This document shows, piece after piece, positions 1 to 64,000 of a stretch of DNA of 64,000 nucleotides. The notes beneath the pieces were generated by a model, which was not told the DNA's origin, ran no database searches, and saw nothing but the letters and a program-made list of their open reading frames with translations. The translations under genes were made by a program, and so were the position numbers. Source of the DNA: Bolinopsis microptera (taxonomy: Eukaryota; Ctenophora; Tentaculata; Lobata; Bolinopsidae); assembly GCF_026151205.1 (NCBI RefSeq), contig NC_087072.1, forward strand, positions 21,170,103-21,234,102, in the 5' to 3' direction. Each line of letters opens with the position of its first letter. Position 1 is the first letter of the stretch.

Positions 1-492
1 GAAGCCCTAGTCATAGTATCCAATCATTGATTGGATCTTTAGTATAAATAACCCTGGCCCTCTTTTAATAGTCTACGTCTTTTGTGCTACGTTCAACGTT
101 TTAACGTAAAGAAAACGTAAAATTCCAGGGACTTCTCAGATCACTAGTTGGTAGTCAATACCGAGTTATCTCTCAAAAGCTTTAAGTGTCAAGTGCAGTG
201 TATCTTCAATCTTTTAGACTCTGCATCTTAAAATGAATGAAGTTGGATGAATACGAAGAGAGAAATTATATTTAACCACCGATCTCTACCGTAGCTTGCA
301 CCTGGAAGTTACTATTATTAATCATTGTTAAGTTTGATGAAATCTTCCCAACGTAAATTGAGTTATTGCATTTATATATACCGGAAGAATTGTGCAGCAA
401 ATATCAAATTCGTCGAGTTCTATTCAACACTTACCAGCTGCGAGTAAAAATGAAAGTCATAATGAGCTGAAGTTCACATATTATATCCGTCA

Positions 493-679
493 CGTAACAA
501 TCACTTTAAGTTATTACTAAATTACTTGAGCGATGTAAGACGCTAAGTCACGTACAACGTAACAATCACTTTAAGTTATTACTAAATTACTTGAGAGATA
601 TAAGACGCTAAGTCACGTACAACGTAACAATCACTTTAAGTTATTACTAAATTACTTGAGAGATATAAGACGCTAAGTC
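493..679. repeat. 65-bp tandem repeat, about 2.9 copies
   Basis: A 65-bp unit starting CGTAACAATCACTTTAAG begins at 493, 558 and 623 and is almost identical between copies; the third copy ends in GCTAAGTC near 679. It is a short minisatellite with no coding potential. Confidence 0.93.
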
Positions 680-1403
680 GAGGACTGATCTTTTACCGTT
701 CCCAACACCAAAACTGTTCGGATCGACTGCAAATTATTTGAATTACTGAATAGTAAGTAATATAATATTTATACTAGTGTTTAAGCGATACTAATACGTT
801 TAACAATGGATTAGAATTGATCGGATTCCTTTAAACTGACAAAGCAACACCCAGTAACACATTGGTTTTATTTGTAATAGGTTTGGAGTTTGGACGGAAA
901 ACGGTCGTGTTTAACTTTAAGAAACTTACAGAACTGAGAAGCTACTATGTGATGCAGGATCACTATTAACCTGAAGTAAGCGTTATTTAAAACTAAGGAT
1001 TATTTAATCAACTCCCAATCTAAAGTACTCTCGGATAAAATATAAATAAAAGAAAGGATAATTGTACTCATGCTTAATGAATTTGTAGTGAACTTTTAAA
1101 ACAACAAGATGTTCGACATATAATAATATATCGCTAGTTAATGATATGTGATATTTACAGGATCCGATAACCGAACATTTAACGACGACACCCCTCAATC
1201 ATCCCAAACATTTTCGAGGCTGTTTATCTGTTATCAGATTTAATGAAATAGTAGTTTTCAAGCGTGAAAACGTTAGATTGTGTGAAAGTGAAACTCACGG
1301 GTTTGAGGTTTATAAAATGTAAAATAAATATTTGCTGATTGGTTACAACTTACATAATGAGGTAATGTTGATTCAACATGATTTAGAAAAATAGCACCAC
1401 TGC

Positions 1404-1546
1404 AATAACAAGTTACCAGGTATGTAAATAACAAGTTACCATGTATGCAAATAACAAGTTACCAGGTATGCAAATAACAAGTTACCAGGTATGTAAATAA
1501 CAAGTTACCAGGTATGCAAATAACAAGTTACCAGGTATGTAAATAA
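1404..1546. repeat. 23-bp tandem repeat, about 6 copies
   Basis: The unit AATAACAAGTTACCAGGTATG plus two bases repeats every 23 bp with T/C and G/T variants. Its GTTACC core recurs in other arrays in this window (12.8, 50.6 and 62 kb). Confidence 0.93.
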
Positions 1547-2167
1547 GTAATAAAGTAGATGAGGCTAATTGTGGTCCGTGAGAATTTAAACCGAACCCCT
1601 CCCGTTAACTAGATCGTTGTTGGACAACTCTTAGAGGACCAGGAAATGTAAAAACCGCGGGGCGGGCAATTTTCCTAAAGACTCATATGTTACTGCAGTG
1701 TGGCGTGGTTTATAGTTATTTATCTCATACGAACAGGGCAGAAATACTGCCAGGTTAGTTTAGATGAAAGTTGGTTTTTGGTGAGCTTCTTTTGAGTGGG
1801 GATTAACACTAACAGTTCACGAACCGTCCCATTTTTATCAAGATAACCAGTTATTACAATAAATTACTTGTTAGATTAATTAACAATTGAATGAATAGAG
1901 CGAATATTCAGAACTACAGGGTGGACCTATCCGGGAGCAGCAATGGAACAGCGGTTAGGGCACGTGTCCTCCACGTGGTAATTTAACTGATGAAGGATAT
2001 GGTAATCAGTATGTAACGAGGTCGAGAGGAAGTAAACAATCAGTAAAAATACTAAGGAGCATGACGGCAGAGTACTAATCACCATTTCCCAGATTTCTGC
2101 AAGAATCACTTTTAGTTTTCCTTTTCACAGCTTTGTAACGCAAGTTATTGGTTTAAGTAGCGCAGGG

Positions 2168-5100
2168 ATGAAGGATGGAAGTGTGGTTTCAGATGGGATC
2201 AGCTCAACAAGAACCAGCAGTCTGCTATTCAGTGGATGTGAACCTATAACATTGTACCCAGAGGGTGACGAGAAGTACACGCTGTTCGCTTACCTGGATA
2301 GTCTGGCGGAGTGGTACGGGGCTGACAGGGAGACCTACGTCAACCTGCCTACTGAGTATAAGAAACTACGAGACAGGGTTACCTTGGATACCATGATCAT
2401 AAAGGATGAGTACGGGCAGACAGCTCTCCACATAGCCACTCAGTACTGTTCCGGTTTGTAGTTACTATACATAGAAGATACTTATTGTAAAACGTTTAGT
2501 TTAAGAATAGCAACATATAATATCCTAAGATTCTTTACGCATCCAAATCAGTGGCGTAACGAAGGGCCCCGCTGACCCCACTGTGCGGGGGCACCATCTT
2601 AGGGGGCGCCAAATAGTCGTTTTAATGTGGGACAATTTAGAAAAACTTAATTACGGTACTAGCAAAACTGCGCGTTTTGCTCTAGAAACACACTTTTTCA
2701 GAGATTTTACCAGCGTATCCTCTAAAATCATTTAATTTGTTCAATCTTAAGGAGGGGCGCCAAAAGGGGAGGAGGCATGGCACCAGCAGGGGGGCGCTTT
2801 TTCAGCGGGGGCGCCAACAGGCAACGTTACGCCACTGATCCGAATACCCGTCTACTGATTTTGTGATTTGTCAAACCCCCTCCTCCGACCAGTGGACGAT
2901 GTCTCCTTGTTCCTGGACATGGGTGCGGAAGTTAACGCAACCGACCACCACGGCTACACTGCTCTCTTTTACGCAGCTATAACCAACAACACAGTCACTG
3001 CACATACTCTCATCAGTCGTGGGGCGGATCTAACTGCGCGCGGTACCACGTGCAATAGAGGTGCACTTCACATTGCTGCAATGTACGGTAGTGACGACGT
3101 GCTCAGGCTCTTACTTGACAAGGTAAACGAGACTACTTTGTTGTGCGGCATTTTGCCTAAAAAGCTAAAAGTAACACGGTGCACATTTCTACGCTGGAGG
3201 CACTTTATCGGTGGGTGCCGTGTACAAATTAAAACAGTCTTTGATATAAAAATAATTTTGAGTAATGCAGTAACAGTTACACATCAAACAAGACAACGCA
3301 TTATTAGGTACACCTATTAGTATTTCTTGGACTGATCAAAACAGGATCCTTTTATATAGCCATTCTTCATTCCTGATATAAAATAACCGGCTTTCAAAAA
3401 TGTTTCAGGGTTTTCTTTTTCAGATTCCAAAATTTCAAATATCGAAATCGACGACATTGACTGTAAAGAAAATTAGAATTGGTCAAATAAAATATAACGA
3501 TATTTGAAAAAATCGAAATATTATTATTATATTATTATAAACCATATCTTATATATTTTATTGTGTTTGAAGTGTTCAAAGAGATATCTCAAATTTGGTA
3601 CATGGAAATTTGCCAACACCTTCTCAGATTATCAGTCTTATACTTATAGACTATAGCCATCTTAATAGTAATATTATCTGGAATATCTGGATAGACAGGT
3701 GCCTCAATACAGATCATTGGTACCTCAACTCTGTAAGTGTCTCAAAGACAAAATTACTTTTGCAGCACCACGAAAACGAAAGTACTTTTGAGTCACTGAC
3801 AGAGTTGACGTACCAATGATCTGTATTGAGGCACCTGTTTATCTCAAGATCCTACCATGCAATTTTCCAGATACAGTAGGATGGCCATAAAACTGATAAT
3901 CTGAAAAAATGTTGGCGAATTTCTACGATGTTCACAACTAAAGATATTTGACTAACAATTTGATTTCAGGTTTATATCAAATTAAAAGCCCTGATTAGGA
4001 TTCCGTTTCGTTCAGTTCAAGTAATCTAGGTGCACCCTAATAATACTTTGTCTTGTTTGTTGTGTAACTGTTACTCAGTAACTTGCTGCATTACTCATTG
4101 TTATATCAAGAACTTAAGTTCTAATTTTTACACAGTGCACGGCACCGATTGATAAACGATATAAAAATGGTAATTTAATTGATACAACTTTTAAACAATC
4201 CAGGGCTGCAAGATAGACGAGCAAGAGTCACTAGGCCTGACTCCCATAGCCCTAGCAGCGTACTACAGAAACTCTAAAACTACTGAGTATCTTCTGTCGG
4301 TCGGGGCTGACCCCTTTGTTGCAGACAAGTATGGAATTACAAGTGCCCTCCGGATGGCAAACACCATGCCCACTATGATACGCGATGTGTTCCAAACTCT
4401 CGTTTCAGAGGATCTTTACCAAGGTACAGTAAAACCCCGATTTACCTCGGAGTTTGGGGGAAAGGAAACATCCGCGGTAAATCTGGGTTTTGTTTGTTTA
4501 CATTATACATGTTAAGCCCTATTTGGGGGAAAGGAGATGGCCGCGGTATATCGGGGTTATACTGTAGCTATATTTAACTTTCAGTACCGACAGTTTAATA
4601 AGAAACTATTAGTATCATGTTTATAACTTATAAACACACTTTTTAACACTATTATTCGGCGCGATCTTATAAGATCCTATAAGATCGCGCCGAATCATAG
4701 TTTAAAAAGTAAGACTACATTTCACCAACTCAGTCCTCCTTACAGATAATATTAATACAATATCCCCATAAAACCTGAAAACCTCTCAGGGGTGCGGTGC
4801 TACAATCTTGACAAACTGCTGAACGTGAACGAAGACGTGCACAGCTCCCTCTACCACTTCCTGGTATGGAAAAGGAACATGGGAATAGTGGAGCATCCTG
4901 TCTTCAAACAGGTGGGGGACTACTTGAATCTCTAGTTAATTCAGATAATACTGACAAACTTTAGTGATGCCGAATTTTGAACCGACCAAGATCTTGTAGC
5001 TTAAGTGCAGTCGCCAATCTACAAACAATGTTTTATTGGATTTATAACTCGAAAAAATGAGTGCATATCCTGGGATAAAATCCTTGAATCGTTACATTCA

Positions 5101-6447
5101 TGTAGTCAATCAGTATAAGAATTTCAAAAAATCTCTGTTAAATTCCATGCAATCCCTGTTTTCCCCCACCAGTTGACGGACGCTAAGTGGCAGCAGTACG
5201 GGGCAGGGCCCGCTAAAAGAGATTTCTTCTTCCTGGGAGTGTATCAGATGGTGTGGCTAGGAGTGTACATGTTAGGCAGCCTCCCTGTCCAGGGTTCCCT
5301 CTCTGGTCCTCATTACTCCCATAGTACTGTGTACGTAGTGGGCATCCTCATGGTCCTATACAGACTCAGAACTAACTTTTCAGCTCTGTACAGGAGATAC
5401 ACGTATTGTGTGTTTGTTAGAAGACTCGTCGCTGTCACCGAACTGTACGAACAGAATGTAGTTCATCCAAAAGGACAACATCTGATCGATAAGAACATAG
5501 ATAAGTCTGATCCGATTAGTTTTGTCAATGATTTGAAGAGAGCTCCAACCTTGATAATAGATTTCCTGATAGACTTCTGTTTGCTCCTTTACGTCCCGCT
5601 AAAGATATGTTCCTTTTTCTACCCCCAGCTATCCAGAATAGAGAACGTATGCGGAGCCTGTGTAATTATGATACTGTGGGTGAACGGTTTCTATAAACTC
5701 CAGATCACTACAAAAATAGGACCCTTCGTTGTGTTCGTGAAGTACGCTCAGTCTGACCTCAAGAAGGTGAGTATGATGTTTTTAGCACTGTTTGCTCCGG
5801 CTTTCCTTGTCTTCTACAAGACAATCTACGTGAAGGGTGGACACGATCAAATAGCCATGACAGAGTCTGGTGACAGAGAGAGAAGAGCTGCTAAACCAGG
5901 GGGAGGAACCGGGGGAGTGGAAATAGAAGTACAAGATCTGGAGGGTATTAATATCCTCACTACCTTCTTCAGAGTGTTGAGAATGGTTCTGGGAGACTAC
6001 GACTATGATGATGGTATCATCCGATCTAACCAAGTTTTAATAAGGCCAATATGGTGGATGGTTATCTCCCTGGTGTGGGTGGTTGTTTCAAGTGTCCTAG
6101 TCCTCAATCTCTTGATAGCGCTCATGACTGACAGCTACCAGAGGATCTTTGAGACGGCGGAGCTGGTGGCTAGGATACAGAGAGCTCAGTTTATTTGTGA
6201 CGAGGAAAAAGGAATGTTAAAAGGAACGCTAAGAAATTTGACAAAAACTTTAGCAACCGATCAGCCATTGAAAGAATTCTTCGACCCTGTTTGTGATAGA
6301 GATAGGGTTAGTGTGGTGGAGGAACGGATCAAGGGTCTTAATGGCCGCCTCTCTAAGCTGGAGGGGTTGGTTGAAGATAGACTTTCTTCTTTCTTGATGA
6401 CGAAACTTAGCTTTATCGAGGAAGCGCTCACTGTTTATAATCGCTAA
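2168..6447 (+). CDS. TRPA-like ankyrin-repeat cation channel, paralogue 1 (5 exons)
   Basis: Predicted exons are 2168-2453, 2893-3122, 4204-4423, 4790-4911 and 5173-6447. All have GT..AG borders and matching phases (1, 0, 1, 0) and give 710 aa. The N-terminal half has about four ankyrin repeats (motifs such as GQTALHIA, GYTALFYAA, GALHIAAMYG, GLTPIALAAYY). Exon 5 encodes six membrane segments (S1 about residue 304, S6 about 578-603), an S4-S5 stretch KIGPFVVFVKY, a pore helix and filter FFRVLRMVLGDYDYDD, an S6 ending in LNLLIALMTDSY and a C-terminal coiled-coil-like tail. These are TRP family hallmarks, with TRPA/TRPV closest by eye. Most TRPA proteins exceed 1000 aa with many more ankyrin repeats, so this is a short form. 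A Gly-rich S5-pore linker carries RERRAA (about residues 521-526). The expected role is a plasma-membrane non-selective cation channel for sensory signalling; ligand and stimulus are unknown. The gene is followed by a tandem paralogue at 8229. The start ATG is inferred from alignment to that paralogue; a 5' exon cannot be excluded. Confidence 0.85.
2541..2845. mobile_element. hAT-type MITE in intron 1 of TRP paralogue 1
   Basis: A 289-bp element (2549-2837) is bounded by perfect 13-bp terminal inverted repeats CAGTGGCGTAACG / CGTTACGCCACTG. It is flanked by an 8-bp target duplication with one mismatch (ATCCAAAT at 2541-2548, ATCCGAAT at 2838-2845). CAGTG termini and 8-bp duplications are typical of hAT transposons. 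It has no ORF, so it is non-autonomous. The interior is GC-rich with repeated GGGGGCGCC blocks. The paralogous gene lacks both this intron and the element. Confidence 0.9.
3199..4165. mobile_element. Roughly 1-kb imperfect inverted repeat (foldback element) filling intron 2
   Basis: Sequence near 3199-3330 reappears inverted near 4019-4165 (for example GTAACAGTTACACATCAAAC at 3268 against GTTTGTTGTGTAACTGTTAC on the right). Sequence at 3600-3740 is inverted at 3796-3925 (GGTGCCTCAATACAGATCAT against ATGATCTGTATTGAGGCACC). The arms are colinear, with small insertions, around a centre near 3765. It is non-coding; the ORF over 3595-3819 is incidental. A foldback or long-TIR MITE is the likely origin. 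Its exact ends and target duplication were not resolved. Confidence 0.85.
4425..4566. mobile_element. pogo/Tigger-like MITE at the exon 3 splice donor
   Basis: The 138-bp element 4427-4564 starts CAGTAAAACCCCGATTTACC and ends with the inverse (GGTATATCGGGGTTATACTG). It is flanked by TA at 4425-4426 and 4565-4566. TA duplication with CAGT termini fits the Tc1/mariner group, pogo/Tigger type. The left TA lies inside the donor of exon 3 (G|GTACAG), so the element abuts the exon. A longer relative lies at 51790-52239. Confidence 0.85.
4638..4710. repeat. 34-bp-arm hairpin in intron 3
   Basis: Near-perfect inverted arms 4638-4671 and 4678-4710 (core ATTCGGCGCGATCTTATA) flank a 6-bp loop. It is probably a very small palindromic MITE. 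Arm mismatches are confined to the outer third. Confidence 0.9.
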
Positions 6448-6573
6448 TGGGGCTTAATCGGGGTTAATGGCCGCCTTTCTAAGCTGGAGAGGTTGGTTGA
6501 AGATAGACTTTTTCTTTCTTGATGACGAAACTTAGCTTTATCGAGGAAGCGCTCACTGTTTATAATCGCTAAT
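6338..6573 (+). repeat. Tandem duplication of the last coding segment of TRP paralogue 1
   Basis: Bases 6338-6449 (from TTAATGGCCGCC through the stop codon) recur 126 bp downstream at 6464-6573 with a few substitutions and a 1-base deletion. The second copy lies after the stop codon in the 3' UTR and is not translated. It would lengthen the 3' UTR or offer an alternative terminal segment if splicing changed. Confidence 0.92.
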
Positions 6574-8228
6574 TTGAGTCTGATGTCTCTCTCTGCGCTT
6601 GTCAGTTAGTCCTCCAGCCATTATCATTTTAACAGTTGTGGGTTTCTCTGATATTATACAAGCTGACACACTGATTTTAAACTATTGCAAAAAGTATACC
6701 GAGCAGAGAAACCGTAAACTGGCTGTAAACATTTTAAACGTTCACTTTATATAATCTGAAGCTACAAGTACAACATGTTGATTTCTTTTCAAACGTTTTA
6801 ATGACTTTTTTACCAAACTTACATCAACACTTTGCTAATTGTTTAAAGTGTGCTTTCAGCGAAAAGATTCCACTTTGGATTTGTTGGTGTGCATGCATGG
6901 AAGATGGCTTGGTAATTGAAACATGTGTCATGCTTTTTGCATACAGAGTTTTCAAAACATTGATATTATATTGGATAGTGTATAATTTTTGCTTCTACCT
7001 TAGATCTAATGTCCTTATTAATATTATATTAGATTTTCTAGTCTATAACCATTCATTTCTCGGATTGTGTTCAATTATTTCCGATGATAAAGCTGATTTT
7101 CATCTTTCAATGCTTATGGCCAACAAGGCAATCAAACTCCTCCCCCCGCCCCCCCCCCCCCCCCCCCCCCCCCCCATTTCTCCTGTTCAAAGTTTAAACA
7201 CCGCCGCAACCAAACAAATAAGCCTTTTCTAAGACGCCTGGCACATTTACGCTCAGCCTAGGGCTCTATTTCTTTTAGACGTCAAAATAAATAATTATCT
7301 GGATTAACTTACCTAATATTTTCTCGCCCTAGTAAAACAGAATATGTGATGTTTAGGCAGTATTTCATGCGAATTCCAGATTTCCGGTTTTTTTTAAAAC
7401 CTACAGACCAAATATTTAATGTTGCTGACGTGACTTCTTGGCCTATTAGGGTTTCTAGTCCTTTACCAGTCTTGCAAGGGTTTTATTTTTCATAACGCTA
7501 CTAATATTTTGGATGCAGGTGTGAGGACAACTAATGGCGATAATTTTATGTTTGGTATGGTATATGTTCCGGTATGGTTGCTGCCTTTCTAGACATATTT
7601 ATTTTCACGTATTTATTTTGACCCAAGTTGTGCACGATATTTTGATATTTCTATTTGATCGAACGTATACCTAACAACCCAAAATTTACAGATGATTTAA
7701 ACTCAATTTTAACCTTGCGCTTAGTTCTGTTTGTACAGTAAACTGTTGAAACTTAAATTAATGATCGATCATAGCCTTGACTAGTGATAGCATTACGAAA
7801 ACTAGCCGCACAGTTAAAATGTGGTAGTTTAGTAGACTGTTGTTTGTCCATTCCTAGCTTCAGGAAATACAGGAGCTCAGCATCTACTTCACTACCTATG
7901 AGTTACAAACAGCTTACAATTTTTTGGGCACATATTTTGTTTGGTATTTATGTATTTTTTTCGGTGTCTCCCGAGAAATTCTGACAAGTTAATAAAGTGG
8001 TGGATGACTGATGTAATTAAGATAATTGCAGCAAGTAATTTGACAGACCTGGTTGTGCACAAGAAGATGTATGGGCGTAACACAGATTATTAGCAGGTGT
8101 ATTGTATTGGTCAGACAAATGTGCTTTCCGGGATCAGGATGTCTTACAATGCAGTAATTCACCTCACCAGTGTGCACCATTAGCAAGCTGCAACCTTTGT
8201 GTACGTTCTCTCGGCTCACAAGCAAATC
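6574..8228. other. Intergenic between the TRP paralogues
   Basis: This should hold the 3' UTR of the first gene and the promoter of the second. No exon was supported. The longest ORF (6801-7232) owes its proline run to a poly-C tract and looks spurious. No TATA box was confidently placed upstream of 8229. Confidence 0.5.
7142..7175. repeat. Poly-C tract
   Basis: A run of 33 C interrupted by one G at 7148. The length may be inaccurate because homopolymers sequence poorly. Confidence 0.97.
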
Positions 8229-10623
8229 ATGGACACTCGACGTCGTATGTCCATGAAGAAGGTGATTCCTAGATCTATCACTAACTTTAACCAGAAGGAC
8301 CCAAGATACGCCCTCTTCGCGTACTTTCTTAAGCTAGCCAACAGGTGTGGAGCAAACAAGTTCAACAACAAGATTCTGGAGACAGACCAGGACGAGCTGT
8401 ACGCTCTGACATGCAAGATAAAACCAGAAGACATCAAGATAAAGGACTTCAACCACCAGACTATCCTCCACCTAGCTGCTCAGTACTGCCGAGGGGAGGA
8501 TATCTCAATGTTAACCGAGGTCAAGTTTAAAGGACACGTGGAGATTGACGCTGAGGATGAGCTGGGTTATACGCCCCTCATGTACGCGGCTATGGCTAAC
8601 AATGTGGACACGGCGGAGGTGTTGGTGGAGAAGGAGTGTAATCTGAACACTACTGTAGGGGAGAGTGAGAGGAGTGTTCTGCACGTGGCTGCTATGTTCG
8701 GCTGCAAGGAGATGACAAGATTCTTACTACAAAAGGTAGAATAAAAACACCTCGGTGTGCACACTGCACAGTGCACACACGCAATTTGCATTGCTTTTAA
8801 AACTTGAAATTCATAACAGACGTTTTTGAGTAATGAGTATTAACTTGATATTATTTGCCCCAGAAGTGCGATATAGACTGCCAGGACAGATTGGGACTAA
8901 CCCCAGTAGCTCTGGCGGCATACTACCGGCACTCCAACGTTACTTCCTACCTGGTGGCATTAGGAGCCAACGCTTTTGTAGTGGACAGTGCGGGTATAAG
9001 TTCCGCTATCAGGATTGCGTACAGTATGCCTGTTGTTATACGAGACGTGTTCGATAAACTCTGTACTGAGGAACTTCTCAAGGGTATCTCATAATTCTGG
9101 TTTTAACTGTACAATGATATTATCTGTTTTATCTAACTCCAATGTGAGACTTTCTCGCGACTTAATATAATATTATTTGATGATTAACAAACTTCCTTTC
9201 AGGCGAGAGGCACTACAATTTAGAGGATATACTGGCTACTGAAGCGGACATCAAGACCTCTCTATTCCAATTCCTGGTTTGGCAAGGCAATCTAGGGATC
9301 GTAGAGCACCCTGTATTTAAGCACCTAACAGAAGCCAAGTGGGTGTTGTACGGAGAGAAACCTACCAAGAAAATGTTCGGATGTCTAGCCATCGTATCCA
9401 TTATCTGGACAGTTCTGTACATGATAACAGAGACATTAACCACACAGGAGATGAGGTACATCCACTATATCCATCTAGCTGTATACGTAGCAGCGCTGGT
9501 GTGTTACTTGCTCCGTCTCAGAGTTAATACCATGCTGATGAGAAGGAGGCATACCTTCTTGATGCATATTCGTAAGGTTATGACTAATATGGACAAGAGT
9601 GAGGCCTCTATCATGCATTCCAAAGGACAACATCTGATGCGTGCGGCCAGGGAGGCAGGCACGACCGAGAAGTTGACCTTCATTAATGACATTAAAAAAG
9701 CACCCTCTTTGATTACTGATCTCATCATAGACCACATTCTTCTAATTTATCTCATAATCAAGGTGCTATCCAACTTCAATAGCGTTGTTGCTAGCATCGA
9801 GAATATTTTCGGAGCTATAGCCATCATCTGCCTCTGGACAAACACCTTTCTCAAGCTGCAGATCACCAAGAAGATCGGCCCCTTCGTTATCTTCATGAAG
9901 TACGTGCCCTCGGACATGTGGACAGTCTGCACCATGTTCATCACCCTCTTTATGCCTGCTCTCATCGTGTTCTACAAAACCATATTCACCAAGGACGGCA
10001 CTAAAGCTCCAATAGAAGAGCTGGAGGAACTAGATGGTAGGGAGAGGAGGGCCGCTGCTAAAGGGGGGAGTGGAGGAGGAGGTGATACTTTCACCGAACT
10101 GGATTTTATCGGCACTTTCTTCGCCGTACTGAGGATGGTGCTAGCTGATTACGAGTATGAAGACGGCATGTCCAGGTCAGTACCACCAGCTTGGTGGATG
10201 ATAATATCTTTGGTATGGATTGTAGTTAGCAGTATCGTGGTCCTCAACCTGATGATTGCTATCATGGCAGACAGTTATACCCGAATCTACGAGAGATCTG
10301 AGATAACGTCCCGAGTACGGAGAGCGGAGACAATAGCTGATCTGGAGAAAAGGATGGGGTCGGAGGAACTGACTCAAGCTATTGAGGATATCAAGGCGAT
10401 CTCCCCGATAAGGATATTGTTTGATCCAGTGTGTGACAGAGATAAGATGGAAATTGTGGATGCTAAAGTTAAAGTTCTTTACAAGAAGATGACCAGATTG
10501 GAGCAGACCGTTAACAACAAGCTCTTCATCAACCTCAAGCGCAGACTCGACTTTATCGAGACCAAGGTTAATATTCAGAGTTTCAAGCCGACAACAGCTG
10601 CCCCTTTCTTCAGATACAGCTAG
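8229..10623 (+). CDS. TRPA-like ankyrin-repeat cation channel, paralogue 2 (3 exons)
   Basis: Predicted exons are 8229-8735, 8864-9083 and 9203-10623 with GT..AG borders and phases 0 and 1, giving 715 aa. The ATG at 8229 is the first in frame. The protein aligns with paralogue 1 throughout. It has about four ankyrin repeats (LGYTPLMYAAMANN, SVLHVAAMFG, LGLTPVALAAYYR), then six membrane segments, KIGPFVIFMKY before S5, a pore region FFAVLRMVLADYEYED, S6 ending LNLMIAIMADSY, and a coiled-coil-like tail. The two introns match introns 2 and 3 of paralogue 1 in position and phase, and the middle exon is exactly 220 bp in both. The introns equivalent to 1 and 4 are absent. A Gly-rich S5-pore linker again holds GRERRAAAKGG. 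The filter reads ADY where paralogue 1 has GDY. Poly(A) signals follow about 90 bp after the stop. The likely role is a cation channel, possibly assembling with paralogue 1 (inference). Confidence 0.87.
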
Positions 10624-10709
10624 ATGGAGAGGAACCGGAGATTCTGTTAGTTGCCATAGTTACAAGAAATTCTGTTAGTGTTACTGTTACCATGAATTAT
10701 GCTTAAGTT

Positions 10710-10719
10710 AATAAATAAA
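10710..10719 (+). promoter_or_regulatory. Polyadenylation signal for TRP paralogue 2
   Basis: Two overlapping AATAAA hexamers (AATAAATAAA) lie 87 bp after the stop codon, a normal position for a metazoan cleavage and polyadenylation signal. Confidence 0.7.
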
Positions 10720-10767
10720 AGTTGTGATGAGGACGTTGTGAAGTCTACAAGGAAAGGACGCAGTGAT

Positions 10768-11213
10768 ATATTCATAGTTGTTAAGTTCGTCGAAGAAATG
10801 CGAAAAGTTCGTCCAGTTCGGCACCTTTTAAAAATTCGTGAAAATTCGTGAAAATTCGTTGCGTAAATTTTCTTGGCATATGTTTTGATTTTATAATGAA
10901 TGGCTTAGGTGCGATCACTATTACACTTGTAAACAAATGATACAGTTAGATAGTTATACATACTTGTATTGAAAAAAAAAAACTAAATCAACAACAGATC
11001 ATGACTGATGACTAGTACTTCAATATAAACAGAGCTGGTTCACAGATTACAATTAAGCATCAATTATAGCAACAGCTCGCAACTTATCATTGTTATCTAA
11101 ATAATCTATAGCATATGTGATAAAGTTCGGTTAAAGTTCGTCTATTTCGTTAAAAAATTCGTCCAGTTCGGCACCTTTTTAAAGTTCGTCCAGGACGTCC
11201 GTAACAACTATGG
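10768..11213. mobile_element. Possible non-autonomous element with inverted ends
   Basis: CATAGTTGTTAAGTTCG at the left is mirrored by CGTAACAACTATG on the right. Inside, the motif GTCCAGTTCGGCACCTTTT occurs in direct orientation near 10813 and 11163 together with many AAATTCGT / AAAGTTCGT words. There is no ORF. The ends and target duplication are not certain. Confidence 0.4.
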
Positions 11214-11800
11214 ATATATTTGATATATTCATGTAGCATGTATGTTAATCTGTTTGTGTGTCCCTGTGTAACAATGTATCTCTAGTTGATATGTTTCAGG
11301 AGGCCCTGAAATGAGCCATATTATCGAGAATTTTGTGACAATTCTGTATAGAAATGTCTTTTTCTTTGTTACTACCATGTTACACGCAGCTCATGTGGTG
11401 GGATTGCAGCAGAAGTATCTACAATTTTATTTACAGTGACGTATACCTGTAGTGCACTACGAGTGATAGAATTTCATCGCGATAATAATATGTTGTACAA
11501 ATTTACCGCCACCAGTGAACTGCTCGCATTATTTTATTTAAAACTAGTGAACGCTAAACAGCTCCCTTATTTACCTCATCATAACCTGTATGGAAATTAC
11601 TGGTGACAAACCGATACAATTAATTAATCCGCTCCAATGCGGTGAGGGAAAGTACATAGGTACCATGTCTTTCCCCCAACTCTTCACACCAATCTTGACG
11701 TTTTGGCACGAGTTCCCTCCCGCTGGCCCGACTCAGGAAGACATTATTTATAATTCAGCTCGTGTCATGACTTGCTGATGTCTAAATTTGACACGTTACC

Positions 11801-11980
<180 letters not shown>

Positions 11981-12804
11981 TGGCAATGAGCCGTAGGGGC
12001 AAGAGAGTAGCGGTGACACTGTTCCATGTGATGTGGAACGCTGTACAAGAGTGAGTGTGCCATACCAAATACACACACCACACAACAGCTCTTAGATTTA
12101 CAATTCAGCAGCTCCAATTAGTGGCTAACAGGTTGGAAGATGGCTGAAAAAGAGCGCCAAGTTAATCAAGGTCCTGACCTCCACTCTTTTACCACATTCA
12201 AATTAACTGCGAGATTTTTGGCCGAAACACATGAGGCCTATTAAATCCTTAGCTCCTTTAATGTACAACTAATTCAAACCAGTGCGAGAAAGCGTTGCCC
12301 TGAAATATGTGAAACCTACCTGGCTATCAAGGTGAACTATGTGATTTAAGATTGAGAGGATGGATTATCAAGATGAGGCCTGGGCCTTGAGGGTACAATA
12401 TACTAGGGGGCACGGGGCGAATTGCCACATCAAAATCTGGAGAGACCGTTACCTTGGTTACCGTTTATCAGTGGTGAAACTTGAGGGTCTCGATACTGTA
12501 ACCATGGTAATCAGGTGCAGTCTGGATACTGAGAGGAACTGATTCACTAATTCTCTAACTGTGAATTAACATTAACATTTATAGCAGGGGTTTGAGACCG
12601 ATTATAAGTGACCCCCTTATTGTGGCCGGCACCAGTCCAATTATTGCAACCCCTGTAACTCAACTCATCTGCAGGCCCATTAATTTAACTATTCTGCAGT
12701 CTTATTATTTAATTTTATTTCATTTTATCTACAGTCCAATAATTGCAACTACATACTCTATAGCCCCATTATTGAATCCCGTAAAGTTAGAACACACTCA
12801 AGTG

Positions 12805-12908
12805 TAGTTAACATAGTTACCATAGTTACCATAGTTACCATAGTACCATAGTTACCATAGTTACCATAGTTACCATAGTTACCATCGTTACCATAGTTAC
12901 CATAGTTG
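12805..12908. repeat. 9-bp tandem repeat CATAGTTAC, about 11 copies
   Basis: The CATAGTTAC unit is repeated head to tail, with one 8-bp copy and one CATCGTTAC variant. The core matches arrays elsewhere in the window. Confidence 0.95.
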
Positions 12909-14304
12909 CACAACATATGGCTTTGTATAAGAAAATAATGTCATATGTACTTCCTAGAAGCAGCACACGGCCTATTTCGGACTTGCACGAGTTATAATTA
13001 TTTAAAAAAATCGGATGAATTTTAGGGCAATATAAATATTGTATAAATTTTGCCTGTAAATTATGATCATTTTTAGCACCATATAAAATACAAGAGAAAC
13101 ACCATCTTAGGACGCGAGGAGGATTAAGGTTATGATAGTAACGGGTCGTCAACACGATTTTAGTCGTCTTTTACTTTTTCAATATAATTTAATTATATTT
13201 TTTAGTTTTGAAAAAGTGTAACAAGAAAAACATTTTAAATTTAGTATGAAAAACCCCTTACTATAATAGTGATGGAGCACAATTTTGTTGCGGTCGTCGT
13301 ACAAAATTTTACGTAGATTTTCTAAAAATATTTGTATCTATTTGTCGTGTTCTTGTTTTTCAAATTTTGACTATATCTCTAGGTCAGTGGTTCTCAGGCG
13401 ACAGGCACCACAGGAAATGTTCTACCAACTACCATAACAACCCTTACTCTACAATTCTTTCCGAATGAATAATTGAGCGTCCCTTTGCGGGTGCACTAAA
13501 GTAAATCGTGCCCGCTAGGGGACCTCAAAATTGAACAAAACACGTCTTTTATTGATTCATTATTGATTAATTTATAATAATTAATAAATTGGTTATGAAG
13601 TTTGAATTAAAAAATGTTGACGTTCACTGGCTTCAATATGGTCCACTTGGATCTCGATCATAGAGTGCATTTTAGTAAATACTGTGCCTAACTTACTTAA
13701 ATTAACAGGTAAAGTTTATGTTATTGTAAATTTGGCTTTTACTATTGTTAAAGCTAAACGTGCCGACCCTCCTTACTGCTGAGTGCCCCAGCAACCGGAC
13801 TAAGGTCGGTAAGGTGTATGTTTTCAGTAAAATAGACAATAATGATGTGTTTAACTACAAATTGTTATCGCCATATTGGGGATATGTTGGTTGCTATGAT
13901 AGGTATCGCAGGAAATATTGGGGAAATGTTGGTTGCTACAGTTATAGGTATCGCGAGTATTGTACATTGTGTGTGAAATGGTGACCGTAAGAAACAGAAA
14001 GGTCCTGCATTGTTTATATTACAGTTACCCTAACAAAACTTTAAACCACTTTGTCCCACGAGAAGTGCAGCAGTGCAATGAGTGAGTTTAGTTAGTTAAG
14101 GATCAGTAACTAAGAGTTTAGTTAGTGTAGTTGCACTAACTGAGTGTCTTCAAGTGTACACACCTCCCGCATCGAGTTGTGTTTTCCATTATATTCTCTT
14201 GTATCAGCCGCTGTGGATGTAATTTAAAAATAATCATTGTCCGGAATTTTCCGATGCGATAAGATGCCGGGATGTGGGGAGGACAAAGTGCTGGAGCGTC
14301 GAGT

Positions 14305-14375
14305 CACGTGATGGGATCACATGGTCCTCGGCACGCTCCCGGAGCGTGTTTCCCTGTCACGTGACTGCTCACGTG
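14305..14375. promoter_or_regulatory. Three TCACGTGA palindromes upstream of CARF first exon 1a
   Basis: CACGTG E-boxes at 14305, 14358 and 14370 each sit in the 8-bp palindrome TCACGTGA, the core recognised by bHLH-zip factors of the USF/MITF-TFE type. They lie 108-178 bp before the candidate ATG at 14483 in locally CpG-richer DNA, consistent with a proximal promoter. A similar pair lies before alternative exon 1b. Confidence 0.55.
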
Positions 14376-14482
14376 ATCTCGTCGAGAGAGCCGTCATCGT
14401 ACTCGCGCTGTAGCCCCCCTATTACACAGAATTATCTATCCGTACGTCCTTCTGTTGTTTGTTTTTTTAGAGATTTCCTGCA

Positions 14483-17400
14483 ATGAACGAACCATCATGC
14501 TCGGTCGGGATGCTGACCCACTCGGATACGGTGGACATGAGGATCGGGTAAGTTTGATAATGAGGAGGGCGGGTCCCACCCAGCCACTAGTCGGCCACAC
14601 TCAGTTCCCTCCTCATGGGGGGTCTGATGTGACACAAATTTAATGAAAACATTGTCCCATGAGAACTCCACAGGATAGCATGTTTATCTAACTTAAACTG
14701 GATGTAAATATAAAACTTTACAGTGTATCTTTATCGTACCTCACTGGAATAGAAACTGATCAGTAATGCAGATTGTACAGGGGTTAAGTGGGTTTAAGTG
14801 ACAGTATGTCAGGTAGAAGGGCGTGGTCGCATGGTACTATGTCAGACTCCAGTTCATGTGATCTATTAAACATAGAAAACGTGCTTGTTAGGAATTCTGT
14901 GTTGCTATAACTCTAAGTTGTTATATTTTTATTTTTGTAGTAAGTTATACCATTTTGCCATGAGTTTTAGTTGTTTTGTTTATACTTTGTAGTAAATGAT
15001 CCTTCTACAAATGCTTGAAACAATAATGAATTTGTTTGTAAACATCTTCATTGGTACTGTGAAGCAGGTAAAATATATACGCTTTGGTAAACCTGATTAA
15101 GAGCCGTTAGGCATTGAATCTTTGTCAGTATTGAAATTAAGACTCTGAATTGTTTTGAAGTGTCTTAACTGTCATCTGGAAAAAGAAAGCTGCCAAAATA
15201 GTTCAACATACGCACCTCTTCCTTAGCCACACCAGAGGCCTTTTAAAGTGATTTGAAATCTTAATTGAACAGCACCAATATGAGTTTTTTAATCGAATGA
15301 AGTTCTCCCAAACGCAAACGCTTATTTATAATGAAACACTTGAAGGATCACCATAACATAAAGATATTAATTATCATGGATAATTAATTTAAATAATATT
15401 CCTGTCAAAATTCTACAAACTGCTGGAAACATCTAACCCATCCCGTTACACTTCTGTGCACTGTATCTCCGACAGTCCGATTCCCTAGAATCTATCTATC
15501 TATTGACATTTGACCGCGACCGATTCTCATCGTGGTTTAAAAAGTTAGAGATGGTTCTCTCAGTTACTAAACCAAGTTTGTTTGACTATGTGAATCCGAA
15601 GCAGCACGTAGCTATGCTTACTTATACTTGTCACCTGGGGGACGAAAGCCTGAATCTATGCGCGGCGCGGCTGGCAGTGCACGTGCTACAACCCAAGTGC
15701 TCCTGTTTGACACCACGACTAACTGCAGCTTTGATGGAAAACTTTTATCAACATCATTCCGAATAATGGCATCATTGACCTTTGGAGACAGATTGACAAC
15801 CATCATACCATCATACTACCATCATACTACCATCATACTACCATCATACTACCATCATACTACCATCATACTACGTCATCATACTTTATTGGACCTTATT
15901 TGGGTGGAAATTACGTGGACGGACATATCCCTAGGCAGTGGGTGCAAACTTCAATAAAGTTAGCTTAACTGTGTTATTACATTTACCGTATCAGACTTTT
16001 GATTTGGGCGTACATTATATGGGTAAACATGTGCGGATATAATTATGGGGTTTTATATGAAATGATATTTCGCAGCAATTGCTTAAACATTCAGAACTCG
16101 GTTGTGTTATTCTCTTTACGATCCTCATAGGATTGAGTAGTTGGAACCCTTGAAGCAGTGTCATGAGCTTTTAGTTGTACGAGTTAAACAGTTGCAGACT
16201 CATTTATTACATGGAAATTGGAAAGGGTTCTTAGAAATCGAATCCCAACAATGGAGAAGGAAAGGGTATACATCATATTGTGAAGATGATATAAACCTTG
16301 TACGAGATGGAATTAAAATTTCCCGACTCTTATATAGCTCCCAGTGCCGTAGAAATTAGAATATGGAACATATGTGACAAGAGAAACGCTGTCTTAGGAC
16401 GCGAGGAGAGTGAGGACTCCTCAGACTACATTCAATATATTCCTTCTGTAATGTCCTCAATAAATGTCTTTAATTGTAGCTGTGAAAGTTTAATTAGTTT
16501 AAAACTATATGATACTTTAAGATACATTTTGCTGAATAGATAAAACACTTTGGCAAAATAGGTCAAGAAGTTGACTTACGGTATGGTTTTGCAGTTAATT
16601 AATTTCCATTCTAAGAATTGGGAGATTTTGATTCCGGAATTCTCTACTCGTCAACAGTATTATAACATTGGGCAAATGGCAATTGTTGTTTAAGTGGAGC
16701 CGTGTCTGAAATTTCAGCTCAAATTAAGGTCGAAAAATAGTCAAAATTAATGGTGGCCTTAATTTTCGGCCCCTCAGTTCTTCTGGTCTTTTGTTTTTCC
16801 GGCCCTTCACAATTGTTTTATGACGTTATCTGCTACATTTTGGACCCACGATTAAGAATTATAATTCTATAAATCCGTTACACGTTTCATAGTGTCTGAT
16901 TAGGCTGAAAAAGTGGTAAGATATTCAGAATGATGAGGTTTTCTTAGAATTCGAGCCAGAATTGAACCATTATATAAAGTGAAGTAGCGTGCTGGTGATG
17001 GTCTCCATTACATTTTATAGTGCCTGATTAGCAGGTTGAAAAGAGCGAGATTCACTAATCGGTCAGTCATGGGGCTCTTGGAGTGTGAAGAAGTGGTGCA
17101 CCAAATCAAAGGTGTAAAGTGCGGCCAGTATTACCTTGATGAGGCGAGGTATCTGTACCTACTGACGCCGCAACTCTCTTTTCAACCACATTGAATCTCA
17201 AAACGTATTGTAACTCTCCAATCAAACAGCGCACCGCTGCAGCGAATTCTGCCAAATCTAGCCGGAAGTTTTCAGGCTGCTTAGGTCGGAGGACAATGAT
17301 AATTTGAGCGGCAGGTTCTTCATCGTTAAATTTGTATTTCTCGATTCGATTGCTCAGAAAAGAGTGGTTAGTATGTGAACTCAGTTAAACACAGAAGTTT

Positions 17401-20400
17401 AAATTTTCATCTGAGCCATAAGGATGATTACTTCAACTTAGATCAGCAATAAGAAATTTAAGTTAAGAAAGTGAACCTTTGCTCTGGAATGTACAGAACA
17501 GTTATTTACTGGATTCTTAATTTTACTAGATTATTCAGAGTGTTTTTTTTTCGGTGTAAACTCTAAATATTTATTTCAAAGTTACTGCTATAGTGTTAGT
17601 AATAAGGCTGTTAAGGTACGTGTCAAACAATCACACCGCATAGAAACTCAGCTAATAATAGCCTAACTATATCCCCAATTAAATTGGATCAAATAATTCT
17701 CCACTAATTGAGACGTTGAAGATAATATCGGCAACTCTTCGCCCCGCGGTAGAAGATATCATCAGTTTAACCCTACACCTATAACACACATGTTCACCTC
17801 AGTAGAAGTTGCCTTGAAGTCAGATGATGCAGCTGGTAGCTGATCAGGGGACTAATGGCAAGTGATCAAGTTAATGTCAGGTTTAATCTCCCCCCGAATT
17901 AGGAAACCTCCTGTAGCTGATAGAATGACTGGTCAGGACACATGGCACACGTGGTTACTGTTATACCGGTACAGACATTACACAGGTGCGCTGTGCAGTG
18001 TTGTGATCAGATAATGAGCTACAATAAAGTGAACAATCATTCCCTCCCGGCTCCACTACAACATGTCTCCCAACCATCACCCCGATTAAGGGAACGTGAC
18101 CCTCCTACCCTCTCCAAATTCCGTCATGTCTGTAAACCGTGAAGCTACATTATTATAAACATTATGGTAGAGTTTGACACTTGTAAATGAGGGAACAGCT
18201 ACCTTCTAATCAGAGATTGGTTAGATTAAGGGGGATAGTGCCCCTTTTCTAATTCTTACTCGGGTTAAAGTGCATTTCACATGGGATGTCTTGTCCCAGT
18301 GCTAATAATACTAGTTACTCTTGATGAGGAGGGAAAGTGAGGTCTATCATGGGATGAGGTGCAAAAAGTACAATCACAGAGTGCAGTGCTGACAGGGCAA
18401 TCAACTGATTGGGCCTTGCTTCTGATAGGTAGACAACACGTGATTTCATTGTTAATAGTGGTAGTGGTAAAATAGGGTAGTTAAAAGTATAGTTTAACAT
18501 AGCATGAACAGTATAGTGGTCATAGTAAGGTATTACAGACGAATCTAGAAGAATTGAGATGATGAATATCATGGCGGGTCACTAATTGCTGTACAAACTG
18601 CTTGAGGGTTCAATAACTGTAAACACTAAGTTATTAAAGTTTAGAAACAAAACACGAAACTACGGCGAAACCAAAAGTGTACGGCAAATACCTGCGACTG
18701 ATTTGAAGGTAATTTAGTTACGATCAGAGCCTCATCATAACCCCTGGGGATGTGAAATAAGGGGTCATATTATAAGAGGTGTACATATCTTGAGAAGGGT
18801 ATTAGTCACAGTGTTTAGTGACCTTACATCGTAGGATCACTAAACACTCAGTGTTTAGTAAACACTGTAACACTGATATGACCAAAACTCTTAAATTGTA
18901 CGCCGTACGGCCTACAATTTAGAAGTTTTGGTCTTAAGATCAGTTAAATGTATCATGATATTACGATTGAAGATGGTCAAATTAGGTCCATACATATCTA
19001 GATACGACATACATGTCAGTACTCAAACAAAAATATTGATACTCAAAGCCTTCAATACTGTAAAACAATGATAACCATTTTTTTTCTTCAGATAATGAAT
19101 AGAATTCTATAAGCTTCCGTCTCGCAATAATCTTTTTGGTTCACAGACAAATCAGGAATGAATAAATTTTTAATATTATATAAGCAATTAAGTTGAATAA
19201 TGTGTACCTATAATAGTTAGCAAGTTTGATTATTGCTATAATCGTAGAGGTTAGAAAGTTTGTTGGAACAATAAAGGTTAAAATTGTGCGGAGAAAAGAC
19301 TGATGGTAAAAGTGCATCGTAAAACTAGAAGAATGGACAGTTGTGGATATCTATGCTCTTAGTTTAGTTTTGCTCGTGATTCATCCCGAAGGGCTAATAC
19401 CCCAACCTGCGAACATGGCTAAGGGGGGCCGAACATATTCATTTACTTAGATTAACTAACCATCTAACATGTCTTCTCTCTAATTAACCTTCTCATTATG
19501 AACTAACGATATCAGTCAGATGTTATTGGGATTTAATTTGATGATAGGGTCTATTATTTCAGTAAGGGTAATTGGTACTCTCTGCACTTGTTACCCCCAT
19601 TATTCCATATAAGGTATAACTAGTTTACCCTGGTTCAGATCACGTGACCTGTGTCACGTGACCTACGCCTAAGGGGGCCCTCTGCTCCTCCTTTTAATTG
19701 AGCGCAGCGCAAAACCCCGCACAGTTGCAACCGATACCGTTTTGTTGCGTCAGACTTCTTCCAACTTTTTCTTCTACCATGTTACTTCAGCATTCACCGG
19801 ACTTGAGGTAATTTGTTGTATTTTCTCTCATTATTGTTATTTTGCCTCTTATTTCCTAGTTCCTCCTGGCTTTATCCCCAGAAAACATCTCTTTTCTTTA
19901 TAATCATTAGGCTATTGTTTCTAAGATAATTACTGCACCAAATGGGGGAACATTGTAAAAGCACGATAAAAACATCCCGAACTTGCACGTGCAAGAGTTG
20001 CTGTTTGATCCAGATAAACTAGCGGCTGCGCACAATAGGATGGCCGTGTCATTACACCACTTAGCAAGGCCATTATCGGCCCGGGACAATGGGTTGCTAC
20101 TAGAGACAAAGTGTTGCTAGAGGAGACAATGGGTCTCTACTAGAGACAAAGTGTTGCTAGTGGAGACAAGGGGTTGCTATTGAGGCAAAGTGTTTTTATT
20201 ATTAACAAAGTGTTAAGATACAATGGAATTTTGTTCATAGTTAATACCCTATTTTTGGACATTTATATTATAAGAGGCTCAATTCAGTTCATGGTAAATA
20301 TAGTTATTACAGATAGCACTATCAGTATCTTGTTATTTTGCAAATATTTTCAGCATTTAAAAAATATTTTCATCCCCTAATTATAGGCTATTTTTTCAAA

Positions 20401-23400
20401 TCCCCATATTTGAAAAAAGAGAATGGTCAAGTATTAAGTATTAAGTATTAAGTATTAAGTATTTAGAAAATGCTACCTATAAAAACTCCATACATTGTAA
20501 CTGGGCACGTGATCCACTACATGATTTATTTTTGAAAATGAGCCAGTACCTGTCCTCTTAATAATAACTGGTGTTTAGTGAAGAACACAGTGTTAGTATG
20601 AAGCTTATCTAGTCACTAGTCAGTGTCTATTTGTTCGTGTATTACGTGGTTTTCTATGTGGTATGTTGGGCAATAAGAGTGTCCACAAAATATTCAACTC
20701 CTTCGTACGCCCAATAGCCGGAGGTCTAGAATCTAGACTAGCATCAACAGGTATAAGTGGTGCAGGAAAGAAACAACATGATCGGTCCGATCACCAGATT
20801 ATTTAATTAGTCAATGTTGGAAACTGTTTTACCCACTTCAGATCCCTCCACAGTTCTTGTTCGCACCAATTTTCAGAAATAATTGGCAGATTGTGAATTT
20901 AATTAAATAGATGGGGAACAGATCATGAGGGATTTGAAGTGACAGACTCCACTTCCGGACACCTTGCAGGAGACTGCAGTAACAAATTGTAAGCCATTAG
21001 GACTGGGTTAGAGTGGATCTGTTAGGTGGAAGCCATTAGGACACCTCCCTGAAACTCTGCTCTCATTCACTCTTGTTATGTGAATAGTGAGCTAATTAAT
21101 TGAGGGCAATTTTCAGACTAATCTCATGTCATAGTCGTTGAATCAGTCAAACTTCTCCGCTCTTCACTTCTTATATTTAAAAATGTATATCAATATGGCT
21201 CTCTCGGAAACATATAATCAACCTTTTAGAGCCGTTGTTTCATCGGATTGTTCATATTGAAGCACTAATCCCTTCCCCATTATTTAGGGGAAGATTATCC
21301 GTACTAGGCTTGTTAATATCGCTACAAGCCGATAATTGGGTCTGCATGCTGTTTTAATTGCACTTAATGAGTTACCTGGATCTACAAACTCTGCATGTTA
21401 AGTAGCCCTGGATGCGAGCAGGTGATCGGAAGTGGTCGCACGCTTATTATTATTACTAAACGAATCTATTTCATTTATGGAGATTACCGTCACGGTGAAT
21501 TACCCCCCCCGACCTTGTTAGGAGTACATTACCTAGAACACGCCCTGTACCGAAACATACAATATAACTCTGCCAGAGTTTAGAGAACACGTGACATCAA
21601 AATACAAATACCGTTAAACTAGCTCCTCTTTAAAATCTTTAATACGATGGATTTTAGCTTAAAACTTACCACGGACTATGCATTATCGGGGAGGTTGAAT
21701 TAGAGCTAACGTCAGATTTTCAGGTCAGAATCGATGAACTTGGCGTGTGCCGGAGTGTTAGCGAACTTGAAACGAGCGGGGGAGTATTTGGAGGGATTTG
21801 TAGAGGGCTGGAAGGAGCTGATCATCCTGCTGGAGCTACACAAGAGAACCACAACCTCTACATTCGGTACCAGGGACAGTAGAGGTCCCTTCCATCAGAG
21901 CGACTTTGGGTTTGATGGCACCCGCACCGTTACCCTTGGTAAATGATACTGACATATTGATCTGTTTTCTAGTAGTATAGTTATAGCCAGATTTGATCGA
22001 GTTTGAACAATCCTGTTGCTTCCAGAGTGTGGATAATAACAAAGTTTGTCTGTTTCACGAAAATAACACCATACCTCTCTTTCAGGAAAAGTAAAGTCTC
22101 CCAGACTTCTGTGGCAGAGCACGGCTAATCCCATGGTACCCTTCGACGGAGTCCCTTTCTTGATTTGTGGAAGAAAAGTTCTAGAATGCCAATACGGACC
22201 TAAACGAGATGCTCGGCGAAGGAAGCCCGAAGATAAGACATGTGAAGATTACTGCAAGGTTAGGGTCAGTACCCAAATAGTGAGGCTACCGACAAAGTTC
22301 ATAACACAAAGATGGAAATTAAATATAAGCTCTTAAACAGAATGGTATATCTGTGTTCAGTGTTTTATAAATTTGTTGGTCCGATGTGCACGATTCCAAT
22401 GATGGAGATATAACCTCTGGTTTCACTGCCATGTTGTGAGCAAGGACCTGCTGAAATTAGTTGTAGAGTTAAATACAGTAACAACGAACTTACACACTCA
22501 GAACAACCGCATTGTACCTCTAAATTCCACTCTAACTCTAACATTCTTTCATTCACTTCTTTTCACAAACTTGCACAAAACTACATAGTTCAACATTCTC
22601 TAACATTCCATCCCGCAGCAAATCGGAACGAGAATTTCCCGAAAACGAGGCTGTCCAGCCACGATAACAGTGAGGAGGATAGTGCGGTTCCCAGACCACG
22701 CCCTCTATCCCGAGGACATGGCCAAGGGGAAGAGCGACTGGGCTATCCGGGAGAAGAAAGCTGACATTCTTTTTAGACTGAAAACTCGACTCCGAAACGG
22801 ACAGGTTAGCGTCAACTCTTGAGTTATTGGTAGAAATTAGGGGTTAACTCTTATTGGGTTATTAAGGGGGATTAGATCGTTATACCTATTACCACATCAT
22901 AGAACCACTGAGGCTAATATAGAGACCAGCCCATTTTCCACTCCTACAAGGGATGTGAAGAGTTACCGGCTAATATTATTGAGAATAATCAAGGGTCCTT
23001 TTCCCGCGTTAGGAATCTAGATGGAATCTATTAGATCACCGACAGAGCTAATCCTCTTATAGTGATAATATGTTAATAGGGTTAACTGGGGGCATGCAGT
23101 GAGTGAGTGAACAGTGCTACTAATAATGGGGGGTCGTGAGTCGGTGCACGTGGGTAGTCCGTCTTGTTCACACTTTCTACATGAGGCAGACAATTAGAGG
23201 GATAACACAAAGTGCATGCTCAATTCACTACAGCTCACTATAGTTACAAGTGTGAAACAGTGGCCAGGATCCGGTAGTTGAGACTTGAGGTTTCATAATC
23301 TCATGATCTCTGTATTGTTCGTTTAAACCCATTAGTTATTACAGCTTTATAGTGCTCAATGTTAGCGATTTTAATTGCCGGCGATTATTTTCCTGGCAAG

Positions 23401-25835
23401 GTTTCCAACCATGAAACCCTGGCCCCTGATGATACCCCCTGAGTCTAATTAGTGGTCGTACACCCTATTAGTTTCAGGTCTGGAGGGTTGTTGAATTAGG
23501 GGGCCTGTCAGTGGTGCTCCGGAGCTACTAAAACTAATTGAATTACCCCTGATCAGGTGCAGGGTAAGGAGCGGTTCTACGTACAACTGCCCTGTGACGA
23601 GGCCCACCTGCTGCATCCCACCTCCGGGGAGGAAGCCTGCATGAGTCAGAAACTTCACCCTGCTATCATAGGTTAGTTACTTCACCTACATGTTTGTATT
23701 AACAAGATGTTTATCAAATATATCTACAGATGTTTACAAATGTTTACAAGATGTTTATAAACTGTTTGTTAAACATCCTCGGGCACCTTGTTTCTAATAA
23801 TAACAGCAGCAATTTAGTACTTAAGAACGACGTACCCTTACTTATAAAACCCACGGTTTTATAGAGTTCAATGTTTAGACCTGATTAAAGAAGCACTGGA
23901 TTATCATTTATGAAAGTTGCCCGCATTAGTATAAGTAGATTTTAAGGACCTTAATTCTGAGGTGCAATCAAACATAATATAATAGTTGAGATATTCTTAT
24001 CGAAACCACGGCGTCTCTAACAGAATTACGGGAGAAATGTAACAGAAACATAGGTTTTATTTGTCTGATCGTTATCCTGTCCCCTCAGATAAGATCTACG
24101 AGTTAGTAAACAGCGGGTTACAAGAGGTGAACCAGATCAAGGAGAACCTGCACAGCTTTGTGGAGAGGGAGTTCTCGTTGGGAGCTTCAAAAGAGGAACT
24201 GTCAGCTATCCTGGACCAGAATAACAGAGCATACTACCCTACCAGTCACGATATTCGCAATCACATGGTAGGTATTATTTCCAGGAGGGACCTTAGGTAA
24301 CGGGTTAAATAATGTATATCTGTAGGATGGGTTAAGATTTTAAATAAGACCCCCTTCAAATGAAGATGATAGTTGACCCGACCTCCGCAGTATCACGCTA
24401 ACCAGCAACTCCAGAAGAAGAGACGCCCAACCAGTCAGGGTGTGGAGGTGGACTACCCTAAAAAGAGGAGAGCTCTAGTGAGCAGTGGAGACAACGCCCA
24501 GGCCTTCACCACCACCGCTCCAGTACCAACAACCCAGGCTGACTTCAACGACATCTTCAGAAAAGGTGATCTACTTTGCCGGTTGAAAAGTACACTCGTG
24601 CTTTTTGAACATCAATCTCCAGGTTTTAGTGAACACTGACAAACCCTGGACAAAATCAGTCACACACATTGAAATCTTCTCCTAAAATGATTGATATACA
24701 TTAAAAACTTTTACAAAATAAGTCATATATATCAAAAAGCTTTACTAAAATGAGTGATATTTATTAAAAACTTCTCCTAAAATGAGGGAGTTATATAATT
24801 AAAGTAATGACTTCATCTTTCCAGCAGGTCTTGACCCGGCCCTCTCACCAAGCAGCTTGATAAACTCCAGACCCTACGGAATAGCGCCCCCGAAGATGGA
24901 GACCAAACCATTCTCCTACTCCACAGCAGCTACTAATCCCCTCGAGCAGGCCGGGATAGAGTCAGGTAAGCTGATATTTCATGCTCCTTTCGCGCACCTA
25001 CAGTTCAAAATATATCACATTTCCTGCATCACTTTTATCCCAGAAAGCCAGTTTAGCCGCGACTATAAACCACATTTTCTCCAGGCCTGATTTTGGACCA
25101 GTCGAGATTGAAACCTGAGCCCATGTATCTGGAGAACAACTTCGCGTGCTCCCAACTCAGTGTCCAGTGTTCTGTTAACTCAGACAGTGCCTTTAAGACC
25201 TACCACCAGGAACCTAGCATCATGCCTACTATTGGTACGGTGATAGGAGGAGCTAGTCACCTTGCTGATTATGGAGCTCTGGAGTACGCTCAGGCTTACA
25301 ACCCTGTTACTGCTGGATACAATCCTGGTGAGCATAGACTTTTAGTTTCTTTGTGTTTCGTATTGTTATAATGGGAAATTATCGCTATCAGACCGCTAAT
25401 GTTAAAAGCACATACACAATGTATCGTTATAATAATAGCCTCATATTGTACAGGGTGGTCCACAATTAACTATACGCAGATAATAATTGTTCTAGAAAGT
25501 GCCCATTGTAATATCAATGTTCTAACATTAACTGGTAATACAATTTAACGGGCTATAAGCTGACTCCCTGACCTCGTACCTCCGCAGATACAAGCTACTA
25601 CACAGGGAACTACCTGGACGAAACCTCCAGTTACCTAAACACCCTGAACAACACCACCAATAACTACATGAACTCACCCACTCTGAGTCACGTGACCACG
25701 GAGCCTATCCAGACCTTCATCACAGACCCGTTCAGCTCGTGCGCTAAGAGTGGGATGGGGTCCCCCGCCAGCTACTACAGCAAGACACTGGGTCCTTGTA
25801 CAGAGGTTATTAAAGCTAGCATGGACTTGATATGA
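14483..25835 (+). CDS. CARF/ALS2CR8-family (calcium-responsive) transcription factor, about 10 exons
   Basis: Predicted exons are 14483-14547, 21724-21938, 22086-22258, 22619-22804, 23557-23671, 24089-24267, 24391-24565, 24828-24965, 25085-25327 and 25588-25835, all with GT..AG borders and consistent phases (578 aa). Family motifs appear in the expected order: LLWQS then PMVPFDGVPFLICG and ECQYGPKRDARRRKP; CPATITVRRIVRFPD; RFYVQLPCDEAHLLHP; KLHPAIIDKIYELV with FVEREFS; and YYPTSHDIRNHM followed by basic LQKKRRP. These align with the DNA-binding region of vertebrate CARF, a nuclear factor that activates genes in response to calcium. The remaining C-terminus is Ser/Thr/Asn/Tyr-rich and resembles an activation region. 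Exon 1 is inferred from phase and promoter context; translation could instead start at 21734. The acceptor of exon 5 could also be at 23563 (two codons shorter). Exons 2-10 are well supported; the first exon is less so. Confidence 0.85.
15800..15884. repeat. 11-bp tandem repeat CATCATACTAC
   Basis: About seven copies of CATCATACTAC with small variants at both ends. Confidence 0.95.
18806..18868. repeat. Hairpin with GTGTTTAGTGA arms
   Basis: ACAGTGTTTAGTGA at the left pairs with TCACTAAACACT, followed by an overlapping third inverted copy (CAGTGTTTAGTAAACACTG). The segment can form alternative stem-loops. It is immediately followed by another hairpin. Confidence 0.8.
18880..18933. repeat. 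21-bp-arm hairpin
   Basis: The left arm begins GACCAAAACT and the right arm ends AGTTTTGGTC, with one two-base mismatch, around a loop that contains the palindrome GCCGTACGGC. Confidence 0.88.
19641..19660. promoter_or_regulatory. Pair of TCACGTGAC E-boxes before alternative CARF exon 1b
   Basis: CACGTG at 19641 and 19655, both within TCACGTGACC, about 120-140 bp upstream of the ATG at 19779. This repeats the arrangement before exon 1a. Confidence 0.5.
19779..19807 (+). CDS. Candidate alternative first coding exon (1b) of the CARF-like gene
   Basis: An ATG-initiated 29-bp exon encodes MLLQHSPDL plus two bases and ends at AG|GTAATT in phase 2, the phase needed to join exon 2 at 21724. It would replace the N-terminal 21 residues encoded by exon 1a. 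It is supported by frame, a GT donor and upstream E-boxes only. A 29-bp exon could arise by chance. Confidence 0.4.
20088..20190. repeat. Irregular tandem repeat (GAGACAA..GGGTTGCTA)
   Basis: About four diverged copies of a 25-27 bp unit combining GAGACAAAGTG and TTGCTA words. Confidence 0.7.
20429..20464. repeat. 7-bp tandem repeat AAGTATT, 5 copies
   Basis: A perfect AAGTATT array, the last copy ending in TTT. Confidence 0.95.
24665..24787. repeat. Diverged tandem repeat in CARF intron 7
   Basis: Three to four copies of a unit of about 42 bp built around TAAAAACTTCTCCTAAAATGA, with internal variation. Confidence 0.7.
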
Positions 25836-26457
25836 GCACATTGAGACTAGATCTGGTCCTTCAGATAGCTGCAAGTTCTGGGATAGAGACTGAACTTATG
25901 TAGATCTAGCAGACAAGCGGACATGCGCACTTTCTTCACTCGTCTTCTCAGTTCCATTCTTTGAGATTACTTTGGATATATAAAGTATTTGATATTTGAT
26001 ATTTATTCTGGTGCATTATGCCGATTATTTGATTAAGATATAATGAATAATATGGTCGAATTTAAATGGATTCTACAAAATGAGAATTGTGGTGCACCTC
26101 TTGTTAAACCTTCCATACTTAGTTCACAACAAAACATGCACAGAATATTGGATTTAGAGTTTCAGTTTTTTAAATTTGTGAATGTGAATTGTTTATTGAT
26201 ATTTATTTAAAAAACGTTGCAATGATAATTTATATTTATTGCTCATCAATTTTCTCTGAATTTGGAAAGTTTCATTGTCAACAATTAATAGGTATGACAG
26301 TTTCTAAAACTAAACTAGGAATAATTGACCAGTTCAGATTTCTTGAGATTAAAGTATAAACTGAAAGTTTAGGCTATTGATAGGTAATTGAAACGTAAAC
26401 TATTGACTGAAAACACTAGAGATTTTAGAAATCGGTTGCGATATTCACGGAGTGAAA
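25836..26457. other. Intergenic between convergent CARF-like and protease genes
   Basis: This is the 3' UTR of the CARF-like gene followed by AT-rich spacer. No AATAAA close to the CARF stop was found on the plus strand. No other gene was recognised. Confidence 0.5.
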
Positions 26458-26463
26458 TTTATT
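26458..26463 (-). promoter_or_regulatory. Polyadenylation signal of protease copy 1
   Basis: TTTATT on the plus strand (AATAAA on the minus strand) lies about 81 bp beyond the stop codon of the minus-strand protease gene. Confidence 0.6.
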
Positions 26464-26543
26464 TGAACAAAAGTAAAACATGTTAGTACTAAGGGTATAA
26501 CTCCATACAACAACAAACAACAAACAAAATGTCCTTAAATATT

Positions 26544-27929
26544 CTAATTTAATATTTGTACAGATTGGAAGTCGAAAGTAACTTTACCATCTTCTGGTTT
26601 GATTATCTTATAGTCCCCATAGTAATCATCTTCGACGAACAGTTTCCAGGATCCTATTTCCACCTGAGCCGCTTTTCCGTAGTAGCTGAATTCGAACTGA
26701 CTAAACTCTTCAGCTGAGGCGTACAAAACTCGCCTCTTCCCTTCATCGTCGTAGATAGTTACCTTGCCCTTGATGAAGCACTGAGCGGCAGTTCCCGCGT
26801 AGTTTGAATCATAACAGCAGCCTCTAGCCTGACAGACCTCCTGGTTCAGGTTGGCACTGGAATCACATGGTGTGCGCTCCGAGGGATGGGTGTCCGTACA
26901 AATCTCCCAATTCTCGTTAGGCCTCCACTCGATAGTTTTTCTGGAACTAGAGATGGAACAGAGGTTCTCCCAACCTCTGGAGAAGTAGACGTAACCACTG
27001 TAACCCCACAGACTCCCCCAACTGTTCTTCACGTACCAGTAATCTTTCTCATATCCAGCTGCCACCACGGCATGATTAGTGGTAGGGTTTGTCCCACACC
27101 CTGTCCCTCTGTAGGTGCCGGTAGTGTAGAAAGGTAAAGCCCAGGAGCTGTATATGTACACCACTACGGGTCCCTCTGTAGCTAGAGCGTGTTGTAACCC
27201 TGCATCATTCCTCGTCCTATACCGGGCAAGGTGAGCGTAGGGCTTGGCTCTGCGCAGACCATTGGAGTGAGGGGTCTTCAACTCTGTGCATTCGCGGTCA
27301 TTACCTTTGTAGGGATTATCCTTCCTAAGCGGGAGATAGCCGTAATCATTAGATTTGGATATAGGACTCTCGGATCCAGCAAAGGAAATGGCAGTGTCAC
27401 TCCATCCTCCATTACAACCATCTCTACCAATGTCTTCGAAGGTACAGTCCAGTAACGTTTGCTCGGAGAAATCCCGGAATTCCCCGTGTTCCTTTAGATG
27501 CATACCCTCTATGGCCCCAATGGCAGCAAACGCCCAACAACTTCCGCAGGCCCACTGGTTCTTTGCCGGACCCATGTCCCAATATTGCTTCTCAGGATTA
27601 GTGGGGTCTAGTGGACTCGGATCGATTTCTAAGTTCGACTCTAATGCAGTGTCGTTTTTGTTTATCCCAGTGAAGGCAGCCTTCTCCTCATCAGTCATAT
27701 CTGCAAACAGTGTGAACCCAGCCACCCAATCACTCTGGATAGAGTTTATGTATTCGATAGTCTGAGCAGACTTCTTGAACTGACGGAATCGGGCCAGTTC
27801 ATTTCTGAGTCCACCTCCGTAAATTTTGTCGAAAGTTACTTTCCAATCCTTGAAGGTTTGACGTAGATCTTGGTCTGCGGAAGCAGCCAGGACTGAAAAA
27901 CAGACTAATCCTAAAACGATGAATCTCAT
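26544..27929 (-). CDS. Secreted papain-like cysteine protease with trefoil and beta/gamma-crystallin-like domains (copy 1)
   Basis: A single-exon 461-aa ORF. Domains in order: signal peptide (1-18), I29 inhibitor propeptide (about 22-90), peptidase C1A (about 112-335), P-type trefoil (about 344-385) and a beta/gamma-crystallin-like domain (about 388-461). The catalytic triad is intact: Cys131 in CGSCWAFA, His286 in NHAVVAAGY, Asn302 in KNSWGSLWGY; the oxyanion Gln is Gln125. The usual Gly after that Gln is Trp (NQWACGSCW). The trefoil shows CQARGCCYD and a closing CF. The C-terminal motif GSWKLFVEDDYYGDYKIIKP resembles the crystallin Greek-key signature (G.W.LY....Y.G....L.PG). The protein is expected to be secreted or lysosomal, with the extra domains possibly anchoring it to mucus or glycans (inference). 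It is the first of five related copies. Its upstream 540 bp is duplicated with copy 2. Confidence 0.92.
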   Translation of the reverse strand: MRFIVLGLVCFSVLAASADQDLRQTFKDWKVTFDKIYGGGLRNELARFRQFKKSAQTIEYINSIQSDWVAGFTLFADMTDEEKAAFTGINKNDTALESNLEIDPSPLDPTNPEKQYWDMGPAKNQWACGSCWAFAAIGAIEGMHLKEHGEFRDFSEQTLLDCTFEDIGRDGCNGGWSDTAISFAGSESPISKSNDYGYLPLRKDNPYKGNDRECTELKTPHSNGLRRAKPYAHLARYRTRNDAGLQHALATEGPVVVYIYSSWALPFYTTGTYRGTGCGTNPTTNHAVVAAGYEKDYWYVKNSWGSLWGYSGYVYFSRGWENLCSISSSRKTIEWRPNENWEICTDTHPSERTPCDSSANLNQEVCQARGCCYDSNYAGTAAQCFIKGKVTIYDDEGKRRVLYASAEEFSQFEFSYYGKAAQVEIGSWKLFVEDDYYGDYKIIKPEDGKVTFDFQSVQILN

Positions 27930-28474
27930 AACAGAGCGATTTGTAGTTGACCGAAAATAAAAATAAAATCTCCTGAACTGTTTAAATCTGACAGAATTGA
28001 GACAGAATTGAATTAAGGGACTTAAAGTTGTGAACTTTGAAATAACCTAATAAAACACCAGGGGGCCAGGTTAGCTGAGGAGAAAACTGAAGTCTCACCT
28101 GGTAACGTAACAGACTAATTGATGTTAAACAGATTTAAAAACTGTATGAAATAAGTAAGAATGTCCCAATTAAAAGATTAAACCAGACTTCACTGCAAAG
28201 TAAGCTTACTAACCAACTAATTTTACTATTATGCTGATACTGTACGCGATAAACATGATACAGCTAACGATTAAAACCTTTTGAAGCTGTACAGTATGTG
28301 ATTGTTGTCGGTTAGGGATCGGGTTAGAGTTGGAGGTTTTGGTTTGTTTGTCAAGTTAGTCACGTGATAACGACCGTACAGTGATTAATCGCTTTTCTCC
28401 AACAAGGTGGGCTACCTTTCAAATTTCTCTTACAAAGATGAAAGAAGTTACAATGAACGACTGCATTGAAAAAA
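27930..28474 (-). repeat. Duplicated upstream block of minus-strand protease copy 1
   Basis: This 0.54-kb stretch before the ATG matches 32169-32506 plus 33318-33588 at very high similarity, up to GACTGCATT at 28466. It probably carries the promoter. No TATAAA is at the position used by the plus-strand copies; the nearest AT run is the TTTTATTTTTATTTT about 30 bp upstream of the ATG. Confidence 0.9.
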
Positions 28475-30326
28475 AAATTTTCATTGTAAGGCTTGTGAGA
28501 GAGATTGGCCGATAATTTTCAACTAAAGTTTTGGGGCCTTTCTTATGCACAGGTACTACGATAGCAAATTTCCATTCAGATGGTATCTGACCTATATTAT
28601 AAGAGATTTTAAAAAGGCTCGAGAGTGGGTATGCAATACTATCTCTACAGTTCTTTAAAATTTTGCCATGGATACCATCTGGACAAGCAGCTTTATTAAC
28701 ATTGACATCTTTTAGAATTTTTCGGATTCTACTGGTACTGAACTCAATGTCGTTTACTGAGTCATTACTATAATCAATATCAACATCATAGTTACTCGCT
28801 TCGGAAAACTGTGCGGCAAAATATTCATTGAACATTTCAGCTTGGTCTAAGTGATTGTTTCTGAATCTGCCGTTATAATTTACTGTTCCCGGTATGCGAG
28901 TAGATTTTGATGTCGATTTGACATGTTTCCAGAATTTCTTTGACATAAGAGCTGGATCATCATCATCATTCAAATTTGATATCATTTTTTGGTCGACCAA
29001 ATTTTGAAAATCTTTTCTACATTGTGAGAACTTTTCATAGTCCTCGGCTAGGCATGATCTTTTCGATTTGACTCGTAGTTTTTCTTTTTTGAGACACAGC
29101 TGATAAGTGTCAGAGTCAAACCAGGGCGGCTGATCCTTATCTGATATCGTAATAGTTGGGATTCGGTTGTGTATGTGATGGAACAGGATTTTCTTAAAAC
29201 GGAACCATCCTGTTTCTGCATCACAGTTAAGGTGATCATCCCATCTAACTGATTTCAGATCATTGTTCAGGCCGATCCAGTCTGCTTTTTTGTAATTTAA
29301 GATTTTTCGTTTGATGACCTTCTTTCTAAACTTCATTTTAGCACTAAAAGTTATTCCAAAGTGATCTGAGGAGCATATCTCATTTTTCCCCAGGACTACC
29401 AAATTTTCAACAACACTTATCATATTACAGAAGAGAAGATCGAGGACCTTCCCTTTATCATGAGTGGGTTGGTTTATCATTTGTGTTAAGCCTAGGTCAT
29501 TAAACAGATCTATAAAACGGCCACCAAGAAGTGTGGGGGACACACCGTCTGACCAGTTAACTTCAGGTAGATTGAAGTCCCCAACTACAAAGTGGGCCTT
29601 AAACTTTCTTCGGCTTACCACATTTCTGAGGTGTTTCTCAATTTCATTAAAATTATTTTCACCAAGGGTGCCAACTCTATAGCAGGCAGTTATGCAGTAG
29701 CATGTGTTGTTTGATTTTAGGCTGACTGAGATCATTTCAGCCCTAGAGCTGACATCAATCTTGTCATTTTCAATACTGATGCCAGTCTTGACTGCAATAA
29801 GGACTCCACCCCCCTTCCTTCGAAACTTATTTGGGTTATCAGGATCCGGGGGGTGGGATCTTTTGGATCTATCCTTCCGATATATCTTGTAGATGCTATC
29901 AGGGAGGATCTCATTTTCCAGGTGCTCTTTTGAAAGCCAAGTCTCAGTCAGAACAATAACATCAGGCTTGTCTTCATAGATCTTAGATTGGAGCTCTAGT
30001 AGTTTACCAGCATCAAGCGGCATGTTTTTAGATGCTAGGCCACTAAAGGGGACAAGCCCTCTCAAATTTTGGTACATTACCTTTAGATGACTGAGGTTAT
30101 TGTTATCAACTGGACCTGGGTTAAGTATGCTTGTATTGCAGATAACAAGCAAAACTAAGTTCAGAATGGTCGTCCAGATGGTGAACATGTTACTTAGGAA
30201 CTGATGTCCACTACACTTAGCGGAAGAGTAACGTCTGGGACAACCATACTTCACTATCCATAGGGCTATTCCATTTTGTTTCTTTGAATAGATGATCATT
30301 AGGACTACAAGATTTGCACTGTTCAT
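28471..30326 (-). mobile_element. Truncated LINE: AP endonuclease plus start of reverse transcriptase
   Basis: A 635-codon minus-strand ORF. The endonuclease domain shows NLRG near the start, LTETWL, GGGVLIAV, GDFNLPEVNW and SSDHFGI, the order seen in APE-type non-LTR elements (CR1/L2/jockey-like). It continues into the reverse transcriptase fingers region (ACPDGIHGKILK, IPSEWKFAIVVPVHKKG, NYRPISLTS) and then stops abruptly at a run of T on the coding strand. From there the frame runs into the duplicated protease-upstream DNA, so the palm with its catalytic Asp pair is missing. The 3' loss is unusual because LINEs are usually 5'-truncated. It cannot encode an active element. Confidence 0.9.
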
Positions 30327-30874
30327 AAGTCAGTCCCAGTCATTGGTCAGGTGTAGTCCGATCTTGTACGAGCGATGCATACGAAATGTTTATTCTGAGT
30401 ATTCACTTGCTGTTTCAATGGCCCCCGCCAATAACAGACAGATCATATACACATATACAACAATCACTACTCCATAAATCATCTTTAAAATAGCACTTTT
30501 CTCTATAGTGGTAATTGAATCTATATTTAATTTAGCATTGCATTTGACTTTGGGAGAGTATAGACCAATCACTGTTCTGTGTTGTAAAAATGTGACTCCC
30601 ATAAATTAGTTTAAAACTCAAAGTTAGATGGAAACTGGAAAATATGTACTGATTATACTCTGTTAAAGAAGCAAGAAGTTAATGAATTAAAATATTGTCA
30701 ATTAATAAATATGGGAACAAATATGAGAGCATTGTTAAGCTATAATTCTCGTTAAAAAATGAAAGAATTCTCTGAATTTTATAAGTTGAACATGTTACAA
30801 GATGACTACCTAGGTTGGTTAGCAACGCCAATAAGATCTTTGGCTAACACACTGGTTCCAACAGGATTAATATT
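30327..30874. other. Spacer between the LINE fragment and pseudogene copy 2
   Basis: AT-rich with no recognisable gene. It may include the 5' part of the LINE, but no further domain is readable. No homology was seen to the sequence downstream of copy 1. Confidence 0.4.
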
Positions 30875-32168
30875 CTAATTTAATATTTGTACAGATTGGA
30901 AGTCGAAAGTAACTTTACCATCTTCTGGTTTGATTATCTTATAGTCCCCATAGTAATCATCTTCGACGAACAGTTTCCAGGATCCTATTTCCACCTGAGC
31001 CGCTTTTCCGTAGTAGCTGAATTCGAACTGACTAAACTCTTCAGCTGAGGCGTACAAAACTCGCCTCTTCCCTTCATCGTCGTAAATAGTTACCTTGCCC
31101 TTGATGAAGCACTGAGCGGCAGTTCCCGCGTAGTTGGAATCATAACAGCAGCCTCTAGCCTGACAGACCTCCTGGTTCAGGTTGGCACTGGAGTCACATG
31201 GTGTCCGCTCCGAGGGATGGGTGTCTGTACAAATCTTCCATTCATTGTTAGCCCTCCACTCGATAGTTTTTCTGGAACTAGAGATGGAACAGAGGTTCTC
31301 CCAACCTCTGGAGAAGTAGACGTAACCACTGTAACCCCACAGACTCCCCCAACTGTTCTTCACGTACCAGTAATCTTTCTCATATCCAGCTGCCACCACT
31401 GCGTGGTTGTATTGGGGGTTTGTCCCACACCCTGTCCCTCTGTAGGTGCCGGTAGTATAGAAAGGAAGAGCCCAGGAGCTGTATATGTACACCACTACGG
31501 GTCCCTCTGTAGCTAGAGCGTGTTGTAACCCTGCATCATTCCTTGTCCCATACCGGGCAAGGTGAGCGTAGGGCTTGGCTCTGCGCAGACCATTGGAGTG
31601 AGGGGTCTTCAACTCTGTGCATTCGCGGTCATTACCTTTGTAGGGATTATCCTTCCTAAGCGGGAGATAGCCGTAATCATTAGATTTGGATATAGGACTC
31701 TCGGATCCAGCGAAGGAAATTCCCGTGCTCCTTCAGGTGCATACCCTCTATGGCCCCAACAGCAGCAAAAGCCCAACAACTTCCGCAAAACCATTGATTC
31801 TTGACAGGACCCATGTCCCAATATTGCTTTTCGGGATCGGTGGGGTCCAGTGGATTCTGACCGTATTCTACGCTCGGCTCTGATGCGGTGTCGTTCAACT
31901 TCAGCCCGGTGAAGGCAGCCTTCTCCTCATCAGTCATATCTGCAAACAGTGTGAACCCAGCCACCCAATCACTCTGGATAGAGTTTATGTATTCGATAGT
32001 CTGAGCAGACTTCTTGAACTGACGGAATCGGGCCAGTTCATTTCTGAGTCCACCTCCGTAATTCTTGTTGAAAGTTACTTTCCAATCCTTAAAGGTTTGA
32101 CGTAGATCTTGGTCTGCGGTAGCAGCCAGGACTGCAAAACAAACTAATCCTAAAATGATGAATCTCAT
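30875..32168 (-). pseudogene. Cysteine protease copy 2, disrupted by an internal 92-bp deletion
   Basis: Very similar to copy 1 from signal peptide to C-terminus, but 92 bp shorter. Relative to copy 1, the segment just after KEHG is missing: the stretch holding SEQTLLDC and GCNGGW up to ISFAG. The deletion shifts the frame and creates a stop at 31680-31682, about 32 residues after the catalytic Cys. The downstream part (30875 to about 31700) remains open and contains His, Asn, trefoil and crystallin-like regions in another frame. The rest has few changes, so the loss is recent. Its upstream block is duplicated with copy 1 and split by a hAT-like element. Confidence 0.9.
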
Positions 32169-33588
32169 AACAGAGCGATTTGTGAATGAAGTTGATCTGA
32201 AATAAAAATAAAATCTTGTGAACTGTTCAAGTCTGACAGAATTGTGACAGAATTGAATTAAGGGACTTAAAGTTGTGAACTTTGAAATAACCTAATAAAA
32301 CACCAGGGGCCAGGTCAGCTGAGGAGATAACTGAACTCTGAAGTCTCACCTGGTAACGTAACAGACTAATTGATGAGAAATAGATTAAAACCGTTGTAAG
32401 ATAGTAAGTTGTAACATTTATTGTCAAAGATCTGTAAATAACCTTGTCTAAATCAAAAATAAGTAAGAATGAGCCAATTAAAAGATTATACCCGACTTCA
32501 CTGCAACAGGCTTGTCCGCCGTGGCTAAATGGATCGGCGGCGGCGTTTCACTAAAATTACACCGGCGGCGGCGGCGTACGCCGGCGTGAGCCGTGAAATC
32601 AAGGCCAACAAAATTGAGGTCTATGAAATATGAATATGATCATGTACTTAATTTGGGTAATTTAGACTTAACTTCAACAAATGATGTTGGTATATTGTTA
32701 TGGTATTATCTGCTATCAAATAAAAGTTGAAACAAATTGATACAATTATTTTATTTAAGGTAAAATACATAAACAATAAATTATTGCTGAAATCAATGGA
32801 TCTCTCAATATTTTTTGTTGGAAACAAAATCATAGTTTTTAGAACAAAACAGTGTATATTTGAAATTCTTAACATTCATCCTAGATCGCTAACTAGAAAG
32901 AATTAAACCTGCAGCCGACCAGGTTCTTTCAATTTCCGCACTACTGGCAGGTATACAATGCACTATTCTTACTATGTTTGAGAGTATTGGGAAAGTTTTT
33001 TGCCTATCGGCCCAAAATCTTAAAAGTTCGAATTGTAAAATTTCTTCTTCAGTCAAACTTATAAGTAGGTATCTGCTCAGTTCTTCTGATAATCAATATT
33101 GTTAAGTTAGCTAAAGGTGTGTATCATGTGTGTGTTGCCCCTAGCCGCTAATCGCTATCAGTAACACTGATATCTTCAAATGAAGACAGAATTATTTTGA
33201 AGTCAGAAAATGCACGCCGTACGCCGATGTACGCCGGGGTGTATCGGCGGCGTTCGGCGTGGCAAAATCACCCGGCGGCGGCGGCGTTCGGCGGCGGCGG
33301 ACAAGCCTGCACTGCAAAGTAAGCCTACTAACCAACTAATTTTACTATTATGCTGATACTGTACGCGATAAACATGATACAGCTAACGATTAAAACCTTT
33401 TGAAGCTTTGCAGTATGTGATTTTTGTCGGTTAGGGATCGGGTTAGAGTTGGAGGTTTTGGTTTGTTTGTCAAGTTAGTCACGTGATAACGACCATACAG
33501 TGATTAATCGCTTTTCTCCAACAAGGTGGGCTACCTTTCAAATTCCTTTTACAAAGATGAAAGAAGTTACAATGAGCGACTGCATTTA
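32169..33588 (-). repeat. Duplicated upstream block of copy 2, split by a transposon
   Basis: Homologous to 27930-28474; homology runs 32169-32506, is interrupted by 32507-33309, then continues to GACTGCATTT at about 33588. It marks the extent of the duplication that created copies 1 and 2. Confidence 0.9.
32499..33317. mobile_element. 803-bp hAT-like non-autonomous element with CGG-rich subterminal regions
   Basis: Element 32507-33309 has perfect 15-bp inverted ends CAGGCTTGTCCGCCG and an exact 8-bp target duplication CACTGCAA (32499-32506, 33310-33317). The empty site is preserved in the copy 1 block (CACTGCAAAGTAAGC near 28192), which directly confirms the insertion. Inside both ends are arrays of CGGCGG and TACGCCG; the middle is AT-rich with no transposase. 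The 8-bp duplication fits hAT. Confidence 0.95.
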
Positions 33589-33943
33589 AAATGAGATTAT
33601 CGATAATATTACGAAACCATTTCACCGTGATGATTTCTTCTCCAGTACGCGTTTGTTTCGGAATTTCGCTCAGCTGAAACTTTCGGTAATATAATCAGAC
33701 TTTCATATTATGTACAAGTATCTTTGATTTCCGTGGTAGGCTGGTGCAGATGCAAGAACTCAAACAAGAAGAATTGGGTCTTATTACTGCACTCTGCTAT
33801 AAGGTGATCAGCGTGTTTAAATTTAGCTTAACATTCCTGCTTCTTCACTCCCTGTTTCCTGCCACCAGCCACTAATATAGCCACATCGCTAGTATTTATG
33901 AAAATTTGCCTGTCTTAACACGACATACCTGCCGTAAACCAGA

Positions 33944-34090
33944 CAGTTTTATCGACATACCTGGCGTATTAACGAAAGTTAACTGTCGTATTTACAACAG
34001 AACAACAGTAATTGTGGCATGCGTTTACCATTTCGATGTGCTGCGCAGTGAAATGTCTTGAATACGACAGGTATGCTAACAAAACTGCAT
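33944..34090. repeat. Imperfect inverted repeat with GACATACCTG words
   Basis: CAGTTTTATCGACATACCTG on the left is mirrored by CAGGTATGCTAACAAAACTG on the right (16 of 20 positions pair), with extra TACGACA words nearby. It is probably a decayed palindromic element. Confidence 0.45.
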
Positions 34091-35574
34091 CGTAGGTACG
34101 AGGACTAATTTACGACTTAAGTATGTCGCGTTACGACAATTATATTTACCGTTGAACGAGGGTGTTCAAGGAGCAGTAACAGTTGCTGATAGTGATAATA
34201 TTTCGTTAAGCTTGAGAAAATAGCTGGTGCAGAGACTGAGAAGGGACTATAAGCAGAGGAGAGAACATGGCACTAGCAGAGAAGAGACAAGCAGACCATA
34301 TTATGTGGTCTCCCTGGTGTTATTTACAAGGTACGTTCAAGCTTCTTTGATAGCTGAGAGCTGTTCTGGTCAGAAAGGAAGTTTGTATGATTTTTTCATC
34401 TAGAGTAATTTAAGTCGGGGTAAAGGAGACTACGTTTGAGATCAGGGCGCAACTTTCCAAAAGGGTGTTCATCGTCAACATACAAGAGTTACCATGTGTT
34501 AAACAAGTCTGCAGCCCTTGCGTAGGAATAAAATTTTAACAACAAAATAAACGAAGGATTTTATGAGTTCATAATATAACGCATGGAGCGTTTTAGAAAA
34601 AAAAGCGATCAGATCAACCAATTAATTCGATTCAATCTACAAAAATGGTAATCTTAGTGCCATGTGATTTAGCTGCGTTGTTCACCCTTTTTGAAAAGTT
34701 CCACCGTAGCGTTGTCCTCTGTACCGTCCTCCGCCGCAGTGCTCAGTTCCGTGTGGTTGTTGTCAGTGGTTATTATCCGTGATTATGTAACAGTGACACA
34801 ATACCTGTCACGTGATGTGACTTTATTGTGGTCTCGTAGTTACGGAACCATGCACGTGCAAGGTAAGCGGTGAGTCATGATCTTTTGTTAAGTTTTGTTA
34901 AGAGAATCAACATATATTTTTATTATTTCCTTAGTAATTTGTATCAGTTACTTTTGATGTGTTTCCCGAGGGACGAAACTTTATGCAAGCTTAAAGTACT
35001 AGCAGGCATATTGCTCAAATTAGCTCCGCTCACTAGTTAAAGTTTGATTGAACCAATTTTTAAGAGTTCTAAGTAAAGTCATCAGATACAAATATCCGTC
35101 TGTATTAATAAGAAGATGCCATTATCATTATTGTTGGTAACGTAGGAGTTACTTGGACACGGTCGGTCTTATCTGATTCTGCACCTTAACCTTCATCCAT
35201 TGAAGCTCGGTGGTTGTAGAATGAAGATGGAAGATGGCCCACAGAGCCGCAAGAGAGTGAGCTAATTTCTCGAAGAATTTGAGTTTATTTAGTTATCATG
35301 ATGCCACTGATGTCTTTCTTCGATAAAATATTTACATTAACCCGGGAGGATGACGAAGTGGTGCTATAAATCTTCAGTACACGTCAATTTCAACTTGTTA
35401 TGATAACATTAATGTTTGAAATTTCCAGCCTTCGACGCGACATTCAGATCTTGTGTAACTGTCATGATACGTCAAACTCTTCCTCGGTCCGTGTCTTATC
35501 TTAAAGTGGTTCATAACTATCTTGTAATACTAATATAGAAACCCTTAGTCCTAAATATGCCCTACTACCTTATC

Positions 35575-35945
35575 GGTCATAATTTTCACGGACATTTATA
35601 CTTTCACGCTAAAGACCTTAGCGTGAATAATTAAGTCAGTGAAAATAATGTCTGTGGCATTCATTTCTGTGAATAATAAAGTCCGGTAATTATTTCCATT
35701 AATTTTAGTGTGTGTGTCCCTACATAGTACATATGCTTAGATATGTGTAGCCATTTACTATATTAGTTTATTAGTATACTAGGACAAATGTAATCACTCC
35801 TCAGTCACATTCTATAGTTCAGAAAAAGATTAAAACACTTATTAAAGTGTTTGGGCGGTCATGTCGAGCGCAGCGTGAATAATTATGTCCGTGAAAAATG
35901 TGGTCCATGAAAAACTTGTCCGTGACAATTATGTCCGATGACTTG
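35575..35945. repeat. Repeats of ATTATGTCCGTGAAAA, partly inverted
   Basis: ATAATTTTCACGGACAT near 35579 is the inverse of ATTATGTCCGTGAAAAATG near 35882. Further diverged direct copies (AATTATGTCCGATG, AATAATGTCTGTGG) lie between and after. It looks like a decayed foldback or satellite-type element. Confidence 0.55.
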
Positions 35946-36381
35946 ACTTCCGTCGAAGATCCAGGTTCATAGTCTCGTACCAATTCCGTAAACAAATAAT
36001 AAATCAAGCACGTTTACACTTATGGTGATTTATCATTTAATTTTATGTACGGACCATAGCTGAAACACTTGTGCTTTCAAAACTACAAGTAAATATTACC
36101 ATTCGAATTCTCAGCACGTTTTCAGCTTCGGGCTATGAATAATTGTGTAGTGTGTTCAGTTTAAAGTATAACGATATATGCTATAGTGCTAATAATTCAA
36201 TATTTAGCACTTTTAATCCATTTGTCATCAATTTTCTCACTTTAAACTTCCACCTGAAGCTTCTTAATTTGATTTTTAATTAATTTTAGTGCTGTACGTT
36301 CAATCGAATTATTTAACGCGCCATGAATCAAATGCAAGCCTTATTTAATGTAGAACAAGAAGTAAGCATTTTATTTACACG

Positions 36382-37767
36382 ATGAGGTTTTATGTAGTTC
36401 TAGGACTGGTCTGTCTTGCAGCCCTGACTGCGAATGCAGACAAAGATTTACGTCAAGTCTTCAAGGATTGGAAAGTTCAGTTCAGCAAGAATTACGGAGG
36501 TGGACTCAGAAATGAACTGGCCCGATTCCGTCAGTTCAAAAAGTCTGCTCAGACTATCGAATACATAAACTCTATCCAGAGTGATTGGGTGGCTGGGTTC
36601 ACACTGTTTGCAGATATGACTGATGAGGAGAAGGCTGCCTTCACCGGGCTGAAGTTGAACGACACCGCATCAGAGCCGAGCGTAGAATACGGTCCGAGTC
36701 CACTGGACCCCACCGATCCTGAAAAACAATATTGGGACATGGGTCCTGTCAAGAATCAAGGGTCTTGCGGAAGTTGTTGGGCTTTTGCTGGTGTTGGGGC
36801 CATGGAGGGTATGCACCTGAAAGAGCACGGAGAATTCAGGGATTTTTCCGTGCAAACGATACTGGACTGTGCTTTTGAAGGGTACAGAGACGGCTGCAAA
36901 GGAGGATGGAGTGAGTCAGCCATCAGATGGGCTGGGAGTGACAGCAGGATATCTAACTCTGAAGATTACGGTTATCTTCCTCTCCAACAGGACAACAAAT
37001 ACAAAGGCAGAGATGGAGAGTGCACAGACCTGAAGAAACCCTACAATAACGCACTTCGACGTGCAAAGCCGTACGCGTATACTGCTGAGATCCCGTCCAG
37101 AACCGATGCTGGGTTGCAACATGCTCTGGCTACACAAGGTCCTATCATTGTAAGTATTTACAGTTCCTGGGCTCTACCTTTCTACACTACCGGCACCTAC
37201 AAAGGAACAGGGTGCGGGGAGAACCCTACTCCCAATCATGCAGTGGTGGTCGCTGGATATGAGAAGGATTACTGGTACGTGAAGAACAGTTGGGGAAGTT
37301 GGGGTTACAGCGGATACGCTTACTTCTCCAGAGGTTGGGAGAACCTCTGCTCCATTTCTAGCAGAAGGAAGATACTCGAGTGGAGGCCTAACGAGAATTG
37401 GAAGATTTGTACAGACACCCATCCCTCGGAGCGGACACCATGTGACTCCAGTGCCAACCTGAACCAGGAGGTCTGTCAGGCTAGAGGCTGCTGTTATGAT
37501 TCCAACTACGCGGGAACTGCCGCTCAGTGCTTCATCAAGGGCAAGGTAACTATTTACGACGGTGAAGGGAAGAGGCGAGTTTTGTACGCCTCAGCTGAAG
37601 AGTTTAGTCAGTTCGAATTCAGCTACTACGGAAAAGCGGCTCAGGTGGAAATAGGATCCTGGAAACTGTTCGTCGAAGATGATTACTATGGGGACTATAA
37701 GATAATCAAACCAGAAGATGGTAAAGTTACTTTTGACTTCCAATCTGTACAAATATTGAATAACTAA
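36382..37767 (+). CDS. Secreted papain-like cysteine protease with trefoil and crystallin-like domains (copy 3)
   Basis: A 461-aa single-exon ORF of the same architecture as copy 1. It is the only copy with the canonical NQGSCGSCWAF active-site motif; the others have Trp for the Gly. The triad Cys, His (NHAVVVAGY) and Asn (KNSWGSWGY) is present. Like the other plus-strand copies it lacks one residue in the NSWGxxWG loop. SVQTILDC replaces the usual SEQTLLDC, and the disulphide region reads DGCKGGW. The start is the ATG giving MRFYVVLGLVCLAALTA, a good signal peptide. Unlike copies 4 and 5 it lacks a TATAAA at -37, although the 200 bp upstream is otherwise related. AATAAA follows at 37813. Confidence 0.92.
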   Translation: MRFYVVLGLVCLAALTANADKDLRQVFKDWKVQFSKNYGGGLRNELARFRQFKKSAQTIEYINSIQSDWVAGFTLFADMTDEEKAAFTGLKLNDTASEPSVEYGPSPLDPTDPEKQYWDMGPVKNQGSCGSCWAFAGVGAMEGMHLKEHGEFRDFSVQTILDCAFEGYRDGCKGGWSESAIRWAGSDSRISNSEDYGYLPLQQDNKYKGRDGECTDLKKPYNNALRRAKPYAYTAEIPSRTDAGLQHALATQGPIIVSIYSSWALPFYTTGTYKGTGCGENPTPNHAVVVAGYEKDYWYVKNSWGSWGYSGYAYFSRGWENLCSISSRRKILEWRPNENWKICTDTHPSERTPCDSSANLNQEVCQARGCCYDSNYAGTAAQCFIKGKVTIYDGEGKRRVLYASAEEFSQFEFSYYGKAAQVEIGSWKLFVEDDYYGDYKIIKPEDGKVTFDFQSVQILNN

Positions 37768-37812
37768 TATTGAATAACTAATAAAATATTGAATAACTAA
37801 TAAAATACAGAG

Positions 37813-37818
37813 AATAAA
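37813..37818 (+). promoter_or_regulatory. Polyadenylation signal of protease copy 3
   Basis: AATAAA 46 bp after the stop. Between them lie three short copies of TTGAATAACTAAT, a small slippage expansion of the end of the ORF. Confidence 0.65.
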
Positions 37819-37884
37819 GAAAGTTGTTTCATTGCGATATAATTTTATCATTTTTCAATTTGTCTGAAAGGTTTACATAAACAC

Positions 37885-38293
37885 CCAATGGTCCGGCATC
37901 TGAAGCTCTTATAATATGATGGGCAATCATTTGTACATATATGTCCGGATAATGACCCAAAAAACAATTGTGCTTTTTAGAACTCCAAGGATTCATTTGT
38001 ATTCCATTTATGATTATCTACGGCCAACGTCTTCAGGTGGCAGATAATAGGAAAGATTTTAGTATTAACTTTAAGTATAGAGACTTCAAACAATTCAAAA
38101 TTTAGCACCCTCAATTCATTTACCATCAATTTTCTCGGTTTGCACATCCACTCAATTTGATTTCTTAATCCAATTGAGCGACGATTTGTTCTACGTTCAA
38201 TGCAATTGGATTATTTTACGCCCACAAATCAAATTCGACACTGTAGATATACTTGATATAAAACAAGACAGAATTCTTTATTTCATTTACACG
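37885..38293 (+). repeat. Duplicated upstream block of protease copy 4
   Basis: Shares CCGGCATCTGAAGCTCTTAT, GTGCTTTTTAGAACTCCAAG and the last 200 bp (ATCAATTTTCTCGG, CAATTGAGCGACG) with 40325-40841 upstream of copy 5. Parts also match the region before copy 3. Confidence 0.85.
38257..38262 (+). promoter_or_regulatory. TATA box of protease copy 4
   Basis: TATAAA in GATATAAAACAAG, 37 bp before the ATG. The identical context and spacing upstream of copy 5 suggests a functional core promoter with a very short 5' UTR. Confidence 0.6.
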
Positions 38294-39676
38294 ATGAGAT
38301 TTATAGTTCTAGGACTGGTCTGTCTTGCAGCACTGACTGCGAATGCAGACAAAGATTTACGTCAAGTCTTCAAGGATTGGAAAGTAGAGTTCAACAGGAA
38401 TTACGGAGGTGGACTCAGAAATGAACTGGCCCGATTCCGCCAGTTCAAGAAGTCTGCTCAGACTATCGAATACATAAACTCTATCCAGAGTGATTGGGTG
38501 GCTGGGTTCACACTGTTTGCAGATATGACTGATGAGGAGAAGGCTGCCTTCACCGGGCTGAAGTCCAACGACACCGCATTAGAGTCGAACTTAGGAGTGG
38601 GGCCGAGTCCACTGGACCCTACCGATCCCGAGAAGCAATATTGGGATATGGGTCCGACAAAGAACCAGTGGTCCTGCGGAAGTTGTTGGGCTTTTGCAGC
38701 TGTTGGAGCCATGGAAGGTATGCATTTAAAGGAACACGGAGAATTCAGGGACTTTTCCGAACAAACGCTACTGGACTGTACTTTCGAAGGGAGAAGGGAC
38801 GGCTGCAAGGGAGGATGGAGTGAGTCAGCTATCAGATGGGCCGGGAGTGACAGCAAGATCTCTCACTCACAATTCTACGGTTACCTACCAATCCGAAAGG
38901 ACAACAAATACAGAGGCGATGATAAAGAGTGCGTAGACCTAAAGAAACCATACAACAATGCATTAAGAAGAGCAAAACCGTACGCTTATCTAGCCCAGTA
39001 CAAATCTAGGAACGATGCCGGACTACAGCACGCTCTAGCTACAGAGGGACCCGTAGTGGTGTACATATACAGCTCCTGGGCTTTACCTTTCTATACTACC
39101 GGCACCTACAGAGGGGACGGGTGTGGGACAAACCCTACTCCCAATCATGCAGTGGTGGCAGCTGGATATGAGAAAGATTACTGGTACGTGAAGAACAGTT
39201 GGGGGAGTTGGGGTTACAGCGGATACGCTTACTTCTCCAGAGGTTGGGAGAACCTCTGTTCCATCTCTAGTTCCAGAAAAACTATCGAGTGGAGGCCTAA
39301 CAATGAATGGAAGATCTGTACAGACACTCATCCCTCGGAGCGCACACCATGTGACTCCAGTGCTAACCTAAACCAGGAGGTCTGTCAGGCTAGAGGCTGC
39401 TGTTATGATTCCAACTACGCGGGAACTGCCGCTCAGTGCTTCATCAAGGGCAAGGTAACTATTTACGACGAAGAAGAGAAAAGGCGGGTTTTGTACGCCT
39501 CAGCTGAAGAGTTTAGTCAGTTCGAATTCAGCTATTACGGAAAAGCAGCTCAAGTGGAAATAGGATCCTGGAAACTGTTCGTCGAAGATGATTACTATGG
39601 GGACTATAAGATAATCAAACCAGAAGATGGTAAAGTTACTTTTGACTTCCAATCTGTACAAATATTGAGTAACTAA
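38294..39676 (+). CDS. Secreted papain-like cysteine protease with trefoil and crystallin-like domains (copy 4)
   Basis: A 460-aa single-exon ORF. The start was set at the ATG giving MRFIVLGLVCLAALTANA, matching the paralogues; the 40 codons open upstream lie in promoter DNA. It has signal peptide, I29 domain, C1A peptidase with NQWSCGSCWAF, NHAVVAAGY and KNSWGSWGY, trefoil with GCCYD, and a crystallin-like tail ending VQILSN. The middle of the peptidase domain (about residues 155-240) differs from other copies at many sites, while both ends are nearly identical at the DNA level. AATAAA follows at 39689. It is predicted to be a secreted or lysosomal digestive or defence protease. Confidence 0.92.
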   Translation: MRFIVLGLVCLAALTANADKDLRQVFKDWKVEFNRNYGGGLRNELARFRQFKKSAQTIEYINSIQSDWVAGFTLFADMTDEEKAAFTGLKSNDTALESNLGVGPSPLDPTDPEKQYWDMGPTKNQWSCGSCWAFAAVGAMEGMHLKEHGEFRDFSEQTLLDCTFEGRRDGCKGGWSESAIRWAGSDSKISHSQFYGYLPIRKDNKYRGDDKECVDLKKPYNNALRRAKPYAYLAQYKSRNDAGLQHALATEGPVVVYIYSSWALPFYTTGTYRGDGCGTNPTPNHAVVAAGYEKDYWYVKNSWGSWGYSGYAYFSRGWENLCSISSSRKTIEWRPNNEWKICTDTHPSERTPCDSSANLNQEVCQARGCCYDSNYAGTAAQCFIKGKVTIYDEEEKRRVLYASAEEFSQFEFSYYGKAAQVEIGSWKLFVEDDYYGDYKIIKPEDGKVTFDFQSVQILSN

Positions 39677-39688
39677 GAAAATTCAGAG

Positions 39689-39694
39689 AATAAA
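39689..39694 (+). promoter_or_regulatory. Polyadenylation signal of protease copy 4
   Basis: AATAAA 13 bp after the stop codon. Confidence 0.55.
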
Positions 39695-39810
39695 AACTTT
39701 GTTTCATTGCGATACTGTTTTCACTTGTCATTTTGTCTTAAAAGACATACACGAACATCCCATGAACTATAAATTACGAGCAATTCCATTAAGGAGCATC
39801 TTAGGCATAA

Positions 39811-39888
39811 GATTGATTGATTTGTCAAATATTTGCTCATGATGAGTAAATATTTATTGTTGATGAGTAAATATTGGACAAATCAATC
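39811..39888. repeat. Hairpin with 26-bp arms
   Basis: GATTGATTTGTCAAATATTT at the left pairs with AAATATTGGACAAATCAATC at the right, with an internal duplicate of ATGAGTAAATATT. Probably a palindromic MITE remnant. Confidence 0.88.
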
Positions 39889-40324
39889 AATTTTAAAATT
39901 TCCGGAAGTTTGGTGGTCTGATATTTATCTGGTTTGGACTCCGTAGTTAGCTCATGGCTGGTATTGTTACGTTTTACTAGTGTAAGTGATTACTAAAATG
40001 ATACAAATATTCAAAGGCTATGATGTAATAAAAAAGAACCTTGATGAAGTCTCTAAATTTAATAGGTATTAACCGATGGTAAACCTACAATGTTCCAATT
40101 ATGATTTTGTCGTCATATTATGTGCAGAAAATTGCTAAAAATTTGGACAAAGTTTACAACTTTCAGAGTTTCATACGGAATCGAGCATTACTACTCAACT
40201 AGACCTAACGTCAACGAACATGAACTCTGAAGATATTTTGCATGGAAATGCGAGGCGCGAGCAAACCTCTGCTTTTAGAAGCAGACTTTCGGCCAATGTC
40301 AATAGGTCAAAAACATAAAACGAA

Positions 40325-40841
40325 TGGACGGGACCGGCATCTCAAGCTCTTATAATATGATGGGCCGTTACAATGCGTTACAAGTGTTACAAGCCTTCTA
40401 TAATACAAAATTTGCATCACATCTTCAACCTGCTGAATGGAGGCGCCACTTAAAACGTAAACAAACAATTATCACCTCCCCGCCAGTATCCACATCTATA
40501 TTATTTATGTCCGGATCATGACCTACAAAAGAATTGTGCTTTTTAGAACTCCAAGGATTCGTTTTTCAAAGCCTTCAGGTGGCAGATAATGGGGAGACTT
40601 CAGTATTAAGTATGGAGATTTACAAGTTCAAACAATTCAAAATGTATCCCCTCAATTCATTTATCACCAATTTTCTCGGTTTACACAGCCACTAAATTTG
40701 ATTCCTTAATCCAATTGAGCGACGCTTTTTTAGTGATCTACGTTCAAATTCAATTTAATCATTTTGCGACCATAAATCAAATTTGACACTAAAGATTTAC
40801 TTTATATAAAACAAGACAGAATTCTTTATTTCATTTACACG
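40325..40841 (+). repeat. Duplicated upstream block of protease copy 5
   Basis: Homologous to 37885-38293 but with about 130 extra bases at 40364-40500 of unknown origin. It carries the shared promoter region of the plus-strand copies. Confidence 0.8.
40805..40810 (+). promoter_or_regulatory. TATA box of protease copy 5
   Basis: TATAAA within TTTATATAAAACAAG, exactly 37 bp upstream of the ATG, as for copy 4. Confidence 0.65.
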
Positions 40842-42227
40842 ATGAGGTTTTATATAGTTCTAGAACTAGTCTGTCTTGCAGCACTGACTGCGAAAGCAGA
40901 CAAAGATTTACGTCAAGTCTTCAAGGATTGGAAAGTTCAGTTCAACAAGAATTACGGAGGTGGACTCAGAAATGAACTGGCCCGATTCCGTCAGTTCAAG
41001 AAGTCTGCTCAGACTATCGAATACATAAACTCTATCCAGAGTGATTGGGTGGCTGGGTTCACACTGTTTGCAGATATGACTGATGAGGAGAAGGCTGCCT
41101 TCACCGGGCTGAAGCTTAACGACACTGCATTAGAGTCGAACTTAGAAATCGATCCGAGTCCACTGGACCCCACCGATCCTGAGAAGCAATACTGGGACAT
41201 GGGTCCTGTCAAGAACCAATGGTCCTGCGGAAGCTGTTGGGCTTTTGCTGCTGTTGGGGCCATGGAGGGTAGGCATCTAAAGGAACACGGAGAATTCAGG
41301 GACTTCTCGGAACAGACGTTACTGGACTGTACCTTCGAAGGAAGACGTGACGGCTGCACGGGAGGTTGGAGTGAGCTAGCCATCAATTGGGCTGGTACTG
41401 ACAGCAAGATCTCTCATTCGAAATTGTATGGCTACCTACCAATCCGAAAGGACAACAAATACAGATGGAGTGATGGAGAGTGCACAGACCTGAAGAAACC
41501 CTACAACAACGCATTGAGAAGAGCTAAACCGTTGGCATATCTTGCTAGTTACCGCTCCAGGAACGATGCTGGGCTACAGCATGCTCTAGCTACAGAAGGA
41601 CCCGTGGAAGTGGACATTTACAGTTCCTGGGCATTACCTTTCTACACTACCGGCACCTACAGAGGCGACGGGTGTGGGACGAACCCAACTCCCAATCACG
41701 CAGTGGTGGTCGCCGGATATGAGAAGGATTACTGGTACGTGAAGAACAGTTGGGGAAGTTGGGGTTACAGCGGATACGCTTACTTCTCCAGAGGTTGGGA
41801 GAACCTATGCTCTATTTCTGCCCGAAGAAAAACTATCGAGTGGTGGCCTAGCAGTGAATGGAAAATTTGCACGGACACCCACCCCTCGGAGCGCACACCA
41901 TGTGATTCCAGTGCCAACCTGAACCAGGAGGTCTGTCAGGCTAGAGGCTGCTGTTATGATTCCAACTACGCGGGAACTGCCGCTCAGTGCTTCATCAAGG
42001 GCAAGGTAACTATCTACGACGATGAAGGGAAGAGGCGAGTTTTGTACGCCTCAGCTGAAGAGTTTAGTCAGTTCGAATTCAGCTACTACGGAAAAGCGGC
42101 TCAGGTGGAAATAGGATCCTGGAAACTGTTCGTCGAAGATGATTACTATGGGGACTATAAGATAATCAAACCAGAAGATGGTAAAGTTACTTTCGACTTC
42201 CAATCTGTACAAATATTGAATAATTAA
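40842..42227 (+). CDS. Secreted papain-like cysteine protease with trefoil and crystallin-like domains (copy 5)
   Basis: A 461-aa single-exon ORF with signal peptide MRFYIVLELVCLAALTAKA, I29 domain, peptidase with NQWSCGSCWAF, NHAVVVAGY and KNSWGSWGY, trefoil and crystallin-like tail ending VQILNN. Copy-specific changes cluster in the peptidase: DGCTGGWSELAI, VEVDIYSSW, SARRKTIEWWPSSEW. The acidic substitution in VEVDIYSSW lies in a region that in papain-like enzymes lines the cleft, so specificity may differ (inference). It is the last copy of the cluster. The DNA downstream is unrelated to the other copies and shows no nearby AATAAA. Confidence 0.92.
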   Translation: MRFYIVLELVCLAALTAKADKDLRQVFKDWKVQFNKNYGGGLRNELARFRQFKKSAQTIEYINSIQSDWVAGFTLFADMTDEEKAAFTGLKLNDTALESNLEIDPSPLDPTDPEKQYWDMGPVKNQWSCGSCWAFAAVGAMEGRHLKEHGEFRDFSEQTLLDCTFEGRRDGCTGGWSELAINWAGTDSKISHSKLYGYLPIRKDNKYRWSDGECTDLKKPYNNALRRAKPLAYLASYRSRNDAGLQHALATEGPVEVDIYSSWALPFYTTGTYRGDGCGTNPTPNHAVVVAGYEKDYWYVKNSWGSWGYSGYAYFSRGWENLCSISARRKTIEWWPSSEWKICTDTHPSERTPCDSSANLNQEVCQARGCCYDSNYAGTAAQCFIKGKVTIYDDEGKRRVLYASAEEFSQFEFSYYGKAAQVEIGSWKLFVEDDYYGDYKIIKPEDGKVTFDFQSVQILNN

Positions 42228-43330
42228 TAACTTATTAGAATGAACAGTTGTTTAATTGCGAACTTTAACTCATTTTTTCCCAAAGCACCTTGTTTATGTT
42301 ACTATGAAACAAAAGGCCAACAAAGGTTTACAAAACAATATATCCTTGAGTTACTGCAAAAACTTTGCATGAAATACCAAGCAGATATAAAATGCATTAG
42401 AGTAGTTGCCGCTCTATACGCATGCAATTCAAAGGATCGTTTAAAGAACTACACATAATACATACTATTTCTATATATATATATAGAGATAGTATAACGG
42501 TATATATTAATATATGTTTACTACGTGCTCCTTTACAACTAGAACATATTACGTGCACTCCGCTGCATGTTGACGTATCACAGTTTCAAATGCGCTACCG
42601 ATCAGCCCTAGCTAGCAATATGAATAAGCTAGCGGTGCATTTATACATCCCGTGCTTTGTAGCACGACACTCTGAATTCAGTTTTACTAACACCTAATCT
42701 TGCCACACTAAACACGAGTTCTGTTGACTATTCGAGCATGCGTTTTATGCTATCTCTGGCATTTGTTACAGTTTTACGTGCTATTGTATTTATCTTTGAT
42801 CAGACAAATCTTATTTAAGTTTTTTCTAAAGCTGAGAGGCGTCGCTCAACTCAGCTCTAGAAAACAGAAACAACGCTGTGCAATTCATATTTATACTTAC
42901 ATAATATATAATAGTATATGCAGGCTTAACATCAGTCAAAAGGCCGCCAATAATCTTTTCGAAATTATTAGTTAGTAAACGGTACTATCTGGATCTGTTC
43001 TAATTCCACTGAAGTGTCAGTTTTATAAAACACACATTGCTTGATCATTGTAGAGTCTACACCGGAAGATTGCCCTTAATGCTTAAGCATGATAAAATCA
43101 GAATGTGTCCGTTGACGTTTGCTCTTAATACCAATTAAAATTCCTCTGTATCGTTTAAATTCTCCTCGTACAATAAGCTCGTACATCCCAACTATTCTCG
43201 ACCACATTTTTGTTGTACTTTGCTATTTTGGTAACCATTCATCATGCCCAATCGACAATTATAATACTATCAGACAAATATTTTAATATTATGTCGCTTT
43301 TTTCTTTGTCACACCTAGTCGACAGACAAC

Positions 43331-43432
43331 CTCTTCGACCCTCTTCCTCCCCTCTTCCTCCCTCTTCCTCCCCTCTACCTCCCTCTACCTCCCTCTACCT
43401 CCCTCTACCTCCCTCTACCGCCCTCTCCTACC
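43331..43432. repeat. Polypyrimidine array, unit CCCTCTACCT
   Basis: About ten copies of 8- to 11-bp CCCTCTTCCT / CCCTCTACCT units on a pure C/T strand. Such tracts can adopt triplex structure. Confidence 0.93.
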
Positions 43433-46400
43433 CTTCATAACCCTCTTCAGTCTCAACCACCCCTCCTCAAGCTCACAGTAGATTGTTTACCTGGGGACCC
43501 CAGGCTATAATGTTCATAAACCGAATAGAGATTAGGCGGAATGACAGGCTGAGCGCCGCCCAGTAATAGATTGTATGATATGCAGCACACTGGAGTAGTA
43601 GCTGCTGCACGATATTATGTTCTTTACAAGTACATACGACACGAGAGTACGGATACATTTGGCTAATGTTAAAATTTATTTTATGATCATCCATTTTTGA
43701 TAGCATAATGATATTGATGTTCAGTGGACACCCTAGTAGCCGGTGTCTTCGGTTCTGAAAGTAGTTCCAACAATAATATCGTATCTGTTAACAGCTATGA
43801 CGGTTGTATCCTGTTTGAATGCCATTTTGGATCCAGCCCATGTTTTGTAATTTTTCACGAATTTATAATTTTGATTGTCGCATGGCCATGGCCATGACGT
43901 TGAAAATTCACGAGATTTCGATATATAAGATTAAATATGAGCAGATGTTTATAGTGCGTTCTGTAAGTATTGCCAGCTGTGCAGGTAACGGATTTCTGAT
44001 GTGATGTTGTCAGAACAAATATGGAGTTATGCGATCATCATATTAACAAATATGTGTAGATTAACTGTCTGCAAATAGAGGTTTTGCCTAGTTGCAAGGA
44101 CCCAGCACCCAATATGTACTATTGGAACAATTTCCTGTGTTCTGTAATGAGTTGCTGTACTACTCTGTAATATAAGTTACTGCACTGGCAGCCGTTTAAC
44201 TAAACACCTCTCCAACAAAGGACAGCCTTCCTGTTGGTGGTGTCTGTACATGCTGCTGCTCCTGTTGAGTCTCTGAACATATACCCACTCCCAGGGTCGG
44301 AAGCTGTGTCCTGAAGTATTTTATTAACCTTTGTAAAGAGAGCTGGTCGCTTTTGTTGTGCTAAGATAAGTAGTACGCTCTCGTTTTGTGATTTATTAAA
44401 CTGTCGCCTTTATCACTTAATAACATTAGTGTTCATTGCTTGCAATGCTGGTCGCAGTATTTATTAAACTTAATAGATATTTATTGTAGTTCAGATTTCA
44501 GAATCTTTACACCTCAATAGCTAGGTATGTACTATGCAGTGCAGCTTGAAAATCTGTAAACCATTCATACTTTAATAGTTATTTAGGTTGCAGGTTGCGG
44601 ATTTAATGTTCTTCCCTACCCTTCGGGAGTTTGTGTCTTTTTGAGCAATATTTTAGTGACAATCAGGGTTTAGTTCAGAGTTAAGGTTAGGGTAAGGTTT
44701 TAGTGTATGATTACTGAATTATGTTTGATCGTACACTTTAACCAGAATCGTGAACGGTTGTAGTTATGGCTCATGGAGAAGGGTTATGGTTTTTATCAAC
44801 TTTACGGTTGAGCATTGTTCTTATCATGATGGCTCTGAGTAAATTTGTACTAATGATCGGAGTACTATGTTCAGTATTTAAATGGCTATGCACGAAACGA
44901 ACTGCTCTTCCGGTTGTTGCAGAGGTTCAATTTATCACTAAATAGATGATCTTCAAGATATGCTAAGGATCGGGTATAAATGGCTATTGACGAAGACATA
45001 GTGACTTTTAAAGATTATGAGTTGTCTTCGTTCTTCTTTTAAAGATATTTGTTTTTCTTCGTAGTGGGAGCTGTGGTCAAAGTGAGTGTGACCACCAAAA
45101 GATAGAACATTGAAGCCCCAAAGAGATTTAGTTTGCTCTTTAAATAAACCTAGCCACGAATTGTGAACAGTTATTGACTATTGTTAACTGTATATAATAG
45201 CAAACTTCGTTTACTATAGATGGGTCTATTTAAGGATCAGCCCAAGACTCAAATTCATAATAAGATATTTATAATAGGTGTACTTGAACCTTGTCTATCT
45301 GAATGTAGCCTTTTATATAACTGTGGTTCAACAATCACTGTAGCTCCTCAGTCATCACATTACATACTCCAGTATATACTATCTCGGTTTCTACTGTCTA
45401 GCCCATTTTGAATCGTGCTCAGTTGAATTTAGAGTTATATAGTATTTTCCCGAGTTATATATTACTTGTAATTCCGGGTACGTTTTACCAACGGCTTTTA
45501 AAGTTTTAAGGTTGATGAGCAACAACGAAAGTTACGGAAGAGGTCAACAGCCTTCAATATCCAATAAAATCAACACCGTTGTCTGAACACCTCCTTTTTT
45601 TGTATTTTCCTTTATTTAATGATGATGAAATTGAACTTAACATAAAAGGCGAACTTTTAGAATATATAATAGTGCGCTTAAGATATTTGTGACATTTCTG
45701 AGATATTTATCCCAAGTCTTGGCATCTTAGTTTCAATCGTCTCAGACGCTTTTAACTAACTTAAACTAACTAACCATCTAGTTACTCAATAAGGAATTGT
45801 TCACACATGACGTATTAACTAAGCGTGCGAGTGCACTGAATCTCATTGTACTGCTCGCTGGAAATCAAAGGTAAAACTAAAATACCAGCGGCATTTGCAT
45901 CTGCTCTCCCTCTCATTAGCACCCGGTCTCTGCAGGCCACTACAATAGATAGTGTACTGTCGGTAACATGGAAACTTTGACATCACCGGGGATTAGCGAC
46001 TCCCATTCTAGTCGAATAGTTAATAGTTATGTGCCTGTTTAGTTATGCGTATATGTGTGTACCCTGCAATATAGTACATACTTGCCTGTATACCCTACAT
46101 GCTCACCTGTATACTGTATACCCTACATACTAGTTAGGGCAAGAATAGAAATTTATGGGACCGTCTGTGAATAAATCCACAACAAAGTTTTCTCTACAAC
46201 TACAGGAAAGTGTTGTCCATAGTCACAGGAACCACCAAAAAAGTGGTAAGACTGAAACTGGTTGAATCTCCTTTTCGAAGAAAATATATTGGGAGTATAG
46301 AGAACTGTAATATAATCAGATATCAATAAACATTCGGAGGCACTGCTCCTAAACAGGTGTCTTGGAGTGATTGTCAAGTCACTGTCAGATGGTTGTCATT

Positions 46401-48375
46401 TCGTGGTCCTGCTGGGAATCTCAGAAATAAAACCATATCGCAGTTTAATGCTCTGAAACCGTGTCAGGTTTGAAACTGACGATTCTAATTTAGGAGTGTA
46501 TGGTTGGTGGCTGGTGCCTGAATAGTGAATGACACAATCAGTTGTGTTGCCAGCATACTGACTGTTAAGATGGATATTTGTCAGTAATTTGTTAGTGGAG
46601 ACGCAGCCGAGACTTCTTATTTGTTTACTGTTCTGCTGTGAACTTGCACATCAGGGAGCATCACTCACCAGAGAGATCAGCTGATGTTCAGCGATAGGGA
46701 GTCAAGGAATCTTCTAAACATGCTCATAAAAAATTTGGTATAATTGAGCAAAAATTGGACCAAATAGTGGCGTGGCTGTCCCGCGGGCGGAGAGTCCGGA
46801 GTCCAAGACCACCTTAACCACTTCAACTCCGGTCCTCTTTGCTTCAGCCATGTCACTACCGTTTTAGCACTGCTTCCGCTCCTGTCAATATAAAGATCAC
46901 TGCTTCATTTCCCCATCTCTACAGCTTCAGCCCACTGTCTTCATAGCTTCATAGCTTCAACCCCAGTTATCAATTATCATAGATTCAACCCCAATTATCA
47001 TAGCTTCTTGACTCTTGCCTAGTCTGTATAATGTATATGTATAATGACAATTTTGTTTGTCTGAATCATTAATTATAATAATATAATACTGATTACAGAA
47101 CCAATTTATATAAAATGATGCACACTGTTACTAGTGTAATTTAACGAGAAGAAGGCTTTCTCCTATTATTATACTGCGAGAGTACGCTTTTCATACGTCT
47201 CACTGTACCTACCAAATAACTGTATATCTGCATAATGTGTCAAATATACTACTACTAATGTGTCAAATACTACTATTTATCGACGGCTACCAAGTATTAG
47301 TAAGTAATAGCGTGTGTTGGCTTGTCTTTGTGAGAACTAATTAGGCCGGACAGAGTAACAATGTATATAAATTATTTGTGATTTATTTGTGACTACTAGC
47401 ATTATAATAGCGAGGACAGAATTGTAATTTTGAATTTATATTTGAGGCAGCGGGCAGCAGTTTTCAATTAAGGTTAACTCACGCAGTTTTGTGTTGCCTG
47501 AAAGACGTGTTTTAAATTTTTAACGATTAATATTTCAACTCTTCATTTTGTTTTTGTCAACTACAAAATATATTGGCTTTGGGCCGATATATACGTTTTC
47601 CGTCCCCGTCCAAGTTAGTGCTACCCGATTTTACAAACACCCTTGTTTTAAACTCTTACCCATGCCCGAGACGTAACTTTTGTTTGAAATGACGATCATA
47701 TCAATATGTTTATTAAAGGAGTCGTTCGTGCTTTTCAAAAATGTCATGCAAATATTGATTGTCTTTTTTAATCATTCAGATGATCTTTGATGTTAAGATG
47801 GTATGGTACTTTTCGTACGTTCGATTAAAAAGTGGTTGAAAAGATCATGCTTGATTAATACTATGTTTGGTCGATCCTATTTATGTATTCTACTCTAGCT
47901 ATGTGTAGGTTTCATTTTTAGCTTTTAAGTAATTATTAAAGTGGAAGAATTAAGAAGCCCCAAATTGTATTGACCTTATATGGTATAGATCAGTCGCCAT
48001 TCTAATAGTTATATGATTCCATTTTGATTTAATACAAAATAAATTTAAGTCTGAATTAAACCTGATACAGAATGTTAGTAAATACTATAGATAAAACTCA
48101 TGACCTCTTCTAATTGATTGGTTTTAGACAGTTTTCAGAGAGGAATTTAGGGCTTCCAACCGTGGAAGGGAAGATGTTTGAAAGAGGATCACTTAAGACT
48201 CCAGGCCGTATCGGTATAGTGGCCGTATATTTGCCAAACCTTATCTCCTAATTTCCAGTTTATATTTTAATAACACCTTAATCGCTGTAACTGTAAGAAT
48301 GAGATACATTTATCCTTCATTTTTAGTTAACTTTGATTTGAACTTAACTTTGAAGGTTGAATGTTGTAAGTAAAT

Positions 48376-48445
48376 AAATACTGAAGCTATGAATTTCAAA
48401 ATGAGTTCCACGGAACTAATTTTGCAATTCATAGCTTCAGTATTT
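48376..48445. repeat. Hairpin with 27-bp arms
   Basis: AAATACTGAAGCTATGAATT is mirrored by AATTCATAGCTTCAGTATTT with one mismatch in the full arms. The loop GAGTTCCACGGAACTA is itself partly palindromic (GTTCC/GGAAC). Confidence 0.92.
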
Positions 48446-50019
48446 ATACACTTATAGCATTTAATCAGGCAGTTTAACAGGCGAGATTAGTTTCGTTAGT
48501 AGCATATCTGTCACACTAGTCGACACAACTTGTTATACAGCCAGGAAACGCTAATTCGTCGAATCTATGTGATCTACATTTGAAGTGAGATGTATCTCAG
48601 TTTACGAACATGTTCATGCATCTCCCGCTCTTAACTCGCCGTTTGTCGCGTCTATCTGATATTTCTTTCCAAATCCAGTTTAGTTAGGGCAAGCATGTCC
48701 ATATTTGTAAAATTTTAAGATGAATCCGATACATCGCCTATCCTCAAAAACTCTTTGCTGTGCCAATAGAGAGATTGTACAAAGTTAATCACAAAAGCTC
48801 AGTCTCTGAATGATTCACATCACCCGTACGCCACCCACCGAGATCTGACAGCTTAATAACTTAAGGGATAAAGATTCTCAATAAAATAACTGCAGTCGCT
48901 AGGAATTAGACACGTTTTCGTCCAGAGTTTTGAGCTATTCTTATTCGATATTTCTTTATGTACATTTTTCAGGCACTACTCAAGCACTCTCGGACGATAG
49001 ATCCCAAAGATAAAAACTTTGTACAACATATACACTTTTATTAACAAATGTTCAATCTCGAAAGCAACAAAAGTTTTAATTTGATGAAGGTCGGTCAACG
49101 TAGTAATATATTATAGTTCATGAAGGACTTAAATTATATGTTTACATTTAAACTATAAATTATATATATATATATTTAAATTATAAATTAAAAGCTCGAA
49201 TTATAGTGAGTTCTCTGTAGTTAAACCCACGCAAGAGGCATACCATCTGGGTTATGGACAAATGAAGCCAGTTTTGGGAATAATTAAATTCATTAATCCT
49301 TATGTGATTATGTAATTGTAATGTTGTCGGCACAGTGGCATTTTGTAACCGATGGTTGCTTGTTAGTTTTGTAACAATGGTTGCTATGGTTACATTCTGT
49401 TTTGTCTCATTCTAAACGTCTCTTTTATTAGGTATAAGCCATCTTGAGCAAGTTCTAGTACAATTTTTGCTAGCGTCAACAGTGCTCAAGGGATATTCAA
49501 CGTGCACATTTGGAATTAACATTGTCACACGCAATGTACACCATGCTTCGTTCCCAGACAAATACAAATTTTGGTGCCTCGAACTTATTAATACTTTGAG
49601 GTATTCTGTTTTGGAGCGAGTAATTGTGAGATTATGTTTCTTGACTTCGTACTTGCTGTTTTAATTTGTCAAATAAATGTTTGTTGTTATGTCATTGAAT
49701 TTTAAAAGCTGAAATGTTCTGTCAAACGAATTTTTGTTGTTACTTCATTGAATTTAAAAAGCTGAAATCCTCTAGAATGGTTTTTGACGAGAACCCCAAA
49801 GGATGATGGTGCGGCGAAGAACGAATTAGTATCGGTGAGTGAAGATATGATTTAAAAAACATAGCGGAATATTGGAAATTGGCTTGCAGGGATGAGGGGT
49901 GGGGTTGCAACTCATAAAAGTCTAAATTGTAAATATGCTGAGTCATAATGTACCACTACTATATTTCCCACCTGTTCGAAAACTTGTTCAAAACTTATAC
50001 TGATAAATTTCAGAATAAG

Positions 50020-50086
50020 ATGGGCTGTAGCCAGTCTAGAAATGCCAAGTACAAACCCCAACAAGATCAGGACCCTAATGATCCAG
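50020..50086 (+). CDS. Candidate first coding exon with N-myristoylation motif
   Basis: The ATG opens 22 codons starting MGCSQSRNAKYKP and ends at CCAG|GTAACG in phase 1. MGCxxS is a classical N-myristoylation signal with an adjacent Cys for palmitoylation, seen at the start of membrane-anchored signalling proteins. Three other short ATG exons to the right also end in phase 1. No downstream exon of such a gene was identified in the window, so the gene and function are unknown. A chance open frame remains possible. Confidence 0.35.
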
Positions 50087-50609
50087 GTAACGCTTGGTAA
50101 CAATATCATTTTACTATTTTTGCCGAGTTTTTGGGGCGGTTTCTTAAAAAAACCCATGGCCATAGTACGTTTTTAACAACAAATTACTTTTCTTAATAGT
50201 AAATTAACAGAAGTAAGAGGCTCTCAGGGTCTGTGTAAAGATAACATACAACAACATATTGTAACTATATAACGAGACGTAAATACTTGTTTAAACGACA
50301 CCGAATTAGAAATCACAATTATATAGAAAATTAGGAAAGTTATATTTGACAGGTTCTCAGACTTCTAAGTTAAAGAGCCAAGCGGTATTAATAGTTGGAA
50401 TTCCACTTCTTCACTGTGCAATTAATTTGTAACTTCAGTTTCTTTAACATTTTGCTGTGAGTTAGTTGGTCAGATTGTTATACTTGAGATAACTGAGCTA
50501 GCTAGGTTGCAATTCGCACCGTGGACTGCTCTAGCGAGTGAGATTCAGGTCCACTTAACCATGATGGAAACAGGGCTATAACTCCTGTATTTTACCTAAG
50601 GTATTATAC

Positions 50610-50896
50610 CAGTGCCGGACAGACGTTACCTGGTAGTAGTAACGTTACCTAGTAGTAGTAGTAGTAACGTTACCTAGTAGTAGTAGTAACGTTACCTAGT
50701 AGTAGTAGGTAACGTTACCTAGTAGTACTAGTAGTAGGTAACGTTACCTAGCTGTAGTAGTAGGTAACGTTACCTAGTAGTAGTAGTAATGTTACCTAGT
50801 AGTAGTAGGTAACGTTACCTAGTAGTAGTAGGTAACGTTACCTAGTAGTAGTAGTAACGTTACCTAGTAGTAGTAGGTAACGTGTGTCCGACACTG
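50610..50896. mobile_element. TIR element filled with GGTAACGTTACC palindromes
   Basis: Inverted ends start CAGTGCCGGACA and end TGTCCGACACTG (19 of 21 bp match). The interior is a tandem array of TAGTAGTAG and the perfect 12-bp palindrome GGTAACGTTACC or its shorter form AACGTTACC, about ten copies. CAGTG ends resemble hAT, but no clear 8-bp target duplication was seen. Confidence 0.8.
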
Positions 50897-51789
50897 TTAT
50901 TAGTATATAACGCTATAGAAACCACAAAGCGTTAACCGTATGTGATGGTACCTATTGGTCGCTAGTGGAGGCAGTAAAATGCCCATTCGATAACTCGACA
51001 GGTAGGTATAGGATATCTTTTAGTATTCACCAGTGTATAGCATGCACTATGCATTTGTAAATCCTACTATTCTACTATTCACAAGTTCAACATATGCATT
51101 ACAGAGCTACTTTTAAAGCTCGAATCTTCTGTTGTAACACTCTATAAAATCCGGTACTAAGCACCGAGACCAGATATATGGGGCCATGTTCACTAAGTTA
51201 ATTAATTAAGCTACGTAAGCATGCTGATACGTCAAAGAGGCGTGTTAAAGGGTGCTAGATATAATGAGATGAAACTAACTAGAAGTTGTGGCATTAGCAC
51301 GACATTAAGCTAACCTCATAGAAGAGCATATTAGGGAAACTGGGAATTATAATGCAGAAATTATCGATAATAAAATGGATGATTATCGATTTAATACGTA
51401 CATCGAGCACTGGCCAGATTGAATTGTTAGCTCCTTATGTTATTTGGAGGACCACAAAAGATAAGCTCATCAGAAGTCTGCTCACTTATGAGGTTCTATC
51501 CTACTTTACCACTAGGCACTACAACTTTACTGTTTACTAGCAGTAGTTATCTTCTAATTTTACTGATATATTTATATAATATATACCAACAAACAAGGCT
51601 TCCCATTCATTATTCGGGGAGTGGGGCCTCTCAGTCTGCCATATACCATGTGCCTTAGTGTCTCATGATGCAGCAGACAAGTTGCCACCACCATCCCCAA
51701 ATGAGTATCAGATTGACGCTACTGAGTACCGTACTAGTAGCACAGTCAATAGTCACGTTTAATTTCGTGTGCTATGCCGATATTACTAT

Positions 51790-52239
51790 TACAGTAAACC
51801 CCGATTTACCGCGGACTTTGGGAAAGGAAAAACTCGCGGTAAATTGGGGTTTGCAGTAGATCGGGGTTTTGTTTTTCGGGTTCAAATCTGTTTAAAGAAG
51901 GGTGGGTAAGGCTTTACTTAAGCTTTACTTAAGCCAATTGAGATCCATAAAAGGGATATTTTTTGATAATCTTAGATAGCTCAGTAATTCAATAGCTCAT
52001 ATCAAAATATTGGAAATTAAATTCAATTGTTGCTGCCTTTGATTAAAAACTGTATCTGTTGTTGAAATCGGATCAGATCATTTCTCATGTAGCGCGAACC
52101 TATTCTTCTCAAACCCAGCTGTGCTAAAAGTAAAAATTTGTTTGGCGAATTTTGAAGAAAAATTCGAGGGAAGAGAAATACCCGCGATAAATCCGGGATT
52201 CCGGTGAATCGTTGCGCGGTAAATCGAGATTTTACTGTA
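51790..52239. mobile_element. pogo/Tigger-like non-autonomous element, 446 bp
   Basis: Element 51792-52237 begins CAGTAAACCCCGATTTACCG and ends CGGTAAATCGAGATTTTACTG, flanked by TA. Additional internal copies of GCGGTAAATTGGGGTTT and TAGATCGGGGTTTTG lie near the left end. It is the same family as the 138-bp copy at 4427-4564. No transposase was seen. Confidence 0.88.
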
Positions 52240-52987
52240 CATGAAAACGAGACCAATAATCGTTCACAAACCTGTCTGCAAAGTGTCTGTCTGTCTGAGA
52301 GCACGTGTCTGTTTGTCGAACGCACGTGGGCACTGGGCCTAACACGCGCACCGCCCAACTTGCAGTGTCGTACAAATGCAGGGTTAGAGAACAGTTACAA
52401 ATTCCGGGAGGTCTGGTTAGTTGTAATTTTACTGCTGTACCCTGTGGTAGTTTTACAATACTCTCCGTTGTAATTATACAGCTGATCGTTCTGACAATGT
52501 TAATTCCTTTTCTATCCTTGATCTTGTTACTTTGTTACTGCAGTAAACAGTTTGAGTCGGCACACACTCGTAGGGGGTTATAAGTCAGTCAAGAAGCTTA
52601 TCAATTCAACATATTCAAGGGCTAGCACCTACATTAATTTTTAGTCTTCGTTAGTCTCGCATGGACAATGAACATGATGTGAAATAAAAGGGATGCAGGA
52701 GGGAGAAGGGGAAATGGTGGAGGGGAGAGGACTTTAATCCACACCACTTTGAGCATGTGTATCCTACCAATCTGAGCATCTTACCATGGCCTCAACATAC
52801 TTTGGACCACGATTTTATCAAGCTTCAATGTTATAGTCGTTCATTATTTGATGAAAGTTTCAAATCAAATCATGGCCCTCCTCCTAGGGGATAAGTTCGG
52901 CAGTTTACAGATCACATGCCATAAGACAAATGTCTTAATGTCAAACACATTGCTTCACTACCGTATAGTAGGGAACCCCCGAACCAG

Positions 52988-53347
52988 TTACCGAAATAGT
53001 TGCTAGGTGATCACCCTAATAACTAAAATAGTTGCTAGGTGATCACCCTAATAACTAAAATAATTTCTAGGTGATCACCTTAGTTAAAGTAACCAACATA
53101 GTTGCTTGTTGATCACCTTAGTTAAAGTAACCAACATAGTTGCTTGTTGATCACCCTAGTAAGTAGTAACCAACATAGTTGCTGCTTGATCACCCTAGTA
53201 AGTAGTAACCAACATAGTTGCTAGGTGATCACCTTAGTTAAAGTAACCAACATAGTTGCTGCTTGATCACCCTAGTAAGTAGTAACTAAAATAGTTGCTA
53301 GGTAATCACCTTAGTTAAAGTAACCGACATAGTTGCTGGTTGATCAA
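52988..53347. repeat. Minisatellite with ATAGTTGCTAGGTGATCACC core
   Basis: About ten copies of a 31-37 bp unit joining (C)ATAGTTGCT, GGTGATCACC (a palindrome) and TAGTTAAAGTAACC or AGTAAGTAGTAACC. Variants are mixed along the array. Confidence 0.93.
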
Positions 53348-53916
53348 CAGAACAGCAGGAACTCTGCTGTATTTTTAACTGTCACTCAATCTGTGACTTG
53401 CGCTGCTTGATACGATTCTTTAACTAGAATTAACTTTTGTAATGTATAGACTTACTCTCTTGCATTAGTAAATATTTTCTCTTATCTTTAGTAGTGCACT
53501 TGTTTGACAGTCCTTTTTGGCGACAAACAAAATGAAACACCATCGCTACAACACCAGCTTAGCTACATATAACGGGGTTTCTACGAACTAGCAGGCTTCA
53601 GCCCCCGCCGGTCACCCTATAAGGCTGTATAATCCACTCAATATGCAGATTTATTATTCACCCGAAACCCTATTTCACGAGAGTAATTCAGCATGTAATT
53701 AAGAAACCTCTCGTTAAAAGTTCTGGTCATTTCATAAAGTATCCTTGAATATCGTGCATATTTTATCCTTACTCCTTCATATTCTGCTGTATTTTTTACT
53801 TGAAAAACTTGTTTTTTTTACAACAGCTTAACAATTGAATCCAAAAAGCAACATCAGCTATGTTTTCTTTGTGATTTCCTCACGCTGCAACAAACTTGCA
53901 CAGCAAAAGAATCGCG

Positions 53917-53947
53917 ATGTCTTTCAGAACCTCCATTTTCAACGACC
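53917..53947 (+). CDS. Candidate alternative first coding exon
   Basis: ATG plus nine codons (MSFRTSIFND) ending at a consensus donor C|GTAAGTGA in phase 1. This is the same phase as the candidates at 50020, 60798 and 63519. Short, so weak by itself. Confidence 0.3.
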
Positions 53948-55563
53948 GTAAGTGAACTTTTTTATTATTCTACTATTAGATCGAGGTGAAAAACTTTACT
54001 GAAGGTGATAATTTAACAATCAAGCTTGATTTAAAGTTAAAGAAAGTACTATCACATTTAGTAGAGGCAACAGTTAATCTTATTGTTAAATTATAACTTT
54101 AGACAGGATCTATCGTTTTCAGAATTACAGTATCTTTTATATGTGTTATGACTACCATGACCATGTTCAAGGATGCTTCGACTGATAAGAGTTTTAATCA
54201 CATCATATATGGAATAATACCCAATGCCACAAATAATTAACATATAGGATCATACTGGTCAGGGTCTCGTGCTGGTCAGGGTTCGCTTGATGACTTAGTA
54301 CACTAAACTGTTGTCCTAATCGCCGCATTGAGCCGATCTTGCAGACAATACCTTGCTATAACTGGCTATTATTGGCTATACCTTGCTATAACTGTATTTA
54401 TATTTCTTTATCTTTTTAAACCTGCTCATTCAGAGAAATGAGACCATATGATGACCACCACGGATTGTAAATCGAACAGCAAAATATGTTCGTATCAACA
54501 AAATATCTACTTTTATCTCCATACCTACTCGATATCATCCGTCACCCAAACAATTGCAAATAATTTGACCAACATTTTCGTGCTAACATTTCTTGAACCC
54601 ATCGCTATTGACGTTAGGCATTACGTCCGTCATTGGCACAGTACCAGTATGATAGCGCAGCTCTAAACAATATTATCGTTATTCGTTACCCTAACCATGT
54701 GCTCACTCGTCAGTGATAAATTCTAGTAAACTCAAATTAACTTTGATAGGAATCAGCTATATTCCCCCAAATGGTTAGTTTTTCATCATCGAATCACCAG
54801 AAAAACGTGAGCTGAGTTGGCAATGGTAATGATTTAACAATTGCTAATTGTCTCGTTTTCACTGGTTCAGTACATATGACAACGGAGCAGGAAACAACTC
54901 ATTACACAAATTACCAGCACTGTTGTATGTGAATTAGCTGGACAATTTCAACGAGAACTGTATTGTTATTATAGACCACTACTACAGTTCCGTGAAACAT
55001 GTAATGTGTTTTCTTTTCTTTTTTCAAACATAGTACATAACAATTTTCTTATTATATGAACTGTAATTAATCAATTATAGATTATCGTGTTTTCTTTTTG
55101 TACTTATTTTTAATGCTTGTAAGAGTTTGCAACCGTCTAAAATTGCGATTAAGCTTTTTATGCTGGATTTTACGTTCGTATGTAACGGAAGGCTAAGTAA
55201 GGCCCCAAGCCGTCTCAAGCACAAAGAATTGGAGAATGGAGATAATAAATTCCGACAAAAGCTCACAACAAAATACAAATGAACTGATTGGCGATCATGT
55301 GTGTCGGTAAGCGGCAGAGTCATAAATAGAAAATACAGATCTCTTTATTTCCTCATTCCAGCGTAATAATTAATGGAAGCATTAGAAGAATCGAACTTGA
55401 TCTACAACACGTGTAAACTTAGGATTGAATAATTAGGATATGCGAATTTACCCTGCCGTTCGTGGAGGAATTGTATTTGTCGAATTTACGCGCTGTTATG
55501 TGGCCGATCAAAGAATAAAAAAATTTTAATAACAGCATTCACTATGTAACTATATGTTACTGT

Positions 55564-55613
55564 CACCAAGATGCAGTTGGGCCTAACCAGCTAGGCCTAA
55601 CTGCATTTTGGTG
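55564..55613. repeat. Hairpin with 22-bp arms
   Basis: CACCAAGATGCAGTTGGGCC pairs with GGCCTAACTGCATTTTGGTG with two mismatches; 6-bp loop. Confidence 0.92.
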
Positions 55614-55800
55614 AGCTAAATGCCATTAGTTTATCTATGTACATCAAGAAAATATATAGCAAAAAATGGAAAGGAACTGACGAAAATCAGATACACGATG
55701 GGAGAGATCAAAACTATCACTTAACTTCAATCTTGCTTAAAATATGGAGCGGTACTGATTCATCAGCCTAATGATCAAGCTCCAGAGGTTGAGTAATGAG

Positions 55801-55985
55801 TACCTTAAGAACAACAAATTTAGTCTACCATAAATTTAGTCAAACTTTTGACTAAAATTGTTGTAAACCAAATTTCATGCTCATTTAGTCTGAAGACTAA
55901 ATTTTTCGGCGACTAATTTTAAAGCAGACTCTGCTTTAAAGTTTGACTAAATTTATGGTAGACTCAATTTTTCGTTCTTAAGGTA
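55801..55985. mobile_element. TA-flanked palindromic MITE, about 181 bp
   Basis: Inverted arms of about 47 bp (starting CCTTAAGAAC and ending GTTCTTAAGG, with the shared core GTCTACCATAAATTTAGTC) lie between two TA dinucleotides. A Tc1/mariner-type MITE fits. The interior has further ATTTAGTC/GACTAAAT pairs. Confidence 0.88.
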
Positions 55986-58549
55986 TGCCGTTTCACCAAA
56001 ATGACTCACCCAGCCACCCATCAATCATCAGATGGTAATGTAGTTCAGTGGTGATCCTCGCTTTTTGTAAACACTTAACTATGCATTATGCAAGTATGCA
56101 GTAGCTGGCTTTAGATAAATAAATTGGGCCGAGGAAACTGGTAGTATCAGTATCACCTCAAAACGTCAAGAATTAAAGCAATCATCCACATTATTAAAAT
56201 CATATCTGCTCGAGTAACTTACTTAAGTTACTTTTAAATTGTCTAGACTGTGAATGACTCCAAGATCGACGTTGATTGATCAGGAGAGATGATTACTTGA
56301 AAGATATCATAACTAGAACCCCCATTTTGCTGAAATGGTTTATATTTTGAGCAGAATTTGATCAGCTCCCTATTTTGACCGCTTTTTCCACTTATCAAGG
56401 CATATCTTATATTCAAGTTCAACTGTCACTATCAGATTAACCAAACTACCTCACACGTGTTTTGTTTATTTACGACAACATTGCACAAAATCACTAGTGT
56501 CCAGCTTACAGAGTATCGTTCATCAAGTGGAGACGTCTGTAGCAAGTGAAATGTGAATGGTAGTTGATAATGGCGTGCAGTTTTCGCCTACAAAAGTGAG
56601 CACACTTAAGGTAAACATGTCAAAAGTGGCCCTAACTAGTTAATTTTGCCAATAACAAAATTGGGCATATGTTGGGCAATATTAACGCAGATCTTGAATT
56701 AATAGAAATACCTTTACCTTAGGTGAAGATCGGCATGAGATCACAAATTTCCTGATTATGAACAAGTAAAACCATTCTATTCTTTTGTTATCTAAAACGA
56801 TGCTCCATTCATTGCAGAAATTTTCGACTGCGTACATTTTCGTCGGATTTTGCCACAAATACTTTTAGCAAAGGTATGTTCATACTGCACATATCGGATC
56901 ACGATTTAATCTATAACATCAGTCTAAAGTCTATACTAAACGTCTAAACGTCTGTAAAACAAAAAGGCGCATCATGTGCAGATTATTAAATTATTAGAAA
57001 GTATCCTCATAGAATGATCAACGAGACTTATGCACGTGTTATCATGAAATAGAATGTAGTATTATAGTAGCCAGTCCACAACCTGGCTCCATACTATGAA
57101 GGACTCGTTTTAATTCTAAATGAAAAGAATGCTATTACTACTACTAGTCTAGAAGTCTACTAGTACTAGTAATCGAGTCTACCTAATACATGTACTTTTC
57201 TATCTAAGTTATAATATAAGTAGAATGCAATGATCATCACGGCTTTTATACTCTTTATATCATTATACTATTTATCGTTTCGTGAATTGCACTTGTTTTC
57301 CACACGTTATGTGGTGTAGATTGATAGATTAAAATTTGATTATATCTGTATTATTTGATAAATAAAAAAACTCTACCCTTAGTGTAAAAAATAAAAATGT
57401 AACGTTTATACAACTGACTATGTACCAAATAATTTGAGCTAGCTTGATGGAGTTAGTGTTACGAATTTTTCGTGCTGTTCCAGACGTGATTCTTCATTGC
57501 ATTTCTCATTACAATGAGTAAACAGTAAAAGTGTGTGGGCATTGGCTACAAATACCAGAAATACGAGTTATCTCCTACTAAACATTATAGAGAAATTGTG
57601 GCGCTTGCTTTTTTCAAGTCGGTCAATAATTACCGTCACGCATGCACATATTTTTCAAACTTTGGATTGTTTTCTTATAACTTGATTTTTCATGCTCAGT
57701 TCACTTTTCTCAGCACATTTTAGTTCGCCTAATCTTATTAATATTACAAACTTCACAAATCAATTGCATGTCCTACAAGATTTTTGAAATTTAGTATCAG
57801 ACTAGTCATTTTATCAATTACATGGTTGGTTGTTAAATCTGTTGAAAAGACGATAGAAAAGTACTATATTTGGCCAATATAAATGTGGATTCTCTCCACC
57901 TTCAAAAATAATTAATCAGAAATAAATGCCACACCTATGACGTATAAATATAATTATAGAGTAGCTTGTTGTACCGAATATGGTACCATTTATCGTTGTT
58001 TTATAACTGACTTTTCAACCATTCAATCAACCTATAAAGTCAGATGTACGTCACTATCTCAAGATTTGACCTATTAATAGCTATTTAATATTTATGCACG
58101 GGAAATTTTTATATATAATAAAACTTGCACCAAATTTGACAAAATTTGTTTTGAAATTTTTGAGCACTCGACTGCAAGATAAGATTTGAAGTTGTTGCTT
58201 ATGTGTATTTTTGAAAACTTTACCTCGCCCCTTTTTGTCCTAGAAAAGAATTAGCGGAAAATGTAAACCATGTAAGCCATGCTCAAGTCGGAATATATTA
58301 TTAGAACTGTGCCGGAGTCAGCTCTGCAAATCAATCACATACTAGATGGAGGAGTGTAACTTTCTGGGCCTCTTATTGAAATTCTATGAATAGTTCTAAA
58401 GTTGTGTCAGATGTACCGCCCAGAACAGTAATGTCGTAGGTAAGATCAAAGATTTTCAAACAAGATGTGATAGAGTTGAGTTCATTGCTCTTTGTAAGGT
58501 AGAGTCCAAACCGTAATACACAGGTCATCTACTGTGCAATACCGTGTGA

Positions 58550-58598
58550 AGGAGAGAGAAGGAGGAGGAGGGAGGAGGAGGGAGGTGAGGTGTGAGAC
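58550..58598. repeat. Polypurine tract (GGAGGAGGA)
   Basis: An almost pure G/A stretch with GGAGGAGGAG units. Confidence 0.85.
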
Positions 58599-59054
58599 AT
58601 TAGTCTATGTGTTGATAAGGAGGGGCCCCTCTACCAGCAGCCGCCGTCCCTCACCAGGGAGAGACAGTTAATATACACTGTACTATAATAACTGCACTGT
58701 AGAAGTGATTAACGGTATAAGAAGAGCGACAGCTGGCTGCTTTTGTTGGCATTGTATTCCTCCTACTCCGTTGTCTCTTGTCATTGGTGTGATGACGACC
58801 ATGACATTGTTCCTCTGTTTGTACTTCGTTTACTTGTCATTTTGTAGGTTTAAAAGCGGTTTGATTTTTCGGGATTAACGCATTATGTATAGTTTTTTAT
58901 CAGCAAGAAATACACTTTACAGATTAATATACGATAAATTTCATCAACTGAAACTTACAATGGTCGTGGAGGGAGGGTTTGAAAAACCCTCTAACTTCGT
59001 AAAATTTTTTGATAACGTTTTACCGTTTAACAGTCTGTTTTCTTGAACTGACAC

Positions 59055-60102
59055 TTGTTTTACTTTTACCCCTCTTACTATTTTTCCAATCAACATTTTT
59101 TTAATTTCTTCAAAAAACGCAATTCCCTCCTACAAATATATCGTTTCATTCTGCGAACAGATCAATCAAGTATTACAATCGGGTGCGGAAATGTTCCAAA
59201 ATTCCACTATGGTGTGAACATCTTTAATAATTTACCTTGTCTGCTCCGCTGCCGTGATCTATTCGACACCTGTAAAAATAAACATCACAACACGAAAAAT
59301 AGGAGCATCATTATATAAATAAATAAATTCTAACATTTATTAAACGCCTTGACATTAAACATATGTTAAAGATATACCGAAAAATGACACTTTTAAGTCA
59401 TGTCATTCAAGCGAGACTGGAAATATCAAAATTATACACTTAGATATCGGCTCAGAAAACATTAATAAATATTCGGAATATTATTAATAACTATCAGCAA
59501 GAAAATTCATCAATGGACGTAAAATGATAAATTGATTTCCAGATAACTGCTCGCAACATCTATAGCTATAAACAAATACATGAGTTCTGTAGTTCACAGT
59601 TCACACGCACTGCATTTTACTAAAAGTCATCAATTCCTCACCAAGTTCTAACTTCAACATCAAATTGTTGGAATACTTGTAAATTGTAAGGAGACACCGT
59701 ACCTCACAGAGATACAGATGATTCTCTACTTTGCGTTTAAATGAAATGAATTGTCAATTAATTCAGTTGCTTTTATTTGAACGATCAGGATTCATATAAT
59801 CATATAATTGGCTTTTATTTTCTCCGCATTCCATGAAATTTGGTGTCATTGGTTCTACTTACTAGGATCTGCTTTTTGTCTTGATATGTCGCTGTACTAC
59901 CTTTTATTTCATACCTACAATACATTGTAAGGTTTCTGCTGTTACTTAGAGTTAGATTAGTGTGGTTTATCATAAAACTTTTGTTCAATTTACACATTTG
60001 CTCACATTACTCACAGTCAGCCGCTATGACATGGTTACCACCTTCTTTGTGTTGTTGGTTAATGATATGAGCGGGATATAAATACCTCATTTCATTTCAT
60101 AA
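59055..60102 (+). mobile_element. Possible decayed LINE 3' end
   Basis: The ORF 59055-59318 ends in a stretch (GVNIFNNLPCLLRCRDLF) reminiscent of the C-terminal region of non-LTR retrotransposon ORF2 proteins (…WNSLP..LR…). The sequence to 60102 ends GAGCGGGATATAAATACCTC followed by ATTTCATTTCAT, a tail style common in invertebrate LINEs. No catalytic RT motif is present. This is a tentative call. Confidence 0.3.
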
Positions 60103-60511
60103 ATGATCGATTAATTTAGAATAGAGGCAGTTCATAGTAAACCAACTTCAGCAGTGGAACTTCATTGCGCTTCGAACCGTCAGCCCCTGGAAATCATTTG
60201 ATAGTACCGTAAAATCCAAATCTTTTACTTTTTTAAAAATGCTCCGCCAATCTATGACAGGATATAATTTCCATAATGAAATATCACACGTCTGGTACCG
60301 GTTGTTGTTCAAACCCACAATGCACTGGTAGGATATGCCTAATTACTTGTTAGTCGTTATATTGTAACCTTGTAACAAACCGTGTGGTATTAAAACGTGC
60401 CAACTATGAAAACTTAATAAAATATAATTACACGTGACATCACACTAACTCTACTGTTCCACTGTCCACATTCAAACTGAAAAGCCGTAGTTACACAATA
60501 GACTCTGCGTC

Positions 60512-60649
60512 ATGAACGACACAACTTCCTACATATCACATACAACTTATGTTTGGGCACTTATTTTCGCTTTAATTGTTGTCGTATATTTCCTTTCGCT
60601 TTTGTTTCTGCTTATTTCTCGATCATCAGTGTTAAAACTTAAATACTAA
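60512..60649 (+). CDS. Putative 45-aa single-pass membrane microprotein
   Basis: A short ORF below usual length cut-offs. It has a polar N-terminus with a potential N-glycosylation site (MNDTTSY), then about 22 consecutive hydrophobic residues (VWALIFALIVVVYFLSLLFL), then a basic tail (ISRSSVLKLKY) and stop. By the positive-inside rule the N-terminus would be outside. It lies about 150 bp before the candidate exon at 60798, and an E-box (CACGTGAC) lies about 80 bp upstream. There is no homologue in the window. AT-rich DNA can encode hydrophobic runs by chance. Confidence 0.3.
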   Translation: MNDTTSYISHTTYVWALIFALIVVVYFLSLLFLLISRSSVLKLKY

Positions 60650-60797
60650 CTAATAACTAAAAGTTTGATGGTTTAATCATATTAATGTTTCGCCGCACTT
60701 CACGTAACAAATTCCCAGCAAATGCTGATATATCAACAATAACCCTGGAAGCCATATCTTTACGTCAACTGCTGTACACACGAAGAACACAACAACA

Positions 60798-60882
60798 ATG
60801 TCACTGAAGAAAGGGAACTCCACAAAGATCCCAACCACCAACAAGAAACTCCCTAAACTGCCAAAACTACCTGAAAGTTCAA
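60798..60882 (+). CDS. Candidate alternative first coding exon, Lys/Pro-rich
   Basis: ATG in an A-rich leader (ACAACAACAATG), 28 codons including KIPTTNKKLPKLPKLPESS, then the donor A|GTAAGTTC in phase 1. Codon composition and the low-complexity basic, proline-rich content look more like real coding DNA than the surroundings. It is the best supported of the four phase-1 candidates in 50-63.5 kb. The rest of the gene would lie beyond the right edge. Confidence 0.45.
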
Positions 60883-61908
60883 GTAAGTTCTTTTGAGTGA
60901 CACATAGGGAGACAGATTGGACAAAGTTTTAGTGATATTTCTATTTTCGATGACAAGGAGTCGTTGTACTTAAACCACCTAATTACTGGTCAGATTACAT
61001 TAATTAACGTAAGGATTCAATCTGTTCTTTTGGAGATAAACCATTTAACATCGGCGCCATCCGTGGTACAAAAAACACCGCGATTTACGATTCTATTTGC
61101 CCACAGTTAGCCAGTAAGAATAGTCACGTAATATTATGGACGGATTGAATGATTATAATCGATCTATTTACAAATATAAATCAAGTTTTAATAATTTCAT
61201 CACAACTTTATCACGATTATACCGGATTTCATTCCTTTGGCAGATGCTAATCTTTCGACCCTGACTCGGAATACGATTGCGATTACGATCAATAGAAATA
61301 ACATTTTATAAAATTGATATTTCTGTTAACCGATGAAATGGCCTACCATTGGATCAATGAATTATTTACAGGCCATTCATAAACTTTACATAATTAGTCT
61401 CAGAAACACGTCACATGTAATCACGCTTATTATATAAACCCTTTTTTATTTGCCGCTACAGATTTCATCAGCTTTCCTCCGCTCGCAATCTTCTCACAAT
61501 TGGTGACATTTGCTCTCCTGTGTCAGATAGTATAGTTATAAAAGTGCGACTGGGGACTACAGGCCCATCTCGGGTATCAGATATGATGCCACCTGAGCCT
61601 GCTGACCAGTGCTGATCTGTGCCAGGTATCAGGTGTCACCTCTCTCTCCCCACCCCTCCAGGGGAACCAGTGACTTGCAGTTCTCACTAGATATTATTGT
61701 GTTCTAGATGTTAGGTGGTTGTCCACTTTTTCCGTCTCTTACATTTTGAGAAGTAAAATAAAGAACTGAGTGTTGGCGCTGTTTGGTGCTAGGTTACTCA
61801 AAAGCTGTGGTACTGCCAGCAGCGGGTGTGCTGGTTGCCATGGTGACCAGTCTCTCTGACAGGGAACGTTAACTTAGTTCGTGCTTAGTTAATAGCAGGT
61901 CAACAGCT

Positions 61909-62107
61909 AGGTGTTCAGTACCAATAGTTGCTAGGTTACCACTATACTGGACCACCAAAAGTTGCTAGGTTACCACTATACTGGACCACCAATAGTTGCT
62001 AGGTTACCACTATACTGGACCACCAATAGTTGCTAGGTTACTACTATATTAGACCACTACTAGTTGCTAGGTGTTCAGTACCACTAATTGCTAGGTTACC
62101 ACTATAA
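61909..62107. repeat. 34-bp minisatellite with ATAGTTGCTAGGTTACC core
   Basis: GTTGCTAGG recurs at 61927, 61961, 61995 and 62029 with exact 34-bp spacing, then two diverged copies. Shares the GTTGCTAGGT word with the 53-kb array. Confidence 0.95.
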
Positions 62108-63518
62108 CCAACATGCTGAATGCGAGACTTGTCAACAGTGCTGTCAACTCCTGCATTCCTCTACACAAACCCTAACAGAATAGTTTTCATATTGCGTATC
62201 ATACTAAGTTCTTATATTGCACGCTTTATCTAATTTTTTACTTTAAATAACGTATAAACTGCTTAAATCTCATATTTCACGTACCAGACGGAATTTTAAG
62301 TTTTCACTTCGCGTACTCTATTATTCTACTATAAACTTCCTTTTCTCGAAAGATTTTATTGTAATATCGATATTGAAATTACCGAAAACTGAAAAATGAT
62401 TCAAAAGTTGTGATATTCGCATTTTTGGGTTCATTTTAGCTTCATTCAGTTTTAAAACTTGAAAACTTTGTAGTACGAGCAGATAATTTAAAATCTCGAA
62501 GCAATTTCAAGATTTGCTAATTTTAATTATAATTTTAATTATATTATAACATTAGCTAAGTTGTCATCATAATTCATACTATACACGTAGGTGTGCCACT
62601 TTTAACATAAGTTGTCAGAATTGGCCATAACTTTTAAAGTTCCCGACCTTTATGAGGCTTTTCCCTTAGTAGTTCATAACTCAGCTGACACCTCTATTTT
62701 ACAAACACAGTTTCAAGAGTATAAGCTTGCAACTTAACAAGGGGGTTGCAGAAAATAACAGAGTATTTTTATGAGGATTGAATCAATGTAGGGAGCCGAG
62801 TATTGGCATGCTCCAGCACATGAATACATATTATAATTATATGTATAACAACTAACACGTGCACTTCTGTCGACAGTAACTTGATCCTCTCCTAATCCGG
62901 ATCTCTATACTACACTTAATTGCCTCATCCACTCCTAAAATAACCGTATATTTATTTGTGCTGCCTAGATCGTTAGCGAGCTGTTGTTATATGTAATATA
63001 ACTCGTAGTAAGCTTGCTACAACACCAGTGTACATCATCACCGCCTACCTCATACGCTGCTCTTTAAGGTTAATTAATTATCACTACAATTATCTTTACA
63101 ATTATCTCTCTTATATACAGATTACTTTTATAGCAGTTCATTTACTTTTCAGCAGTCCAAGATACAGAGCACAGAGAGCTATATATTTTATCGTATAATA
63201 TAATTGCGTAATAATCTAGCGCGTTAGTGGAGGGAATATCATCTAGTTAAATTAAATTAAAGTATATGAACTTAGTGGAACTTAAGGGGGACGTGTCTCT
63301 CAGGTGACAAAGAGAATGGGCCTCCTCTCCACTTTATCTTAGCTGTCCAGCAGAGCCCAGTAATTCATTATTCTCCTCCCCATCACGCTCTCTGATGATA
63401 CCCTACCATCACAGCCTCAGTTACTCAGTTTTGTGAGTTCATATCTCTCTCGTTCGTTCCCCGTCTGTGACTCTGTTCTTTGACGATCACCCCTCTTCAA
63501 TCTTCCCTCACTAGCAAC

Positions 63519-63543
63519 ATGCCTAGCAACATGCCATCTTCAG
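63519..63543 (+). CDS. Candidate alternative first coding exon at the right edge
   Basis: ATG plus seven codons (MPSNMPSS), ending at G|GTAAGA in phase 1 after a pyrimidine-rich leader (TCTCTCTCG, CCCCTCTTCAATC). Weak alone; same phase as three other candidates upstream. Confidence 0.3.
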
Positions 63544-63671
63544 GTAAGAACTAGTTGTTCTAGGTACACTATTGTTGGTACATGCATTTTAAGAAACAGG
63601 ATTTCCACTGTAAATCCGTGAAGGTGGGCTTGATTCTTCGTCTTGTCAAGGACTAAGGTCTTATCCCCAAT

Positions 63672-63722
63672 AGTTCCCACCCAGAGTAGGCGGAGTTCCC
63701 ACCCAAAGTAGGCGGAGTTCCT
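63672..63722. repeat. 22-bp direct repeat, 2.3 copies
   Basis: AGTTCCCACCCAGAGTAGGC (22-bp unit ending GG) at 63672 and again at 63694 with one change; a third partial copy begins at 63716. Confidence 0.93.
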
Positions 63723-64000
63723 ACTTGTTGTATATATTATCTAGACAATAGATCCGGAAACAAGCAGCCTCGACAACAACTCCTGGACCTGGTGCTCCTA
63801 CAATAAGATTACGATAAATATCATATAACAAAATATAAATTAGTCAATATAGTCGAATAAAGGGCGTGATAGAGTATTACTAGTAAAGTAGTAGTTAGCT
63901 TGGCGCCCCTCTTTACCCTATCACGAGTACGTCAGTACAGCTACAAGAGCGTGTATTAAGTCTCCATATCTTGCGTTCCATTTTATCAGAGGTTGATCAC

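Follow-up and report, generated by a model that had tools for sequence, protein, structure and literature searches.

The window analysed here, a stretch of 64,000 nucleotides from contig NC_087072.1 of the ctenophore Bolinopsis microptera, carries an array of papain-like protease genes (Table 1). Four of the copies (A, C, D and E) are intact and free of internal stops, and copy B is broken, lacking the stretch between its two pieces that the other copies possess. As the first-pass annotation had read, all four intact copies encode a signal-like start (judged by eye only), an I29 propeptide, a papain peptidase, a trefoil domain and a tail of about 74 residues, whose length is 74–75 residues across the window copies. 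The open reading frame list begins copy D at an upstream TTG, and the analyses used position 38291 as its start, which adds one codon. We regard the array as a probable tandem family of cathepsin L-like proteases that are presumably secreted. The frame separating copies A and B also appears, by eye only, to contain the start of a reverse transcriptase.

Table 1. Features of the protease array, in window coordinates; residue numbers refer to copy A.
Feature	Coordinates	Strand	Description
Copy A	26547..27929	-	intact uninterrupted gene, 461 aa
Copy A domains			signal-peptide-like ~1-19 (by eye), I29 26-82, Peptidase_C1 119-329, trefoil 344-385, crystallin-like 388-461
Copy A catalytic residues			Cys131, His286, Asn302
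Copy A crystallin-like tail	26547..26768	-	74 aa; PF00030 match below cut-off, PDB matches and homology to paralogues
Copy A trefoil region	26769..26912	-	residues 340-387
Frame between copies A and B	28422..30329	-	retrotransposon-type endonuclease
Copy B	30878..32168	-	broken copy, pieces 32168-31716 and 31726-30878
Copy C	36382..37764	+	intact, 461 aa
Copy D	38294..39673	+	intact, 460 aa from the ATG aligning with the other copies
Copy E	40842..42224	+	intact, 461 aa

The protease part is conventional. Each intact copy matches the Pfam families Peptidase_C1 (E 5e-47 to 2e-43) and I29 (E 5e-8 to 5e-7) above their curated cut-offs, and each contains the QxxCGSCWAF, NHAV and KNSWG motifs. The catalytic set, claimed to be complete, is indeed so: Gln, Cys, His and Asn are kept in all four. 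These Pfam matches and catalytic residues place the four proteins in peptidase family C1A (cathepsin L-like), and they are predicted to be proteolytically active. The papain disulfides presumably correspond to Cys 128/172, 162/214 and 278/324, the pairing being taken from papain numbering. With other cathepsin L-like enzymes the window copies share the I29 propeptide, an ERFNIN-like motif and the catalytic set, and their best PDB matches include digestive cathepsin L, papain and procathepsins; they differ by the addition of a C-terminal trefoil and crystallin-like domain lying outside the aligned region. Silicateins have the catalytic cysteine replaced by serine, and this identity was rejected for the window copies, all four of which carry the cysteine. 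A comparable layout exists in plant RD21-type proteases, where a papain-like enzyme is likewise followed by a small disulfide-rich C-terminal module; that module is a granulin domain in a plant lineage, whereas the window copies carry trefoil plus crystallin.

The module that follows the peptidase is a P-type trefoil domain, as had been claimed, both by the Pfam cut-off (PF00088, E 1.9e-7, 31 bits against a cut-off of 21, in 4/4 intact copies) and by the six-cysteine spacing, found at residues 344-384 of copy A; the six cysteines are invariant across the five aligned rows. In the lectin TFF3, the side chains of Asp20 and Trp47 contact GlcNAc-alpha-1,4-Gal (PMC7221086). The alignment places Pro and Gln at these positions in every intact copy, so that the Asn/Asp and Trp contacts of the trefoil factor lectins (TFF1-3) are absent. 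A TFF-type mucin lectin role is not expected for this domain, and the mucus-targeted protease proposed by the first-pass annotation finds no support here, since both sugar-binding residues are replaced.

The identity of the terminal 74 residues is less direct. They had been described as beta/gamma-crystallin-like, with a search against Pfam Crystall (PF00030) suggested as a check. That search fell short: the tail of copy A alone reached 13.5 bits (E 0.079) under a cut-off of 25, the tails of C, D and E gave 13.2 bits, no match and 13.6 bits, respectively (two of three matching at E ≤ 10), and the full-length window proteins produced no crystallin row in Pfam. The claim nevertheless stood on other grounds. 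When the copy A tail was compared with the PDB by phmmer, 23 of the 24 matches at E ≤ 10 were gamma-crystallins, headed by gamma-D crystallin (E 4.4e-4), and the reversed tail used as a control gave 0 matches. A profile built from the five near-identical tails performed less well (best E 0.072, 17 of 37 matches being crystallins). The Greek-key signature, given as (Y/F)xxxx(F/Y)xG in PMC8639718, is present as announced, once and not twice in copy A (FVEDDYYG, 431-438), and is weak evidence when taken alone, since shuffling the tail 5000 times yielded such a signature in 844 cases. The microbial-type calcium motif N/D-N/D-X-X-S/T-S occurs in 0/4 copies, and fold prediction, the other check that had been suggested for the tail, yielded two models too uncertain to inform on the fold (mean pLDDT of 29.9 and 51.3, respectively). 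Homology of the tail to crystallins is significant directly as well as through paralogues elsewhere in the genome, whose tails match Crystall at C1:5.3 Mb (37.6 bits, E 2.4e-9) and at C5:15.0 Mb (19.2 bits, E 0.0014). These paralogous matches, together with the gamma-crystallin matches of copy A, support a crystallin-like nature. Vertebrate gamma-crystallins, the closest solved relatives by sequence, are lens proteins with two domains and four Greek keys, as opposed to the one domain with one canonical signature of the window tail.

At the scale of the genome, 92 papain-like matches were found at E ≤ 0.001, a number that includes pieces of single genes and likely duplicates; in many of them the peptidase reads through in one open frame. 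A domain scan of 28 proteins (24 frames from fetched loci and 4 from the window) at E ≤ 0.05 detected Peptidase_C1 in 28, I29 in 24, ShK in 14, trefoil in 5 and Crystall in 1, with ShK present in 14 of the 23 sampled relatives devoid of trefoil. These ShK-tailed proteases (L021, L023 and others) resemble the window copies in their signal-like start, I29, papain core and single open frame, and differ in that ShK, often with a short Cys-rich end, replaces trefoil–crystallin. On balance, the window family appears to belong, as a single branch, to an extensive set of papain-like proteins in this genome whose C-terminal tails differ. The trefoil–crystallin tail itself stands behind papain sequence at four places in the genome. 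A 118-aa trefoil-crystallin stretch gave 9 matches at E ≤ 10, comprising 5 in the window, 3 adjoining papain sequence outside it and 1 in a gene with two crystallin domains (E 0.14); trefoil plus tail matched the paralogues at E 3.3e-22 and 2.6e-6. The paralogue at C1:5.3 Mb has the same domain order (I29, peptidase, trefoil, Crystall), lacks the catalytic cysteine (CGGGSW) and has a frame that stops within the crystallin domain; its trefoil scored 17.3 bits in the single-protein scan, below the cut-off of 21, and 21 in the genome search.

With a probability of roughly 0.6, we interpret the window protein as a secreted, probably digestive cathepsin bearing a C-terminal accessory pair. The enzyme would be synthesised in zymogen form, its papain-like active site blocked by the I29 propeptide; once freed of the propeptide, it would degrade proteins extracellularly or inside a digestive vacuole. 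The accessory pair, a trefoil and one beta-gamma-crystallin domain, would be compact and probably protease-resistant, and may stabilise the enzyme or hold it on a partner or surface. A large family and tandem arrays would fit digestion in a carnivore; a secreted protease could equally well serve in defence or in development. No described family combining protease, trefoil and crystallin was found in full-text searches of open-licence literature. These modules appear on digestive-type proteases in a ctenophore, and ctenophores may be the sister group of all remaining animals (PMC10232365); such natural protease–tail chimaeras offer a direct test bed for the purpose of the crystallin domain outside the lens.

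A different role for the pair is suggested by the frog complex beta-gamma-CAT (BmALP1 plus BmTFF3), in which, as the first-pass annotation had noted, secreted crystallin and trefoil proteins act together (PMC2262142). By analogy, the trefoil–crystallin pair could be an adhesin that anchors the protease to mucus, to prey or to microbes as part of a defence or prey-capture secretion, and crystallin genes are numerous in this genome (57 PF00030 matches, 45 of them above cut-off). We consider this unlikely, however: the replaced glycan-contact residues speak against it as far as the TFF-type site is concerned, and no pore-forming family appears among the Pfam rows of the four window proteins, the aerolysin-type domain included, at E ≤ 10. 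In the frog complex, moreover, an aerolysin pore-forming domain shares a chain with the two crystallin domains, the trefoil factor is a separate protein and there is no protease, whereas the window copies carry the trefoil on the protease chain. A role of the crystallin-fold tail in controlling proteolysis, whether by its own chain or by other proteases, along the lines of the I36 peptidase inhibitors, which share the crystallin fold, is highly improbable. The two-crystallin protein of the same genome, which also has a further C-terminal half, does match Inhibitor_I36 (3.4e-10, two stretches), yet no I36 row was obtained at E ≤ 10 for the window proteins or their tails, and I36 members inhibit metalloproteases and are not known to act on papain-like enzymes.

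The tail might finally be a passive leftover, an in-frame fusion lacking a function of its own and persisting through gene conversion of the array. In pairwise comparisons, four-fold sites differ at 25/255 in the tail versus 98/191 in the core; the gene ends are homogenised across the window copies and the catalytic core is old, which fits gene conversion. Because so few four-fold sites differ, the sameness of the tails is no proof of selection and, being largely due to gene conversion, constitutes weak evidence of constraint. The three other tail-bearing places, moreover, are all damaged or altered. Against such a leftover, which we judge distinctly doubtful, the diverged tails at C5:15.0 Mb (39% identity) and C1:5.3 Mb (33%) keep their trefoil cysteines and crystallin profile matches, suggesting long constraint. 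As a more speculative possibility, the expanded papain-like family of this lineage may act as a platform exchanging C-terminal targeting modules (ShK, trefoil-crystallin and others). The propeptide and tail shared within the array would be kept uniform by gene conversion around an old and divergent catalytic core, in which the residue at the base of the S2 pocket switches between Ser and Arg, possibly providing one delivery system for several protease specificities.

Five copies of a cathepsin-like protease gene ending in a trefoil and a crystallin-like tail (the 74-75 C-terminal residues behind the trefoil) lie in the window and are referred to as A to E. The four intact ones, predicted genes read from the DNA, contain no internal stop. 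All four score above the Pfam cut-offs for I29, Peptidase_C1 and Trefoil and keep the catalytic Cys together with the oxyanion Gln (both in QxxCGSCWAF), the His (NHAV) and the Asn (KNSWG), thereby confirming the order of I29, papain peptidase and trefoil proposed in the first-pass annotation. In copy A, the propeptide carries an ERFNIN-like motif and the trefoil cysteines span C344-C384; the window copies show by eye a signal-peptide-like start. The trefoil-crystallin protease is a real, uncommon architecture, in which a known protease family is combined with this tail. A full-text literature search, judged from its listings, found no papain-trefoil-crystallin tail combination in print.

Coordinates of the protease copies and of other loci discussed (C, contigs of the same genome; L, genome regions fetched, with frame positions therein)
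Feature	Position	Strand	Description
Copy A	26547-27929	-	intact uninterrupted frame, 461 codons
Copy B	30878-32168	-	broken copy
Copy C	36382-37764	+	intact uninterrupted frame, 461 codons
Copy D	38294-39673	+	intact uninterrupted frame, 460 codons from its own ATG
Copy E	40842-42224	+	intact uninterrupted frame, 461 codons
C1:5.3 Mb paralogue	L018:1467-3157	+	papain with trefoil-crystallin tail
C7:3477 kb	L017:472-1791	-	440-aa frame, two crystallin domains
C3:16.3 Mb	L037:1126-2868	-	papain-like, 250-residue tail
Ankyrin + Ion_trans set	window 2859-6444	+	TRP-like by eye
Ankyrin + Ion_trans set	window 8184-10620	+	TRP-like by eye

The crystallin-like character of the tail, also claimed initially, stands on its gamma-crystallin matches and on paralogous tails, but not on its own Pfam score: the 74 residues of copy A reach 13.5 bits against Crystall (cut-off 25). 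The full-length window proteins returned no Crystall row in Pfam, and two of the three tails of C, D and E match it at E <= 10 when submitted alone. A PDB search with the copy A tail retrieved 24 sequences at E <= 10, 23 of them gamma-crystallins (best 4.4e-4), and the reversed tail, used as a control, retrieved none. Local alignment scored 71 with the first domain of the best crystallin (shuffles 21.8 +- 3.8; 0/3000 as high) and 44 with the second (3/3000 as high), scores that are not free of choice since the target was picked as the best match. A five-tail profile was weaker than the single tail (best 0.072; crystallins 17 of 37 matches), and the Greek-key signature is confined to the second half of the tail and also occurs in 844 of 5000 shuffles. 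As far as sequence can tell, crystallin identity is settled by the genome paralogues. In genome searches, the trefoil and tail stretch matches C5:15.0 Mb at E 3.3e-22 with 39% identity and C1:5.3 Mb at E 2.6e-6 with 33%, and their own tails score 0.0014 (19.2 bits, under the cut-off) and 2.4e-9 (37.6 bits, above it) against Crystall, respectively. Profile-profile comparison of five tails (three from the window, C5 and C1:5.3 Mb) with three crystallin domains from the genome gave 88% probability over 51 columns (E 2.9e-6 for that one comparison), which is not independent because the C1:5.3 Mb gene stands on both sides.

Trefoil-crystallin tails occur at four places, namely the window array, C1:5.3 Mb, C5:15.0 Mb and, in pieces, C3:15.52 Mb, and papain sequence precedes the tail at all four. 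The C3 and C5 loci carry stops or breaks. At C1:5.3 Mb, Ser replaces the catalytic Cys (CGGGSW) and the frame stops within the first crystallin domain; a second crystallin-like stretch follows 3' in a different frame (4.8e-5, 23.8 bits, just under the cut-off). Copies A, C, D and E are therefore the only intact catalytic versions seen.

The 264.65 Mb genome (232 contigs; window, C1:21170103-21234102) yielded 92 scored matches to copy A from 180 first candidates, a number that includes pieces of single genes and six matches for the window's own copies. Twenty regions elsewhere in the genome, chosen around better or longer matches, were fetched; 18 provided 24 frames (L029 and L030, identical across the peptidase, both counted), and the broken L019 (C5:15.0 Mb) and L020 (C3:15.52 Mb) none. 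Among these frames and the four window proteins, Pfam (E <= 0.05) found Peptidase_C1 in 28, I29 in 24, ShK in 14, Trefoil in five (the window proteins and C1:5.3 Mb) and Crystall in one; in this genome, tails of several kinds thus follow the papain core. Genome-wide, Trefoil (PF00088) gave 14 matches at E <= 1, 13 above the cut-off and eight at papain places, and Crystall (PF00030) gave 57, 45 above the cut-off, only C1:5.3 Mb coinciding by coordinates with the 92 papain matches. Many papain-like proteins, not every frame, share a short Cys-rich terminal module, C-x-x-GT-x-(K/R)C-x-DG-(V/I)C-(R/K)H-x-HMC (L021-L025, L027-L030, L033, L036), mostly behind ShK-like cysteines, for which no Pfam family was seen. 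The long L037 tail resembles by eye C-type lectin plus sushi, neither matched in Pfam at E <= 0.1. The L017 frame pairs two crystallin domains (Crystall 2.5e-18; Inhibitor_I36 3.4e-10) with a C-terminal half lacking Pfam matches at E <= 0.05 and resembling by eye aerolysin-type proteins such as BmALP1; further paired crystallin matches lie in frames of 430-452 aa (PF00030 search).

Across the array (26547-42224), silent sites diverge strongly within the catalytic core but the gene ends are homogenized: among the four intact copies, four-fold sites differ in 14/171 comparisons in the propeptide (residues 20-100), 98/191 in the core (160-260) and 25/255 in the trefoil-crystallin part (340-461). 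A 60-column propeptide stretch is identical in all five copies, three core blocks of A and D fall to 50-63% identity, and the copy B propeptide is, over part of its length, closer to C than to its neighbour A. Runs as long as the longest shared one arose, per 2000 shuffles, 0 times for A-D and C-E, 2 for A-E, 40 for D-E, 77 for A-C and 240 for C-D. This mosaic is best explained by gene conversion of the gene ends, which makes tail uniformity weak evidence of selection. Among the S2 positions in papain numbering, 67 and 68 are constant (Trp, Ser), and copies A and D have Ser at 205 where C and E have Arg.

The enzyme would be secreted as a zymogen, lose its I29 propeptide and then cut protein, the trefoil and crystallin presumably forming a compact accessory end. 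Digestion is compatible with the family size and tandem expansion, and a role in defence is possible. The mucus targeting suggested earlier is not supported by the trefoil: the two TFF3 side chains that contact the mucin disaccharide, Asp20 and Trp47 (PMC7221086), correspond to Pro and Gln in all four intact copies, so neither of those contacts is kept. The microbial calcium motif, as given in PMC8639718, is absent from the window proteins. The two adjoining ankyrin and Ion_trans sets, whose Ion_trans scores of 24.8 and 29 bits lie on either side of the cut-off of 25, are apparently split by introns, whereas the protease genes are uninterrupted.
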